This document shows, in pieces, positions 1 to 64,000 of a stretch of DNA of 64,000 nt; the first letter of the stretch is position 1, and each line of letters starts with the position of its first letter. Source of the DNA: Pirellula sp. (lineage in GTDB: Bacteria; Planctomycetota; Planctomycetia; Pirellulales; Pirellulaceae); assembly GCA_021299695.1 (NCBI GenBank), contig JAJTEK010000018.1:1-64000 (forward strand), written 5' to 3'. The notes under the pieces are model-generated. The model ran no database searches. It was given only the letters and a program-made list of their open reading frames with translations, and was not told the origin of the DNA. The position numbers and the translations under genes were made by a program.

Positions 1-280
1 CTGCTGGTGCCTGAGTTGCTGGTTTAGGCCCCGTGAGCTCCCCGAGGCTAGCTTGCTGCAGAAGAGCTCTGGTGTCCTCGGGCCACGGAGTGTTCAGAAC
101 CGAGGGATCCTGATCCATCGAGTCGATAAGCGATTGGAGTTTCGATGGATCGCCACATTCGGCAAGGGTGATGGCCTCCATAAGCGAGACCGCAGCGGCC
201 CGGTACCGAGCCGCTTGCTCCTTGCATTCGAGGGCTTGATGGACCAACCTTCCTCGCTCGATCAATCGTTCTGATGGCAT
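1..280 (-). CDS. Hypothetical protein, partial (runs off the window start)
   Basis: Open minus-strand frame from ATG at 280-278: MPSERLIERGRLVHQALECKEQAARYRAAAVSLMEAITLAECGDPSKLQSLIDSMDQDP..., no stop before the edge. Confidence 0.4.
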   Translation of the reverse strand, partial: MPSERLIERGRLVHQALECKEQAARYRAAAVSLMEAITLAECGDPSKLQSLIDSMDQDPSVLNTPWPEDTRALLQQASLGELTGPKPATQAPA

Positions 281-383
281 TGCAAGAGTCCCTTGGAGGG
301 GCCTTTGAGGGGAACACCGAAAACAGACGTTTTTCGTCTGCTCTCTATTCTCCAAATTCTTGCAAGCAACACCCGGTTTTGGT

Positions 384-1637
384 TCAAATGCTTTTGAACC
401 ACCCGAGCACCGTCGAGCGCGCTTGGCGGATTTTCCTTGGTAAATCCTCGTTTTCTCCACCCGCTACGAGCACCGTAACGATCGGCATCCCCTCTGCAAA
501 ATCGACCCCCTGGGGGTCCGATTGCGGGATATCGGCAAGGCAAAACTCGCCGGTTTGGAGTTCCCTCAAGGTGCCATGCCAGCCAAATCGCCACAACCGA
601 TCGACTTGGGAGAGACTCAAATGCATCGCATGCGGCGCATAGAGGATCCCCTTGGCGACCTGCAGGCCAGCGGGCGATCCCCTTCCCGGAACGTTTTTTG
701 ACGCACCGCTCTTTAGGATCCTCAAGTGCTCTGTGATCCAGGAAAATCCCTGAAGCGTCTCATGCAACTCCATGCTGGCCGACCAGCGTGGATTGATCTC
801 TAAGAGCCAAAGTTGCCCCTGAAGATCGATCTGAAAATCAGCTTGCCATAACCCTCGAATCCCCGTGCTTTTTACCACGGTCTTGGCGAATCGCTCGAGC
901 GAAGCCTGCACTTTGGGACTTACCGAATAAGGAGCTAGACTCCCTCGGTAAATCCATGGCAAAGGGGCATCGAGCTCCTCGGAGAGGATCGATCGCGCGA
1001 TCCCAACGATCCGTGTTCTAGGGAGCTCATCACTCACGTTGCTCTCCGTGCAGTAGCTTACTCCGATCGAAATCCCAGGTATGTACTCCTGGAGATACCA
1101 CAGGTTGGACTTGGGGTTGCCTGGGTCCGGTCCGAGTTTCGCCTCGTGATCCAAACCCTCAAGACTTGCAATGCCCCTTACGTGGACACCCCCTGCGCGA
1201 CCGACGGGTTTGAGCATCCAAGACTCCGAGCGAATCGATTCGAGTCTCGGGTCCGAAAGGTCTTGGATTGTCGTGGGCCACCCGATGCGACTTTCGCTAG
1301 CCCAGCGTTGCCAGGATTCGATCGAGCGGAGTTGACGCAGCATCTTGCCCGTCACGCCGCAGAGCATCCCTTGATCGATCCGCCGCTGGATGAAATCGGG
1401 CTGGTTCTCCATCCCTCCGCAGAGCACCAACGGGATACCTCGCAACTCGGCCAAACTCTGCGGACAGCTCTCTGGAAAATCTGCAAGCGATCTGGCTTGA
1501 GCGATCTCTAGAAGGTCTGCGTCGAGGAAGTCATCCCAAGCTAAAATTCGAGAGCAACCGGCGCGAGCGGCCGATTGCGCCGCGGCGCGGCAGGATGCTC
1601 CCACCAAACAGATGCTTGGAGTAGGATCGGGATTCAT
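384..1637 (-). CDS. ATP-grasp domain protein (carboligase-like)
   Basis: 417-aa ORF with ATP-grasp-like segments (WMLKPVGRAGGVHVRG; GLWQADFQIDLQGQLWLLEINPRWSASME). Confidence 0.75.
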   Translation of the reverse strand: MNPDPTPSICLVGASCRAAAQSAARAGCSRILAWDDFLDADLLEIAQARSLADFPESCPQSLAELRGIPLVLCGGMENQPDFIQRRIDQGMLCGVTGKMLRQLRSIESWQRWASESRIGWPTTIQDLSDPRLESIRSESWMLKPVGRAGGVHVRGIASLEGLDHEAKLGPDPGNPKSNLWYLQEYIPGISIGVSYCTESNVSDELPRTRIVGIARSILSEELDAPLPWIYRGSLAPYSVSPKVQASLERFAKTVVKSTGIRGLWQADFQIDLQGQLWLLEINPRWSASMELHETLQGFSWITEHLRILKSGASKNVPGRGSPAGLQVAKGILYAPHAMHLSLSQVDRLWRFGWHGTLRELQTGEFCLADIPQSDPQGVDFAEGMPIVTVLVAGGENEDLPRKIRQARSTVLGWFKSI

Positions 1638-1641
1638 AGCG

Positions 1642-1694
1642 CGGAGTCCCAGACAACGCAGTCCCAGACAACGGAGTCCCAGACAACGCAGTCC
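1642..1694. repeat. 15-bp tandem repeat (cggagtcccagacaa), ~3.5 copies, intergenic
   Basis: Direct reading: cggagtcccagacaa / cgcagtcccagacaa / cggagtcccagacaa / cgcagtcc. Confidence 0.9.
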
Positions 1695-1712
1695 GCAAAG
1701 CCATTCGCAACG

Positions 1713-3335
1713 CTAGTCTTTGCCGACGTGTTTGACCTGCTCCCAGAATTTCTCAAAGGCTCCCTCTTTGTGGAAATCGGGGCTGTTGTCGATGTCATGG
1801 CACTCCAAGCACTTGTCTTGGGCATTGGCCAAAGTCAATCGCATCGCGATGCGCAGTTCCTCAAGTTGTTTTTTGTCGGCGTTGGCGTCCTCTTCGGCCC
1901 TAACGTGCTCCGAACCGGGCCCATGGCAATTCTCGCATCCGCTCCCGTGCAGCTCGGGCGACCCTTCGAGCGTTTCGTAACCCGACTTATATGGCCGATG
2001 CTTTTGGGGGTTCCAACCCGTAACATGGCACGAGATGCACTCGGGATCAAAGTGCCTTGCCATCGATCGTTCAGGAGGATGGACGATCGATTCGGTCGCA
2101 TGAGCATGCGGGGTTTTCTCCCAAATCGCATGGGCGGTCGTATGGCATTCTCCACACTTGGAGGTTCCGACAAATTCGTTTCCAGTCGGATGGGTCGCTG
2201 GCCTTAGACCCAAGGCTGCGAAGTTCTCATCGGACTTGTTTCGCAACTCGTCTTGGTACTTCTCGAAGAGCTCGAGCATGCGAGGAGAGTCCTCGAACTG
2301 CGAACTCAATGCGATGCGTTGGTAGCGGGTCGGTTGCGAAGGATCTTCAAAGAGCCCGATGATCCCTGCATACATCCCCTTAGTCCCGGCTTGGACGATC
2401 TGCGTGGAAGTCCCCGGGAGGATCTCAGGACGGTAGGTCGGTTCCCCGAATCCCCCTGAAGTGACAACCAACTGGAATCCCGGAACGGCCTGGACGATCT
2501 TCTTGGTCTCTTCGAGACTCGCGTTGGCGATAAGGATTTGGTAGTCGCACTGCTCTTCTCGAAGTTTCTGGGCGACCTCTTGGAGAGCTGGAATGGCCGG
2601 CGAGATACTAAAGAAGTCCTGTTTGTTTTGTCCTTGAGCTCTGAAGGTCTCCTCGCCGAGCACTCCGGTAATACCGATCTTGCGAGGTTTCTTGTCTGGG
2701 CCTTCGACGCTTAAAACCCTATAGCGCAGATCCTCGTCTGGTAGCATGCTGACATTGGCCGAGACGAACAGATTGTTTTTGCCGTTCTCGTCGAGGATCG
2801 AGACGAGGATGTTGTCCGAGAGGAGCAGGTCTTTAGCGCCGTAAGTGCTCGCGGCATATCCCATTTGACGAAAGGCTTGGGCCGTCCAGTTGAATTTGAT
2901 CTCCGACTGGATACCATCGCGACGGACTTGGTCGCCCGCATCGAGCGCCATGACTTGCCAGCCTCGGTTCACAAGGCTAGTCAAAAGGGTGTCTTTGCGA
3001 TTGATCCCCCCTTTTTGGTTAGCCAAGCCAGTGCAACCGCAGGGTTCGAGATAGCCGGTTTGGTTTCCGGTGAGGTAGAAAACCAACCATGGGTTGTTCC
3101 AATCCGGGGCTATTTTCTGGTTCTTTTCCTCCTCGGTCGCGACGTTGATCGGCGGATCGGAGGCGGGTTTTGACGTCGGCTGTGCGTCGGCGGGTTTTGG
3201 TGGTTGAGATTTTTGCTGCACCGGGGCGCTGTTGCGTTGTCCGAGCCGCAGACGAGGGGGTTGGGCCCAGAGCAAGCTTCCGAAGAGGCTCAGCGGGATG
3301 CTAACAGCCAGCAGGGTCCAAAGCGTGCGTTTCAC
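1713..3335 (-). CDS. Multihaem cytochrome c554-like protein with N-terminal 5'-nucleotidase/metallophosphatase-like region
   Basis: 540 aa; four CxxCH motifs (CGECH, CISCH, CENCH, CLECH); N-terminal PCGCTGLANQKGGINRKDTLL; signal peptide-like start. Confidence 0.8.
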   Translation of the reverse strand: MKRTLWTLLAVSIPLSLFGSLLWAQPPRLRLGQRNSAPVQQKSQPPKPADAQPTSKPASDPPINVATEEEKNQKIAPDWNNPWLVFYLTGNQTGYLEPCGCTGLANQKGGINRKDTLLTSLVNRGWQVMALDAGDQVRRDGIQSEIKFNWTAQAFRQMGYAASTYGAKDLLLSDNILVSILDENGKNNLFVSANVSMLPDEDLRYRVLSVEGPDKKPRKIGITGVLGEETFRAQGQNKQDFFSISPAIPALQEVAQKLREEQCDYQILIANASLEETKKIVQAVPGFQLVVTSGGFGEPTYRPEILPGTSTQIVQAGTKGMYAGIIGLFEDPSQPTRYQRIALSSQFEDSPRMLELFEKYQDELRNKSDENFAALGLRPATHPTGNEFVGTSKCGECHTTAHAIWEKTPHAHATESIVHPPERSMARHFDPECISCHVTGWNPQKHRPYKSGYETLEGSPELHGSGCENCHGPGSEHVRAEEDANADKKQLEELRIAMRLTLANAQDKCLECHDIDNSPDFHKEGAFEKFWEQVKHVGKD

Positions 3336-3362
3336 AGACTAACTCTTGCGTTTCGCGGGCGA

Positions 3363-4580
3363 TCAATCCTCGGTTAAACGGAACTTAAGGTACATCGGAA
3401 TCGTCGGTGAGGTTTCCATATCCGTTTCGATCACGATTTTCCCGAAATCCTTGCTGAAGGTTCCATCAAATTCGACAGGATCGCTTCCGGGGGGAATTTC
3501 CAGCAGGATTGGGTAGATCCGCTGAGTCGAAGAAATCTTGGGAGTTCCAATCGATGCCTTGAGCTGATCTGGGATGACTTTAGCGATTCTTATGTTCGGA
3601 TCACCTGGGAAATCGTCGGTACGGATCGAGAGCATGAAGCTCTTTTTGATTCCCTGGGAGGACTTAGCGGTTCCGATCGTCAGGATATTTCTCGTTTCGT
3701 TGTAATCGTCCCCGGCGATGACCCTAACGGGGGTTACGACCCGGCCTCGCACGTTGTAGGAGAGAAACTCTTCGTCGGGTCCACCCTCATTGCGTCGGGA
3801 GATTTGTAGATCGAGGTTCAGCGGACCGGCGGGCAATCCGGGCAGCAAAGTCATTTTGCAATCGGTGTAGCGACGCGCATCGGCTAGATCGGGAAATTGG
3901 CCTGGTTCGATGACGACTTCTTCCTCGGCTTCGAATCGAACTTTTTTCGACAGAATCGAATCTTTGACCTGGCCTCCGCCGATTTTCAACGGGACGGATT
4001 GGAACGAGTAGATTCGGAATTTGATTTCGTTCTGTTGGCTCGAAAGCAAATCCCCGACGCTATGGGCCGGTGGATCAAAAACGTAAGCTTGACCGATGCG
4101 TCCACGGATAACGAGTTTGAGCTCCTCTTGGCTTGGACAATCGCTTCCGATGGTGGCTGTCTGAGAGAAATCGTCCAGCACGCTTTCGGCTTTCCATTCG
4201 AGTTCAACGTCGGTTTCCTCGCCGGGCTTGAGAGTCGCTTCGGTGAATTTTCCGACCGTGCATTTGCAGGTACTGGCCTTGAACCAAATCTTTGCGTCGG
4301 CTTCGCCGACGTTCTTGAAGACAAATTTATGGGAACGTTTGGTTCCCTTCATCATCATTCCGAAATCGAGCTCGGCCCCGTTGACGACGGTGATCCTACC
4401 GAACTTTTGCGCGTTGAGCTTTTGGACTTCCGACTGAACCCCAGCGCTTCCCGACTCGGTCGTAACCCCTTTGGCGCTTCCCATGAGGTTCTTTACCCCG
4501 GAGAACCGCCTGTCGTGATCGAACTTGGCTAATCCGAACCCTAAGCCTATGCAGGAAATAAGGAGTAGAAGACTGCGCAT
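3363..4580 (-). CDS. DUF1573 domain protein
   Basis: LDFGMMMKGTKRSHKFVFKNVGEADAKIWFKASTCKCTVGKFTEATLKPGEETDVELEW. Confidence 0.75.
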   Translation of the reverse strand: MRSLLLLISCIGLGFGLAKFDHDRRFSGVKNLMGSAKGVTTESGSAGVQSEVQKLNAQKFGRITVVNGAELDFGMMMKGTKRSHKFVFKNVGEADAKIWFKASTCKCTVGKFTEATLKPGEETDVELEWKAESVLDDFSQTATIGSDCPSQEELKLVIRGRIGQAYVFDPPAHSVGDLLSSQQNEIKFRIYSFQSVPLKIGGGQVKDSILSKKVRFEAEEEVVIEPGQFPDLADARRYTDCKMTLLPGLPAGPLNLDLQISRRNEGGPDEEFLSYNVRGRVVTPVRVIAGDDYNETRNILTIGTAKSSQGIKKSFMLSIRTDDFPGDPNIRIAKVIPDQLKASIGTPKISSTQRIYPILLEIPPGSDPVEFDGTFSKDFGKIVIETDMETSPTIPMYLKFRLTED

Positions 4581-4607
4581 GGTGCCCGATAGAAAAAGGA
4601 AAAGGAG

Positions 4608-7226
4608 CTAGGGTTTATTGAAAAAACTACGCAGCATTTGCCGAACAGGTTCACCCGGAACCGAATCGCTCCGATCGACCAGCCGCTTGAACGTATCCCA
4701 TTGGGGGCTCGAGTCCTCAGGAATTCTCTTGGCCGACTTGGCTCGATCCTCGAGCAAAGGTGCCAATTGGTGCGGCATCCAGATTCGGGCCGCTTCGATT
4801 TTTCGGTCCCGATGCTTGGTTTCCCGATCGATTTGCTCGGCCTGATCGAGCTTCGCTTCGCAGACTTTCCAATTGCCTAACATCGCAGCGACGATGGCCG
4901 TCTGGAGATGCAGTTCGGCATTGGCTGGCGCGTACTTGGTCGCCTCCTGGTAGTACCTCAAGGAATCTTCTTGGAGCTGCGTTCCGATCGTGCGCGTGGC
5001 CGTCGCTCGGCCGGCTCCGCCCCGGGATCGGGCTCCTCCACTGGCCGAAGGTCCCCGCAGAGCAGGTCCGCCCCCCTGTCGGCGAAAGGCCATCTCTTCG
5101 GTCAGGGACGTGTCGAGCGTCTGACCAATTGAGGTTCGCAACGACTCGACGGCCGCGTCGGCATAAGCGGTCGAATCCTTAGGGCTTCTTTCGATCAGGA
5201 ATTTGCATGCTTGCTGGAACTGGTGCAACCAACTGGCTTTTTCCGAAACCGGAATATCCGAATCCATGACCGCCCCGGAGAACTCCATCCCCCACCGAGC
5301 TAAATCGGGATCCAAGGGAGCCGAAGTGACGAGAGCAAAGTACTCGTCGACCGTCGGCAAACTCTTGTCGAGAATGGCTTTATCGAGCACGAGCCGACCG
5401 GTTTTATTGTCCTTGGGGAAGGCGGCATAAGCCCTCTGGGCTTGGAACCAGGGCATGGCCATCGACCATCCCCACAGACCGAAAATCGCCAGAGCAGCCA
5501 AGACCCCTTTCGAGCGACCTAGCAAACTGGGTTGGCCAAGCGTACTGGGTTGGCCAAGCGTACTGGGTTGGCCAAGCGATTGGGGGGACTCGGCCCAATT
5601 GGCACCGGCAATCCACAATCCTAAAGCGATCGCAGGTGAAACCATCGTTCCTGGGAACATCCAACCACCAGAGGCCAAGAAGTGGACCAGGACCCCCAGA
5701 AACGAAACGAGGAACAAGAGCGGATGATTTTTAACAAACACATACACCGAAGCGCTCGCCGCAGGGCTTCGAGTCAGCCAAACCCCAAAGGCCAAGGCTC
5801 CAGCCAGGACAATCGCCGTGCCATAGAGCTCCAGATCTCCAGCGGTGAAAAATGCAAACAAAAATACCAAGACCGACGCGATGATCGCCGCGCCCCAAAA
5901 CCACTTCGGACCGGACATCGAGGCCCCCACCGGCTCGTTGGAAACCGGCTCGTTGGAAACCGGCTCGTTGAAAGCCGGCTCGTTGGAAACCCCTTCGCTG
6001 AGTTTTTCGGTTCGGAACAATCGCGAACGAAGCTGAAAAAACGACAAGCAAACCATCAGCAGGACCGTCAGCCCTAAGAGCACTAGCCCGCCGCTGTGCG
6101 CAAGCTCAAGCAGGAAGTTATGCGGGTCGGCAGGCGATTCCGAAGCGGTAATCGATTTGACTTGCAAATAGGTCGTCTGAAAGTTCAAAGAACCGAAACC
6201 GAACAAGGGTTGTTCGGCGATCAGTTTCCAGGCACCCCGCCAATAATCCATCCGGTAGGCCAGGGACTTGCCTGCCTCTTGGAAAATCAAAGGATCGATC
6301 GCATAGACGGCGCCGAAGAGACCCAGCATCATGACACCAAGACCAGCGAATACCCCAGGCTTTTGCTTGACCCATCTCCCAAGATTGCTCCGCAGAATCG
6401 GATCGAGCAGCATCGCAAGGACCGTGGTAATTCCAGTGGCAAGCCAAGCCGTCCGGCTTTTGGTCAGCAACAGAGCCAGCCCGGTGGCGATGACCAAGAC
6501 CAGGGGAACCAGCCAAACGGCTCGGTCGGAAAATCGATTCGCACCGCTAGCCCCGGATTTGGTAGCCCCGGATTTGGCCTTCAAGTGCAACCCTGGGGAT
6601 CGCCCCAAGCCCTGGAGCATCCAACCGAACCAAACAGGCCAGAGGGCCACGAGAAAACCGGCATAGGAATTGGCCAAGGCAAAGACACTCAGGACCTCGG
6701 TGCTCTCGATGCGATTGACAATCAGCACCGCAGCAGACGAATCCGGATCGATATTGTTGGCTCGCAAGTATCCGATACGGTCCTTGGCCAACTGGGCTTG
6801 TTGGTAAGGTTGGAGCACGGCGTACTCCCAAAATCCCCACAAGATCACAAAAAAGGCGATGACCCACCAGAGCTTAAGCAACCTTGCAGCCCGCTCGGGA
6901 GTGCGTGCCAACCAAGCGACCGAGGGGATCAAACACCACAGGGCCGTCGATTGCCAAAATCCATAAATCGCATTCTTTGAGTTGACCCGTCCGATCGAAT
7001 ACCCCGTGACCAAAGCATGCCAAGCGATGACCATCGCGATCAGCAGCCAGAGCACTGACATACGTTGCCAAGCGACCGTTCGAACGACCGAGCCTGCGAG
7101 GATCGCAGCGAAAAAAAATACACCTAGCGAAAGCCCAATATGCCAAAACGATTCCCCCTTGGCTACCGCGATCGCCGTATCGCAAGGCCACCAGAACGAG
7201 AGGACCATCAGCAGCGCGAGCAACAC
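4608..7226 (-). CDS. O-antigen ligase family membrane protein
   Basis: 872-aa polytopic protein with O-antigen ligase-like loop (GAWKLIAEQPLFGFGSLNFQTTYLQ...DPHNFLLELAHSGGLVLLGL). Confidence 0.8.
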   Translation of the reverse strand: MLLALLMVLSFWWPCDTAIAVAKGESFWHIGLSLGVFFFAAILAGSVVRTVAWQRMSVLWLLIAMVIAWHALVTGYSIGRVNSKNAIYGFWQSTALWCLIPSVAWLARTPERAARLLKLWWVIAFFVILWGFWEYAVLQPYQQAQLAKDRIGYLRANNIDPDSSAAVLIVNRIESTEVLSVFALANSYAGFLVALWPVWFGWMLQGLGRSPGLHLKAKSGATKSGASGANRFSDRAVWLVPLVLVIATGLALLLTKSRTAWLATGITTVLAMLLDPILRSNLGRWVKQKPGVFAGLGVMMLGLFGAVYAIDPLIFQEAGKSLAYRMDYWRGAWKLIAEQPLFGFGSLNFQTTYLQVKSITASESPADPHNFLLELAHSGGLVLLGLTVLLMVCLSFFQLRSRLFRTEKLSEGVSNEPAFNEPVSNEPVSNEPVGASMSGPKWFWGAAIIASVLVFLFAFFTAGDLELYGTAIVLAGALAFGVWLTRSPAASASVYVFVKNHPLLFLVSFLGVLVHFLASGGWMFPGTMVSPAIALGLWIAGANWAESPQSLGQPSTLGQPSTLGQPSLLGRSKGVLAALAIFGLWGWSMAMPWFQAQRAYAAFPKDNKTGRLVLDKAILDKSLPTVDEYFALVTSAPLDPDLARWGMEFSGAVMDSDIPVSEKASWLHQFQQACKFLIERSPKDSTAYADAAVESLRTSIGQTLDTSLTEEMAFRRQGGGPALRGPSASGGARSRGGAGRATATRTIGTQLQEDSLRYYQEATKYAPANAELHLQTAIVAAMLGNWKVCEAKLDQAEQIDRETKHRDRKIEAARIWMPHQLAPLLEDRAKSAKRIPEDSSPQWDTFKRLVDRSDSVPGEPVRQMLRSFFNKP
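5526..5578. repeat. 18-bp in-frame tandem repeat (actgggttggccaagcgt), 3 copies, inside the O-antigen ligase-like gene
   Basis: Encodes SLGQPSTLGQPSTLGQPSLLG. Confidence 0.9.
5931..5990. repeat. 15-bp in-frame tandem repeat (cggctcgttggaaac), 4 copies, inside the O-antigen ligase-like gene
   Basis: Encodes NEPAFNEPVSNEPVSNEPV. Confidence 0.9.
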
Positions 7227-7444
7227 CCAAGATGCAGCCTCTGCGAACCTCCCCAGAGTCGATTGTGGTTCGAATGAAAACCCAGTTCCAGAAACATCAG
7301 GCTCCTAGGACAAAACCGATGGAGAAGAGTCGATCGAATAAGGCAACGAAGAGGACATCGATAAACCGTGGTGTTAAAGTCGCGTTGGAATCATGCAATG
7401 GCCGTCAACGACCATCCGAATTGTCAGCTCTAGAGCCAATTGGG

Positions 7445-8584
7445 TCAGGAAATTTTTCTGCTCGTGAAGTTTTCTAGCAGACCGATCCAAGCCATCATCG
7501 CAAGGACAATCCCGAGCACTAGACCAGCCCCGATCCAATCGGTTCGAGGCAAAAGCAAAGCGCCCAACGAGCACGTGAGCGTCGCGAGATAAATCGCCCC
7601 GACGGCCTGCTTTTTGGTCATCCCCAGCTCGACGAGTCGATGGGAAAAGTGCTTCTTGTCGGCTTGAAACGGGCTGCGACCCTCACGCAATCGAATCGCG
7701 ATGACGCTTAAAGTATCATAGATCGGTACGGCTAACAAACACAGCGGTGCGAACACCGCATGAGGAGCTTGACCCTGAGCTCCCGAGTACGTGGATAACA
7801 ATGTTGTTACCGCGATCCAGTATCCGACGAAATAGCTCCCCGAATCCCCCATGAAAATCGAGGCAGGGGGCCAATTGTAACGGAGAAAACCCAGCAATCC
7901 CCCAAGAAGCGCCAAGACCATGATCGCCACGAACCACTGCGGTTGGCCTTGGGCTGGCTCAGGCGAACTCAGGAGCATCAGGGCAAGCATTCCCGAGACG
8001 ATCGCCGCGACCCCCGCGCTCAGGGCATCCATGTTGTCGAGCATATTGAAGGAATTGATCAGCATGACGATCCAAAAAATGCTCAGGATCGGGGTCAACC
8101 AAGGCAGATCGATGTAGGCGGTCAATTGGAGTTTAAGTCCGTAGACGACCGACGCAGCAACGGCAAATTCCACCGCGATGCGCACTTTCCAATCGAGCCC
8201 AAAACGATCGTCCATGAGCCCCAGCAAAGCGACCACGGAGCCGCCTGCCAGTAGCAGCCAGATCGAACCGAGCTTGGACCACATCCCAGGAATCAGTTCC
8301 AGAAGGCTCGCAGGCAGGGCCTGCTCGGCGAGCTTCGGCCAAGTATTGGCCAGAGCTACAGCGAGGGTTCCTAACGCAAAAACCGACAATACGCCTAACC
8401 AAATCCCCAGCCCACCCCCGCGCGGGATCGGACTCGTGTGGACCTTGCGCTCGTTGGGAAGATCGATCAACCCGAGCCCTAGGGCATTCTTTTTGACCCA
8501 ACCGACGACCAACAAGGACACCCCAGAGGCGATCAGCAACACGGCCAGAACCGATGCACCGAGTAGAATTTGGCTGCGGCTCAT
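7445..8584 (-). CDS. MraY/WecA-family phospho-sugar transferase
   Basis: DLPNERKVHTSPIPRGGGLGIWLG; LLGLMDDRFGLDWKVR; NSFNMLDNMDALSAG; FMGDSGSYFVGY; start set at MSRSQILLGAS. Confidence 0.9.
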   Translation of the reverse strand: MSRSQILLGASVLAVLLIASGVSLLVVGWVKKNALGLGLIDLPNERKVHTSPIPRGGGLGIWLGVLSVFALGTLAVALANTWPKLAEQALPASLLELIPGMWSKLGSIWLLLAGGSVVALLGLMDDRFGLDWKVRIAVEFAVAASVVYGLKLQLTAYIDLPWLTPILSIFWIVMLINSFNMLDNMDALSAGVAAIVSGMLALMLLSSPEPAQGQPQWFVAIMVLALLGGLLGFLRYNWPPASIFMGDSGSYFVGYWIAVTTLLSTYSGAQGQAPHAVFAPLCLLAVPIYDTLSVIAIRLREGRSPFQADKKHFSHRLVELGMTKKQAVGAIYLATLTCSLGALLLPRTDWIGAGLVLGIVLAMMAWIGLLENFTSRKIS

Positions 8585-9189
8585 GAATCGCTTTCCGTGG
8601 AGCTTCGAGAGGCCAGATTGCTCGTAAAGCCCTTTCGGGCAAGCTTGAGAAACTCCAGAACATCGGGGCGCTGGTAGTCTGCATAGGTCCAGGGCATCGA
8701 TGTCCAAACTTGATCGCGAAAGGCCAACGTCACCTCGGCGTAAATGCCGTCGCGAAGGTAGATCCGATGCTCACGGTTCTTGGTCGACGCCAAAACCAAT
8801 TTCGTCATGCTCAAGTACCCCGGATCGATGTTGACGAGCCGTTTCGAGTCGTCCTGGCTCGAGGTCAGTTCCTCGGTCCAGTCCCGCTCCCAGCGGTTCG
8901 ATTGGAGTTTGTCGGCGGCGAGTTCCGCCGGGTCGTAGGGGTCGGCAAATAGGGCCATCTGCTTGCGAAGCGCTCGAGGGGTCCGATCGAGGGAAGTTTC
9001 GGATGGCCGCGGCACGAGCATGGTTCGCAAGTAGTAGGGGGATTCGACGAAATCGAACGCTTGACCCAGGGAGGCGATTTTGCCCCAATGCGCCTCGAGC
9101 CGCTCGAGGGCAATCCGCAGAAAACGATCCTCAGCGGAAAAAACCGCCACGAATCGAACGCTCGGAGGTGATTTTTTGATCAGCCCCAT
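8581..9189 (-). CDS. DUF4416 family protein
   Basis: MGLIKKSPPSVRFVAVFSAEDRFL...FVESPYYLRTM...RLVNIDPGYLSMTKLVLASTKNREHRIYLRDGIYAEVTL. Confidence 0.8.
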   Translation of the reverse strand: MGLIKKSPPSVRFVAVFSAEDRFLRIALERLEAHWGKIASLGQAFDFVESPYYLRTMLVPRPSETSLDRTPRALRKQMALFADPYDPAELAADKLQSNRWERDWTEELTSSQDDSKRLVNIDPGYLSMTKLVLASTKNREHRIYLRDGIYAEVTLAFRDQVWTSMPWTYADYQRPDVLEFLKLARKGFTSNLASRSSTESDS

Positions 9190-9268
9190 CGGGGGGTCCT
9201 CTCTGGTTTGGGCTGGGCGAACTGGGTTGGAGTGGGCGAAATGCTCCGAGATCGGTACAGTATTACGT

Positions 9269-10387
9269 ATGGAATCGAATTTAGGCTCACCCCAACCAAG
9301 CACATCCCGGCCTCCGAAACCGGTCCAAATCGGTCCGATGGAGGTTTATCCACCGATTTTCCAGGCTCCGATGGCAGGCTATACCAATTATGCCTACCGT
9401 CAGATCGTCCGCGAGTTTGGTGGAGCGGGCCTCCAAGCCACCGAAATGGTCAATGCCCGCGGGTTTGTCTGGCTCGATGAACACGACTGCGAGCATCCCG
9501 ACCGTCTCTGGGGTATCGCCCAAGAGCCCAGGCCTCTGGCCGTCCAGATCTGGGACAATGATCCCGAAACGATGGCTAAGGTCGGTCGAAGGCTTGTCGA
9601 GGAATACCGTGTGAGCGTCGTGGACATCAACTTCGGCTGCCCGGTCAAGCAAGTCACCGAAAAAGCCCACAGCGGTTCCTACCTGCTTCGAGACCCAGAA
9701 CGCATGTACGCGATCATCTCCCGGTTGGTCGAAGCCTGCTGGCCCACACCCGTGACGGCCAAGATGCGACTCGGTTGCACCCGGGATTCGATGAACTATA
9801 TCGAGGTGGCCAAAACCGTCGAACGCGCCGGTGCGTCGGCCCTGACCGTCCACGGTCGGACCGCCGAAGACTTCTTCAGAGGCTCTGCAGACTGGGATCG
9901 CATCTCGGAGATCAAGCAGCACCTAGACCACATGCCGATTATCGGCAACGGCGATCTGGAAACCGCCGAGGAAGTCCTCTTTGCCTACCAGAACTACAAC
10001 GTCGACGGGATCATGATCGCTCGCGCAAGCCTCGGTAAGCCCTGGCTCTTTGCCCAAGCCGCCGCGGCCCTCGAAGGTCGGGCGATCCCACCGGACCCGA
10101 CGATCGAAGAGCAACGCAAAATCATGCTCCACCACTACGACCTTGTCGTCGAACGCTTCGGTGTCCACCGAGGTACGATGCTCATGCGAAAATTCGCTTG
10201 CTGCTACGCTCAAAACAAACACGGCGCTCGGCATTTCCGAGCCCACATCTCACGCGTCGAAAACCAAGAGCAATTCTACAAAGTGGTCGAAGAGTACTTC
10301 CCAAAACACGCCGGGATCGACGCCCAAATAAACTCAGAACCTGCAGACGATCGAGATAGCATCGATCCGATTTGCAACCTCTCCTGA
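9269..10387 (+). CDS. dusB: tRNA-dihydrouridine synthase (DusB-like)
   Basis: FQAPMAGYTNYAYRQIVREFGG; DINFGCPVKQVTEKAHSGSYLLRDPE; ALTVHGRTAEDFFRGSADWDRI; start chosen at MESNLGSPQ. Confidence 0.88.
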   Translation: MESNLGSPQPSTSRPPKPVQIGPMEVYPPIFQAPMAGYTNYAYRQIVREFGGAGLQATEMVNARGFVWLDEHDCEHPDRLWGIAQEPRPLAVQIWDNDPETMAKVGRRLVEEYRVSVVDINFGCPVKQVTEKAHSGSYLLRDPERMYAIISRLVEACWPTPVTAKMRLGCTRDSMNYIEVAKTVERAGASALTVHGRTAEDFFRGSADWDRISEIKQHLDHMPIIGNGDLETAEEVLFAYQNYNVDGIMIARASLGKPWLFAQAAAALEGRAIPPDPTIEEQRKIMLHHYDLVVERFGVHRGTMLMRKFACCYAQNKHGARHFRAHISRVENQEQFYKVVEEYFPKHAGIDAQINSEPADDRDSIDPICNLS

Positions 10388-10409
10388 TTCACGTTTCCAT
10401 GATTTCTCT

Positions 10410-11255
10410 ATGAAAGGCAATTGTCCCATGAAGTTATTCGAAGGCAAAAAAGGACTGATTCTCGGAGTGGCCAACGATCGCTCGATCGCTTGGGCCATCG
10501 CCAAAGAAATCATGGAGCAAGGGGGCATTTGCGGTTTCTCCCATTTGCCCGACAAGCCCGATGACGATAAGAAAAAGAACCACCTGCGCGTCAGCAAGTG
10601 CGTCGAGCAATACCCGGCCCAAACGGCTTTCCTACGTCCCTTGGATGTCCAAGACGACCACCAAGTCCAGAACTTCATGGACGCGGCCGCCAAGGACTTC
10701 GGACAAATCGACTTTCTGCTCCACTCCATCGCGTTTGCCGATCGAGACGACCTGACGCGAGACACCGTCGAGACAAGCCGAGCAGGTTTCAAATTGGCCA
10801 TGGACGTGAGTGTCTACAGCTTGATCTCAGTGACCAACGCCGCTCGCAGCATGCTCAAACCCGACTCGTCGGTCCTGACGATGACCTACTTCGGCGGCGA
10901 AAAATGCGTCCCCGGATACAACGTCATGGGGATCTGCAAGGCCGCCCTCGATGCGACCGTCAGATACCTCGCCTACGATCTTGGCCCTCAAGGTATTCGC
11001 GTCAACGGCGTGAGCGCAGGTCCCCTCAAGACCCTAGCCGGTGTTGCCGCCGGCGTCGGTGAAATGCAGGAATACTACGACTACGTCGCACCCCTGGGCC
11101 GCTGCGTGACCCACGAAGAGGTAGGTCGATCGGGATCCTACCTGCTGAGCTCCTACAGCAACGGAATCACCGGCGAAATCCTTCACGTCGATTCCGGCTA
11201 CAACATCATGGGTAGCCCAGGGCGATTGCTCGAGCAGTTCCGCAAAGGAACCTGA
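10410..11255 (+). CDS. fabI: Enoyl-[ACP] reductase (FabI)
   Basis: GKKGLILGVANDRSIAWAIAKEI; YFGGEKCVPGYNVMGICKAALDATVRYLAYDLGPQGIRVNGVSAGPLKTLA. Confidence 0.93.
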   Translation: MKGNCPMKLFEGKKGLILGVANDRSIAWAIAKEIMEQGGICGFSHLPDKPDDDKKKNHLRVSKCVEQYPAQTAFLRPLDVQDDHQVQNFMDAAAKDFGQIDFLLHSIAFADRDDLTRDTVETSRAGFKLAMDVSVYSLISVTNAARSMLKPDSSVLTMTYFGGEKCVPGYNVMGICKAALDATVRYLAYDLGPQGIRVNGVSAGPLKTLAGVAAGVGEMQEYYDYVAPLGRCVTHEEVGRSGSYLLSSYSNGITGEILHVDSGYNIMGSPGRLLEQFRKGT

Positions 11256-11266
11256 TCGAGCCGCTC

Positions 11267-12943
11267 TTATTTTGCCCAATCCCGAACTTGCATCGACAAA
11301 TGCTTGCGCCAGTTCGGGTTGTCAAGCTTGGGATAGTCGGTCCGCAAGTGCACCCCTCGCGATTCGGTCCTGGCCAAGGCCGCCTGGGCCATCATCAGGC
11401 TGACTGTCAGCATGTTTTGCAACTCCCAGCCTTCCATCCCACCGGGCTGGTGCGAGAGGACATAACTGCTGTAGCGGTTGAGCTGCTGTAGCGCCTCCTC
11501 GAGCTTCTGGTCGGTCCGTTGGACTCCCACATGCCGCCACATCAACGATCGTACCGAATTGCGAATATCCGCAAGATCGATTTCTTGAGGGTCGGCAACC
11601 TGCATTTGATTTTGGATCGGTAGGACACTCAACGATACTGTGGGGTCTTGCAAGGCTGCGTCGGAAGCATGGCGGCCTGCAAGAGCACCATAGACCAAGC
11701 CCTCGAGCAAACTGTTCGAGGCTAGACGGTTGGCCCCGTGAAGGCCGCTACTGGTCACCTCGCCAGCAGCCCATAGACCCGGTAGGCTCGTCCGAGCTTG
11801 GTCGTCGACCAACGCTCCACCGATCATGTAGTGAGCACCAGGACGAACCGGGATCGCGTCTTTGGTGATGTCCAAACCAAAACTCTGGCACACCTTGGCT
11901 ATCCCAGGAAACCGCTGCCGAACGTAATGGGCATCGAGGTGGGCCAAGGTCAGGTAGACACACGCCGACTGCGTCTTTTCCATCTGTGCGACAATCGATT
12001 TGCTGACCACGTCCCGAGGGGCTAGCTCGAGCCGAGGATCGTAGTCCTCCATGAATCGATAGCCATTGGAATCGACCAAATAAGCACCCTCGCCCCGGAC
12101 CGCTTCGGTGATCAAGGTTCGGGAACTCCCAGCAATATAGAGCACGGTTGGGTGGAATTGCATGAATTCCATGTCTCGCATCAAGGCTCCGGCTCGGAAT
12201 GCTATCGCGTGTCCATCCCCCGTCGCTACACGCGGATTGGTCGATTCGCGAAAGACCTGACCACATCCGCCTGTGCAAAGGATCGTTTGCTTGGCCCAGA
12301 TCAGCACCGGAGCTCGCTGCTGGATCGAAACGATCGCACCACAGCATCGATCATCATAAGTCAACAGATCAATCGTGTAAGCTTCCTCGCAAATCTCGAT
12401 ATTCGATAGGCTGCGGGTATGTTGAATCATCGCCCGCATGATCTCTTTGCCAGTCGCATCCCCAAGCGCATGGATGATGCGTTGATGGGAATGCCCCCCC
12501 TCGCGACCAAGAACCAACGCTCCATCGAGTTGGTCGAAACGAGTCCCCCAGCGGATCAACTCGGCGACCCGCTCGGGGGCTTCACGAACCACCATCTCGA
12601 CAGTCCGTAAGTCGCATAAATCGCAACCGGCTACGAGCGTGTCTTGTATGTGATTATCAAACCGATCCTCGGGGTCCCACACACTGGCAATACCCCCCTG
12701 GGCATAGGCGCTATTGGATTCCTCAACCTTGTCCTTGGTCAAAATCATCGTCCGAAGCGACGGGTCGATCTCCTGGGCCGCACGCATCCCGGCAAGTCCC
12801 CCGCCGATGACAAGCACGTCGGTAAAGTAATGCCCCATGCGCTTCGGATCGATCGCCACGAGGTACCGAGGAATCCATTGGGACCACGGGGTCGTGATCC
12901 TCTGGGTCTGAAGCATCTGGTCGTTCAATGCAGGTTCCATCAT
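11267..12943 (-). CDS. nadB: L-aspartate oxidase (NadB)
   Basis: VLVIGGGLAGMRAAQEI; SNSAYAQGGIASVWDPEDRFDNHIQDTLVAG; GLWAAGEVTSSGLHGANRLASNSLLEGLVYG. Confidence 0.93.
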   Translation of the reverse strand: MMEPALNDQMLQTQRITTPWSQWIPRYLVAIDPKRMGHYFTDVLVIGGGLAGMRAAQEIDPSLRTMILTKDKVEESNSAYAQGGIASVWDPEDRFDNHIQDTLVAGCDLCDLRTVEMVVREAPERVAELIRWGTRFDQLDGALVLGREGGHSHQRIIHALGDATGKEIMRAMIQHTRSLSNIEICEEAYTIDLLTYDDRCCGAIVSIQQRAPVLIWAKQTILCTGGCGQVFRESTNPRVATGDGHAIAFRAGALMRDMEFMQFHPTVLYIAGSSRTLITEAVRGEGAYLVDSNGYRFMEDYDPRLELAPRDVVSKSIVAQMEKTQSACVYLTLAHLDAHYVRQRFPGIAKVCQSFGLDITKDAIPVRPGAHYMIGGALVDDQARTSLPGLWAAGEVTSSGLHGANRLASNSLLEGLVYGALAGRHASDAALQDPTVSLSVLPIQNQMQVADPQEIDLADIRNSVRSLMWRHVGVQRTDQKLEEALQQLNRYSSYVLSHQPGGMEGWELQNMLTVSLMMAQAALARTESRGVHLRTDYPKLDNPNWRKHLSMQVRDWAK

Positions 12944-13004
12944 CGATTCCCCTACGATCCACGCAAGTGGCTAGCCAAACAGGCTAAATGGCTAAAAGTG
13001 ATAT

Positions 13005-14033
13005 CTAAGGCCGTTTGCCGTCGGATGGATCCTCATCCAACGCATCATCGAGATCGTCATCGTCGAGGTCTTCATCGTCGAGATCGTCATCCTCAAGATC
13101 GTCATGACGCGGGCGAAGCGGATCGTCGGGATCGAAAAAGAAGTCATCGAGGCCCATCGGCAGAGTGTTGCCACCAAGGGCTTGGCGTTTGCGTTCGGCC
13201 AAAGCCGCCAAATCCAAGGCTTCATCCCCCAAACAAGCGACGATGGCCTCATGCCACGCCTTGTCTTTCGAAAGCGGGTGGCCAGAATCCTGCGCCGCAA
13301 GACGCTTGATCGCGTACCGAAGAACATTGATCCCATCGCGGGCCGAGAAATCGAGTTTCAGCGAGTGGGCCTGCTGGAGAAAGTCGACGGTAAGCTCCAA
13401 AATGTCCGCCTCAGCAAACGGCAGATGGTACTCGAGGATCGCCAGCTCGTCTTTTCGATTCGGAAATCCCACTTGAAGGGTCGGCTGGAGCCGACTCAGG
13501 ATGTAGTCGGGGATCTCATAGGTCGAGTCGTCTTGGTTCATCGTCACGGCGGCTCGAAAGTCTTGATGGGCCGAAATGGTGATCCCAGCGACGATCGATT
13601 CGACATACCGACGCTGGTCGAACAGCGGAGCCAAGGATGCCCATGATTTTTCATTCATCCGATTCCCTTCGTCCAAAACACAAACGCCCCCTCGGATCAT
13701 GGCCGTGACCATCGCCGAGGCGTGGTAGGCGATCTTGCCATTGCTGGCCAGAACCGGGGTGACCAACAAGTCCTCGGGCCGGGTGTCTGCGGTGCATTGG
13801 AAGATGTAAAGTTCCTGCTGACGGGCTGTTGCCGCGGCCATCGCAAGGGCTGTCTTGCCGACCCCCGGGACTCCGACAAGCCTGGGTGTCAGGGGCAAAT
13901 CACCCGGTGCGACCGTCAGCCAACAGGCAGCCAATTGCCTCAAGGGTTCCGATTGGCCGATCCAACGCATGGGATTCTTCACCGGATTGGCAAGCGAGAG
14001 TGCCACTCCGTCGATCGTAACCGATTGACTCAT
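13005..14033 (-). CDS. MoxR-like AAA ATPase with acidic low-complexity C-terminus
   Basis: [39 protein letters not shown]-terminal [28 protein letters not shown]. Confidence 0.8.
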
Positions 14034-14054
14034 CGATGCTTTCTCTTTTTTGGT

Positions 14055-15446
14055 TCAGTAAAAAATCTTGTCGATCGGATCGCCGGTCGAAATGGCAAGC
14101 GGTCGGCCTTGGGTGTCGATGACTTCGGCATGGGGGTCGATCCCCAAGGCCCAATAAAGGGTCGCGGCGATGTCTTCGGGGCCGACCGGATCAGAGGCAG
14201 GGTAAGCCCCTTTGGCGTCGCTAGCGCCGTAGATCGCACCTCCTTGCACTCCCCCTCCTGCCATCATCACAGTGTAGCAATCGGGCCAGTGCCCTCGCCC
14301 TTTCCCATCCCGATCCCCAACCTGCGGGCTCCGTCCGAACTCACCCATCCACAAGACAAGGGTATCGTCGAGCAAGCCGTGGGATTCAAGGTCCTCGATG
14401 AGCGTAGGGACTGTCTGATCGCTCATCGGCAACAACCGCTCGCGCAGGTCCTTGAAGTTCTCTTGGTGGGTATCCCACCCCTCGCTCCCCTTGCCTCCGA
14501 TGCTCTGAGAGAAATAGACCGTGACGAACCGCACGCCGGATTGGACGAGCCTCCTTGCCAAAAGGCAGGATTGGCCGTACGTCGAACGTCCGTAAGCGTC
14601 CCGCAATGCCGGGTCTTCGCTCCCGAGGTCCAGGGCGTCTTTCAAGCCGGTCGATGAGAGAATCTTCAATGCTTGCTGCTGGAGTTGGTCCAAACCTCTT
14701 GCGTCGGACGATTGCTCGATGAGCCGTTTCTCCAGATCGATCAATTCGACCAATCCACGGCGTCTGTGAAGACGGGCCAAATCGATATTCGCAGGAAGCT
14801 GCAATTCCGGTAGACCGAACTCGGCGGAATTCGGATCGGACTGAAAAAAATAGGGATCGTATTGCTTGCCCAAAAAACTCGCGTGCTGCCCCGGTGCGAT
14901 CGCTCCGTCGCGAAGCACGTGAGGATAAGCCACAAAGGTGGGAACACCTGGAACCGGCTCGGAGAACTTCGCTACACTCGATCCGTACGCGGGGAACAGC
15001 TCCAGGGTATCGCGCAGTCGGATGTCGTCGGTCGCAGGCCGTTTTCCAGTCAAAGAGTAGTAGCAAGCCGGATTGTGGTTTTTCATATCGTGATGGACGC
15101 TGCGGATCTGCGCCCAGCGATCGAGCTGCGCCCCCCATCGGGGCAAATACTCGCAGACGGGCGAACCGGCGACGGCCGACGAGATGGACTTGAATTCCCC
15201 CCGGATTCCATCGGGCGCATCAGGCTTCATGTCGAATGTATCGATATGGCTCGGGCCCCCGTACTGATGCAGAAAAATCACGCTCTTGGCCCGTGCCTTG
15301 CGAGGCTTCGAGTCGCTCGGAGGACTCCCAATCCCCGCAAGATTCAACCCGCCACCTAAAAGACCAGCGAGCCCAAACTGGCTGGCTTGCAATAAGCATT
15401 GCCGTCGGTGGATCGATCGTTGGAATTCAAGACATCCTTTAGCCAT
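14055..15446 (-). CDS. DUF1501 domain protein
   Basis: FLHQYGGPSHIDTFDMKPDAPDGIRGEFKSI; LWMGEFGRSPQVGDRDGKGRGHWPDCYTVMMAGGGVQGG. Confidence 0.9.
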   Translation of the reverse strand: MAKGCLEFQRSIHRRQCLLQASQFGLAGLLGGGLNLAGIGSPPSDSKPRKARAKSVIFLHQYGGPSHIDTFDMKPDAPDGIRGEFKSISSAVAGSPVCEYLPRWGAQLDRWAQIRSVHHDMKNHNPACYYSLTGKRPATDDIRLRDTLELFPAYGSSVAKFSEPVPGVPTFVAYPHVLRDGAIAPGQHASFLGKQYDPYFFQSDPNSAEFGLPELQLPANIDLARLHRRRGLVELIDLEKRLIEQSSDARGLDQLQQQALKILSSTGLKDALDLGSEDPALRDAYGRSTYGQSCLLARRLVQSGVRFVTVYFSQSIGGKGSEGWDTHQENFKDLRERLLPMSDQTVPTLIEDLESHGLLDDTLVLWMGEFGRSPQVGDRDGKGRGHWPDCYTVMMAGGGVQGGAIYGASDAKGAYPASDPVGPEDIAATLYWALGIDPHAEVIDTQGRPLAISTGDPIDKIFY

Positions 15447-15472
15447 GGTATTGCCCTTTCATCGGCCTTGCA

Positions 15473-18319
15473 TCAGCGAAGCATCATGAATTCTTTGCTG
15501 TTGAGCAGCGCCCAGAGAAGATCCTCCAAGACCACACGCACCGCGGCTCGATCCGAATCGACCGTCGGCTCCAACGCATCAAGGCTGCTGCGAAGCTCGC
15601 GTTGGGAGGGTTTTCTAGACAAAGCTCTCAAGAACATCTCTTCGATGACTTGCTCGGGACTCATCGCGCTCGAATCCCCCTTGGCATGCAACTGAAGTTG
15701 CTGGACATACCCATCGAGGCGATTGCCGGGGGCGGCGATCTTGTCTCGAATTTCAACCCCGTTGGTCATGGCCAAGGATTGCCCCAAGGAGATCTGACTT
15801 GAGCGCTCGCATTCGCACACAAGCAGACGATTCGGTTTTCCGAAGGTGGTCAAGAAGCCCGGTTTCTTTGGGATTCCCGGCATTCGCATGGCACTATAAA
15901 CCGTCGAATGGTCCTCATCCCCGGTTCGTAGTGGACTAGGGACGCCGGTCACCTCGCTGATCGCGTCGATCAACGGTTCTGCGGCGAGTCGCCGAAGAGG
16001 ATACGAAGCAAAGTAAGGCGTTGTCGGTAAGAGATTCTCATCGCTCGACTCGGCGATGCTCGCGCGGGCAAAAGTCGAACTTGCCAAAATATTCCGCGAG
16101 AGCCGCTTGAGCGAATAGCCTTCCGCTCGCATATCCGTTGCGAGTTGTTCGAGAAGCTCGGGATTGCTAGGCGGATTCGATTCCCTAAAGTCATCCGGAG
16201 GCTCGACGATCCCTCGACCAAAGTACTGGTACCAAATCCGGTTGGCCAAATTGGCATCGAATTGACGATTGTCCAGAGTTAGCCAGCTTGCAAAGTCCTG
16301 GAGAACCGTCCGGCCCGGCTGGGGCTCTAGCTCCTGAGTTGCCGAAGCGTCACGGGTTTGCGTGTGAACGGAACCCAACCCGGAAGGACCGACCATCTTC
16401 GATCGACCCGGATGCTTGATCTGAGGCTTTTTATCACTGAGCGAGATCACCTCGTCGCCTGTAATCACATGCTTGTCCAATGCATCCTTGGGCTTGTTGT
16501 CGATCTGCTTGCGCTCGAGAGTCGTAAAGTGGGCGGCCAAACCATAGTAGTCGTCTTGCTTCCATCGGTCGAACGGGTGGTTATGGCATTTGGCACAGGC
16601 GATGCGCACGCCGAGAAATACCTGAGCCGAGGATTCGGCGGCGATCTCCGCGTCGCGATGGGTGCGATAGAACGAAGCCGGTGGATTCTCGTACGTGCTC
16701 CCGAGACTCGAGACGAGCTGGCCGATCCACTCCTGAAGCGGACGATCCGATGCGATCTGCTCTCGGAGCCATTCATGCAATAAACTCGCTCCTCGGGAAC
16801 TCATCACCTTGTCTTCGTTGCGAACCAAATCGCTCCAACGCATCGCCCACGCATAATCGAACCCTGGGTCGGCTAGCAACTGATCGATCCACCGATCGTT
16901 CCGCATCGGACTCCGATCGGCGAGGTACTCCAAGGTCTCTTCGGGCGATGGGAGCCGCCCGACCGTCGCCAAAAAGAGCCTTCGGATAAACATTCCATCG
17001 TCGGCTCGATCCGCCAGAGCGATCTGAAGCTGCTCGGACTGCTCGGCGATCGTCCGGTCGTAAGGATGGTTGTAGGTATGGTCGTAAGTATGGTCGGTCT
17101 CTCCAGGGAGCGAACCTTGAGCAAGACCGGAAACTTGGTTGAGACTCGAGTCCCCAAGAAACACGATGCGCGAGGCCGAACGGCCATCGAGATAGGTCGC
17201 CCCAATCGAAAGGTCCATCGCATGTTCCGCCTCGATCGTCCCGTCTCCCCGGACTTCGACCCCCGAGGGCAAGCTCGGTTCGAGCCTCGACCAATTGGTC
17301 ACATCCCGCACCGCACCGTCTGCGAAGCGAGCTTGGACGATGATCCGTGCGATTCGATTCCCCTGGACAATCCGCTGACTGGCCGGAAAGACTTCCAGGG
17401 AAGTGACCGACGGGGCGCTCGATGGCATGGCTCCCTGATCGATCCAATCGAGGATCGCCTTGTAGTGCGGACTGTCCTCTGAGAATCGCTTGCCTCCCTG
17501 GTGAGCTTGCGCTGCGGTGGCCTTCGTGAGTATCAAACTTTTGGACGGATCGAAAGCATCGATACGACGCTGTCCGAATTCGACCGCCAGCCGGTAGTAA
17601 TCAAAAATCGGATCATCCCCTCGGAGGCTCAGGCGAAAACCCCCTTTGCCGTGAAGGTTCCCATGGCATGTGCCGAGATTGCAGCCGCTGCGCGTCAGCG
17701 TCGAAATCACCTCGCGATCGAAAGCCACCGGCGAGTCCGAAGCGATATGAAGCGTCGCTTGCGCTGCGATCGAACCCGAAGGTTGTTCGTAGCGGGCGGT
17801 GATCTGCGTCGTACCGGTTCTCAAAGCGATCCATCGACCCGCTTCGAACCGTGCAAGCTCAGGCTCTTGCGCCTCCCAAGTCAACTGCACCTGGCCTGTC
17901 ACATCGATCGCTGCTCCGTCGGATCCGACGAGCAAGACCACAACCTGCGCAGGGTATCGCTCCGAAGTGTGCAGGATCTCAGGGAGAATTTTCAAGCTCC
18001 CTGCCTGCTCGCCCCGACCTTCGGAAGTCTCGCTGGGCGTGGTACCGCTAAGCGTTGCACCCCGCACGTCGCAAGAAGCCATCGGCACGAGCCACCACGC
18101 CAGAAGGAGCCCCAAAAGGAGCCCCAAAAAAAGCCGGGGAGCTCTTCGATGGGTGTTCAAACGGGCCGTCCGACCGAGGCGATTGCAGAGGCGGCTGCAG
18201 AAGCAACTGCCCAAGAGATGGTCCAAGTACGACACGAACGACACGGTAGATAGGCCAAGTGCAAACACGGGTCGAGTTGTGCTTTCCATTTCGGAATCGG
18301 AGCCAAAAGAATCGGACAA
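15473..18319 (-). CDS. DUF1549/DUF1553 domain protein (planctomycete cytochrome-like family)
   Basis: GCNLGTCHGNLHGKGGFRLSLRG; FLGVRIACAKCHNHPFDRWKQDDYYGLAAHF; NRIWYQYFGRGIVEPPDDFRESNPPSNPELLEQLA. Confidence 0.9.
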   Translation of the reverse strand: MSDSFGSDSEMESTTRPVFALGLSTVSFVSYLDHLLGSCFCSRLCNRLGRTARLNTHRRAPRLFLGLLLGLLLAWWLVPMASCDVRGATLSGTTPSETSEGRGEQAGSLKILPEILHTSERYPAQVVVLLVGSDGAAIDVTGQVQLTWEAQEPELARFEAGRWIALRTGTTQITARYEQPSGSIAAQATLHIASDSPVAFDREVISTLTRSGCNLGTCHGNLHGKGGFRLSLRGDDPIFDYYRLAVEFGQRRIDAFDPSKSLILTKATAAQAHQGGKRFSEDSPHYKAILDWIDQGAMPSSAPSVTSLEVFPASQRIVQGNRIARIIVQARFADGAVRDVTNWSRLEPSLPSGVEVRGDGTIEAEHAMDLSIGATYLDGRSASRIVFLGDSSLNQVSGLAQGSLPGETDHTYDHTYNHPYDRTIAEQSEQLQIALADRADDGMFIRRLFLATVGRLPSPEETLEYLADRSPMRNDRWIDQLLADPGFDYAWAMRWSDLVRNEDKVMSSRGASLLHEWLREQIASDRPLQEWIGQLVSSLGSTYENPPASFYRTHRDAEIAAESSAQVFLGVRIACAKCHNHPFDRWKQDDYYGLAAHFTTLERKQIDNKPKDALDKHVITGDEVISLSDKKPQIKHPGRSKMVGPSGLGSVHTQTRDASATQELEPQPGRTVLQDFASWLTLDNRQFDANLANRIWYQYFGRGIVEPPDDFRESNPPSNPELLEQLATDMRAEGYSLKRLSRNILASSTFARASIAESSDENLLPTTPYFASYPLRRLAAEPLIDAISEVTGVPSPLRTGDEDHSTVYSAMRMPGIPKKPGFLTTFGKPNRLLVCECERSSQISLGQSLAMTNGVEIRDKIAAPGNRLDGYVQQLQLHAKGDSSAMSPEQVIEEMFLRALSRKPSQRELRSSLDALEPTVDSDRAAVRVVLEDLLWALLNSKEFMMLR

Positions 18320-18430
18320 CTAGGAGTTGGAGGATCTCCAAGTATAGCTAAAGTTACTCCGTCTCGTAGTGAAAACCCGTCCTCGATTTCGAGGATCTGC
18401 CCGCTGAAGCCCTCTGAAGTATCGAAAATA

Positions 18431-18844
18431 ATGACACAAGAGCCCTTCGACCGTTTTTCCAGTGCCCCGATCTCCCAACTGATTGGATTCCAAGTCGCCC
18501 AAGCGACCCAAGAAGATAAGGAGCTGGGAACGGCCGTGGTAGCTTTGGAGGTCGACGAGCGGTTGCACAACCCCATGGGTCGAGTCCACGGCGGGGTCCT
18601 AGCAGCCCTGGCCGACGCGGCGATGGGGATCGCCTTTGGCCGGATGCTAGACAGCGGCCAGGACTTTTCAACCGTCGATCTGCAAATCCAGTACATGCGC
18701 CCGGTCACGAGCCGACTGCTCAGAGCCACCGCCAAAGTCAAACAACGTGGACTGCGTATGGGTTTTGTCGAATGCGAGATTCGCGACAGTCGCGATCGAC
18801 TCATCGCGTGCTCGACGTGCACCTGCACGACAATCGATATTTGA
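18431..18844 (+). CDS. PaaI-family hotdog thioesterase
   Basis: NPMGRVHGGVLAALADAAMGIAFGRML; VDLQIQYMRPVTS. Confidence 0.85.
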   Translation: MTQEPFDRFSSAPISQLIGFQVAQATQEDKELGTAVVALEVDERLHNPMGRVHGGVLAALADAAMGIAFGRMLDSGQDFSTVDLQIQYMRPVTSRLLRATAKVKQRGLRMGFVECEIRDSRDRLIACSTCTCTTIDI

Positions 18845-18877
18845 CCAGCGCCAAAGATCAAGTCACGGTTGATGCTA

Positions 18878-21112
18878 TCAGGGGCCTGTCGATGCCAATG
18901 GCTCTAGGCTCAAGCGATTCTCGAGATGCTCAAAGAGCGGAAGCTTGCGATAGCTTGCCGCATTCCTGAGCTTCGTCGGGATCCGGCTCGAAACGGCCGC
19001 AAGCACATCCTGCAGTTCGCAGAATCGCAATATACCGATCAACACAAACCCCTTGGAGTAGGCCTCGGGGTCCAGAGAATGAAGCTCCAGCGATTCGATT
19101 TTGTCTGGGGACAACAGGGCCGCATGCAGGGCATGGACCGACATCTGCGCACCGGCTTTGAGTCGGCACCGATCGACGCGATGTTCGGCCAAGACCGCTT
19201 CGATCGAACTGGCGATGCCTGCGACCTGACGACCCTCGAGCGACCAACCGGCCAGCAAGTACGATCGTCTCCAGTGCAGTCCGATCTTATCGGTCGGATC
19301 CCAAGCCCAAGGTCCACGTCCCTCCGGAAAAACCAGGTAGGTGGTCTGGTTGGCTGCGGCTTGGGCCAATAGGGTTCGCCAAGCTTCGCCTAGGATCTGG
19401 CCTTTGACCAAACCATCGCCGCCGACCCCCTGGCTCTCAAGCGACCGGGGGTCCGTGGTGATCGTCCAAGCCCTCCAGAGCGATTCATCCGCAAGAACGA
19501 TTTGGACCGACGGGTCGATCGACTCATCATGGCCCCATGCGCGGATCCGCAGGAGCGTCGAGCAGGGGATCGAGTCGGATCGGCATTCGAGTTGGGTCAC
19601 TTCCCAATCGTCCCGAGAGACCCTGACACCTTGAGCGCCCCTGTCTTGCGCCTCGGTCAGCTCGAGTCGCATTTTCGGCGATCGAGCCGTCGGAATCGCT
19701 CGCGATGCCCCAAGCGCCTGAGCTTCCTGCGCAGTCTCAAGTGCCCCAGCAGACTGTTTATCGGATGGGAAGCTTGGCAGTCGGCCGTGAACCGCTTGGG
19801 AGATCTCAAGGCGGATCGCTTCGCAGCGCAAGTCCCAGGACGCTCGGTCCACGGGAAGCTGGGCCTCGGTCCCAAAGGCGCTCGCAGCGATCGGAACGAA
19901 CCAGTCTTGGACATCCGTGACGCGTTGGTCCGCGGGGAGCGACTCGAAAACCTTCAGGTCGGCTTTGGCAAAGAGGGGTTCGGCGATGCGTTGAAGCTTC
20001 CGTTGGGTGCCGAGCAGATGGCGATCGAACCAAACGAAGCAGCCGAGTTGGAGTTCTTGGGTGTCTTCATGGCCACCGGTGGTCCATTGGATACCGAGAT
20101 TGCTTTTCGGTTCGAGCGCATAGAGCGTGCGCAGTTGCTGTTGGACGCGAAAGACGCCTCGGAGCGGAAAGATGGGGTCTTCGTCGGTGTTGCCTATCAG
20201 CAGGGCGCGAGGATGGACCATCGCGCACAGGGTCGTGTAGTCCCAACCGTAGCGGTTGTTGAAGAACATGCAGTCGCAGTGCCCTCGGACGACTTGATCG
20301 ATGATCTGATCGCGAAGATCCGTTACACCGGCGACCGGTACAGCGACTCGAATCCGAGGATCGATTGCGGCTGCATACCAGCTATAAGCTCCCCCGCCGC
20401 TGCGGCCGGTAATACCGATCTTGGACGCATCGACCTCGGGCCGAGTGACCAAGTAATCGACGGCTCGGATCGCGTTCCATGTTTCGACTCCTGCAGGGGT
20501 ATACCCCCGGGAAGGCCAGTCCCAGCGATTGAAACGGTAGAGCCCGTGGTGGATCCCTTCGATCTCACCGAGTTGGATCGTGTCGATGGCCATGGCGACG
20601 TAGCCCTGACGGGCAAACCAAGCCGGATGGTGTTGGTAGTGGGTTTTATTCCCTAAACTCACCCCATTCTCTTTGACTTGGCCATGCCCGCAGACATAGA
20701 GAATCGCCGGCAGGGGTTTATCGATCTGCTTGGGCCGATAAAGGTTCCCGGTGACGTAGAGTCCCGGACTCGATTGGAAGTGGATCTTTTCAACAATGAG
20801 GTCCTCGTGCTCGAGCGTCCCGGTCGTGACCGCATGAAGTTGGCTCGGGCGTGACTCGAGTGGGGGCAGACCGAGCATTTCTGCAAGTTGCCTGCGGAGT
20901 GTCTCTTGTGCAAGGCTCCATGACTCTTGGGTGCCGAAAGCATGCAAGTCGTTGGCCCTTTCGATTTGCTCGACCCGGGAGCTCAATGCTCGGCGCGTCA
21001 GCTCGATCCCTGGGTTGCCCTCGGGATTCGAGGAGGACTGAGCCAGCGCGATCTGAGCCAGCGCGATCTGAGCCAGCGCGACCAACAGGAGCAAGGCGGT
21101 TCGATTCCACAT
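18878..21112 (-). CDS. Secreted alpha/beta hydrolase (acetyl xylan esterase/prolyl oligopeptidase-like)
   Basis: ILYVCGHGQ; KIGITGRSGGGAYSWYAAAIDPRIRVAVPVAG (GxSGG); signal peptide. Confidence 0.8.
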   Translation of the reverse strand: MWNRTALLLLVALAQIALAQIALAQSSSNPEGNPGIELTRRALSSRVEQIERANDLHAFGTQESWSLAQETLRRQLAEMLGLPPLESRPSQLHAVTTGTLEHEDLIVEKIHFQSSPGLYVTGNLYRPKQIDKPLPAILYVCGHGQVKENGVSLGNKTHYQHHPAWFARQGYVAMAIDTIQLGEIEGIHHGLYRFNRWDWPSRGYTPAGVETWNAIRAVDYLVTRPEVDASKIGITGRSGGGAYSWYAAAIDPRIRVAVPVAGVTDLRDQIIDQVVRGHCDCMFFNNRYGWDYTTLCAMVHPRALLIGNTDEDPIFPLRGVFRVQQQLRTLYALEPKSNLGIQWTTGGHEDTQELQLGCFVWFDRHLLGTQRKLQRIAEPLFAKADLKVFESLPADQRVTDVQDWFVPIAASAFGTEAQLPVDRASWDLRCEAIRLEISQAVHGRLPSFPSDKQSAGALETAQEAQALGASRAIPTARSPKMRLELTEAQDRGAQGVRVSRDDWEVTQLECRSDSIPCSTLLRIRAWGHDESIDPSVQIVLADESLWRAWTITTDPRSLESQGVGGDGLVKGQILGEAWRTLLAQAAANQTTYLVFPEGRGPWAWDPTDKIGLHWRRSYLLAGWSLEGRQVAGIASSIEAVLAEHRVDRCRLKAGAQMSVHALHAALLSPDKIESLELHSLDPEAYSKGFVLIGILRFCELQDVLAAVSSRIPTKLRNAASYRKLPLFEHLENRLSLEPLASTGP
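21038..21082. repeat. 15-bp in-frame tandem repeat, 3 copies, in the signal-peptide region of the hydrolase
   Basis: ctgagccagcgcgat x3; encodes LAQIALAQIALAQ. Confidence 0.9.
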
Positions 21113-21330
21113 GGTACGGTAGGTTGGTAGTTAGGATGGTTGATCGGTTGCTTGGAACTCGGGTCGCAACGCAGTTGGCAGGTATTGATGAAAACGGGAT
21201 GAAATCCCGGCAGGGTAATACCCAATATAGCTCGCTTGGGGGTATGCTGTCATGCGGTCGGCAAGCCGAAGCAAACGAGTGCAGGAACCCAAAAACAATC
21301 GATGAGGCAAACGTCTTGATCCATCGTCTC

Positions 21331-22638
21331 ATGCAATCGGCTTGGTTGGTCAACGCCTGGGCGATCCTGGCTGCCTTTGGGACCTATTTTTGCATGTACA
21401 TGTACCGCAAGCCCTTTACGGTGGCGGCCTTCAAGCAAGAGGCTTTGGCACCAGGGTTCGGCGGGGAAGGGTTCGGCGGGGACTGGGATCAGAAGGCGGT
21501 TTTGGTTTCGGCGCAGGTGATCGGGTATTTGGTCTCGAAGTTGGTGGGGATCCGCGTGGTGTCCGAGGCAGGCCCCGAGCGACGAGCTTGGACGATCCTC
21601 CTGTTGATTCTCGCGGCGTTAGGCTCGCTGTTTCTCTTTGCCATCGTCCCCTCTCCTTGGCATGTGGTTTGTATGTTTCTCAACGGCTTACCGTTGGGAA
21701 TGGTCTTCGGTTTGGTGCTAGGGTCGCTCGAGGGTCGTCGCTTGACCGAGGCTCTAGCGGCCGGTCTGTGTGCCAGTTTCATCTTGGCAGGTGGCGTGGC
21801 CAAGACGGTCGGCCAGCAGGTGATGGACGCAACGCAGCAACGGCTCGGATGGAACTTGGCCGAATCGGAGCGTTGGATGCCGTTTCTCTCCGGGTTGTTG
21901 TTCTTCCTACCGATCTGCTTTTTTCTCTGGATGCTCCATCAGATTCCACCACCGACGCTCCAGGACCAGACCGTCCGCAGTCCCAGGGAGCCGATGCGCA
22001 AGGAGGATCGCTGGCACATGGTACGGACGTATGCCTGGGGGATCGGTGCGATCGCTAGCATGTACTTGATCGTGAGCATCTTGAGAAGTTTTCGGGATGA
22101 TTTTGCCAGAGAGATTTTGACCGGACTTGGGGCCAAGATCCAATCCTCGGATTACGCGAACATCGATTTTTGGGTGATGCTCGTGGCGACCATCGCCAAC
22201 GCTTCGGCGGTATTGGTCAAAGACAATCGCACAGCGCTTCGCTTGGCCTTTGCGACCTGCGCAATGGGCTTTTTCCTGATCTTGCTGAGCGTCTTAGGCC
22301 ATCGGTTTTGGATAGAGATCTCGCCGACAGCATTGATGGTGTGCATTGGGGCAGGTCTGTATTTGCCCTATGTCGCAGTCCATACGACGGTCTTCGAGCG
22401 GATCATCGCATGCACTCGCGACCGAGCTAACGTCGGTTTCATGATGTATGTGGCCGACTCGGTCGGTTACTTCGGATACGCGATATTGATCCTATCGAAG
22501 AATTTCTTCGTCGGCTCGATTCCAGAGACGAGTTTTGCAAGCGTCTTTTTGACCACATGCCTGCTCGGATCGATCGGCAGCATTCTGTTCGTCGCGATCG
22601 CTTCGCGGTCTTTCGACCGGCTTGAGGCCAAGCGGTAA
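21331..22638 (+). CDS. MFS transporter-like membrane protein (DUF5690-like)
   Basis: MQSAWLVNAWAILAAFGTYFCMYMYRKPFTVAAF; polytopic; upstream part of the longer ORF overlaps the divergent gene. Start codon uncertain. Confidence 0.75.
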   Translation: MQSAWLVNAWAILAAFGTYFCMYMYRKPFTVAAFKQEALAPGFGGEGFGGDWDQKAVLVSAQVIGYLVSKLVGIRVVSEAGPERRAWTILLLILAALGSLFLFAIVPSPWHVVCMFLNGLPLGMVFGLVLGSLEGRRLTEALAAGLCASFILAGGVAKTVGQQVMDATQQRLGWNLAESERWMPFLSGLLFFLPICFFLWMLHQIPPPTLQDQTVRSPREPMRKEDRWHMVRTYAWGIGAIASMYLIVSILRSFRDDFAREILTGLGAKIQSSDYANIDFWVMLVATIANASAVLVKDNRTALRLAFATCAMGFFLILLSVLGHRFWIEISPTALMVCIGAGLYLPYVAVHTTVFERIIACTRDRANVGFMMYVADSVGYFGYAILILSKNFFVGSIPETSFASVFLTTCLLGSIGSILFVAIASRSFDRLEAKR

Positions 22639-22719
22639 AGTTCTGGGGGCAACTGGAGTGGCGGTGCAAACAGGGTGCCCAAATCGGTGCCAGGCACCCG
22701 GTGCGGAGCCGGGTCGGAT

Positions 22720-22769
22720 GATCCGACCGATCCGACCGATCCGACTGATCCGACTGATCCGACCGATCG
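22720..22769. repeat. 9-bp tandem repeat (gatccgacc/gatccgact), ~5.5 copies, intergenic
   Basis: Direct reading of gatccgaccgatccgaccgatccgactgatccgactgatccgacc. Confidence 0.9.
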
Positions 22770-22902
22770 GGATCTCTACGGGAGATCCACTAGTGCAACA
22801 GCCGGGATCTTCCTTTGCGTCTTTGCGCCCTTGCGTCTTTGCGTTTATTTCTTCTACCGCCGATGCACGCGGCGGAATCTAGATTGCCCCTGAGAATGGT
22901 GC

Positions 22903-23949
22903 CTAGTTCGGCGGATCAAATGCCCCTTCGCTCGTGAGCATCCGGATGGTGGGCGACTCGGTCTCTTCGAGCTCGCTCAGTGCGTCCTGGGGATCAGCCG
23001 TTTGGAACAGCGGACTGCGCTTCTGGACCAGCTTGCGGGTCGATGTGGCGATCCCCTGTGTCACAGCCTGCTGCGCGTTGATCGGTTGCGTTGTCCTCAT
23101 CGAGACGATCGCACTGGTTTTCATGAACTCCGTTCGAACCTCTGGTGAGATCTTGCTCAGACGCGAGCCGACCTGCTGCAATCCTTGCGGATTGACTCTA
23201 GCGGTCTGCGAAATCTGAGACAGGAAACTGGCACACTCCACAAAGTTCTGGTCGGCGGTTTTTCCGACCAACGGACCTAGGGTCCTGACGACCAAATCCG
23301 CTCCGGCATTGTCGAGCCGCATGAAGGCGTCCATCCAGGCGACCATTCCCGGCCGACCGTCGGGCAATTTCACAGGACGGTTGTGCAGCGCCACGACGCA
23401 TTGGCCACGTAGTTCCCTCGGCCAGAGCCCACCTTCATAAGCTCCGTCTGAATGATAAATGTGCAGCGTATCGCTTCCGTAGATCAGATCCATTTTGCAC
23501 GTCGTACCGGCTCCGTCGTTTCCGATGAGCTTGTAGTCTCCAACACGATTCAAACTGACTTTGGTGATCCCCATCAAATCCCAAATGTTGACGACCACCT
23601 CGGGATGCCGGACCAAGAACCGGAACATGTCTGGATCGCTCTCGAGGGTCTGCGAGGGCATGCGTCGGAAATAGCTGACATCATCGACCACGGTACGAAT
23701 GCGTTGGGAGGCATCCGGAGTCAGTTGCTGAAAAGGGAGACTTTTGATCGCTGTGGTCCGAGTCTCACGCGTGCTCGAGCCTTCCTCAAACTCCTTGGTA
23801 CCGAATATCTGCTGCTGGCCGAAACCTTGCTGGCCATAGGACTCCACGGGCATCGTCAAACCGCAATAGAAAGCACCCCACGCGATGGCGAAAGCCATAA
23901 GGCGATGCCTAAGCGTCGAACGTATCGCGACGTTGAAAATCGGTTGCAT
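22903..23949 (-). CDS. Conserved hypothetical exported protein
   Basis: Long ORF with signal-like start MQPIFNVAIRSTLRHRLMAFAIAWGAFYCGL; family not recognised. Confidence 0.6.
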   Translation of the reverse strand: MQPIFNVAIRSTLRHRLMAFAIAWGAFYCGLTMPVESYGQQGFGQQQIFGTKEFEEGSSTRETRTTAIKSLPFQQLTPDASQRIRTVVDDVSYFRRMPSQTLESDPDMFRFLVRHPEVVVNIWDLMGITKVSLNRVGDYKLIGNDGAGTTCKMDLIYGSDTLHIYHSDGAYEGGLWPRELRGQCVVALHNRPVKLPDGRPGMVAWMDAFMRLDNAGADLVVRTLGPLVGKTADQNFVECASFLSQISQTARVNPQGLQQVGSRLSKISPEVRTEFMKTSAIVSMRTTQPINAQQAVTQGIATSTRKLVQKRSPLFQTADPQDALSELEETESPTIRMLTSEGAFDPPN

Positions 23950-24241
23950 CGATAGTCCTAGTCCCGAGTCAACCCGGAACGCTTGGAGGATGGTTTGTTG
24001 GGTGATGCCCCTGCCCCATCCTTGAGAATCCCCCCCAAGGACACCAAAAGTCCACGCGCAGGCCATCACCTAGTGGTGTCCATCGGCATCTGTGCCTACA
24101 AACCCAAGCAGATCTAGGGATTTTCCAAGCCAACTGCACCAAGTACGTCGGGTCGAACCCGATCTGTACGCACCGAAATCCCCTTGTTTTCGTATAATCC
24201 GGAAAACCTTGACCAAATACCCCACTTTTCCAGAGCTACTT

Positions 24242-26857
24242 ATGACGGGTTTCTTCCGGCTTGTTCATGACCATCCCCAAGGGCTCCTTGGCGGCCCAAC
24301 GGGCATTTTCCTAGCGACGGGCATACTCCTGGCTTTGGGGCTCCTTGGATGCGAACCGAACAAAAACACCGCAAACCCCGACGCAGCGAAAGCCGCCGCG
24401 TCGGCTAGCCAAACCCCTTCGTCGGCCGCTGAGGATCCAGCGAGCCTGACTCTAGCCCCCACGGCCGCGGCTCGAAGCCTTTTGGCCGAATGCCTCAAGA
24501 CCTACCGCTCGGCGGAACGCTACCAAGACGATGCTCGTTTGGTCATCCAAGGAGCCTCGAACCTCACGCTCCCAATGAAAGTGGCTTGGGAAAAACCCAA
24601 CCGCTTGGGCCTCCAGACCGGATCGCTCCAAGGGCTCTGGACCAGCACGACATGGGAAGCTCAGAGTCGCGGCACGGTCAACCCATTCCCTAACCAACGC
24701 CTCGTTAGACCCTTGCCAGCGCGCATCGATCTAGATTGGATCGGCGACGATACGATGGGCGGCCTGCTGGTCGATCCCATGACCAAACCCATCCAACTCG
24801 AACTGCTTCTATCGAATGATTTGACCGAACGTCTCGCCAGCAACGATTCGATCCTTAAGGTCCTCGAACCCATGGGGTTCGAGGAGGTCCGCTGCGAGCG
24901 TATCGCCGTCGAGAAGCAGATCGACTCGCAGTCCCTGCGATGGGTTTTGTGGATCGATCCGCAATCCAAGCTCCTGCGGAAAATCGAACTTCCCCCACAG
25001 TTCTATTACCCCGGCGCAACGGCCAATCAGCTCTCGGGCATCACCTGTGCGATAGAACTCTCCGAGGCTCGTACAGACGAACCGATCGATTGGAGCCAAT
25101 GGCAGATGGCGAGCTCCCCGCAGGAGGTGCGAGTTGCACGGTGGGTCGCACCACCTCCGATCGCATCGACACCCATTCTCGGTAAAGTGATCGATCCGAT
25201 CGATTTCAAGGACCCCGACGGGGCGATCTTGCTCGATACTGCCGAGCCAAAGAAACCTTTCCAAGTGCTCCTTTGGATCGACGACCAAGCCGAAGCGCGA
25301 GCCCTTCTGGACGATCTTTTGAACGTCCGCCGTGTCCTTTTGGAAAAAGAACTCGCGCCCGCAGGCAACATCCTCCTGGTGACCTCTGCCAAAGACGCAT
25401 CCGGATTGAGGGAAAAACTCGCCGCCTGGAATTGCGATTTACCCCTGGCCGTCGATAGCGACGACACTTTGCACAAAGCCTTTGAGGTCCGTCGCTCTCC
25501 GGCGATGATTATCCTGGATCGCGCTCGACGCGTCCAAGTCGCCGAGTATGTCGTCACCCCGCAAGCCATCGCGTCGATCCCTGAGCTTCTGAGCAAGCTC
25601 CGTAGCCAACAGGACCTTGCAAGCCGACAGCTCCAGCAAGACCTCGACAACCAATCCCGTTTCGTCGCGGCCCTGCATCGTGTAGCTCTGGATAAAGAGC
25701 AGACGGCCAAACTGCCTGAAATCACCGAATTCCCGTTCGCAATGTTCGGCATGCGCAGGGACTGGAAAATCCAACTCGATGCACCCCTGGTCAGCGCCTC
25801 GGGGGTCTGGTATCCCCAATCGAGCCTCAACGCGCAGAGCGTACTATCGCCAAACGCGATTTCGATCGCAACGCTCGACGAAGACGGATTGCTCCAGACT
25901 TTTTCCGTCGATGGGACCAAGCGACTCTGTGCGAAAATCGACCCCGATCTGGCCGATGGAGCCAAAAGACTTATCACCTCTGTCGATCCCTGGACCCATC
26001 AGTGGATCGCCGTTGTCCCCGAGGGCTTACCTCGGTTTTGGATCGCGCCGAGCCAACCGGTAAACAATGCGCCCGTACTGGCGACAGCCTACAACACCCA
26101 AGCGGCCGAGACTCCTGTGTGCCACGCTTGGTTCCCACAGCAACTCTCCACGCCGGAATCCCAAGGGACGTCTTCCGTTGAGTCGAAACTTGCGATCGCA
26201 ACGAGCGAATCGAGGCTGATGATCATCAACCCGATCAATGAGCAACGACTCGATGGAACGTTTCGAGAACCCCCAGTGGCTTTCGTTCCAGGACTGACCG
26301 CCGAAGGCTCAATCGGCGAGTGGGATGTCCTTTATGACGACGGTAGCCTTCACAAAATCTCCAACCTAAACATCGCCAGCCAAGACGCATCCAGAGCAGG
26401 GACTCTTGAAGCCCGCCTCGATCGGCTCGAGGTTCGCATCGCTAGCGGTAGTTGGCTCTGGGGCAACCATGGAAGCGCCCCGAGCCGAACCGTCGAGATG
26501 TTTCTGGGGAAACTACCAAGCGGCGAGACCGGGATCCTCGTGGCCAACCCCTCGCACCAAACCCTCGCCCGGCGCGCCCTGTGCGCCAGACCCGAGCAGA
26601 CCCGCTTGCTCGGAGCCACGCGATTGAAAGACGGGACACTTATGGGCGTTGCCACAGGCCCTAGCCGGGTTTTGCACCTGTTCTCCGGTGATTTGAGACT
26701 CGTCGACCAAGCCTCCTTGAACGCCCGAATCCTGGGTGCTTCCTTGGTCACCTGGCAAGACGACGTCAAGCTCCTGGTGGCCTTGGAACGGGAGATCAGT
26801 TGCTGGAGCATCGACGTGCCGAACGCTCCGGAGCCCAAGACCAACTCGACGCCGTAA
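24242..26857 (+). CDS. Hypothetical lipoprotein
   Basis: Lipobox-like LALGLLGCEPNKN; long open frame; internal ATG 24242 preferred over 24092. Confidence 0.6.
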   Translation: MTGFFRLVHDHPQGLLGGPTGIFLATGILLALGLLGCEPNKNTANPDAAKAAASASQTPSSAAEDPASLTLAPTAAARSLLAECLKTYRSAERYQDDARLVIQGASNLTLPMKVAWEKPNRLGLQTGSLQGLWTSTTWEAQSRGTVNPFPNQRLVRPLPARIDLDWIGDDTMGGLLVDPMTKPIQLELLLSNDLTERLASNDSILKVLEPMGFEEVRCERIAVEKQIDSQSLRWVLWIDPQSKLLRKIELPPQFYYPGATANQLSGITCAIELSEARTDEPIDWSQWQMASSPQEVRVARWVAPPPIASTPILGKVIDPIDFKDPDGAILLDTAEPKKPFQVLLWIDDQAEARALLDDLLNVRRVLLEKELAPAGNILLVTSAKDASGLREKLAAWNCDLPLAVDSDDTLHKAFEVRRSPAMIILDRARRVQVAEYVVTPQAIASIPELLSKLRSQQDLASRQLQQDLDNQSRFVAALHRVALDKEQTAKLPEITEFPFAMFGMRRDWKIQLDAPLVSASGVWYPQSSLNAQSVLSPNAISIATLDEDGLLQTFSVDGTKRLCAKIDPDLADGAKRLITSVDPWTHQWIAVVPEGLPRFWIAPSQPVNNAPVLATAYNTQAAETPVCHAWFPQQLSTPESQGTSSVESKLAIATSESRLMIINPINEQRLDGTFREPPVAFVPGLTAEGSIGEWDVLYDDGSLHKISNLNIASQDASRAGTLEARLDRLEVRIASGSWLWGNHGSAPSRTVEMFLGKLPSGETGILVANPSHQTLARRALCARPEQTRLLGATRLKDGTLMGVATGPSRVLHLFSGDLRLVDQASLNARILGASLVTWQDDVKLLVALEREISCWSIDVPNAPEPKTNSTP

Positions 26858-27062
26858 AACCGCGCAAAACCCAAGATTCGCAGTCCCAGTGGCCCCAGTG
26901 GCCTCGATTCGCTTCGCACTCCCAAACGATGGGATTCGGAGTGAATCCAGAGCTTGTTCCTTGCGTATCCAAACTCGGATGAATACGATAGACACTTATC
27001 TAACGAGAAAGATCGCCTGAGATTTTGCACCACTGAACTCTGCATCCTGCACCGGAGAACCG

Positions 27063-28097
27063 ATGTCGATTCGATTTCCCATCCTAGCCATGAACTGGAT
27101 CTTGGCGATTGCTTTTTTGGCCAGCTCGCTTCAGGCCGAGATCATCCTCGTCGGAGGTTTTTTCTCAGGCAATGTCGACCGAGTCAACGCGACGACCGGC
27201 GCGGTCACATTGTTCTCGCAAATCGGCGGCAGTGCTGACCCGTTTCCAGGAATTTCAGGGCTCGCCTACAACCCGATCAGCAACACCGTCTATGCCACGG
27301 CTCGGATTTCAAAGCGAGTCTATCTGATCAATCCAGATAGCGGAAATGTCACCGGATTTCGCCAGCTCGGGTCCGACGTCACCCCCGCGAGCATCACGGT
27401 CGACTCAAGCGGATTTGTCTATGTGGCAAACAACGGTGGAAACTCGGTCATCAAGTACGACTCGGGGTTGAACAAACTCGCGGAAATCAACATTCCCGAT
27501 TTCGGGGCCGGGGCCAACCAGCCCAGCGGCTTGGCATTTGACCCTCAAGGAAATTTGATCATCTCGACCTTCGCCGGCGCAGGAGTCATCAAATACAACC
27601 CTTCAACGGGCAACTTCTCGAGCTTCAGCAGCGCCAACCCGGTGGCCAATGGCCAAGTGGCGATCGACAACGCGGGCAACGCGTACGTGGGTGGCGCAGC
27701 TTTCGCGAACAACGTCACCAAATTCAGCTCCTCCGGGACGATCGTCGGCTCGATTGCGATCGACGAGTCGGTCCTGCCCAAACCTCCCCAAGCTTTCGCA
27801 AGCCCTGACTTTACCAGCCCGGCCGGAGTGACCTTGGATTCCTCAGGAAATATCATTGTCGCAGCGCTCGGAAGGACCAATCCGACCTCCGCAGCCGACA
27901 ATTTTCAAAACAACGGTGGTGTATTTATTTTTTCCTCGACGGGTAGTCTAATAGCGGCTAACGCTCAAACCACCCCCTACAGCTCTGCATTGGGATTTAC
28001 CGCCGTACCGGAGCCGACCTCGTTGCTTGCCACAGCAGCAGGCTTGGTGACTCTCGGATGGCTTCGTCGACGGAAAACCCCCAACCCTTCAGCCTAG
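27063..28097 (+). CDS. PEP-CTERM secreted protein with NHL/SMP-30-like repeats
   Basis: C-terminal VPEPTSLLATAAGLVTLGWLRRRK; repeated TVDSSGFVYVANNGGNSVIKYDS-like units. Confidence 0.85.
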   Translation: MSIRFPILAMNWILAIAFLASSLQAEIILVGGFFSGNVDRVNATTGAVTLFSQIGGSADPFPGISGLAYNPISNTVYATARISKRVYLINPDSGNVTGFRQLGSDVTPASITVDSSGFVYVANNGGNSVIKYDSGLNKLAEINIPDFGAGANQPSGLAFDPQGNLIISTFAGAGVIKYNPSTGNFSSFSSANPVANGQVAIDNAGNAYVGGAAFANNVTKFSSSGTIVGSIAIDESVLPKPPQAFASPDFTSPAGVTLDSSGNIIVAALGRTNPTSAADNFQNNGGVFIFSSTGSLIAANAQTTPYSSALGFTAVPEPTSLLATAAGLVTLGWLRRRKTPNPSA

Positions 28098-28128
28098 ATA
28101 GCGTCGATCCACACGTCTTGAGGAACCT

Positions 28129-29172
28129 TTGATCCAAGCAGCCCGACCCGCCGATCGAAATGACCTGCTCGGAGTCAAGGTTCGGCATCCGAGGGGCTTT
28201 ACGCTTGTCGAATTGCTCGTGGTCATCGCGATCATCGGCGTTCTTGTTGGATTGCTGCTGCCTGCGGTCCAAGCAGCCCGAGAGGCCGCCCGGCGGATGT
28301 CCTGTTCGAACAACATCCGTCAAATTGGATTGGCACTTCAGAACCATGAATCGGCCCTGAAGGCCTTTCCGCCAGGCTCCGTCGCCAAAGCGTACCGCGA
28401 CGTACCGAGCACTCCATGGACCTTCTACCGTTGGTCCGCTTTGGCGATGCTCTCGCCCTACCTAGAAAACACTGCCGCCTACAACATCCTGGACTTGGAC
28501 AAACCTCTGTACACCGTCACGTTTTCGGTAACTCCTGAGAACATCGCCGGTTCCCAAACCATCGTGCCGACCTTCCTTTGTCCAAGCGACGAGTTTCGAC
28601 GATTGCATCCGAGTTTTGGTCCCACCAATTACGCGATGTGCTCCGGGAGCGGAACCAATGGCGGTTCTCCAAGCCTCGCCGATGGGCTCTTCTTCGTCAA
28701 TTCAAGGATCCGAGCAGGCGATGTCAGCGACGGACTGTCCAACACCATCGCCGCCTCGGAGAGCATCCTAGGTGCGACCGGAAACACCCGAACCGATCCT
28801 CAAAACGCTTACCGATTCACCTTTGCCACCCCGCTGACGGCCCAAGCTTGCCGACTCTCGGTGGCTTGGAACTTTGCCGATCCGAGAGGCTTTTCTTGGG
28901 TCAACGGCGAGTATCGTTCAGCGCTTTACAATCATTTTTTGCTCCCGAACGATCCGACCCACGATTGCCTTGGTGTTCGCATGACAGGCGGACCTGATAC
29001 GATCTACACCCCGTTCGGATGGCGGACCGCACGCAGTCGTCATGCCGGTGGGGTGATGATCCTCAAAGCCGACGGTTCGACGACATTTACCAGCGACCGC
29101 CTTGAGGCGGCCCTTTGGCGCGGGCTCTCGACGCGTCAAGGCGCTGAGATCCTGACCGATACCATCGACTGA
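28129..29172 (+). CDS. DUF1559 family protein with prepilin N-methylation motif
   Basis: [41 protein letters not shown]. Confidence 0.92.
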
Positions 29173-29193
29173 GACCATCGACTGAGACCATCG
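29161..29193. repeat. 13-bp tandem repeat spanning the stop codon of the DUF1559 gene
   Basis: accatcgactgag accatcgactgag accatcg. Confidence 0.9.
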
Positions 29194-29252
29194 TCTCCCT
29201 CTGCGACCGTTTACCACTGATTTTCAACCTGCACCTTCCCACCTAATCATCG

Positions 29253-30257
29253 ATGAAACCTTGGGCCATCTACCACGAACACCAACATTGGTTTCGTCCA
29301 CTTTTCGCTGAGCTCGATCGACGAGGGATCCAGACCGTAGCGCTCGATCCGCGCGCCCACTGGTACGATCCGAGCCAACGCGAATCTCCCTACTCCCTGG
29401 TCTTCAATCGCATGAGCCCCTCGGCCTATTTGCGAGGGGGGCTCCAAGGCACCTTTTACACCCTGCAGTGGCTACACCATCTTGAGAGCCTCGGCGTGCC
29501 GGTCATTAACGGCCTGGAAGCTTTCACCATCGAAACGAGCAAAGCTCGCCAACTGACCCTTCTCGAAAACCTTGGGCTCGGATACCCAAGGTCCCGAACG
29601 CTCAATCATCCGAGTCAAATTCCCCAGGCCATCGAGGGGCTTCGTTTCCCGATAGTCTTGAAAGCCAACATCGGAGGGTCCGGTGCCGGTATCGTCCGCT
29701 TCGATACCCCGCAAGCGATCCTCGAGGCAGCCAACGACAACAAACTCGATTTCGGGATCGATCATACGGCACTGGTCCAGGAGTTCATCCCTGCGCGCAA
29801 CGGTCACATCGTTCGCGTGGAATTGCTCGGGGGTAAGTTCCTCTATGCAATCGAGGTGTACACCAACGGCGATTCGTTCAACCTTTGTCCAGCGGACATT
29901 TGCCAACGCTCCGACGGGGTCGAACTGGTCCGATCGGCCTGCCCGATCGATGCGCCCAAGTCCGGGTTAAAAGTCCAAGCATGCACCCCATCGGACGAAA
30001 TCATCGCCGCTTGCGAAGCGATCATGTCCGAGTCGCACATCGATGTCGGCGGGATCGAACTGATGATCGATGACCGAGACTCGAGCGTCGTCTATTACGA
30101 CATCAATGCGCTCTCGAATTTCGTCGCCGACCCAGTCAACGTCATCGGCTTTGACCCGTTTTCGCGTCTAGCGGATTATCTTGTCGAGCGGTACGAGCAA
30201 TCCCAAGCTCAAGCATCCCCAATTCAAGCATCACCAGCTCAGGCAAAACTAGCATGA
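29253..30257 (+). CDS. ATP-grasp (RimK-like) ligase
   Basis: FPIVLKANIGGSGAGIVRFD; GIELMIDDRDSSVVYYDINALSNF; overlaps the next gene by 4 bp (ATGA). Confidence 0.75.
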   Translation: MKPWAIYHEHQHWFRPLFAELDRRGIQTVALDPRAHWYDPSQRESPYSLVFNRMSPSAYLRGGLQGTFYTLQWLHHLESLGVPVINGLEAFTIETSKARQLTLLENLGLGYPRSRTLNHPSQIPQAIEGLRFPIVLKANIGGSGAGIVRFDTPQAILEAANDNKLDFGIDHTALVQEFIPARNGHIVRVELLGGKFLYAIEVYTNGDSFNLCPADICQRSDGVELVRSACPIDAPKSGLKVQACTPSDEIIAACEAIMSESHIDVGGIELMIDDRDSSVVYYDINALSNFVADPVNVIGFDPFSRLADYLVERYEQSQAQASPIQASPAQAKLA

Positions 30258-32422
30258 TGCGATTCGGATACTGGTTACCCGTCTTCGGTGGTTGGCTCAG
30301 GAACGTTCCCGACGAGGCCATGGAGGGGACCTGGGACTACTGCAAGCGGCTTGCGCAACGGAGCGAACAACTCGGTTTCGACTTGAGTTTGATCGCCGAA
30401 TTGAACCTCAACGACATCAAAGGGCCCGATGCCCCCTCGCTCGACGCGTGGTCGACGGCCGCTGCGCTGATGGCCCTGACCGAGCGCATCGAGTGGATGG
30501 TCGCCGTACGCCCCACCTTCCACGCGCCGGCACTGCTGGCCAAACAAGCTGCCAACATCGACCACATCGGAGGAGCGGGGCGACTGAGCCTCAACGTCGT
30601 ATCGAGCTGGTGGCAAGACGAAGCTGAAAAATACGGCGTCGAATTCGAGCAACACGATCGACGCTACCAACGGACTAGCGAATGGCTCGATATCGTCGAT
30701 GCCCTTTGGAGCAAAGACGGAGTGGATTACCAAGGAGAGTTCTATCGGATCAAGCAATCGATACTCCAACCCAAGCCCCTGACGAAGCCAAGACCGACCA
30801 TCTATGCCGGAGGGGAATCCGAATCGGCCAAGGAGTTGATCGCCTCGAAATGCGATGGGTACCTCATGCACGGCGATCCGCCCGAGCGCGTCGCACTGAA
30901 GATCCAGGATATGCGAGCCCGACGCGATCGGCTTGGACTTCCTCCCATGAAATTCGGTGTGGCAGCTTACGCGATCTGCCGAGACACCGAGCAACAAGCC
31001 GCCCAGGAAGTTCGCCGCATCACCGACGTGAAACAATCCGCCTCAGGATACCAAAACTACCAGCAATGGATCGCTGGGACTCAGTTGGAGCGCCAAGTGA
31101 GCCTCGAAGACTACTCGGTGAGCAATCGCGGGCTCAGGGCCGGATTGATCGGTTCGCACCGACAAGTCCAAGACCGAATCGGCGAGTTCCAAACACGCCG
31201 CTGTTGCGTCCTCCATCCTGCCGCTGTAACGAAAATGTCCTCGATCCCCTGGTCGATCTCCGAAGATTCCTTGGACGTCAACTTCTCCGTCCCCCAGCTC
31301 CTGAGGCTCCGTTTTACCCGGGACTGTTTCGGAGCCGACTGGGAAAACCTCTTGCCCCTGTTCCACAGCGACACAGGGCGGGCCCGCATGCAGTGGTGGG
31401 TCGACCAATCGGTCGCCGACGCCCAACCCGAAATCATGCCGAGCATCCATCGCAGGCTCCAAGAGCATCGCTCCGACTTGGAATTGGTTTCGGACATCCA
31501 GCTTATTGCCGGCGGCGAGCAAGTCAAGAACGACACCAAGTGCGTCGATCACATCTTCTCGACCATCGAACGAGACGGGCTCGATCGTCGATCCTACATC
31601 ATGGTTGTCGGCGGTGGGGCGGTGCTCGATGCGGTTGGCTATGCGGCCGGGATCGCCCACCGGGGGATCCGATTGGTCCGATTCCCCACCACGACGTTGG
31701 CCCAAGCCGACTCGGGGGTCGGGGTCAAAAACGCGATCAACGCCTTTGGGAAGAAGAACTGGAAAGGGACGTTCGCCGTTCCCTGGGGAGTGGTCAACGA
31801 TCAAGGGTTGCTTGCCAAACTCCCAGATAGAGACTTCCGAGCTGGCTTTTCCGAGTCGGTCAAAGTTTCGCTCCTGAAGAGTCCTTCGGCGTTCCGCTTT
31901 CTATGCCAACATGCCAAGGATATCGCCGCTAGGGATTGGACGGCTGTGATGCCAGCGATCCGCTCGAGCGTGCTCATGCACTTGCATCACATCACCCACG
32001 GAGGGGATCCCTTCGAAATGCAGGAAGCCCGACCGTTGGACTTTGGCCACTGGTCGGCGCACAAGCTTGAGCAGATCACCCAGTATCGACTTCGACACGG
32101 CGAGGCCGTCTCGATCGGAGTGGCGCTCGATACGCTCTATTCGCATCTACAGTTCGGACTAGACCGACACGATGCCTTGAGTGCCGTGCAAGCGCTGCTC
32201 GATCTGCACCTACCCGTTTACGATTCGGCGTTGGAATCCAATACGGTTTTCGAGGGACTTGAAGAATTTCGACAGCACCTAGGAGGCCGACTGACGCTGA
32301 CGATGCTCAAGAGTCTCGGTCACGTGCAAACCGTCCATGAGGTCAACCAGCAAGTCATGGAGCAAGCGATCGAGTGGCTTGGTGAGATCCACGCCAAGCA
32401 GTACGCCTTGCAACCTTCCTGA
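30254..32422 (+). CDS. Fusion: LLM-class flavin-dependent oxidoreductase (N) + 3-dehydroquinate synthase-like/EboD-like (C)
   Basis: N: SLIAELNLNDIKG, GGAGRLSLNVVSSWWQDEAEKYG; C: SYIMVVGGGAVLDAVGYAAGIAHRGIRLVRFPTTTLAQADSGVGVKNAINAFGKKNWKGTF, HGGDPFEMQEARPLDFGHWSAHKLEQ; one open frame, in-frame ATG at 31235 could start the C-terminal half separately. Confidence 0.8.
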   Translation: MMRFGYWLPVFGGWLRNVPDEAMEGTWDYCKRLAQRSEQLGFDLSLIAELNLNDIKGPDAPSLDAWSTAAALMALTERIEWMVAVRPTFHAPALLAKQAANIDHIGGAGRLSLNVVSSWWQDEAEKYGVEFEQHDRRYQRTSEWLDIVDALWSKDGVDYQGEFYRIKQSILQPKPLTKPRPTIYAGGESESAKELIASKCDGYLMHGDPPERVALKIQDMRARRDRLGLPPMKFGVAAYAICRDTEQQAAQEVRRITDVKQSASGYQNYQQWIAGTQLERQVSLEDYSVSNRGLRAGLIGSHRQVQDRIGEFQTRRCCVLHPAAVTKMSSIPWSISEDSLDVNFSVPQLLRLRFTRDCFGADWENLLPLFHSDTGRARMQWWVDQSVADAQPEIMPSIHRRLQEHRSDLELVSDIQLIAGGEQVKNDTKCVDHIFSTIERDGLDRRSYIMVVGGGAVLDAVGYAAGIAHRGIRLVRFPTTTLAQADSGVGVKNAINAFGKKNWKGTFAVPWGVVNDQGLLAKLPDRDFRAGFSESVKVSLLKSPSAFRFLCQHAKDIAARDWTAVMPAIRSSVLMHLHHITHGGDPFEMQEARPLDFGHWSAHKLEQITQYRLRHGEAVSIGVALDTLYSHLQFGLDRHDALSAVQALLDLHLPVYDSALESNTVFEGLEEFRQHLGGRLTLTMLKSLGHVQTVHEVNQQVMEQAIEWLGEIHAKQYALQPS

Positions 32423-32718
32423 GAACCCGCGCGCTCCGTAGACCGCAAGTCGAAAGACATACCGAGGGCGGCGTCGTTTAAACCCGTGAGCTGACCAGTA
32501 ACGCCTCGTCGGTCCGTAAAATGGGGCTTCGACCCGTTCGTGGATGGATGTAACCCTTATCGAGCGGGGACTGTCCCCGGTTTCTTGTCATTTTCATTGG
32601 AAGAGCAGATCATTCCCCTAGCGCACCTGGAATGAGGTGGCGCAATTTAGCATAGACTGGGTGACGCGGGGACTGCCCCCGGGCGAGGGTTTGGGAATGC
32701 TAACAAAGGAGAGGGTAG

Positions 32719-33486
32719 ATGCGAGGGAAAGTTGCTTTGATTACTGGGTCGACTAGCGGGATCGGTCTAACGATCGCTACCGAACTCGCCCGCCAAGGTG
32801 CTGATGTCCTGCTCCACGGTCTTGGACCCCATGAAGAAGCACTCCATGATCTGAGCCTCCTGGGACCTCGCATCGCTTATCACCCCGCCGATCTGCGTTG
32901 CCCCGATCAAATCCAGGAACTCGTTGAATTCTGCTCGTCCCAACTCGGTCCCATCGATATCCTCGTTAACAATGCAGGAATCCAATTCGTTGCTCCGGTC
33001 GAACAATTCCCGACTCATCAATGGGATGATGTACTCGCCGTGAACCTCTCGGCACCCTTTCATATCACTCGACTCGCCCTGCCTTCCATGCGACTTCGTA
33101 ACTGGGGCCGTATCATAAATATCGCGTCCGTTCACGGTCTTGTCGCTTCCCCTCTAAAATCGGCTTACGTTGCCGCAAAACATGGTCTTGTCGGTTTCAC
33201 CAAAGCTGTCGCCCTCGAAACCGCTTCTACCAACGTCACCGTCAATGCAATCTGCCCAGGCTGGGTCCTAACCCCGCTAGTCCAAAAACAAATCGATGAT
33301 AGGGTTTCTAAAAGGAACATTTCCCCGGCCGATGCTGCTATGGAACTTCTTGTCGAAAAACAACCCTCCCACCAATTTGTCACCCCACAACAAATTGCAG
33401 ATCTCGTTGTCTTCCTCTGCTCTCCTCACGCAACCTCCATCCGCGGTGCCGCTTGGAATATCGATGGCGGTTGGCTCGCTCAATAA
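32719..33486 (+). CDS. SDR-family dehydrogenase (3-hydroxybutyrate dehydrogenase-like)
   Basis: GKVALITGSTSGIGLTIATELARQGADVLLHG; ASVHGLVASPLKSAYVAAKHGLVGFTKAVALETA. Confidence 0.85.
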   Translation: MRGKVALITGSTSGIGLTIATELARQGADVLLHGLGPHEEALHDLSLLGPRIAYHPADLRCPDQIQELVEFCSSQLGPIDILVNNAGIQFVAPVEQFPTHQWDDVLAVNLSAPFHITRLALPSMRLRNWGRIINIASVHGLVASPLKSAYVAAKHGLVGFTKAVALETASTNVTVNAICPGWVLTPLVQKQIDDRVSKRNISPADAAMELLVEKQPSHQFVTPQQIADLVVFLCSPHATSIRGAAWNIDGGWLAQ

Positions 33487-33778
33487 CCCTCATCGCTCGC
33501 GGACAGTCCCCGGTTTCTTGCTAGCAACCCGTGAGCCAACCAGCGCAAGCGAGCTGGGCGATTTAACCAATCCCGCCAGGAAGCTGCGTCTGGGCTTTGA
33601 TCAGACCAGCAACGCCTCGTCGGCCCGTAAATGGGGCTCCGACCCGTTTGTGGATAAACGCGATAGAAACGTCACGTACACGCACGGCCTCGGAGGGCCA
33701 TGCTACGGTTGGAAAAAAATACGTGGCCCTAATCGCGCGGGGACTGTTCCCGGTTGCTTGCCAAGCGATTTCCAAAGA

Positions 33779-34555
33779 CTAAGCCAATTTCGAAAAATTG
33801 AAGTGGATCGTTAAAAGCCCTTTTTCTAGATAAGGCTTCGTTACACACAGTTCAAAATCGCCCGATCTTGGATGCGAAACGACGTCGGCAAATATTCGCT
33901 CTCCAATATGGCTACCATTGATTACGATTGATTTCGCAATTGCTCGAAGGCAATGCTCTAGGCTCTCCCCTTCAATCTTAGCGGTGAAATCAACTGCAAG
34001 CGTTGGATGCTCTTTCAAGACAAGGCAGACATCGACTGTTGAACCTTGGGGTAATTTATAGTTTTTAGGGATACGAGCAGAAAGTACAAACCCTTTTTCA
34101 TGGCCCCCCAGCGATGCGTTCTCAGGTGCCGTCCTTTGCAATTCGGCCCCAAAAGTATTCGGAGATGCCTTCGTGAGCTTAAAATTCACGCCGGCACATG
34201 CAATCGGAGCTCCATTGCGAAAAATCGCTGTTTCAGAGAACCGCAGGGCGGTACTGTCGGAAGATATGCGATCGTTGTAATAGTTTGATCCCGCTCCTGG
34301 CCACATCATTACGTCGCCCTCTTTGACCATGGCGACTGGATCGATCCGAACCTTTAATTCGGTTGAAGTCGCTCCTTCCTGCGCGCGTCCGCAGGCTCCG
34401 AGATTGCCAAGTACAACACAGTTATTCCTGACATACTTTGAAAAACCTGTCCCCTTGAGAGTTACGATTGTACCCTCATGACCCTCGACTGGAGAAACTG
34501 ATGTTATCACCGTCGCTTGATCGACGATATACAAACCATGGTCATCCGTTTTCAT
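33779..34555 (-). CDS. IPT/TIG-domain hypothetical protein
   Basis: ITSVSPVEGHEGTIVTLKGTGFSKYVRNNCVVLG; start set at MKTDDHGLYIVDQ. Confidence 0.55.
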   Translation of the reverse strand: MKTDDHGLYIVDQATVITSVSPVEGHEGTIVTLKGTGFSKYVRNNCVVLGNLGACGRAQEGATSTELKVRIDPVAMVKEGDVMMWPGAGSNYYNDRISSDSTALRFSETAIFRNGAPIACAGVNFKLTKASPNTFGAELQRTAPENASLGGHEKGFVLSARIPKNYKLPQGSTVDVCLVLKEHPTLAVDFTAKIEGESLEHCLRAIAKSIVINGSHIGERIFADVVSHPRSGDFELCVTKPYLEKGLLTIHFNFSKLA

Positions 34556-35703
34556 CGCCAAATTCCTTAACTTCGAGTTACATAGCGAGTTGCCAGCCAC
34601 ATCGCAGTGTGGATGGGTTACTGAGCAACCACGTTGAAAAAAGCTTACACCAGCAAGAGAAGCATTTAAAACCCCGAGTATTTCCAGCGAGATCGCCCGC
34701 TGAGTACGACGACCAATACTTGCATAATGACTTGAATGCGACAACTCTCATTTGTAGGGAAATGGGGTCTAAGTCATTGAAATGGCGGAAAGAACCACCC
34801 TTTTCTCGACCATATCTCATGGCCCTCTGTACGATACCATTGGCTAATTGCTATCGGACAAGACTAAATCTTGTATCGTGGTAACTTCAACCAATTGAAA
34901 ATCCCTTTTGGTTCGATGTACGCTCGTAACCGTCCACAGATCGGTTCGTGGGTTTTAGCGAACTGACCTATAGACAACGACAAGCATTTTCCTGCCAAAT
35001 GCATGGATGAACATTACGCTATTGCGCGGGGACTGCCGCCGGTTTCTTGCCATCGCGCGGGGACTGTCCCCGGTTTCTTGCCTTTTGCCCCAACGGGGCG
35101 CAAGGTGAAAGCCCAGGGCAACGCCCTGTGGGCTCGAACGTTGAAATAGAGCCCCGCCCTGAAGGGGCGGGACTCAACGGCGCGGAAATCCATGCGTCGT
35201 CTTACCCAGGGCGGCGCTTCGCTTTGCCCTGGGCTATCTCATTTTGCCCCGTTGGGGCGGGGAAACAAAAAACCCCCACCGCGCGGGGACTTTCCCCGGC
35301 TTCTTGTCCCCGGGTGCTTGTTCAAGATGTGATATATTGTCCTTTCTGGCCAATTCAGGCTTGCCAAATGCGATTTTTAGTTATACTTTAGTTATATCGA
35401 GCCGATGGAAGAATTGCAACACACTGACCTTCCGCCTCGGCAAGATGTGCGGATCTGCTTGCCGGCGTTCCGGGATGCCCACGTGATTTTCCCCAGGTTG
35501 TCTGGCCGAGCAAGACTACGTCGGCAGGTACTGAAACTGCAGTGGTGGACAACCCCTTTGGATTACCATGAGCACAACATCAACGACAGACACACTTCGC
35601 GAGAATTCGAATACCGCGATCCTGAGGCTTATTCTTTCTTTGCGCGTGGAATACTCTGCTTGACCAGTTCCACTTACTGCCCGATGACGAAGGTCGTTAC
35701 GGG

Positions 35704-36144
35704 ATGGATCTGGCTCGATCAGAGGCAGGAGCCGCCGAGCGTTTTCCAACGCTTGCAAGAGAAGTCGAACAGATGGATTCCCAAGAAGCGTTGTTTTCGG
35801 ATCGGCTTCGTCAGATCATGAAAGACAAAAACATCACTCAACAACAACTGGCTGAGCGTATCGAATGCTCCCAGCCTGCGATTTCTCAAATGCTCAATCG
35901 AAAGTGTCGCCCTCAAAGAAAAACGCTAGACAAGATCGCGTCAGCACTCAGTGTCGACGTGCTTGAACTTTGGCCTGACTTGGAGATTATTCATTACATG
36001 GATGAGATTGCAGCAGCAGAATCAGACGGCTATGTCATGAGCGAATCCGAGGCACGCGGACTTCGCGGCAATAGCCAGCCACGTTCGAGTATCCGAGGCA
36101 AGCCTCTGAGATCACGAAAGGATCTCAAGACCAACGATGGATGA
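35704..36144 (+). CDS. XRE-family helix-turn-helix protein
   Basis: DRLRQIMKDKNITQQQLAERIECSQPAISQMLNRKCRPQRKTLDKIASALSVDVLELWP; an internal start at 35773 is possible. Confidence 0.75.
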   Translation: MDLARSEAGAAERFPTLAREVEQMDSQEALFSDRLRQIMKDKNITQQQLAERIECSQPAISQMLNRKCRPQRKTLDKIASALSVDVLELWPDLEIIHYMDEIAAAESDGYVMSESEARGLRGNSQPRSSIRGKPLRSRKDLKTNDG

Positions 36145-36676
36145 GTTTGAGCTTTTCGCCGACGAATTCACCGAAGCCGACCAAGAAGACTTGGTCGGCT
36201 TTTCTTGTGGGGATAGCACTTCGGGGCGTTTATGTACGGAATGGATTTCCGGTTCTGGTGTCCTGGATTCTTTGAAACGAAAAACGAAAGTTTGGATTTA
36301 CCGGAATCAAACGGAAAATGTCGTTGGCTACAGCTCAGTGGGATTCGTGAAATGGCACTGGCCATTACCGGACGGAGCCTACACGACGGTGCTGTATATC
36401 CCAATGATTGGAATTGACCAGAGGTACCATGGGCAGCCACCGGAGAAAGAATGGCGGTACTCGCATCAGATCATGAATCACTTGATATCGAGTTGCCATC
36501 GAATGAATGGTGAACGCAAGCAAGAACTCAAGCAACCTGTTGAGTGGCTGACCTTAAAGGTATTGCCCGACAATGCCGGCGCAATTCGGTTATACAACCA
36601 ATTCGGCTTTGAACTCATTGGGAACATCGAACAAAAACATGGACTTCGAGTGATGAAGCATCGTTTGGCCGAGTAG
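36137..36676 (+). CDS. GNAT-family acetyltransferase
   Basis: IPMIGIDQRYHGQPPEKEWRYSHQIMNHLIS...LTLKVLPDNAGAIRLYNQFGFELIG; overlaps the XRE gene by 8 bp. Confidence 0.75.
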   Translation: MDEFELFADEFTEADQEDLVGFSCGDSTSGRLCTEWISGSGVLDSLKRKTKVWIYRNQTENVVGYSSVGFVKWHWPLPDGAYTTVLYIPMIGIDQRYHGQPPEKEWRYSHQIMNHLISSCHRMNGERKQELKQPVEWLTLKVLPDNAGAIRLYNQFGFELIGNIEQKHGLRVMKHRLAE

Positions 36677-37101
36677 TCAGTCGCAGTGGTTATCGATACG
36701 TCTCCGGACGATTCGTTCCCTTTTGAAGGCATGTCCTCTACCTTTTTATAGGCCTTGGACCCGGTGAGCGCATTTGCAACTTTTGAATTCTCCGACCCGT
36801 TTGTGGATGGACGCCACGCTATCGCGCGGGGACTGTCTCTGGTTTCTTGCTAATATTCGCTAATTGCGATCCCTGATATTCGCTTGGCACCCCTTCGCCC
36901 CCGGGGTTTTGGCCGGGGGAGAAAGGGGCGGGGGGGATGAGGGGGCCGACCGCGCGTAAGGCTGTTTGGCTCTTCACCTAAAGCCTAACGCCTGCTCGGA
37001 TTGGGTCCGACCGCGCATCAGGGCTGTTTCGCCCGCGCGCGGGGACTGCCCCCGGGTTTTTTCCAGCCGCCTGCGGCGGGCGCGTTGGGTTTTGGACAGT
37101 G

Positions 37102-37218
37102 TTGACTGGATTGACCGTGTTGACTGGATTGACGGCGGACGTTGTTGACCTCGTTGACAGTGTCCACTCTGTCCGCTCTCAACACAGTCAATCCAGTCAA
37201 CACCGTCAATCCAGTCAA
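37102..37218. repeat. 32-bp inverted repeat (one mismatch), 53-bp spacer
   Basis: ttgactggattgaccgtgttgactggattgac (37102-37133) versus gtcaatccagtcaacaccgtcaatccagtcaa (37187-37218). Confidence 0.95.
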
Positions 37219-38786
37219 AAAAGCCTCCGCCCTCAGGCGGCGTGGCTGTTTGCCCTGTGGGTTCGAACGTCGCAATAGAGTCCCGCCCTGAAGAGGCGGA
37301 ACTCAACGGCGCGGAAATCCATTCGCGGACGAACCCAGGGCGGCGCTTCGCTTTGCCCTGGGCTATTTCATTTTGCCCCTTTGGGGCGGGGAAATGAAAA
37401 AACCCCGGGGGCGGTCCGTCTCATCATCACGTTATGGAATGTATTTCGGCGATTTCGTTTAACCCGTAGCCAACGGCGTAGGACTTAACCAAGTCCCCCA
37501 GGACGCTGCGTTTGGGCTTTGATCTGACCAGCAACGCCTCATCGGCCCGTAAAATGGGGCTTCGACCCGTTTGTGGATAAGCGCGATCGATTCGTCATCT
37601 ACACGCACGGCCTCGGAGGGCCATGCTACGGTTGGTGCCTCGTCGGCCCGTAAAATGGGGCTCCGACCTGTTTGTGGATGAACGCTACGCTATCGCGCGG
37701 GGACTGTCCCCGGTTGCTTGCCTTTTGCCCCAACGGGGCGCAAGGTGATAGCCCAGGGCAACGCCCTGTGGGTTCGAACGTCGAAATAGAGTCCCGCCCT
37801 GAAGGGGCGGAACTCAACGGCGCGGAAATCCATGCGTCGACTAACCCAGGGGGGCGCTTCGCTTTGCCCTGGGCTATCTCATTTTGCCCCTTTGGGGCGG
37901 GGAAGCAAAAAAAACCCCACCGCGCGGGGACTGTCCCCGGTTGCCCGTCGTCCCGCTCCGGCCGCAACCCGCATCGGGATTCCGGAGGGATCCAATCCAT
38001 TAGCCAGAGGTAGTCGAATCGCCACCCCCGGTGGATGACGTAGAGAGCCGCAAAATGGGCTTTCACGACAGGGCAGAACCGCTCAACACGTTCGATTTCG
38101 CGATCGAATCGGCCGTCAGCGACGGAAACAAAGCAAGCATTCCGCCAGCCTACGGGGGGGGACTGTCCCCGGTTTCTTGTCAAAAACGCGGGGACTGTCC
38201 CCGGGTACTCAGTTAAACCCGTGAGCCAACCAGCGCCAGCGGTTGGGCGATTTAACCAAGCCCGCCAGGAAACTGCGTTTGGGCTTTGATCTGACCAGCA
38301 ACGCCTCGTCGGCCCGTACAATGGGGCTCCGACCCGTTTGTGGGTAAGCGCGATCGATTCGTCACGTACACGCACAGCCTCGGACGGCCATGCTACGGTT
38401 GGAAAAAAGCCGCCGACGTACCTAGGGCGGCGCTTCGCTTTGCCCTGGGCTATCTCATTTTGCCCCTTTGGGGCGGAGAAATGAAAAAAACCTCATCGCG
38501 CGGGGACTTTCCCCGGTTTCTTGTCAACCCACTAAGATTTCCTATTCCCTTGATTGCTAGCTATAGATTCTGCTGCAATCTCTGTAACTTGCCACGATTC
38601 AGGGTATTTCGTTCGGTTCATGGCCCCGCCCCTTGATTTTGCATGGATCGCGACCGATACTCTTTCCAACACACTCGCCGCACCCCTCGCCGAAAGAGCC
38701 CTAAGCTCTTTGGATGACGTGCATCAAGGGCGAGTTATTTTTTTGCACTCTTCCTATTTGCGATTGGTGAATGAGGAGAAACTTCT

Positions 38787-39686
38787 ATGCGCCAGCCATA
38801 CTGTAAAGGTTGGCTGTCCTATTCCGACCAAGTCCAGCTCCTACAGCATCGCGGGCTGGTTGTGTCGGACCTTCGCAAAGCAGAGCAGTTTTTATCTCAC
38901 CTCAACTACTATCGATTTAGCGGGTATTGCTTAGCGTTCGAATCGCAACGTCATACTTTTGTAGCGGGGACGACATTCGAGCAGATCGTCGACGCTTATC
39001 AATTTGATCTTGGATTGCGAGACTTAGTTACCGAAGCTTTGGAAATCATCGAAGTTGATTTGCGAGCTGCGATAGCTTACTTTTTCGGTCAGCGGTATGG
39101 CGCATTCGGTCATACTGTTGCGTCAAATTTCCATATAGGATTTGGGCACACGGACTGGTTGCTTCGACTCCAGGAAGAGGCGCATCGATCGAGCGAACTT
39201 TTCGTTACCCACTTTCAGCGGGCATACATCGAATTCCCGGACCTCCCTGTTTGGATGGTGACGGAGGTGATGTCGTTTGGCGGCTTATCGAAGATGTTTA
39301 TGGGAATGAGTCGCCCCGATCAAAAAGTGATTTCAAATCGCTACAGTTTACAGCCGATCATCCTTCAAAGTTGGATGCACCATTTTGTCTACGTACGAAA
39401 TCTCTGTGCACACCATTCACGGCTTTGGGATCGCGTTTGGGCAATCAAGCCGACACTGCCATACGGCAAAGATTGGGCTGTACCAAACTTGCGCAGCAAC
39501 CGACATCTGCTTGCAACATTGATGCTTCTCAGGTATTGGCTAAAGCGAATTCCGGCTGCCAATCGTTTTGCGTCGAACTGGAAGATTCGGGTGGAGGAAC
39601 ATTTGCAATCGCCACCGGCTGTCGCATCCCCCGACACTCGAATGGGACTAACGCAATCTTGGATGTCGAATCCGATTTGGAAGTAA
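38787..39686 (+). CDS. Abi_2 (AbiD/AbiF-like) abortive-infection family protein
   Basis: LSHLNYYRFSGYCLAF; YQFDLGLRDLVTEALEIIEVDLRAAIAY; HEPN-like VRNLCAHHSRLWDRVW. Confidence 0.85.
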   Translation: MRQPYCKGWLSYSDQVQLLQHRGLVVSDLRKAEQFLSHLNYYRFSGYCLAFESQRHTFVAGTTFEQIVDAYQFDLGLRDLVTEALEIIEVDLRAAIAYFFGQRYGAFGHTVASNFHIGFGHTDWLLRLQEEAHRSSELFVTHFQRAYIEFPDLPVWMVTEVMSFGGLSKMFMGMSRPDQKVISNRYSLQPIILQSWMHHFVYVRNLCAHHSRLWDRVWAIKPTLPYGKDWAVPNLRSNRHLLATLMLLRYWLKRIPAANRFASNWKIRVEEHLQSPPAVASPDTRMGLTQSWMSNPIWK

Positions 39687-40411
39687 AGGACCATTGTGTT
39701 GCCATTTCGAAATGAATTGGCAGACTGGATTAGTCAAACTCCAAGTTTCACCGCGCGAGGTCTGTCCCCGGTTTCGTGCCAGCAACCGGTGAGCCAACCA
39801 GCGCCAGCGGTTGGGCGATTTAACCAAGCCCGCCAGGAAGCTGCGTCTGGGCTTTGATCAGACCAGCAACGCCTCGTCGGCCCGTAAATGGGGCTTCGAC
39901 CTGTTTGTGGATAAACGCGATTGATTCGTCATCTACACGCACGGCCTCGGAGGGCCATGCTACGGTTGGAAAAAACCCCGTGACAGTCCATCGTCGTATT
40001 GATGACCTTATCGCGCGGGGACTGTCCCTGGTTTCTTGCCTTTTGCCCCAACGGGGCGCAAGGTGATAGCCCAGGGCAACGCCCTGTGGGTTCGAACGTC
40101 GAAATAGACTCCCGCCCTGAAGGGGCGGAACTCAACGGCGCGGAAATCCATGCGTCGACTAACCCAGGGGGGCGCTTCGCTTTGCCCTGGGCTATCTCAT
40201 TTTGCCCCTTTGGGGCGGGGAAACAAAAAAACCCCACCGCGCGGGTACTGTCCCCCGTTTCTTGCCAACAGGGGGGAGGTAGTGGATGTGATCGTTACGA
40301 GGGATCATGCCTATCTACCCTGCTTACCTAGGGCAAATCAAGTGACTTTTTGGCTAGACCGGCTTAGAATGTCATCTGGGAAGTTTCTCGATCGAAACCA
40401 GGAGTTCTGGG

Positions 40412-40654
40412 GTGGTTATCAAAGGCACAGTTCACAACGGAATGATTCGCTTTGAAAACTCTGAACTGCCAGAGGGAACTCAAGTCCTAATCACACCCGT
40501 GCAAATTCCGATCGCGAAGGCTGTGAAAGAGGACAGTTTGGAACAGCTCAAGCGGGAGGTTCACCGCATTGCCTCTTTGGCTTCCGAGAGTGACACTGAT
40601 GATAGTTTTTCAGGTGCCGATCACGACAAGCTCCTCTATGGGGGGGGAGTATGA
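40412..40654 (+). CDS. Antitoxin-like protein (AF2212/DUF104-like)
   Basis: MVIKGTVHNGMIRFENSELPEGTQVLITP; overlaps the downstream PIN ORF by 4 bp. Confidence 0.65.
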   Translation: MVIKGTVHNGMIRFENSELPEGTQVLITPVQIPIAKAVKEDSLEQLKREVHRIASLASESDTDDSFSGADHDKLLYGGGV

Positions 40655-40949
40655 TCTTTGTTGACACCGGAGTATGGTACTCGCTTCTTGTACCTAAAGA
40701 TCCGAGCCACCAAAAGACAGCGAAGTGGTTTGACGCGGTCGCGCAACCGATAGTTACAAGCGACTATGTCGTTGACGAGACCTTGACTCTTCTGTTGATG
40801 CGAGGCGAGCGTTCCAAAAACTCTCATCAGCCGGATTGAGTTTTACCGACTGCACTTCGCATGTGGTCGCAGACGACTTAGGGATAAGAACGATTGCGTC
40901 ATTTGATCACCACTTTCAGACCACCGCACGTTTCCAATTGGTTCCCTAG
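40651..40949 (+). pseudogene. PIN-domain toxin, disrupted by an apparent internal deletion/frameshift
   Basis: Frame 1: MIFVDTGVWYSLLVPKDPSHQKTAKWFDAVAQPIVTSDYVVDETLTLLLMRGE; shifted frame from 40809: AFQKLSSAGLSFTDCTSHVVADDLGIRTIASFDHHFQTTARFQLVP*. Confidence 0.75.
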
Positions 40950-41835
40950 GCGCGATAACCCTTCATTTTTGCCTTCCAACGGCAAACACGCGACGCGATT
41001 TACTTTGGGACCGTACCGGGATCGGTGCCGATCTCGGGGCCTCTGGCTTGGCAGCAGGAGCCTTGGGTGGACGCCTTCGGATGTCGGCATCGCTAGCCAA
41101 AAACGCGGGGACTGTCCCCGGGTACTCAGTTTGGATTGTATCCAGGCGACGAAGTTAAACCCGTGAGCCAACCAGCGCTAGCGGTTGGGCGATTTAACCA
41201 AGCCCGCCAGGACGCTGCGTTTGGGCTTTGATCAAACGAGCGACGCCTCGCCCGCCCGTAAAATGGGGCTCCGACCCGTTTGTGGATAAACGTGATCGAT
41301 TCGTCACGTACACGCACGGCCTCGGAAGGCCATGCTACGGTTGGAAAAAAACCCGTGACAGTCCGTCGTATTGATGACCTTATCGCGCGGGGACTGCCCC
41401 TGTTTTCTTGCCTTTTGCCCCAACGGGGCGCAAGGTGAAAGCCCAGGGCAACGCCCTGTGCGTTCGAACGTCGAAATAGAGTCCCGCCCTGAAGGGGCGG
41501 AACTCAACGGCGCGGAAATCCATTCTCCGACGTACCCAGGGCGGCGCTTTGCTTTGCCCTGGGCTATCTCATTATGCCCCTTTGGAGCGGTGAAATGAAT
41601 AAACCCCTATCGCGCGGGGACAGTCCCCGATTTCTTGCCAATGGCGTCCGATGGCACAATGCAGGTGGGGGCTTTGCCATGGGTGGTCCCTTTTGCCCCA
41701 AATTGTTGTATGTCTTCAGCGACGGATCTTCTATCGCTACTCAGCGTTCAGCGGCGTACCTTCAATCATCACGGAGAACGATCTATCGTGGCATGAGAAT
41801 ACAAAAGCAATCGAGCTGATTTTGGATCGACAACT

Positions 41836-42558
41836 CTAGTCTGAATCCTCTCTGTACTCGATCTCGCTCCGAGGAACCGTTTCTCTATCCTTCCAAAAGA
41901 ACTTCATCATTGTGGGGTGCCGTTCAAACGTGCTGTCCTCGAGGATCTGTTCTATGACAGATTTGTCTTTTAGCCCATACTTCTGGTTGCCGTCACCAAG
42001 TTTGCGTTCAAGAATTCCAGCGTTGAACAAAGCGTCCACAACATCGTTGACCTCCCCCTTCGAAACGTGTTTTGGAAAGCCGCCGTTAGGAATATCAGGA
42101 AGCCGCAGAAAGCTCTTGTTCAGAGCAGTCCCCCCCCAAGCTCCACGTCTCTTTAGCTTTTCGATGATTCGAAAAGCGATCATTTCTCGCTTCGAAACCC
42201 GCGGATGGCCACCGTTAAATCGATCGAGTGCTTCGTTTAGCTTTTCGTAAATCTGAATGCTGTCTGTTGGTGTATTCAGAAACAACACATCAATGTCCGA
42301 TAGCTTTGATCGAAGAATTGAGAGTAGTTTAAGTTGAACGCTATGAATGAATACTACTGGTCCAGTTCTCGTCTTAAGTCGGGATATTTCAGCCGCGACA
42401 ATGAAGCCTAGTTGGGCACTCAATGGTATGGGGAAAAATTCACAGCCATTCCATTGGGGCTCTGATTTCGCTAGTTCGAAAACTTCGGTAAGCCAAGCCT
42501 CAAGATGTGGGTATCGCTCGAATGGCGGATGGTAAACATAAAGGTAGCGAGGAGCCAT
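41836..42558 (-). CDS. Hypothetical protein, possible winged-helix C-terminus; second gene of a two-gene operon
   Basis: 240-aa ORF beginning 21 bp after the upstream co-directional ORF stop; no recognised family. Confidence 0.55.
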   Translation of the reverse strand: MAPRYLYVYHPPFERYPHLEAWLTEVFELAKSEPQWNGCEFFPIPLSAQLGFIVAAEISRLKTRTGPVVFIHSVQLKLLSILRSKLSDIDVLFLNTPTDSIQIYEKLNEALDRFNGGHPRVSKREMIAFRIIEKLKRRGAWGGTALNKSFLRLPDIPNGGFPKHVSKGEVNDVVDALFNAGILERKLGDGNQKYGLKDKSVIEQILEDSTFERHPTMMKFFWKDRETVPRSEIEYREDSD

Positions 42559-42579
42559 TTTGCAAAGTCTCCAACGCAG

Positions 42580-43425
42580 TTACTTTAGGAGGTCTGGACG
42601 CAGCTCACCTATCAATATGGAAGCCGGAATTCGTATTTCGAGTAGCTCCGCCGTCGTCAACTTCGAAATCGAACTGAGTAGCACCTGCCGTAATTGATCC
42701 TGACTGCGATTCACTGGTTGGAGTATAACTTGATTATCTATTCGCTTTTGAATTGTTGCTGCATTTTCAAAAACCAACGAAACATCAACACCATTAGATT
42801 CGCACCAATTTTGTACTACTTCGATCACAGCTTTTGATCTTTCACGTTTCCATTCATTCGCTAACTGGGGTGAAATCTCACAAAGTGATTCGGCGAATGC
42901 AAGGTACCACTTAGATGCTTGAATAGAATTTCTAGCGGACTCTGATGTTATGTTTTTTTTATCAAGAAATGAAATTGCATTCTGTTTTTCCCACTCGGAT
43001 GAAACTGGTGTTAACTCGATCCACCCAATTCCTGGTGACGCGTCGTTCTCATTTAGAATCTCGCCAGAGGAAGAGTTAAAATAACGTTTCCCTGGAGGAT
43101 CTGCTTTGACAAAAGCATACCAGACATCGGTCTTCAGCCGTTTGTGGTGCATCGAAGGTTGAGGAAGACTCGCTTTGCCTTCGCTTCGCAGCAATCTGAA
43201 AGAAAAGGCATTCTTGGAGTTTGGACCAGTAACCAAGAAATTCTCATTTTCCAATTCGAAAAGTAGATCCTTGAATTTTAGAAATCCGAAGTCTTCAAAA
43301 TTCCCGAGGAGCCTTTTAAGTAGATAGGCAGCAGAGGCCGCCGTCATGCTTCCATCCGGGTCATTGGAGCGGAAATTGTCGACGAGCAGTGCTTTGGCCG
43401 ACTTTAGATACTCACCACGATTCAT
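42580..43425 (-). CDS. Hypothetical protein with OST-HTH/LOTUS-like N-terminal region
   Basis: SMTAASAAYLLKRLLGNFEDFGFLKFKDLLFELENENFLVTG...LKTDVWYAFVKADPPGKRYFNSSSGEIL resembles LOTUS-type proteins. Confidence 0.5.
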   Translation of the reverse strand: MNRGEYLKSAKALLVDNFRSNDPDGSMTAASAAYLLKRLLGNFEDFGFLKFKDLLFELENENFLVTGPNSKNAFSFRLLRSEGKASLPQPSMHHKRLKTDVWYAFVKADPPGKRYFNSSSGEILNENDASPGIGWIELTPVSSEWEKQNAISFLDKKNITSESARNSIQASKWYLAFAESLCEISPQLANEWKRERSKAVIEVVQNWCESNGVDVSLVFENAATIQKRIDNQVILQPVNRSQDQLRQVLLSSISKLTTAELLEIRIPASILIGELRPDLLK

Positions 43426-44124
43426 TCAAATGTCCTCCACACGAGTGAAAAACAAAACTCTCGATCTTTGTCCAGACCGAGAGTTCTTTCTGTTTTGTTG
43501 TGCGCAAGAACCAGAATGCAAATCGTTATTGGTCGTTCTTTTGGAATGCTTGCTGTCAAACCAAATCCAGACCATTTGCTCATCTAGGCTTTGCCCCGAG
43601 AGCAAATGCCCCCTGAACGCCGCTGAGAGGAGTATCGACCAAACACAACACAGAGTCAAGCCGAATTTCTGCTTTAGCCCATGTTTTCAAGCGTTTGAGT
43701 CCCAAAAGGACGGCTGGGATCGTTAGACACTGAACCTCGTAAAGACGTTTTCTCCAATAAAATACCGGTGATTTTTTGGAACATCGGTGCTTTGTGTGGG
43801 TAGCCAAAGGCAGAGAAAGCACCCAAGAGGATTCGCGCGAGGGTTGGTAGAGACATCGCACAGTGGAGAGTTTGAGACTGGGCTAACGCGTGCATACCCC
43901 TGAAAATGCTGCGTAAAAGCGTCAACAGGCCTTCGTTTTGAAACGCCGGGCTGCCACTAATGCGGAGGGTCAGAAGGGTTTCTTCCCCCGCCTAGGGGGA
44001 CGAACGCACATCAACCCTATCTATCCTTGCCCAACCGGCTGTGAACGAGAGGGCTCGAACCGCCCACACCCGTAATCTCTGAATACCACCGGAGGCGCTC
44101 CAATGGGCTTAAACTCGCCCAAGA

Positions 44125-44508
44125 TCAACGTTGAGTTGCTTCGTCACTCACCGAGACGAAAGAAACACCGTATTCATCGAACGCTTCCATGATCCTGGAT
44201 AAATCCCTTGGCGAGCGACTCAGTCGATCAACGTTGTAGACCACCACGCAATCGATCTTTCCGCTTTTGATGTCATCTAGGAGTCGATTAAGAGCAGGTC
44301 GATCTAGGCTACTGCCCGAGAAACCGCTATCGTCGTAATGATCCGGCAAGCATTCCCAGCCTTCGTGTTGCTGGCCAGCGATGAATGACTTAGCTGATTC
44401 GCGCTGGGTGTGGAGCGAGTTGAAATCGAGCTCGAGTCCCTCTTCAACCGACTTTCGTGTGTAGATCGCGGAGCGGTTTTTGGCGTTTGCTTTCCGTGTT
44501 GGTTTCAT
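44125..44508 (-). pseudogene. Serine recombinase (resolvase) N-terminal remnant
   Basis: SAIYTRKSVEEGLELDFNSLHTQRESAKSFIAGQQHEGWECLPDHYDDSGFSGSSLDRPALNRLLDDIKSGKIDCVVVYNVDRLSRSPRDLSRIM, then stop shortly afterwards. Confidence 0.8.
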
Positions 44509-44672
44509 GAATTGTTTCCTAGGAGAAAGAATTGGAGTCCGTGGAGGTGGGAGCCGGTGATCGTGTTCGCGAGCGCCGAGAGGGACTTGAATAACTGGCC
44601 GTCGTATTCGAAGCCGTTGTAGACCAACCGTCGTCGGCGTCGTATGGCTCGCCGAAGTGTAAGAGAATCCAT
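44505..44672 (-). pseudogene. DUF2924-like C-terminal remnant
   Basis: Read manually, below the ORF-track cutoff: MDSLTLRRAIRRRRRLVYNGFEYDGQLFKSLSALANTITGSHLHGLQFFLLGNNS*; ATGA overlap with the recombinase start. Confidence 0.6.
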
Positions 44673-44763
44673 GTAAGTCGTGAGTCGGGCAGCCGAACGC
44701 CGAGTTCGGCAGGATATTGAGATAAACCCGTTTCAATTCCTTACTGCCTGGAGACTCACGACC

Positions 44764-45165
44764 ATGAAAACAATTCTCGCTCTGGATCTTGGAAAATTCA
44801 AGACCGTGTCCTGTCTGCTGACCGAGAATCACGCGTCGATTCCGGTATTCAAAACCATCATGACCAATCCTAAAACGTTCGAACAGTTCTTGCTTGACGT
44901 CAAACCGTCGTTGCTGGTTCTCGAAGCCTGTGGGCTCTCCGGTTGGGTCGTGGATCTGGCTCGTAAACTTGGCGTTGAGGTGCTGGTCGCTCATCCGGGC
45001 GGCGAAGCATGGCAATCGGGAAAGGTTAAACGCAAGACCGACAAAGACGACGCGCTCAAGCTCGCGCAAATGGCCAGGAACAACGAAAGCGACTCTGTGC
45101 ATGTACCTTCACCTGAGCATCGACAATTCCAGCAACTGGTCCGTTATCGTAAAAAGCTTTGCTGT
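44764..45165 (+). mobile_element. IS110-family transposase remnant (N-terminal DEDD region only)
   Basis: MKTILALDLGKFKTVSCLL...LEACGLSGWVVDLARKLGVEVLVAHPGGEAWQSGKVKRKTDKDDALKLAQMA; homology stops at a ggactgtcccc motif near 45168-45182. Confidence 0.75.
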
Positions 45166-45331
45166 GCTGGGACTGTCCCCGACTCCGTGTCCATTCGATT
45201 ACTAAAGACCCAATCTGCGCGGCACCCCTTCCAAACAAAAAGGGACAAAAAACGTATTTTTAGGAAGATTCGGTATTGTCGGCGTATTGACAACCCAAAC
45301 CCATGCCTTAAGCTTGACGCATGGACACGGA

Positions 45332-45554
45332 CAACCTCCAGCACCGTCGCAGAGCTTGCTTTTCGACGGTCAACCCAGCGGCGCGAAAGCGACGCTGTAA
45401 ATTGGGCCGTCGTGTGTTGGCGCGTCTAACACAACGATCGTTCCTCCTAGTACCTCGCCACGTCACGTGTCGGGTCGCGGGTGATTTAAGGGGCAAGTTG
45501 ACGCCGGCACGTGCCGGCGATAACGAGCTCCGTCATTTCCGTTTATGGAGGTTG
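45332..45554 (+). ncRNA. Candidate retron msr-msd ncRNA
   Basis: CAACCTCCA (45332-45340) is complementary to TGGAGGTTG (45546-45554), with AG immediately at the a1 3' edge; internal hairpins at 45343-45370 (ACCGTCG/CGACGGT), 45376-45397 (GAAA loop), 45413-45433 (TGTGTT/AACACA), 45502-45519 (CGCCGGCACGTGCCGGCG). Confidence 0.5.
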
Positions 45555-45557
45555 ATT

Positions 45558-45794
45558 ATGTCACGAAACAATCGTGATGATGTGTCCTTTAGGGATCAGG
45601 AGTTGGAATTGCTTGCTAATTTTTGGCGAGTCTTCTCCGACGATGGTGACCTAAAGGAAATGATGGGGGGGTCGCTAGTCGATCTTCGACGCGAGGCTTT
45701 AAGATGCTTGGGGCAAAAACCGCCAGACCTTAAGGGTGCACGAGCGGCGACGGCTCAAGCGATATTTGAAATGCAACGTGGAAGAGAAAATTAG
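45558..45794 (+). CDS. Small protein (78 aa) between the candidate ncRNA and the XRE/RT genes
   Basis: GGAGG Shine-Dalgarno at 45547-45551; MSRNNRDDVSFRDQELELLANFWRVFSDDGDLKEMMGGSLVDLRREALRCLGQ... Confidence 0.55.
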   Translation: MSRNNRDDVSFRDQELELLANFWRVFSDDGDLKEMMGGSLVDLRREALRCLGQKPPDLKGARAATAQAIFEMQRGREN

Positions 45795-45823
45795 CGACCT
45801 CCCAAAAATCATTTATTTGAAAA

Positions 45824-46141
45824 ATGCGATACCTAGGAAAAGCAGCAAAAAAAGTCCGAATCCAATCCGGCATGACGCAGGTCACGCTTGCTCAAGAGTT
45901 GGGTATTTCCGTGGTGCACTTGAGCAATATCGAGAATGACCACTCAATGCCTTCTCCAGAATTAGTCAATAAATACAGGTCGATTACTGGTATTGATTTG
46001 TATGTCCTGGATTGGTGTGATAATGGCGATTTAGAGTCGTTACCAAAAAACGTCCGTGAGGCCGCTGCACGGTTGAGAGAGGCATGGTCTTTTGGAAAAA
46101 AAAGCAATGTTAAAGACGAGGGTTGCATTGACAAAGAGTAG
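45824..46141 (+). CDS. XRE-family HTH protein (retron-associated)
   Basis: KVRIQSGMTQVTLAQELGISVVHLSNIENDHSMPSPELVNKYRSITGI. Confidence 0.8.
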   Translation: MRYLGKAAKKVRIQSGMTQVTLAQELGISVVHLSNIENDHSMPSPELVNKYRSITGIDLYVLDWCDNGDLESLPKNVREAAARLREAWSFGKKSNVKDEGCIDKE

Positions 46142-47219
46142 GCTTGAAATCTTTCGTCCAAAACAGCTTGCAAACTTGCTTGGTTTCGAGGAATCATTCC
46201 TTCGATGTCTAGCATCCACGGTGCAAAACCCTGCAACGAGATCAAAATATATCAATGAATTTACAATCGTCGATCCAAGGGAGGACCGTAAGCCACGGGA
46301 TGTTATTTCAATTCGGGGTGATTTTAGAACCGTTCAGCGAAGGATCTATCAACGAATTCTATCCCAAGTGATCAAGCCAGGGCCTTCCAGTCATGGAGGG
46401 ATACGGGGCAAAAGTATCAAATCCAACGCGGAAGCTCACTTAGGTAATGTGTATGCTTACCAGACGGACATTGCGAATTTTTTTCCATCTATCCACCGTG
46501 ATCGAGTCCGCTCTGTTCTCCAAAACTACGTGGGTTCCAGGGATGTAGCGGAATTGTTAGCACAACTGGTCACTCTGGATGATCACCTTGCTCTTGGGTT
46601 AGTTACGAGTCCGATACTCGCTGAAGCAGTCATCCAACCTGTTGATACTCGTATATCCGGAGCCTGTCGGAAAATGGGGCTTACGTATAGCCGGTTTGTT
46701 GATGACATCTGTATTTCGGGCAGTTTCCCAATCGATAAATCATGTATTCCACGCATGGTTCGTGGCATCCTTCAAAACAACGGTTTTAAGATTCGGCCGG
46801 AAAAAGACCGTTTCGTATCGTTATCAACTGATTTGTTCTCATTGACCGGTATCGAGATTCGCAAGAACCGATTACGAGTACCTCAGCGTTACATCAACGA
46901 TTTAGTCCATGATCTTGAATCAGCGAATGCGATTGCAATGGGTTGTGAGCATCCGGTAACCCTGTATTATACGAGGGAACAAATTGTTGGGCGAATTCAG
47001 TTCGTTCGATGGGTTAATAAAGGACAATCTAGTATTCTAGTGAAAAAATTCAAAAAAATAAATTGGAGGTTGCATTCAAAGCAGGCCCTTTTGCGTGGTT
47101 TGATTGTTTTGAAACCCCGATCAGTTGATCGCTCCAGCGGTGCAGTTTCCGATGGTACAGTTGTTGGGGAAAGTACGCCTTTGCAATCCAAGAAGCGCTC
47201 GATCAAAAGCGTCGACTGA
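46092..47219 (+). CDS. Retron-type reverse transcriptase
   Basis: SNAEAHLGNVYAYQTDIANFFPSIH (NAXXH-like + RT motif A), LVTSPILAEAVIQPVD, YSRFVDDICISG (xxDD), LTGIEIRKNRLRVPQR (VTG-like). Confidence 0.85.
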   Translation: MEKKAMLKTRVALTKSRLEIFRPKQLANLLGFEESFLRCLASTVQNPATRSKYINEFTIVDPREDRKPRDVISIRGDFRTVQRRIYQRILSQVIKPGPSSHGGIRGKSIKSNAEAHLGNVYAYQTDIANFFPSIHRDRVRSVLQNYVGSRDVAELLAQLVTLDDHLALGLVTSPILAEAVIQPVDTRISGACRKMGLTYSRFVDDICISGSFPIDKSCIPRMVRGILQNNGFKIRPEKDRFVSLSTDLFSLTGIEIRKNRLRVPQRYINDLVHDLESANAIAMGCEHPVTLYYTREQIVGRIQFVRWVNKGQSSILVKKFKKINWRLHSKQALLRGLIVLKPRSVDRSSGAVSDGTVVGESTPLQSKKRSIKSVD

Positions 47220-47640
47220 GGGTGAGCGCACACCAGCCGGACCGCCTTTTTCGCAGCGCAGGGCGCGCGCGGGCAGACCCAAGGTGCGCCCTTGTTTCTA
47301 TCCCAGTTGTTAAGGAGATCCTGCTTAAGTCTCGCTTAGCATCCACGAAAGCCGACCAGACTTGGGCCGAACGAATCGCCTTGTGCGAACGATCCACTGC
47401 TCCCGTTGCGCAGTTCTGCCAGTCGATCGGCTGCTCGCCGACGTTCTTCTTCCAGTGGAAACGTAAAACCGGTGCTAACCCCCAAACAAGCGCAATCCTG
47501 TGTGTCCAAACGTTCGAGTCCACCAAAGGACACCATCGAGATCAAACTCCCCTCTGGAATCCCCATCTTCGTTCCAGTCTCGGCCGTGAAATCCATTGCT
47601 GCGATCCTCGAACAGGTAGAAAAACTCGGGGACTGCCCCC
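47217..47640 (+). mobile_element. IS66-family remnant: left-end sequence plus degraded accessory ORFs
   Basis: ggtgagcgcacaccagccgg end; WAERIALCERSTAPVAQFCQSIGCSPTFFFQWKRK, then in another frame IEIKLPSGIPIFVPVSAVKSIAAILEQVEKLG. Confidence 0.65.
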
Positions 47641-47683
47641 GAGTTTTTTCGATCACCCCCCGCCTACCCAATCCATCATGGTA

Positions 47684-47705
47684 GATCGATTGTCCACAAT
47701 CGATC
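47684..47705. promoter_or_regulatory. Perfect 10-bp inverted repeat, 2-nt spacer, upstream of the SNF2 operon
   Basis: GATCGATTGT-cc-ACAATCGATC. Confidence 0.5.
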
Positions 47706-47998
47706 GGAACCTGAAACCTCCGCAGCCAGTGCGATTAAACAGCGGAACATCGCACGCAGTCCGGTGAGTCTAAAAATTAGTTCTCCAGGAATTTCTGTAT
47801 CGGCGAACTTTTCGGAAACCCTCTCTCCTCGAACGACGATGAATGCACAGAGTCCAGAAAACCCGTGGATCTGAGTGGCATGTGGCTGGCGTCTCGCCAA
47901 CGAAGGACTTCGGAAAACACCGTGGGATGGTTGTCTGACATCAAACGCTGGGTTACCATACCGTGTTCAATGTTCCGTAATCATGTACATGGCGAACG

Positions 47999-50863
47999 AT
48001 GACGGTTACCCCTTATCATGCAAAGATTTTTGCGCACGAGCTTACCAAGAGATGCTCAGCTGACAGCATCGAAAAGCTCGCCGGGGCGCTCGTAGATGCA
48101 CAGGTCGACCTCAATCCGCACCAAGTCGAAGCGGCACTCTTCGCCTTTCATTCGCCGCTGTCAAAAGGTGCGCTGTTGGCCGATGAGGTGGGTCTGGGCA
48201 AAACCATCGAGGCGGGCCTCGTACTCTCGCAGAAATGGGCAGAACGCAAACGTCGTGTCCTGGTGATCACACCAGCCAACTTGCGTAAGCAGTGGCACCA
48301 GGAGATTCAAGAGAAGTTCTTTCTCCCCTGCAAAATACTAGAAGCGAAATCGTACAACGACTCGATCAAACGAGGGCATTTCCGCCCCTTGGAAATCGAC
48401 GACACCATTGTCATCTGCTCCTACCAATTCGCTCGCTCAAAAGCTGCTGATGTCAATGCAACGCGATGGGACATGGTGGTCATCGACGAAGCCCACCGAC
48501 TGCGTAATGTGTACAAACCCAGCAATGTTATCGCTAACACATTGAAAATGGCACTAAAGGACGTTCCAAAGCTGTTGCTCACCGCCACACCGCTTCAAAA
48601 CTCATTGCTCGAACTGTTCGGGTTGGTTAGCTTCATCGACGAACACGCTTTTGGCGATCTCAAGAGCTTTCGCGAGCAGTTCTCGCACCTCAAAGATCAG
48701 GCCGTTTTTGACACGCTCAAGGCCCGACTCAAGCCCATCTGCCATCGCACGCTGCGTCGACAGGTCACGGCCTACGTGCCTTACACCCTGCGTCATCCGA
48801 TGATTCAGGAATTCACGCCAGCCGAGGCAGAAGACCGCCTATACACACTCGTGTCCGACTATCTCCGTCGCGACAACCTCCAAGCCTTACCTGCCAGCCA
48901 ACGGTCACTGATGACCTTGGTGTTGCGTAAACTGCTGGCGTCGTCAACCTTTGCAATTGCCGGTGCGCTCGACACGCTCACCAATCGGCTCAAAGCAAAG
49001 GTCGCTAAGCAGACACCACCGCAATCGCTAGAAGATGAACTGGACCAAGACTACGAAGCGCTTGATGAGACGGCGGAGGAATGGGAAAAAGATTCCTCAG
49101 ACGACAAACCGCTCTCGGCCGCAGACCTCGCCGCAATTCAGGGCGAGATTTCCGATTTGGTAGAGTTTCGTGATCTTGCGGTGTCGATCACCCGCAATGC
49201 CAAGGGAGATGCTCTGTTGGCGGCGCTCGATCGAGCGTTTGCCGAGGCTGGACGCTTGGGCGCTGCGCGCAAGGCCATCATCTTCACGGAATCTCGCAAG
49301 ACACAGGAATATCTTCAGCGCGTGTTGGCCGACAGTTCTCACAGCGAGGGTATCGTCTTATTCAATGGATCGAATACCGATCCGTTGTCCCGATCCATTT
49401 ATGCCCGCTGGCTAGAACAACATGTCGGTACCGACCGCGTGACCGGCTCCAAGACATCCGACATGCGTTCGGCGCTCGTCGATTATTTCCGAGATGAAGG
49501 TCGCATTATGATCGCCACCGAAGCGGGCGCGGAAGGGATCAACCTGCAATTCTGCTCGCTGGTTGTGAACTACGATCTTCCGTGGAACCCCCAGCGCATC
49601 GAACAACGGATCGGTCGCTGCCACCGTTACGGACAAAAGCACGACGTGGTCGTGGTCAACTTCTTGAATCGCAACAACGAAGCCGACCAGCGAGTCTTCG
49701 AATTGCTGGCCGAAAAGTTCTCACTCTTCGAGGGAGTGTTTGGGGCCAGCGACGAGGTGCTTGGTGCCATTGAGTCTGGCGTCGATTTTGAGAAGCGTAT
49801 TGCTGCTATCTATCAGCGCTGTCGCACTCTAGAGGAAATCAAGGCGTCGTTCGATCAACTGCAGCTTGAACTGGGTGCCCAGATCAACGACGCCATGACG
49901 CACACTCGCCGGCAATTGCTTGAAAACTTCGACGCCGAAGTTCACGATATGCTTCGCGTAAGACTCGACCAAACCCAAGACTACCTCAATCGCTACGAGC
50001 GGCTGCTCATGCAGTTGACTCAGTTTGAGCTTGGGGATGATGCCGAGTTCCTCAATGGTCAAAGCGGATTTCGGCTGAAGTCCAATCCGTTTCCGACTGT
50101 TAAAGAAATCCCGCTGGGACTTTACGAATTGCCCCGTCGCTCGGGTGAGTCGCATCTTTACCGACTAGGGCATCCACTAGCTCTGCAGATTCTACAGCGC
50201 GCCAAGCAGCGCAATCTTCCAGCAGCGGAAATCACGTTCGATTGCAGTGGTACGTACCCCCGGGTGGCCGCGTTGCAACCGTACGTCGGCCAATCGGGCG
50301 ACTTGCTGGCGGCACTTTTTACCGTGGAATCGCTTGACCAGGTCGAGGACTATCTTATCGTGGCAGCGATTTCCGATGGCGGTGAGATGCTCGCAGAAGA
50401 GACGGCCAGACGTATGTTTTCTCTTCCGTCGGTTAGCGTAATCGAGCTGCCGTCGTATCCAGCGAACGTCCGTCTAGAGGAAGAGATCAAGTGCTGCACA
50501 ATAGTCATTCAGCAAACGATCTCGAATCGTAACGCTGATCTTTTTGAGGCCGAGGCCGACAAGCTCGACTATTGGGCAGATGATCTGAAGGTCGCCCTGG
50601 AGCGCGAGATCAAAGACTTTGACCGCCAAATCAAGGAGGTTAAGCGTTCGGCAACGCTATCGCTCACGCTCGAAGAAAAACTGGCTGGGCAGAAGCAAAT
50701 CAAGGCACTCGAAAGTCAGCGAAATAACAAACGAAAGTCGCTCTTTGAGGCCCAAGATGAAGTAGACCAGCAGCGCGAGCGATTGATCGCCGAGATCGAG
50801 GGCATACTGGCGCAAAAGTTGCAATCTCAAACCTTATTGAATATCCGTTGGTTACTTACTTGA
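47999..50863 (+). CDS. SNF2/DEAD-type helicase, defence-associated
   Basis: LADEVGLGKTIEAGLVLSQKW; VVIDEAHRLRN; LLLTATPLQNSLLELFGLVSFID; MIATEAGAEGINLQFCSLVVNYDLPWNPQRIEQRIGRCHRYGQ. Confidence 0.92.
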   Translation: MTVTPYHAKIFAHELTKRCSADSIEKLAGALVDAQVDLNPHQVEAALFAFHSPLSKGALLADEVGLGKTIEAGLVLSQKWAERKRRVLVITPANLRKQWHQEIQEKFFLPCKILEAKSYNDSIKRGHFRPLEIDDTIVICSYQFARSKAADVNATRWDMVVIDEAHRLRNVYKPSNVIANTLKMALKDVPKLLLTATPLQNSLLELFGLVSFIDEHAFGDLKSFREQFSHLKDQAVFDTLKARLKPICHRTLRRQVTAYVPYTLRHPMIQEFTPAEAEDRLYTLVSDYLRRDNLQALPASQRSLMTLVLRKLLASSTFAIAGALDTLTNRLKAKVAKQTPPQSLEDELDQDYEALDETAEEWEKDSSDDKPLSAADLAAIQGEISDLVEFRDLAVSITRNAKGDALLAALDRAFAEAGRLGAARKAIIFTESRKTQEYLQRVLADSSHSEGIVLFNGSNTDPLSRSIYARWLEQHVGTDRVTGSKTSDMRSALVDYFRDEGRIMIATEAGAEGINLQFCSLVVNYDLPWNPQRIEQRIGRCHRYGQKHDVVVVNFLNRNNEADQRVFELLAEKFSLFEGVFGASDEVLGAIESGVDFEKRIAAIYQRCRTLEEIKASFDQLQLELGAQINDAMTHTRRQLLENFDAEVHDMLRVRLDQTQDYLNRYERLLMQLTQFELGDDAEFLNGQSGFRLKSNPFPTVKEIPLGLYELPRRSGESHLYRLGHPLALQILQRAKQRNLPAAEITFDCSGTYPRVAALQPYVGQSGDLLAALFTVESLDQVEDYLIVAAISDGGEMLAEETARRMFSLPSVSVIELPSYPANVRLEEEIKCCTIVIQQTISNRNADLFEAEADKLDYWADDLKVALEREIKDFDRQIKEVKRSATLSLTLEEKLAGQKQIKALESQRNNKRKSLFEAQDEVDQQRERLIAEIEGILAQKLQSQTLLNIRWLLT

Positions 50864-50881
50864 TACGGAGAGAATAACACT

Positions 50882-51937
50882 GTGAATCACCAGTTACCTA
50901 CGTTTACCAGCGCTTCGTGGACAGTCACCGGGTTGCTTGACTCGCTAAAGTCAGAACTCACTGCTGACGCCGCGTGTAACCAAATGCGATTTTTCGCATA
51001 TGCAGTTACTCTATCGGGATGGCAGGAGATTCGAGATGTTTTCAATGAGTGGAAAGGTCGAGTGAACGACCGCAGTACCATCGGTTACATAGGTACGGAC
51101 CATGCATTAACTGATCCCGAAGCAATTCGGAAAATGCAGAGAGACGGCATAGAGATTCGAGTGATGACTGCTTACAACGGTGTTTTCCATCCAAAAGTGT
51201 TCTGGCTTTCAGGACCGCGCAGCAATCTTGTCTGGGTGGGCAGCAATAACCTCACACGCGATGGACTAATACAGAACATCGAATTCTCAACGCTAATAAA
51301 GTCTCAGCACGATAACCCGGACCTTCGACGCTGGTTCGACAACGTACACTCAGCAAGTGAGCCTATTTCGGATACACTCCTCAAAAACTACGAAGACGAG
51401 CGTCGCGTGTTCGCATTAAGTCGATCGGCAACAGGTACGTTTACGTGGAGCATGCGACGCGAAGCACCACAGCCCACAACGGCACCTGCACGTAATCCCG
51501 CGACAACTCCTGCGACGGTGCCCGTGACCGCGTTGAATTTGCTGCCTGGCATACGGGGCGATTTGGTGGTAGAGGTAATGCCACTTGAAACAGGCCTCGA
51601 TGGTAAGCAAATGCAGCTTCCCAAGTCAGCTGTAGTTCAATTCTTCGGCTTAGACGATCATGTTGGAGCAACTCGTCAAGTTACGCTAACTCCGATTGGA
51701 ACAGCAGCGAGACGGGACTTAACAATAACGATTTTCGGCAACAATACTGCACGGCTATCCATCAATGAACTTGATTACCGCGATCGTCCGTGCGTCATAG
51801 TCTTTCACAAGACTGGAAACGCGGCATTTCAGTTCGAGATAGTACGGCAGAGCATTTATCCTGTCCGATTCCGCACCCTACTTGCGCGATGTGCTAATCA
51901 GACACGCCAAGGGAGCCGACGTTGGATAATCCTATAA
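50882..51937 (+). CDS. Phospholipase D-like (PLD) domain protein
   Basis: HPKVFWLSGPRSNLVWVGSNNLTRDGLIQNIEF (HxK plus GSxNLT). Confidence 0.75.
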   Translation: MNHQLPTFTSASWTVTGLLDSLKSELTADAACNQMRFFAYAVTLSGWQEIRDVFNEWKGRVNDRSTIGYIGTDHALTDPEAIRKMQRDGIEIRVMTAYNGVFHPKVFWLSGPRSNLVWVGSNNLTRDGLIQNIEFSTLIKSQHDNPDLRRWFDNVHSASEPISDTLLKNYEDERRVFALSRSATGTFTWSMRREAPQPTTAPARNPATTPATVPVTALNLLPGIRGDLVVEVMPLETGLDGKQMQLPKSAVVQFFGLDDHVGATRQVTLTPIGTAARRDLTITIFGNNTARLSINELDYRDRPCVIVFHKTGNAAFQFEIVRQSIYPVRFRTLLARCANQTRQGSRRWIIL

Positions 51938-51973
51938 ATTTGGAAAGGAACGTGAATTGAGGTGCGAAAGAAC

Positions 51974-53644
51974 ATGACAAAAGCCAGACTAGAACTTACT
52001 TGGATCGGCAAGGAAGTACGGCCCAGGCTTGAGCCTCGCGTGTTGCTCGAAGATGCGTCACGCTCACACCATGCACATTACAAAGTGACGCACGAAGACC
52101 AATTCGACAATCGTGTGATCTTTGGCGACAATCTTCTCGCTTTAAAGGCACTTGAGCAAGACTTCTGCGGTAGTGTTAAGTGTATTTATATTGACCCGCC
52201 CTACAACACTGGTTCTGCTTTCAGTCATTACGACGATGGTTTGGAGCACTCTATCTGGCTAAGTTTAATGCGTGATCGCCTGGAAATACTACGTACGTTG
52301 CTTCGTCCAGACGGAATAATATTTGTACATATTGATGACAACGAGCATGCCTATCTTAAAGTGTTGATGGATGAAATTTTCGGACGTCGAAATTTTTGTG
52401 GTCAATTCATTTGGGAGAAGAAGAAAAAGCCATCTTTCTTAAACGCAAACATGGGGATCGTTACCGAATATATCCTAGCCTACTCCCCTGATCGCTCTAA
52501 GTCTCCTGCTTTCGTTGGCGGTCTCACCACCGAAGGTAAGAAATACCCGCTTAACAATGCGGGTAATGGTTTGCAGACATTAACGTTCCCAGCTAAGTCA
52601 GTGGAGTTTCGTTGTGGCGATCAGCGATTTGAACCGCAAGACATGTCCGAGGGTAATATTGTTACGCGATTGTTAGATCAAGTGATTGTCGAGCGCGGTC
52701 GGAACAAGGATTCGTTTCGTCTTGAAGGAGAGTGGCGGTACTCGCAGCGCAAGTTAGACGAGATCATCGTGGCCGGAGAGCCGCTTGTGATCAGCAAAGC
52801 TCCTTTTCGGCCAAACCATATCAAAGCGGGAGGCGAGGAAAAGAAGATTAAAAATTTGCTCTCGATTGCCCATTTCCAAATCGCCACCTATGAAGACTCG
52901 AATGCAGAGAGCGCATTGCTTTTTGGCGAAAATGCGTTTGACTACCCGAAGCCGGAACAGCTCTTATTTACACTCATCAACGCTGTTACGAATCCCGGCG
53001 ATCTTGTCCTCGACTCATTCGCTGGGTCGGGAACCACTGGTGCGGTCGCCCACAAGATGGGCCGACGCTGGATCATGGTGGAACTCGGCGAGCACTGTCA
53101 CACGCACATCATCCCCCGCATGAAAAAGGTCATCGATGGCGAGGATCAGGGCGGAATCAGCAAGGCGGTCGATTGGAAAGGTGGCGGCGGGTTTCGCTAT
53201 TATCACCTTGCACCGTCGCTGCTGGAACAAGACAAATGGGGACGCTGGGTCATCAGCAAAGAGTTCAACGCTGCCATGATGGCCGAGGCGATCTGCAAGC
53301 TGGAAGGTTTTCAATACGCACCCAGCGATACGATCTACTGGCAACAAGGCCACTCGACGGAACGCGACTTCCTGTACGTTACCACCCAACACCTGACCGC
53401 CGATCAATTGCATCAGCTCTCCGACGACGTAGGAGCCGACCGAACGCTCTTGGTCCTCTGCACCTCGTTTCGCGGTAAGGCTGAACGCTGGCCGAACCTT
53501 ACGGTAAAGAAAATTCCGAAACAAGTCCTCTCTCGCTGCGAATGGGGGCACGACGATTACAGTCTGAAAATTGAGAACTTGCCTAAGGCACCAAAAAAAC
53601 TGAGGCAACAATCGCTCTTTGATCTAGCAGGGGGTGCCCAATGA
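51974..53644 (+). CDS. Beta-class DNA methyltransferase, type III Mod-like
   Basis: Motif IV DPPYNTG precedes motif I FAGSGTTGAVAHKMGRRWIMVELGEH; FGDNLLALKALE. Confidence 0.92.
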   Translation: MTKARLELTWIGKEVRPRLEPRVLLEDASRSHHAHYKVTHEDQFDNRVIFGDNLLALKALEQDFCGSVKCIYIDPPYNTGSAFSHYDDGLEHSIWLSLMRDRLEILRTLLRPDGIIFVHIDDNEHAYLKVLMDEIFGRRNFCGQFIWEKKKKPSFLNANMGIVTEYILAYSPDRSKSPAFVGGLTTEGKKYPLNNAGNGLQTLTFPAKSVEFRCGDQRFEPQDMSEGNIVTRLLDQVIVERGRNKDSFRLEGEWRYSQRKLDEIIVAGEPLVISKAPFRPNHIKAGGEEKKIKNLLSIAHFQIATYEDSNAESALLFGENAFDYPKPEQLLFTLINAVTNPGDLVLDSFAGSGTTGAVAHKMGRRWIMVELGEHCHTHIIPRMKKVIDGEDQGGISKAVDWKGGGGFRYYHLAPSLLEQDKWGRWVISKEFNAAMMAEAICKLEGFQYAPSDTIYWQQGHSTERDFLYVTTQHLTADQLHQLSDDVGADRTLLVLCTSFRGKAERWPNLTVKKIPKQVLSRCEWGHDDYSLKIENLPKAPKKLRQQSLFDLAGGAQ

Positions 53645-56364
53645 ACCGTCATGTAAATGCTATTACTGGTCGATTGAGCTTGCGTGCCCCTCAGCGACAA
53701 TCGCTAGAAATCCTGGACCGCATCACCGAAATTTCGCCCCCCAAGAAGGACGCCAATCACGATACTGCCTTGGCCGCGATTCAAAGGGAGTTCCCATCGG
53801 TAACCGATTTTGAGCGCGAGTTTCCATCGGTCTGTTTCGCGCTAGCGACGGGTGTCGGCAAGACGCGGCTGATGGGCGCCTTTGTCAGCTATCTCTATCT
53901 GGCGCATGGATTCAGGAACTTCTTCGTGCTCGCGCCGAACCTAACGATCTATAACAAGCTGATCGCCGACTTTACACCGAACACACCGAAGTATGTATTC
54001 AAAGGGATCGCCGAGTTTGCCATCGATTCGCCTGCTATCATTACGGGTGACAATTACGAGTCGCAGGCCGGCAACTTGTTCGATCAATTCGTTCGCTGCA
54101 AGGTGAACATCTTCAATATCTCGAAGATCACGAGCGAGGTGCGCGGCGGCAAGGCACCTCGCATCAAGCGGCTCTCCGAATACATCGGCCAAAGCTATTT
54201 CGATTACTTGGCTGAGTTGGATGACCTGGTGCTGATCATGGACGAGTCGCATCGCTACCGTGCTTCGGCTGGTATTCGAGCAATCAATGACTTGAAACCA
54301 ATTCTAGGCTTGGAATTGACAGCCACTCCTTTTGTGGAAACCACTAAAGGAGCGATTCCATTCAACAATGTGATCCTCGACTATCCTCTTGGCCGAGCAA
54401 TGGCGGATGGTTTTGTAAAGGAACCGGCCGTTGTCACACGAATGAACTTCAATCCCGCCGGCATGTCGGCGGACGAAATCGAGCGACTGAAGCTGGAAGA
54501 CGGTGTGCGGCTTCACGAAACGGTCAAGGTCGAGTTAGAAACCTATGCTCGCGAAACGGCGAATCGGATTGTTAAACCTTTCGTTCTGGTTATCGCTCGT
54601 GACATCACGCACGCGGGGCAGTTGCTGGAGTTGATTCAGTCGGATAGCTTTTTCGAGGGGCGCTACCGGGAAAAAGTTATCCAGGTTGATTCGAGCAAGA
54701 CCGGCGCGGAAGAGGACGCGATGATCCAACGTTTGCTGGCCGTCGAAAGCACCGAGGAACCAACGGAGATCGTGATTCACGTTAACATGCTCAAGGAAGG
54801 CTGGGACGTGACGAACTTGTACACAATCGTCCCATTGCGCGCGGCAAACGCCCGAATTCTGATCGAGCAATCGATCGGTCGTGGCCTGCGGTTGCCTTAT
54901 GGTAAGCGGACGGGCGTTATGGCCGTGGACCGCCTCAATATTGTGGCCCACGACAAGTTTCAGGAGATCATCGACGAGGCCAACAAGCCGGGATCAATGA
55001 TCCAATTGCAGCAGGTCGTGCTGAGCGGAGAGCAGCTTGGGGAGAAGACGGTTACGGTCGTTTCGCAGCCGCAATTGGCAAGTCAGTTGGGCATTCAGCC
55101 TACCCAGACCACGACCAGCACCCTGGTGGCACCAAGTAGCGCGGTTCCAGCGTTTACGTCACCAGCGGAGCAACAAGTCGCGCAAGTTGCCTATGAAGTG
55201 ATTCGACGGCTCGAAAGCCAACCTCAGACGGTGCCGAGCGTAAACTGCCTTCAAAATGCGGATGTCCACGCTCAGATGGTCAAAGAAGTGACCAGCCAGG
55301 TGCGACCGGCTCAATTGCAGTTACCCGGCATCGAGGCCGAAGTTGATATTTCGGCCGTCGTGGCAAAAACCGCGCAGTTGGTGATGCAGCAGACGATTGA
55401 TATTCCACGCATTCTCGTCGTGCCGACAGGGAAGGTGCTCTCGGGATTTCGGGAGTTCACGCTGGAGCTTGGTTCTATGAGCTATCAGCCGCCATCTGAC
55501 GAACTTTGGGCGCAGCACCTACGAACCGGCCAAGTCGAAGTGCTGGCGATGGGGCGAGGTGGAATCGATGAACTTCGCCTTGAAGACTATGTGGTAAGTG
55601 GCTTGGTGGACTACGACGACGTTTCCTACGACGACCACGCCGACCTGCTTTACGATCTTGCGAGCCAAGTAGTGAGCCATTTGCGGGGCTATCTCTCGGA
55701 AGACGATACTCGCAAAGTGCTGCGTTGTTTCCAGACGCCGATTGCGCAGTTCATCCATGCCCAGATGCAGGAACATTATTGGGAGGAAGCGGGCGGCTAC
55801 GAGATAAAGGTGAGCAAGGGATTCACCGAACTCAAGCCGTGCGCCTTCACGGCGTCAGCGACGGAAGCGGTGCGAGATTTCCGCCAAGCGCCCAACGACA
55901 AGAGCAACATGGCAAAATATGTCTTTGGCGGCTTCCAACGCTGCTTGTATCCAGCGTTAAAGTTTCAAAGCGACTCGGAACGCAAGTTGTCAGTCATCTG
56001 TGACCGCGAATCGCTGAAGTGGTTCAAGCCTGCTAAGGGACAGTTCCAGATCTTCTATTTGTGGGGCGGAGAGCATTTGGAATACCAACCCGACTTCGTC
56101 GCGGAACTCGACGAGATCATCCTCATGCTAGAACCAAAAGCGTCGAGCGCCATGGTCGATACAGAGGTTCTGGCTAAACGCGATGCCGCCGTGAAATGGT
56201 GTAAGCAGGCGAGTAATCATTCCCAGACGTGCGGTGGAAAACGGTGGCAATACGTGCTCATTCCGCACGATGTAATCGCCGACAACATGACGTTGCTTGG
56301 TTTGGCGAAACAGTACGGAGAATGGACAGACGGGCAAGACAACCAAGGAACGGCAGGCGACTAA
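53641..56364 (+). CDS. Type III restriction Res-like helicase-nuclease
   Basis: ALATGVGKTRLMGAFVSYLYL; LIMDESHRYRA; LELTATPF; IGRGLRLPYGKRTG; C-terminal YQPDFVAELDEIILMLEPK (PD-(D/E)xK-like); 4-bp overlap with the methyltransferase gene. Confidence 0.9.
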   Translation: MNRHVNAITGRLSLRAPQRQSLEILDRITEISPPKKDANHDTALAAIQREFPSVTDFEREFPSVCFALATGVGKTRLMGAFVSYLYLAHGFRNFFVLAPNLTIYNKLIADFTPNTPKYVFKGIAEFAIDSPAIITGDNYESQAGNLFDQFVRCKVNIFNISKITSEVRGGKAPRIKRLSEYIGQSYFDYLAELDDLVLIMDESHRYRASAGIRAINDLKPILGLELTATPFVETTKGAIPFNNVILDYPLGRAMADGFVKEPAVVTRMNFNPAGMSADEIERLKLEDGVRLHETVKVELETYARETANRIVKPFVLVIARDITHAGQLLELIQSDSFFEGRYREKVIQVDSSKTGAEEDAMIQRLLAVESTEEPTEIVIHVNMLKEGWDVTNLYTIVPLRAANARILIEQSIGRGLRLPYGKRTGVMAVDRLNIVAHDKFQEIIDEANKPGSMIQLQQVVLSGEQLGEKTVTVVSQPQLASQLGIQPTQTTTSTLVAPSSAVPAFTSPAEQQVAQVAYEVIRRLESQPQTVPSVNCLQNADVHAQMVKEVTSQVRPAQLQLPGIEAEVDISAVVAKTAQLVMQQTIDIPRILVVPTGKVLSGFREFTLELGSMSYQPPSDELWAQHLRTGQVEVLAMGRGGIDELRLEDYVVSGLVDYDDVSYDDHADLLYDLASQVVSHLRGYLSEDDTRKVLRCFQTPIAQFIHAQMQEHYWEEAGGYEIKVSKGFTELKPCAFTASATEAVRDFRQAPNDKSNMAKYVFGGFQRCLYPALKFQSDSERKLSVICDRESLKWFKPAKGQFQIFYLWGGEHLEYQPDFVAELDEIILMLEPKASSAMVDTEVLAKRDAAVKWCKQASNHSQTCGGKRWQYVLIPHDVIADNMTLLGLAKQYGEWTDGQDNQGTAGD

Positions 56365-56504
56365 TCACTGTGGGAGACCGATGCAAATCGATTCGGTAGA
56401 AAGCCTTCTGTGGCTGGTGAAAGTTCAGAAACCTTCATCTCTGAGGATGGCATTTTTTAAGGAAAAAAATTTTCGGTTACCCTCAAAACTGGAGAACTCA
56501 TCGC

Positions 56505-59500
56505 ATGACAACCAATGTCAAGAAGGTACAGATAACTCAGATTATACTATCAAACGCATGTGTAAGGCGAGATAAATACGGACTTATAGGTGTTACAGGA
56601 GAAGCAATCAATAAACAAATTGCTGCGGCCTTAAACTGCGCAGAGAAACATGGTGTTGACCTGCTGATCTTCCCTGAACTAACGATACCAAATGAGCAAA
56701 GATGGAGAAACAAATTAAGAGAACTGTCAAGGAAGAATGAAATCGTTGTGGTAGGCGGTTCTTACTATTCCACCAAGCGGAGTGGCGATGCGATCAAAGT
56801 AACACCAACCTCTCCCGTTTATGTATCTGGTGAAGAAATCCTTGTACCGAAAACTCGCATCTCACCCTTTGAGGATCCTCAACGGAAAAATGTCGAATTC
56901 GATTATTTAAATGAAGGCCTCCGGATCATCCCAAATACGCCTGCTGGAACTCTTGGGGTTGCAATTTGCTCGGACGTTTTTGATAGTAGAATCCAGCGGG
57001 AGATAAAAGAAAATTCCGATCTTGACATTCTTTGCGTTCCAGCGATGCAAAGAGACCCTAGTACCCATCTTCGGTCGCTATCAGAAATGTGCCGTCACGC
57101 GCAAGATGGAATGTTCGTTGCCTATGCAAACGCGCTCTGGGCTAAACATTCCGGAGGAGGATCTTCAATACTCGGACTTTTGCATCGAAACTACCAGCAG
57201 AGAATTCGTGATATGAAAATGTCTGAACCTACTGAACACGATGAGCATTTGATACAAATGCCAGACTGCGGAAGAAATCTAATTTTTTCCATTGATTTAA
57301 CAAAACGTCGTCCGGTACAAGCGAATTTAGTCACGGATACATCTCCTTTAAAAATCGTATATGGAGACTACATGCCAGAACCGGAGAGCGATCGTTTCAC
57401 GCCTGTTCATGGCACAAGAACGTCACCAAAAATAAATATTGTCGCGTTCGATGCAGATGGAACCTTAATCAAAGGACTGAAGTTTTCGTGGCAGCTTCTT
57501 TGGACCTCGTTATACGGAGAGGAAAGCGATCGATTACGTGAGAACCTCCGAGAGGAGTATAAAAGGAAAGTCACAAAAGACCCTGATAATCGCCAACGAT
57601 ACTACGAGGAATGGTGCGGAAAATGCTGCAAGAAATTCAAGGATAAAAAACTTAGTCGCGATCAAATATTGGGTTTGTGTAATAGCCTATACCCTGCAGA
57701 CAATCTCGTCCCTGCGCTTCAGCGCATAAAACGAAATCTCAAATGCCGTTTGGTTCTTGTGTCTGGAGGATTGGATGTAATCGCGAAAGCTGTTTTAGGT
57801 AAAGAAGCATGGGAGCTTTTTGATTCGAGATACATTAATGTAATGTCATTTACTGACGACGGCTACCTTAATCATATTGAACCAACACAATTTGATTTCG
57901 AAGGAAAATACGACGCGCTATTACAAGAGGCGTTATCAATCAATTGCCTTCCTGCGAACGTAGCATTCATTGGAGATGAGCATAATGATAGGACAGCGCT
58001 AAGTCGAATTCACTTGGAAGGCGGACTTGCGATAGCATTCGGACCACATACTGGACTGTCCCGGGAGGAGGTTTCGAGCGTTATCAACACAAACGATTTA
58101 TCCAGCATACCACCTGCCATCGTATCCCACAACTCAAAAATTAGCAGGTCAAACAGGCCGTCGATTGACAAAGGGCTTAGAAAAAGATACACGAGCGATT
58201 TTCCCGAGAAGGATACCGGTTTTAGGGAGGTGTATTCAATCTTGCATAACTGGGTGAGCTTGATTGGAATACAATCTCAAACATCCTGGATGGGTAAAGT
58301 TAAGCATGATAATGACCACCGAAAAAGAGTGCTTCGCACGGTAGGTAGACTTATCCTTCCGAGTGTTTATGCGTCTAGCCACACCCAGCATTTAGCTTTC
58401 CTTGCAGATTGTGCTGTAGCAGTCCATGATATCGGATTACAGCTTCCGATTGAGCTCTATATCCCGGGGGCAGACGTCTATCCACTAGAGTTCCGATCTC
58501 GGCTTTCACAACGTCGTCATCACAATATAGCTTCGAATGTGCTTCGACAGATCGCAGAGGGCCATTATACAAATGCTCTCTCGTCTGCAATTGAAAGAAC
58601 AAGAATTAGCAAACACCTTGAGCCTAAAGTACTTTCGATTCTTAAGGACACTTGCCATATACTTGGTAAAATTAACGTATTTCATGATGCGAACGAAGAG
58701 GATTTATTCGGAGTTCACAATGAATTGAGAGCGGTCCTCTCGGAGAAAAAATGGTTTAAGGCTAGTCCTGAAGATGTGAATTATCTCGGCGCCGTCATTC
58801 GTTTAGCTGATCGTCTTGATCGGCATCAAAAGAGGTTCAAGGATGCACGTGAAGCGGAACAGCTTTGTTCTCATTGGGCAAGCCATGGAGTCGATTCTAG
58901 TATTCCTGGTGTAGTAATTGACTCTGCCGTAGTTGGTGATTGCAAAGTTGAGGGGTCTAGACACGGGCTCCTATCCGTACATTACAGTTTACCTAATTTT
59001 AAGGATTCGCGGGCTGTTGAATATGCTCATTTTGTTTTCAGGGAACGTGTTCTCCCACGTATTCGAGAAAAACGTCCGTGGTACGTTCGCCAGATTGAAA
59101 AGGAGGTTTCGGTAAGTGTAGCGGAGCCTATCCTGTCGAGGAGAAACGCTTTAGATCTTCGACGCACTAAACCACGAGGTCTGGGGGGGCGGGGCGTCAT
59201 TGAAAATCACTATCCATTAACATCAGTGATTGCCGATATTTTAGCTTGTGCTCCAGTTGATTCCTGGCTGAGAAGTGTTATTGGAAAAAATATGTTATTT
59301 GGTGGTAATGAACATACGCTTCCTGGGAAAAATAACGATGTCCAATCAACCGAAGTGGTTTTTGACATCGCACAGTGGGGTATTGTTGATCTTTCAAAGC
59401 CTACTTGTGTGTCTTCTAAGCAAAACTTATGTAGCTACGTTGGGGCAGGTGGTTCTCCGACACGCCTCAAGGGTCTTGCCCCCTCGGAACCGTGTGAATG

Positions 59501-60257
59501 GGATATCTATATCCCTTTCAGCGACAAAAAAGATCCAGATTGTAGGATGCTGTTGAATGCCCATATCCCCTCTAGATTAAGTTATTCACGAGATCGCGCA
59601 AGGGAATATATGAATCTTCTTTCGCAAGAGGTTCGTCCATATACTGATCGACTAGTTGCAGCGATCACGTCTCAGAATGAAGAGGCGATTTCTCTCATTA
59701 ACGAGGAATATGGATCTGATTTGGCCCGTGAAATCGAACGAATTCGCCGTGGTGAAGACGATCTAGAGACGATTAATCTTTCTCATTTTGCTTTGGAGAT
59801 GTCCAAGGGTAATCATAGGCCCAAGGAGTTAACGGTGAGGACCGGTCATCAGGAGAAATCTCTTTTCCCCGACATTCCTATAACGATTTTCGGAACGGTC
59901 TGCTCCACGGCAATACTTAGATCACTTTGTACAGCCGTCTCAAAAAAGTTTAGTATTTTTGGAGAGTTTTTTGTTGTATTAGAAGAGCACCAACAAATAC
60001 CTGTTAATTCGATTAAATACATAACCAATATTTCAAATAGGATGAAATCCGACCTATATTCGCAGCTTGATTTGTTTTCGAAATTCTGCCTCAGTGCAGA
60101 ACTGTTCATTCCAGAGGTCGCAGAATCAGAGGTTTCAAAAGACCTGCGTCGAATACATGCATTAGCTAGGCTTGCCGGGATTGGAATTAGGGCGAATTTT
60201 GTCGGTGAGCAATTTGAGATCATTCTGTCTTTTGTCTCGAGGCCCCCTACGTTGTGA
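56505..60257 (+). CDS. 1250-aa fusion: carbon-nitrogen hydrolase (nitrilase) + HAD phosphatase + HD-type domain + uncharacterised C-terminus
   Basis: Nitrilase E-K-C: LIFPELTIP, PKTRISPFED, GVAICSDVFD; HAD: VAFDADGTLIKG, LVSGGLD, GKYDALLQEAL, FIGDEHNDRTAL; HD-like: DHRKRVLR, VHDIGLQLP, RRHHNIASNVL, IRLADRLDRHQKR. Confidence 0.85.
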   Translation: MTTNVKKVQITQIILSNACVRRDKYGLIGVTGEAINKQIAAALNCAEKHGVDLLIFPELTIPNEQRWRNKLRELSRKNEIVVVGGSYYSTKRSGDAIKVTPTSPVYVSGEEILVPKTRISPFEDPQRKNVEFDYLNEGLRIIPNTPAGTLGVAICSDVFDSRIQREIKENSDLDILCVPAMQRDPSTHLRSLSEMCRHAQDGMFVAYANALWAKHSGGGSSILGLLHRNYQQRIRDMKMSEPTEHDEHLIQMPDCGRNLIFSIDLTKRRPVQANLVTDTSPLKIVYGDYMPEPESDRFTPVHGTRTSPKINIVAFDADGTLIKGLKFSWQLLWTSLYGEESDRLRENLREEYKRKVTKDPDNRQRYYEEWCGKCCKKFKDKKLSRDQILGLCNSLYPADNLVPALQRIKRNLKCRLVLVSGGLDVIAKAVLGKEAWELFDSRYINVMSFTDDGYLNHIEPTQFDFEGKYDALLQEALSINCLPANVAFIGDEHNDRTALSRIHLEGGLAIAFGPHTGLSREEVSSVINTNDLSSIPPAIVSHNSKISRSNRPSIDKGLRKRYTSDFPEKDTGFREVYSILHNWVSLIGIQSQTSWMGKVKHDNDHRKRVLRTVGRLILPSVYASSHTQHLAFLADCAVAVHDIGLQLPIELYIPGADVYPLEFRSRLSQRRHHNIASNVLRQIAEGHYTNALSSAIERTRISKHLEPKVLSILKDTCHILGKINVFHDANEEDLFGVHNELRAVLSEKKWFKASPEDVNYLGAVIRLADRLDRHQKRFKDAREAEQLCSHWASHGVDSSIPGVVIDSAVVGDCKVEGSRHGLLSVHYSLPNFKDSRAVEYAHFVFRERVLPRIREKRPWYVRQIEKEVSVSVAEPILSRRNALDLRRTKPRGLGGRGVIENHYPLTSVIADILACAPVDSWLRSVIGKNMLFGGNEHTLPGKNNDVQSTEVVFDIAQWGIVDLSKPTCVSSKQNLCSYVGAGGSPTRLKGLAPSEPCEWDIYIPFSDKKDPDCRMLLNAHIPSRLSYSRDRAREYMNLLSQEVRPYTDRLVAAITSQNEEAISLINEEYGSDLAREIERIRRGEDDLETINLSHFALEMSKGNHRPKELTVRTGHQEKSLFPDIPITIFGTVCSTAILRSLCTAVSKKFSIFGEFFVVLEEHQQIPVNSIKYITNISNRMKSDLYSQLDLFSKFCLSAELFIPEVAESEVSKDLRRIHALARLAGIGIRANFVGEQFEIILSFVSRPPTL

Positions 60258-60385
60258 CCTTTACTGGTTCCACGACAGCTAATCTGTTGCCTCTCTTGAA
60301 AGGGGGGAATCCACACTGAATTGGCAACCGCAACCTGTTTTTCGGAGGATTCCGTCGACCAAAACAGTTAAAAAGTTAACCGCTG

Positions 60386-60510
60386 AGTGAGCGTTCGCCA
60401 GCCTGATAGGGTGTTCCCAGCGCAGTGCCCCCTTGCAGGTAGATTTTAGGTGCGCACTTGCTTCTGCCCCAGTTCTCATTGAGATACTGCTTATGTCTCG
60501 CGCACGGACC
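60386..60510 (+). mobile_element. IS66-like end remnant, similar and co-oriented to 47217-47340
   Basis: gtgagcgttcgccagcctgatagggtg...ggtgcgcacttgcttctgccccagttctcattgagatactgcttatgtctcgc, compared with ggtgagcgcacaccagccgg...ggtgcgcccttgtttctatcccagttgttaaggagatcctgcttaagtctcgc. Confidence 0.65.
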
Positions 60511-60629
60511 GTTAAAATGACCATCGGCCGCTATCTAACGCGGGGCAGCTCGTGGTCCGAATAATGGGGTCCACTTCAGACATAATCATGCAATGTTTTG
60601 GATTGTATCGGGTCGGTAGATCCGTCGTC

Positions 60630-60745
60630 GGACAGCCCCCGCGCGATGGGAAGAGGCGTTACGCGTCTGATCAAGGCCCAGCCGCAGCTTCCTGGCGGGC
60701 TTGGTTAAATGCCCAACCGCTGGCGCTGGTTGGCTCACGGGTTAA
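60630..60745 (-). repeat. Inverted partial copy of the C element + A motif, fused to the hsdR-like gene
   Basis: Reverse complement reads taacccgtgagccaaccagcgccagcggttgggcatttaaccaagcccgccaggaagctgc...catcgcgcgggggctgtcc. Confidence 0.9.
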
Positions 60746-61864
60746 TGGTCGCCAGCCATCGAGGTCTTTATCGAGTCCGATGCGGACGACTTTGTAGGGG
60801 GCCAAGAAGCCGTCGGCGATGCCTTGTCGAAGCGAATAGGTGTAGATCGGATCGCCAAAGTACTCGATGTTGGAAACCTCTTTGGTCTCTTTGGGGGTTG
60901 CCGTCAGTCCAATTTGGGTCGCCGATGTGAAGTACTCGAGGATCTGTCGCCAAGCTGCATCATCCGCAGCACTGCCGCGATGGCACTCATCGACGATCAC
61001 CAGATCAAAAAAGTCGGGCGAGAACTGCTTGTAAATATTCTGATCTTCGGCCGTACCGGTGACGGCTTGATAGAGACACAAGTAGATCTCGTACGATTTG
61101 TCGACGGTTCGGTTGGTGATTTTGGTCATCGCCTTGCCGAAGGGTTTGAAATCGTTCGTCTTGGTCTGATCGGCCAGGATGTTGCGATCGACCAGGAACA
61201 AGATCCGTTTCTTCGTGCCAGCTTTCCAAAGTCGCCAGATGATTTGGAATGCCGTGTAGGTCTTGCCAGTGCCCGTGGCCATGACCAGCAGGATGCGATC
61301 GTTGCCGCTTGCGATCGCATCGACGGTCCGATTGATCGCGATGCGTTGGTAGTATCGGGGCGATTTCTGGGAGCCGTCGTCGTAGTAATCTTGGGTCACG
61401 ACCGTTTTCTGCCTGTCGCTGAGCCCTTTGGCGGTGCAGTAGCGATTCCAAAGTTCGTCTGGGGTTGGGAAATGCTCGAGCGAAATTTCACGTGTGACGC
61501 TCGTGCCCGTGGCGGTCCGATCGTGTTCCAAGAACGCGTCGCCGTTGCTGCTGTAGGCGAACGGAACATCGAGGATTTCGGCGTATTCGAGGGCTTGCTG
61601 CATCCCTGCACCGACCGAGTGCGTGTTGTCTTTGGCTTCGATGACCGCGATCGGAAGGTTCGGTTTGTAGAAGAGCAGGTAGTCGGCCTTTTTCGCTTCC
61701 CCGCGCTGGACGGTTTTGCCTCGGACAATCACTCGGCCTTTGGTGAAGTAGGCTTCTTCGCGAACCTGGGTCATCAGGTCCCATTTTTTCTCGCTTTGGC
61801 CGAGGATGGCTGGCGTGATGAACTTGGTGCGGATGTCGGTCTCGCTGAGCTGTTTTTTGTCCAT
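60671..61864 (-). pseudogene. Type I restriction HsdR-like protein, C-terminally truncated
   Basis: [11 protein letters not shown] nuclease motif; [41 protein letters not shown]; native sequence ends [14 protein letters not shown], remaining [24 protein letters not shown] is repeat-derived. Confidence 0.85.
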
Positions 61865-62024
61865 CGCGGGATCTCGGTGCGGGCGGAGAGCCCAAGATTG
61901 CTGGCTGCGGTGTGTTCGGGCTGGTCGGTAGTCTAGCAGGGAATGGTTAGGAAAACATCGGTTCGGTCCGCCCCGAAGGGCGGACGGAAGAGAAGGGGGG
62001 GTGGGGGGCGGGGCGGTAGCTCAA

Positions 62025-62319
62025 GAGTCTTGGCCCCGCCGGCATAAAGCCGATCGGAGGCCAAAGAGGATGCCCCGACGGAGGCGGAACTTGCGGCTAC
62101 TAAGGCGGGAAGGGGTGCGGGCGGGGTTCTAGCTGAAGAGCCTTGGCCCCGACGGCGTAAAGCCGGTCGGAGGCCAAAGAGTGTGAGCGGAAGTGCGCAA
62201 GCACTCCGGTGAGTGATGGAGTGTCCTCGATATCGCAAGGTTTCTCACCGGACGGCTTGCGCCGTTCCGCTTTTATTTCAACGCCTTTCGGCGTAAAGCC
62301 GAACGGAGGCCAAGGAGGA
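62025..62319. repeat. Three imperfect copies of a palindromic ~44-bp repeat
   Basis: cttggccccg(a/c)cggc(g/a)taaagccg(g/a)tcggaggccaaagag at 62025-62068 and 62135-62181, diverged copy at 62276-62319. Confidence 0.8.
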
Positions 62320-62337
62320 AATCGCTAGCCTGCTCGG

Positions 62338-62402
62338 GCCCAAACGCGGCTTCCTGGCGGGCTTGGTTAAATCGCTCAACCGCTGGCGCTGGTTGGCTCA
62401 CG
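62338..62402 (-). repeat. Inverted fragment of the C element
   Basis: cttcctggcgggcttggttaaatcgctcaaccgctggcgctggttggctcacggg. Confidence 0.9.
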
Positions 62403-62510
62403 GGGGATTCGAACACGCGAATCGACGGAGCTTGTCGCTTCGCGTATACTAACACTGTCGTTCGAACCCTTTGCCAATCTGATTGAACCAACCGATCAAC
62501 CGAGGTCCAC

Positions 62511-63236
62511 ATGCCTACCCAAACTACGTGTTGCCCTTTGACAAAACTGTCCTGGTTCCTCCCCTTGATCCTGCTCGCCATCCTCGGTGGTCTGCTCCTG
62601 CGGCCCACCGGGAACTTATTGGCCCAACCCCCCAAAAATGCCAAAGCTTCGGCTCAACAAGAGGAAGGCAAAGAGACGGCCAAAGTCCCCGTTGGCCGGG
62701 GCGGAATCCCCAACGCTAAGCTGAACGCTAACTCCAAAGGTAAAAAGATGGATGAACCCGAATACAACAAATTGACCCCCGAAGAACGCTGGGTTCTCCT
62801 CAACAAAGGGACCGAATACGCTTTTACCGGTAAGTACACCGACCACTTCGTCGAAGGAACTTACCTGTGCAAACGCTGCAACGCCCCGCTCTACAAATCC
62901 GACGACAAATTCCACAGCGGTTGCGGTTGGCCTGCCTTCGACGATGAAATCAAAGGCTCAATCCACCGAGAAACCGACGCCGATGGATCCCGCATCGAAA
63001 TCACCTGCAAAAACTGCGGCGGTCACCTCGGCCACGTCTTCAACGGCGAAAAGATGACCAAAAAAGATTCCCGACACTGCGTCAACAGCATCTCGATCAA
63101 GTTCGTGCCCAAAGGCAAGGAACTCCCCGCTGTGATCACCGCCAAGAAACTCGACGAGATCAAGAAACTCGACGAATCCAAAAACACCCCCGTCGCAAGC
63201 CCCACCCCCGATTCGGCTCCCACCAAGAAGCCTTAG
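62511..63236 (+). CDS. msrB: Peptide-methionine (R)-S-oxide reductase MsrB with N-terminal signal/TM segment
   Basis: YLCKRCNAPLYKSDDKFHSGCGWPAF; CKNCGGHLGHVF; RHCVNSISIKF. Confidence 0.93.
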   Translation: MPTQTTCCPLTKLSWFLPLILLAILGGLLLRPTGNLLAQPPKNAKASAQQEEGKETAKVPVGRGGIPNAKLNANSKGKKMDEPEYNKLTPEERWVLLNKGTEYAFTGKYTDHFVEGTYLCKRCNAPLYKSDDKFHSGCGWPAFDDEIKGSIHRETDADGSRIEITCKNCGGHLGHVFNGEKMTKKDSRHCVNSISIKFVPKGKELPAVITAKKLDEIKKLDESKNTPVASPTPDSAPTKKP

Positions 63237-63467
63237 CCGCCCAAACCTCCCACGGCTCCATTAGCTTTGATTCTCTTGGGTTCCCAGATATTCCCAAGAA
63301 AATAACAACATCTGCCCCTGACAAATCGTCGCAATTCTCTACAATACTGCGGATTAGTTTGTGAAAAATTTCACAAAGTCACCTGTTTGGTCCGAAGGAT
63401 CTCTGGGTGATCGGTCCGGCGGGGTTAGGGCGAGGGAACTTGCACTTGCCGGACTAGAGTCGGTTGA

Positions 63468-63878
63468 ATGTTCGAAAGCTCCGTCGGAGGTTTTCTAGTG
63501 ATCGCTCACTTGCCCATCCTGATCTACCTCATCGCCGTCCTTGGCTTTGCGGCCGTCTCGCTTTTCTTGCCGCACCTGGTGGCTCCTCGGCGACCGACGC
63601 GGATCAAGGATATGCCTTACGAGTCGGGGATGGATCCGATCGGAGATGCCAAGAAGCCCTTCGACATCAAGTTCTACCTGACGGCGATCTTGTTTTTGGT
63701 TTTCGACATTGAACTGTTGTTTTTGTATCCCTGGGCCGTATCGCTCTTGGCTCCTGACGGAGTGCCCGAATCGTTTCGGCCCGCGGTCCTGGCTGTCTTG
63801 ATGGTCCTTCTTGCAACCCTGGGCCTTGCCTATTGGGTGGCTTACCGCAAAGGAGTCTTCGATTGGCGACGCAAATAA
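63468..63878 (+). CDS. nuoA: NADH-quinone oxidoreductase subunit A
   Basis: [42 protein letters not shown]. Confidence 0.95.
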
Positions 63879-64000
63879 ACAAGCAACTTGGCGATAACGT
63901 ATTTCTGACCAGCATCGATGCGGCGGCCTCGTGGGCACGCGCCAACAGTCTCTGGCCGATGCCATTTGCAACCGCTTGCTGTGGCATCGAACTCATGAGC
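63863..64000 (+). CDS. nuoB: NADH-quinone oxidoreductase subunit B, partial (runs off the window end)
   Basis: TTG start overlapping nuo[47 protein letters not shown]. Confidence 0.85.

Follow-up and report, generated by a model that had tools for sequence, protein, structure and literature searches.

A probable type VI retron in Pirellula sp. and complementarity of its non-coding RNA family to sequences at the starts of both partner genes

A retron uses an enzyme to convert a part of its RNA into DNA, probably in defence against phages. In a window of 64,000 nt of Pirellula sp. contig JAJTEK010000018.1, on which all coordinates are given, we identified an operon in which a structured non-coding RNA (ncRNA; 45332-45554) is followed by a 78-aa ORF (45558-45794), a gene encoding an XRE-type HTH protein (45824-46141) and a reverse transcriptase (RT) gene (46107-47219), the start of which overlaps the 3' end of the HTH gene. 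Both accessory ORFs had been called in the initial annotation and are intact at these coordinates. The locus contains the following features:

45287-45292, + strand: candidate -35 box TTGACA of an operon promoter, weak and without a good -10 box, as read from the sequence
45332-45340, + strand: a1 arm of the ncRNA, CAACCTCCA, paired with a2 in the MFE and centroid structures, complementarity kept in relatives
45341, + strand: putative branching guanosine, in AGC after a1, by analogy with known retron ncRNAs
45343-45370, + strand: msr hairpin 1, from the MFE structure
45376-45397, + strand: msr hairpin 2, CAGCGGCGCGAAAGCGACGCTG, from the MFE structure, with equivalent hairpins in relatives
45480-45493, + strand: msd element, GGTGATTTAAGGGG, for which duplex prediction gives complementarity to the HTH leader, with a family-wide signal at this position
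45546-45554, + strand: a2 arm of the ncRNA, TGGAGGTTG, within which GGAGG (45547-45551) is the small-ORF ribosome-binding site
45558-45794, + strand: small auxiliary protein, 78 aa, predicted four-helix, without a database family
45800-45813, + strand: leader element, TCCCAAAAATCATT, in the gap between small ORF and HTH gene, complementary to the msd element by duplex prediction
45824-46141, + strand: XRE-family HTH protein (HTH_VI), 105 aa (PADLOC HTH_VI, 1.3e-16; Pfam HTH_3, 4.6e-12)
46107-47219, + strand: retron RT, assigned to type VI, from ATG at 46107 (or TTG at 46092) (PADLOC RT_VI, 3.7e-50; RVT_1, 5.1e-15; tree)

The RT carries the motifs that the initial annotation had pointed out, namely SNAEAH (NAXXH), a VTG-like segment reading SLTG and an xxDD catalytic box that reads FVDD and is intact. 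The closest solved structures are the retron RTs Ec67, Ec86 and Ec78, and the NCBIfam retron models match the RT below cutoff. A group II intron RT was rejected, as retron RT models fitted best and the group II model matched weakly (4e-07, 29 bits with a cutoff of 300). A DGR RT was also rejected. Type IX was rejected as well, since RT_IX (4e-32) scored far worse than RT_VI and no HEPN gene is present among the genes of the retron. Among PADLOC models, the RT is matched best by RT_VI and the HTH protein by HTH_VI. With the RT alone, RT_III-A (1.2e-48) is narrowly behind RT_VI, and the type VI call therefore also leans on the tree and on the presence of the HTH gene and the small ORF.

In scans of genome contigs, the single RT sequence gave no match and a three-sequence profile did. 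The comparison set consists of 44 type VI loci, that of the window and 43 relatives. A tandem of RT and HTH genes is present in 38 distinct loci of planctomycetes and many other phyla, and 35 of these have a small ORF before the HTH gene; where the genes overlap or are separated by short gaps, the spacing is conserved. HTH_VI matches the HTH protein in 38/38 loci, partly by selection because the loci were picked with an HTH profile. A tree of 141 RTs pairs the RT of the window with that of locus L103 (SH-aLRT 97) in a planctomycete clade (SH-aLRT 97) placed within the HTH-linked retron RTs, and these neighbour the RTs of cold-shock (Se72-type) retrons. An HTH gene accompanies 12 of the 13 RTs in the planctomycete clade, and the thirteenth (L026) has an HTH match outside the distance filter. 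If the locus belonged to type III-A or to another retron type that merely adjoins an HTH gene, the nearness of the RT_III-A score would be accounted for. The deoxyribosyltransferase-like effector and the winged-helix gene of type III-A are both absent from the locus, however, and together with the HTH_VI match and the HTH genes of the planctomycete clade this makes such an assignment very unlikely.

In a passage of PMC8541194 citing the classification of Mestre et al. (2020), a type VI retron is described as an RT with a DNA-binding protein and a small auxiliary protein. Here RT_VI is the best model, the HTH gene lies directly upstream of the RT gene and overlaps it, and a small ORF precedes the HTH gene. 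The initial annotation had proposed an HTH-associated retron and left its type undecided; HTH_VI, RT_VI, the gene order and the tree now place it in type VI. We conclude that the locus is probably a complete type VI retron with the anatomy described above, and we expect that it makes msDNA and that it may act in phage defence.

Several retrons resemble the locus in part. Type VI retrons in phages P2_2H1, ST147-VIM1phi7.1, KS5 and MuM16-1 likewise have an HTH gene overlapping the RT gene, a short ORF before the HTH gene and an upstream region of ncRNA size, whereas the window retron belongs to the planctomycete sub-clade and its small protein is longer, soluble and predicted to be four-helix instead of short, basic and hydrophobic. 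The type V / Se72-type cold-shock retrons have a nearby RT clade in the tree and a small partner gene, but their order is ncRNA, RT, cold-shock gene, without an HTH gene. Loci L156-L158 carry an RT of Se72-type retrons on 4-kb plasmids of E. coli and Serratia, and the Se72 effector gene is annotated in L156. In a Neomarinimicrobiota MAG (L059, 2451-3855), HTH and RT matches share one open frame, a possible HTH-RT fusion. In three candidate-phylum type VI loci (L048, L071 and L079) the small ORF overlaps the HTH gene without an untranslated leader, and any msd match in these loci would sit within coding sequence.

The retron is flanked on one side by a resolvase fragment and the remnant of an IS110 element and on the other by a transposase-like remnant, near AbiD and a cluster of a DrmD-like helicase, a PLD protein and type III restriction-modification genes, a setting that is a defence island. 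Such flanks, and the presence of one RT of this kind in the host genome and none in the sampled genomes of the same genus, would suit an inactive retron decaying in a transposon-rich region. Against decay, none of the three ORFs is disrupted, both the catalytic box and the a1/a2 stem are preserved and the codon-position bias is normal, and we regard decay as improbable and an intact retron as the better description. The resolvase fragment and the truncated IS110 transposase lie at 44125-45150 and the transposase-like remnant (IS66-type, by eye) at 47222-47767. The AbiD-type abortive infection gene is found at 38787-39686 (Abi_2, 5e-53; PADLOC AbiD, 6e-67), and directly downstream of the retron (47999-56364) a DrmD-like helicase, a PLD-domain protein, a type III methyltransferase and a type III restriction enzyme are encoded in a row. 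Two adjacent genes of 240 and 281 aa without Pfam or PADLOC match are present inside the island on the minus strand (41836-43425). At 37180-41650, long direct repeats of 49-252 nt form four families with 4-5 copies, at 63-92% identity to the reference copy. The REP-like palindrome GGGGACWGTCCC has 38 matches from 32566 to 47640 (both strands, at most one mismatch) compared to 0.45 expected, clustered at 32-48 kb, and two of these sites bracket the retron.

The small protein could be assigned to no Pfam, NCBIfam or PADLOC family, and Pfam and PDB searches gave only marginal matches to coiled coils or designed bundles. AlphaFold2 predicted four helices (mean pLDDT 77), and a fold search with this model returned nothing significant (best E 5.8). 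Position and sequence of the small ORF are conserved among planctomycete relatives, the proteins of which have in common FW...L, a W-E-V-L helix, DPPD and a T-A-x-A helix. Compared to the closest relative the reading frame is kept, with 0.28, 0.35 and 0.59 changes at codon positions 1, 2 and 3, respectively, and this concentration at the third position supports translation of the small ORF. The proteobacterial small proteins have a hydrophobic C-terminal helix, those borne by phages are short, basic and hydrophobic, and homology between the planctomycete and proteobacterial proteins was unsupported (HHalign probability 1.3%). That the small protein is the effector of the retron is a guess. Alternatively, the HTH protein could be the toxic effector and the small protein its antitoxin or adaptor, which the lack of a recognisable domain and the strong sequence divergence of the small protein would allow. 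XRE-type HTH proteins usually act as regulators or as antitoxins, however, and in several phage-borne relatives the short, basic and hydrophobic small protein resembles small membrane toxins, so that we consider this exchange of roles unlikely and keep the small protein as the candidate effector.

Upstream of the small ORF, the initial annotation had described a hairpin-rich stretch of about 223 nt with 9-nt complementary ends and a G directly after the first of them, and these are found at 45332-45340 and 45546-45554, with G45341. The predicted fold energy of 45332-45554 is -101.2 kcal/mol compared to -82.5 ± 5.1 kcal/mol for dinucleotide shuffles (z -3.7), with 0/200 shuffles folding as well, and the MFE and centroid structures both contain the 9-bp end stem. 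A 157-aa ORF (45321-45794) was rejected as a single protein, its first half being the structured ncRNA. The ncRNA has no match in Rfam. A consensus scan found no sigma-70 promoter upstream of it, and TTGAC is seen by eye upstream of a1 in several relatives as well. Directly after a1, several relatives have AGC or GCAC.

The a1/a2 arms were scored as ungapped stems with cross-locus controls, because RNAduplex on long windows was too permissive. The 9-bp match of the window exceeds chance, as its shuffle p is 0.01 and its score is unreached by any cross-locus pairing among the planctomycete relatives. The arms differ in sequence between relatives and are still complementary, as in L103 (AATTCTCC/GGAGAATT), L104 (CCCCTTACG/CGTAGGGGG), L024 (CTCCCACG/CGTGGGAG), L106 (GCTCTCCTA/TAGGAGAGC) and L003 (CTTCTTTCTGGG/CCCAGAAAGGAG). 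RNAalifold on seven aligned relatives, with an alignment anchored at a1 and a weak total energy, recovered the stem with 5/7 pairs changed on both sides. The comparison with relatives supports the ncRNA and the branching G proposed in the initial annotation. The a2 arm overlaps the ribosome-binding site or the start of the small ORF in relatives, and in the window and these five loci it holds that site; part of a1 is thus an anti-Shine-Dalgarno sequence, and the flanking pairs still vary together. Across the 44 loci, upstream windows (-310 to -200) are complementary to the start region of the small ORF, where the signal peaks (z 5-7).

A second complementarity connects the msd with the leader of the HTH gene. 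The untranslated gap past the stop codon of the small ORF carries clade-specific motifs, of which the cores CCTCCCAAA, CAAGCCCA and ACTCCTTAATTT are kept within clades. When the msd of each of 35 loci was scored against its own leader, the score was 20.9 compared to 16.7 after permutation (z 8.6, 0/50000 permutations), and the same-sense control gave z 1.9. A gapped alignment of msd and leader was discarded as too permissive. Nine additional loci from plasmids, phages and genomes, fetched once the idea had formed, gave p 0.017, and the matches of L152, L153 and L155 were strong. A position scan over the 44 loci showed a peak of z 11.1 in one cell (msd -105 to -65, counted from the small ORF, and leader 0 to +40), selected after scanning 56 cells; overlapping neighbour cells reached z 5.7 and 3.7, the remaining cells at most 4.2, and the same-sense control at the peak cell z -0.3. 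With 34 non-redundant loci the z score was 10.3. Positions were anchored on small-ORF starts that were chosen by hand in relatives, and since the permutations share these anchors the signal does not arise from their choice. In 10/44 loci, compared to 0.21 expected, there is a perfect run of 10 nt or longer, and 17/44 loci lack perfect runs of at least 7 nt. A Shine-Dalgarno-like sequence precedes 22/35 small ORFs compared to 7/35 HTH genes, in agreement with regulation at the leader. At the sequence level, the comparison supports complementarity, across the family, between the ncRNA and the regions controlling its partner genes. It ties the type VI ncRNA to the start regions of both partner genes, and the open papers searched contained no earlier account of msd-leader complementarity.

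In the window itself, GGUGAUUUAAGGGG (45480-45493) can pair with UCCCAAAAAUCAUU (45800-45813) through 12 pairs, three of them G.U, with an AA/AA (2x2) internal loop. The longest perfect run is 6 nt and the match is not significant alone, and the window msd is the best partner of the window leader among the 35 loci. The planctomycete-only test (nine core loci) gave p of about 0.04, a weak result because the relatives share a CCCAA core. The variable half co-varies by eye (UGAUUU/AAAUCA, GGAAU/AUUCC, UGGUU/AACCA, CGGUU/AACCG).

The msd-leader match could act as RNA pairing or as DNA. The a1/a2 pairing would mask the small-ORF ribosome-binding site. The HTH leader, in which a Shine-Dalgarno sequence is usually missing, can form pairs with the msd element. 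Turning the msd into DNA would remove the leader pairing, so that HTH-RT output would track the extent of ncRNA reverse transcription. That the ncRNA tunes operon expression in this way is a serious possibility that we place somewhat short of probable. In MS2 phage, a distant RNA segment pairs with the leader of a downstream gene, and the state of the first gene sets replicase translation. The likeness to this unrelated system is functional only, and here the distant segment is also the template for reverse transcription.

Alternatively, the match may be a DNA site, with the HTH protein binding one sequence both in its operator and in the hairpin of the msDNA, and msDNA serving as a decoy of the operator and so reporting how much of it is present. 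In agreement with this, msDNA copied from the msd element would have the sense sequence of the HTH leader, and within clades the leader cores show the conservation expected of a site bound by a protein. In addition, G.U pairs are not clearly enriched over A.C mismatches: a first count of 33 against 19 was suggestive, and the count corrected for composition gave 30 flanking G.U compared to 24 expected (p 0.07) and 17 A.C compared to 14. The winged-helix partner of type IX retron-Kva2 binds msDNA, and release frees a toxin (PMC13405049). On the other hand, the msd and leader elements are not palindromic and the match occurs in inverted orientation only, while a DNA site could lie either way. Most XRE operators are palindromic. 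The flanks co-vary between relatives (GGAAT/ATTCC, TGGTT/AACCA, CGGTT/AACCG), as two copies of one protein site would too. A shared DNA site is therefore a tenable reading, toward which we remain rather sceptical.

No published mechanism for type VI retrons was found in the open papers searched, which mention these retrons solely by their composition of RT, DNA-binding protein and small protein. We tentatively propose that the RT would prime from the 2'-OH of G45341 within the a1/a2-closed ncRNA and copy the msd, upstream of a2, into msDNA, and that the RT-msDNA complex, probably with the HTH protein on the msDNA, would hold the small protein in an inactive state. A phage that interferes with this complex would then release the small protein and growth would stop. 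By analogy with the winged-helix protein of Kva2, an HTH protein bound to msDNA is plausible here. Both systems combine a DNA-binding partner with a separate effector, but the Kva2 effector is a HEPN RNase and its winged helix is not of the XRE type (PMC13405049). Holding and release of the small protein is a mechanism that we consider possible and would not yet favour.

For the family as a whole, type VI retrons might regulate themselves via their own template, a proposal that we put forward with some reserve. The msd would pair with the Shine-Dalgarno-poor HTH-RT leader, reverse transcription would swap this RNA regulator for DNA of the leader's sequence and thereby set HTH and RT expression, and a1/a2 would gate translation of the small effector. 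The msd-leader match provides a concrete reason for the msDNA sequence in type VI retrons and could explain the balance of RT, HTH and effector levels. It also marks the bases to keep or change if type VI retrons are used for making DNA in cells.
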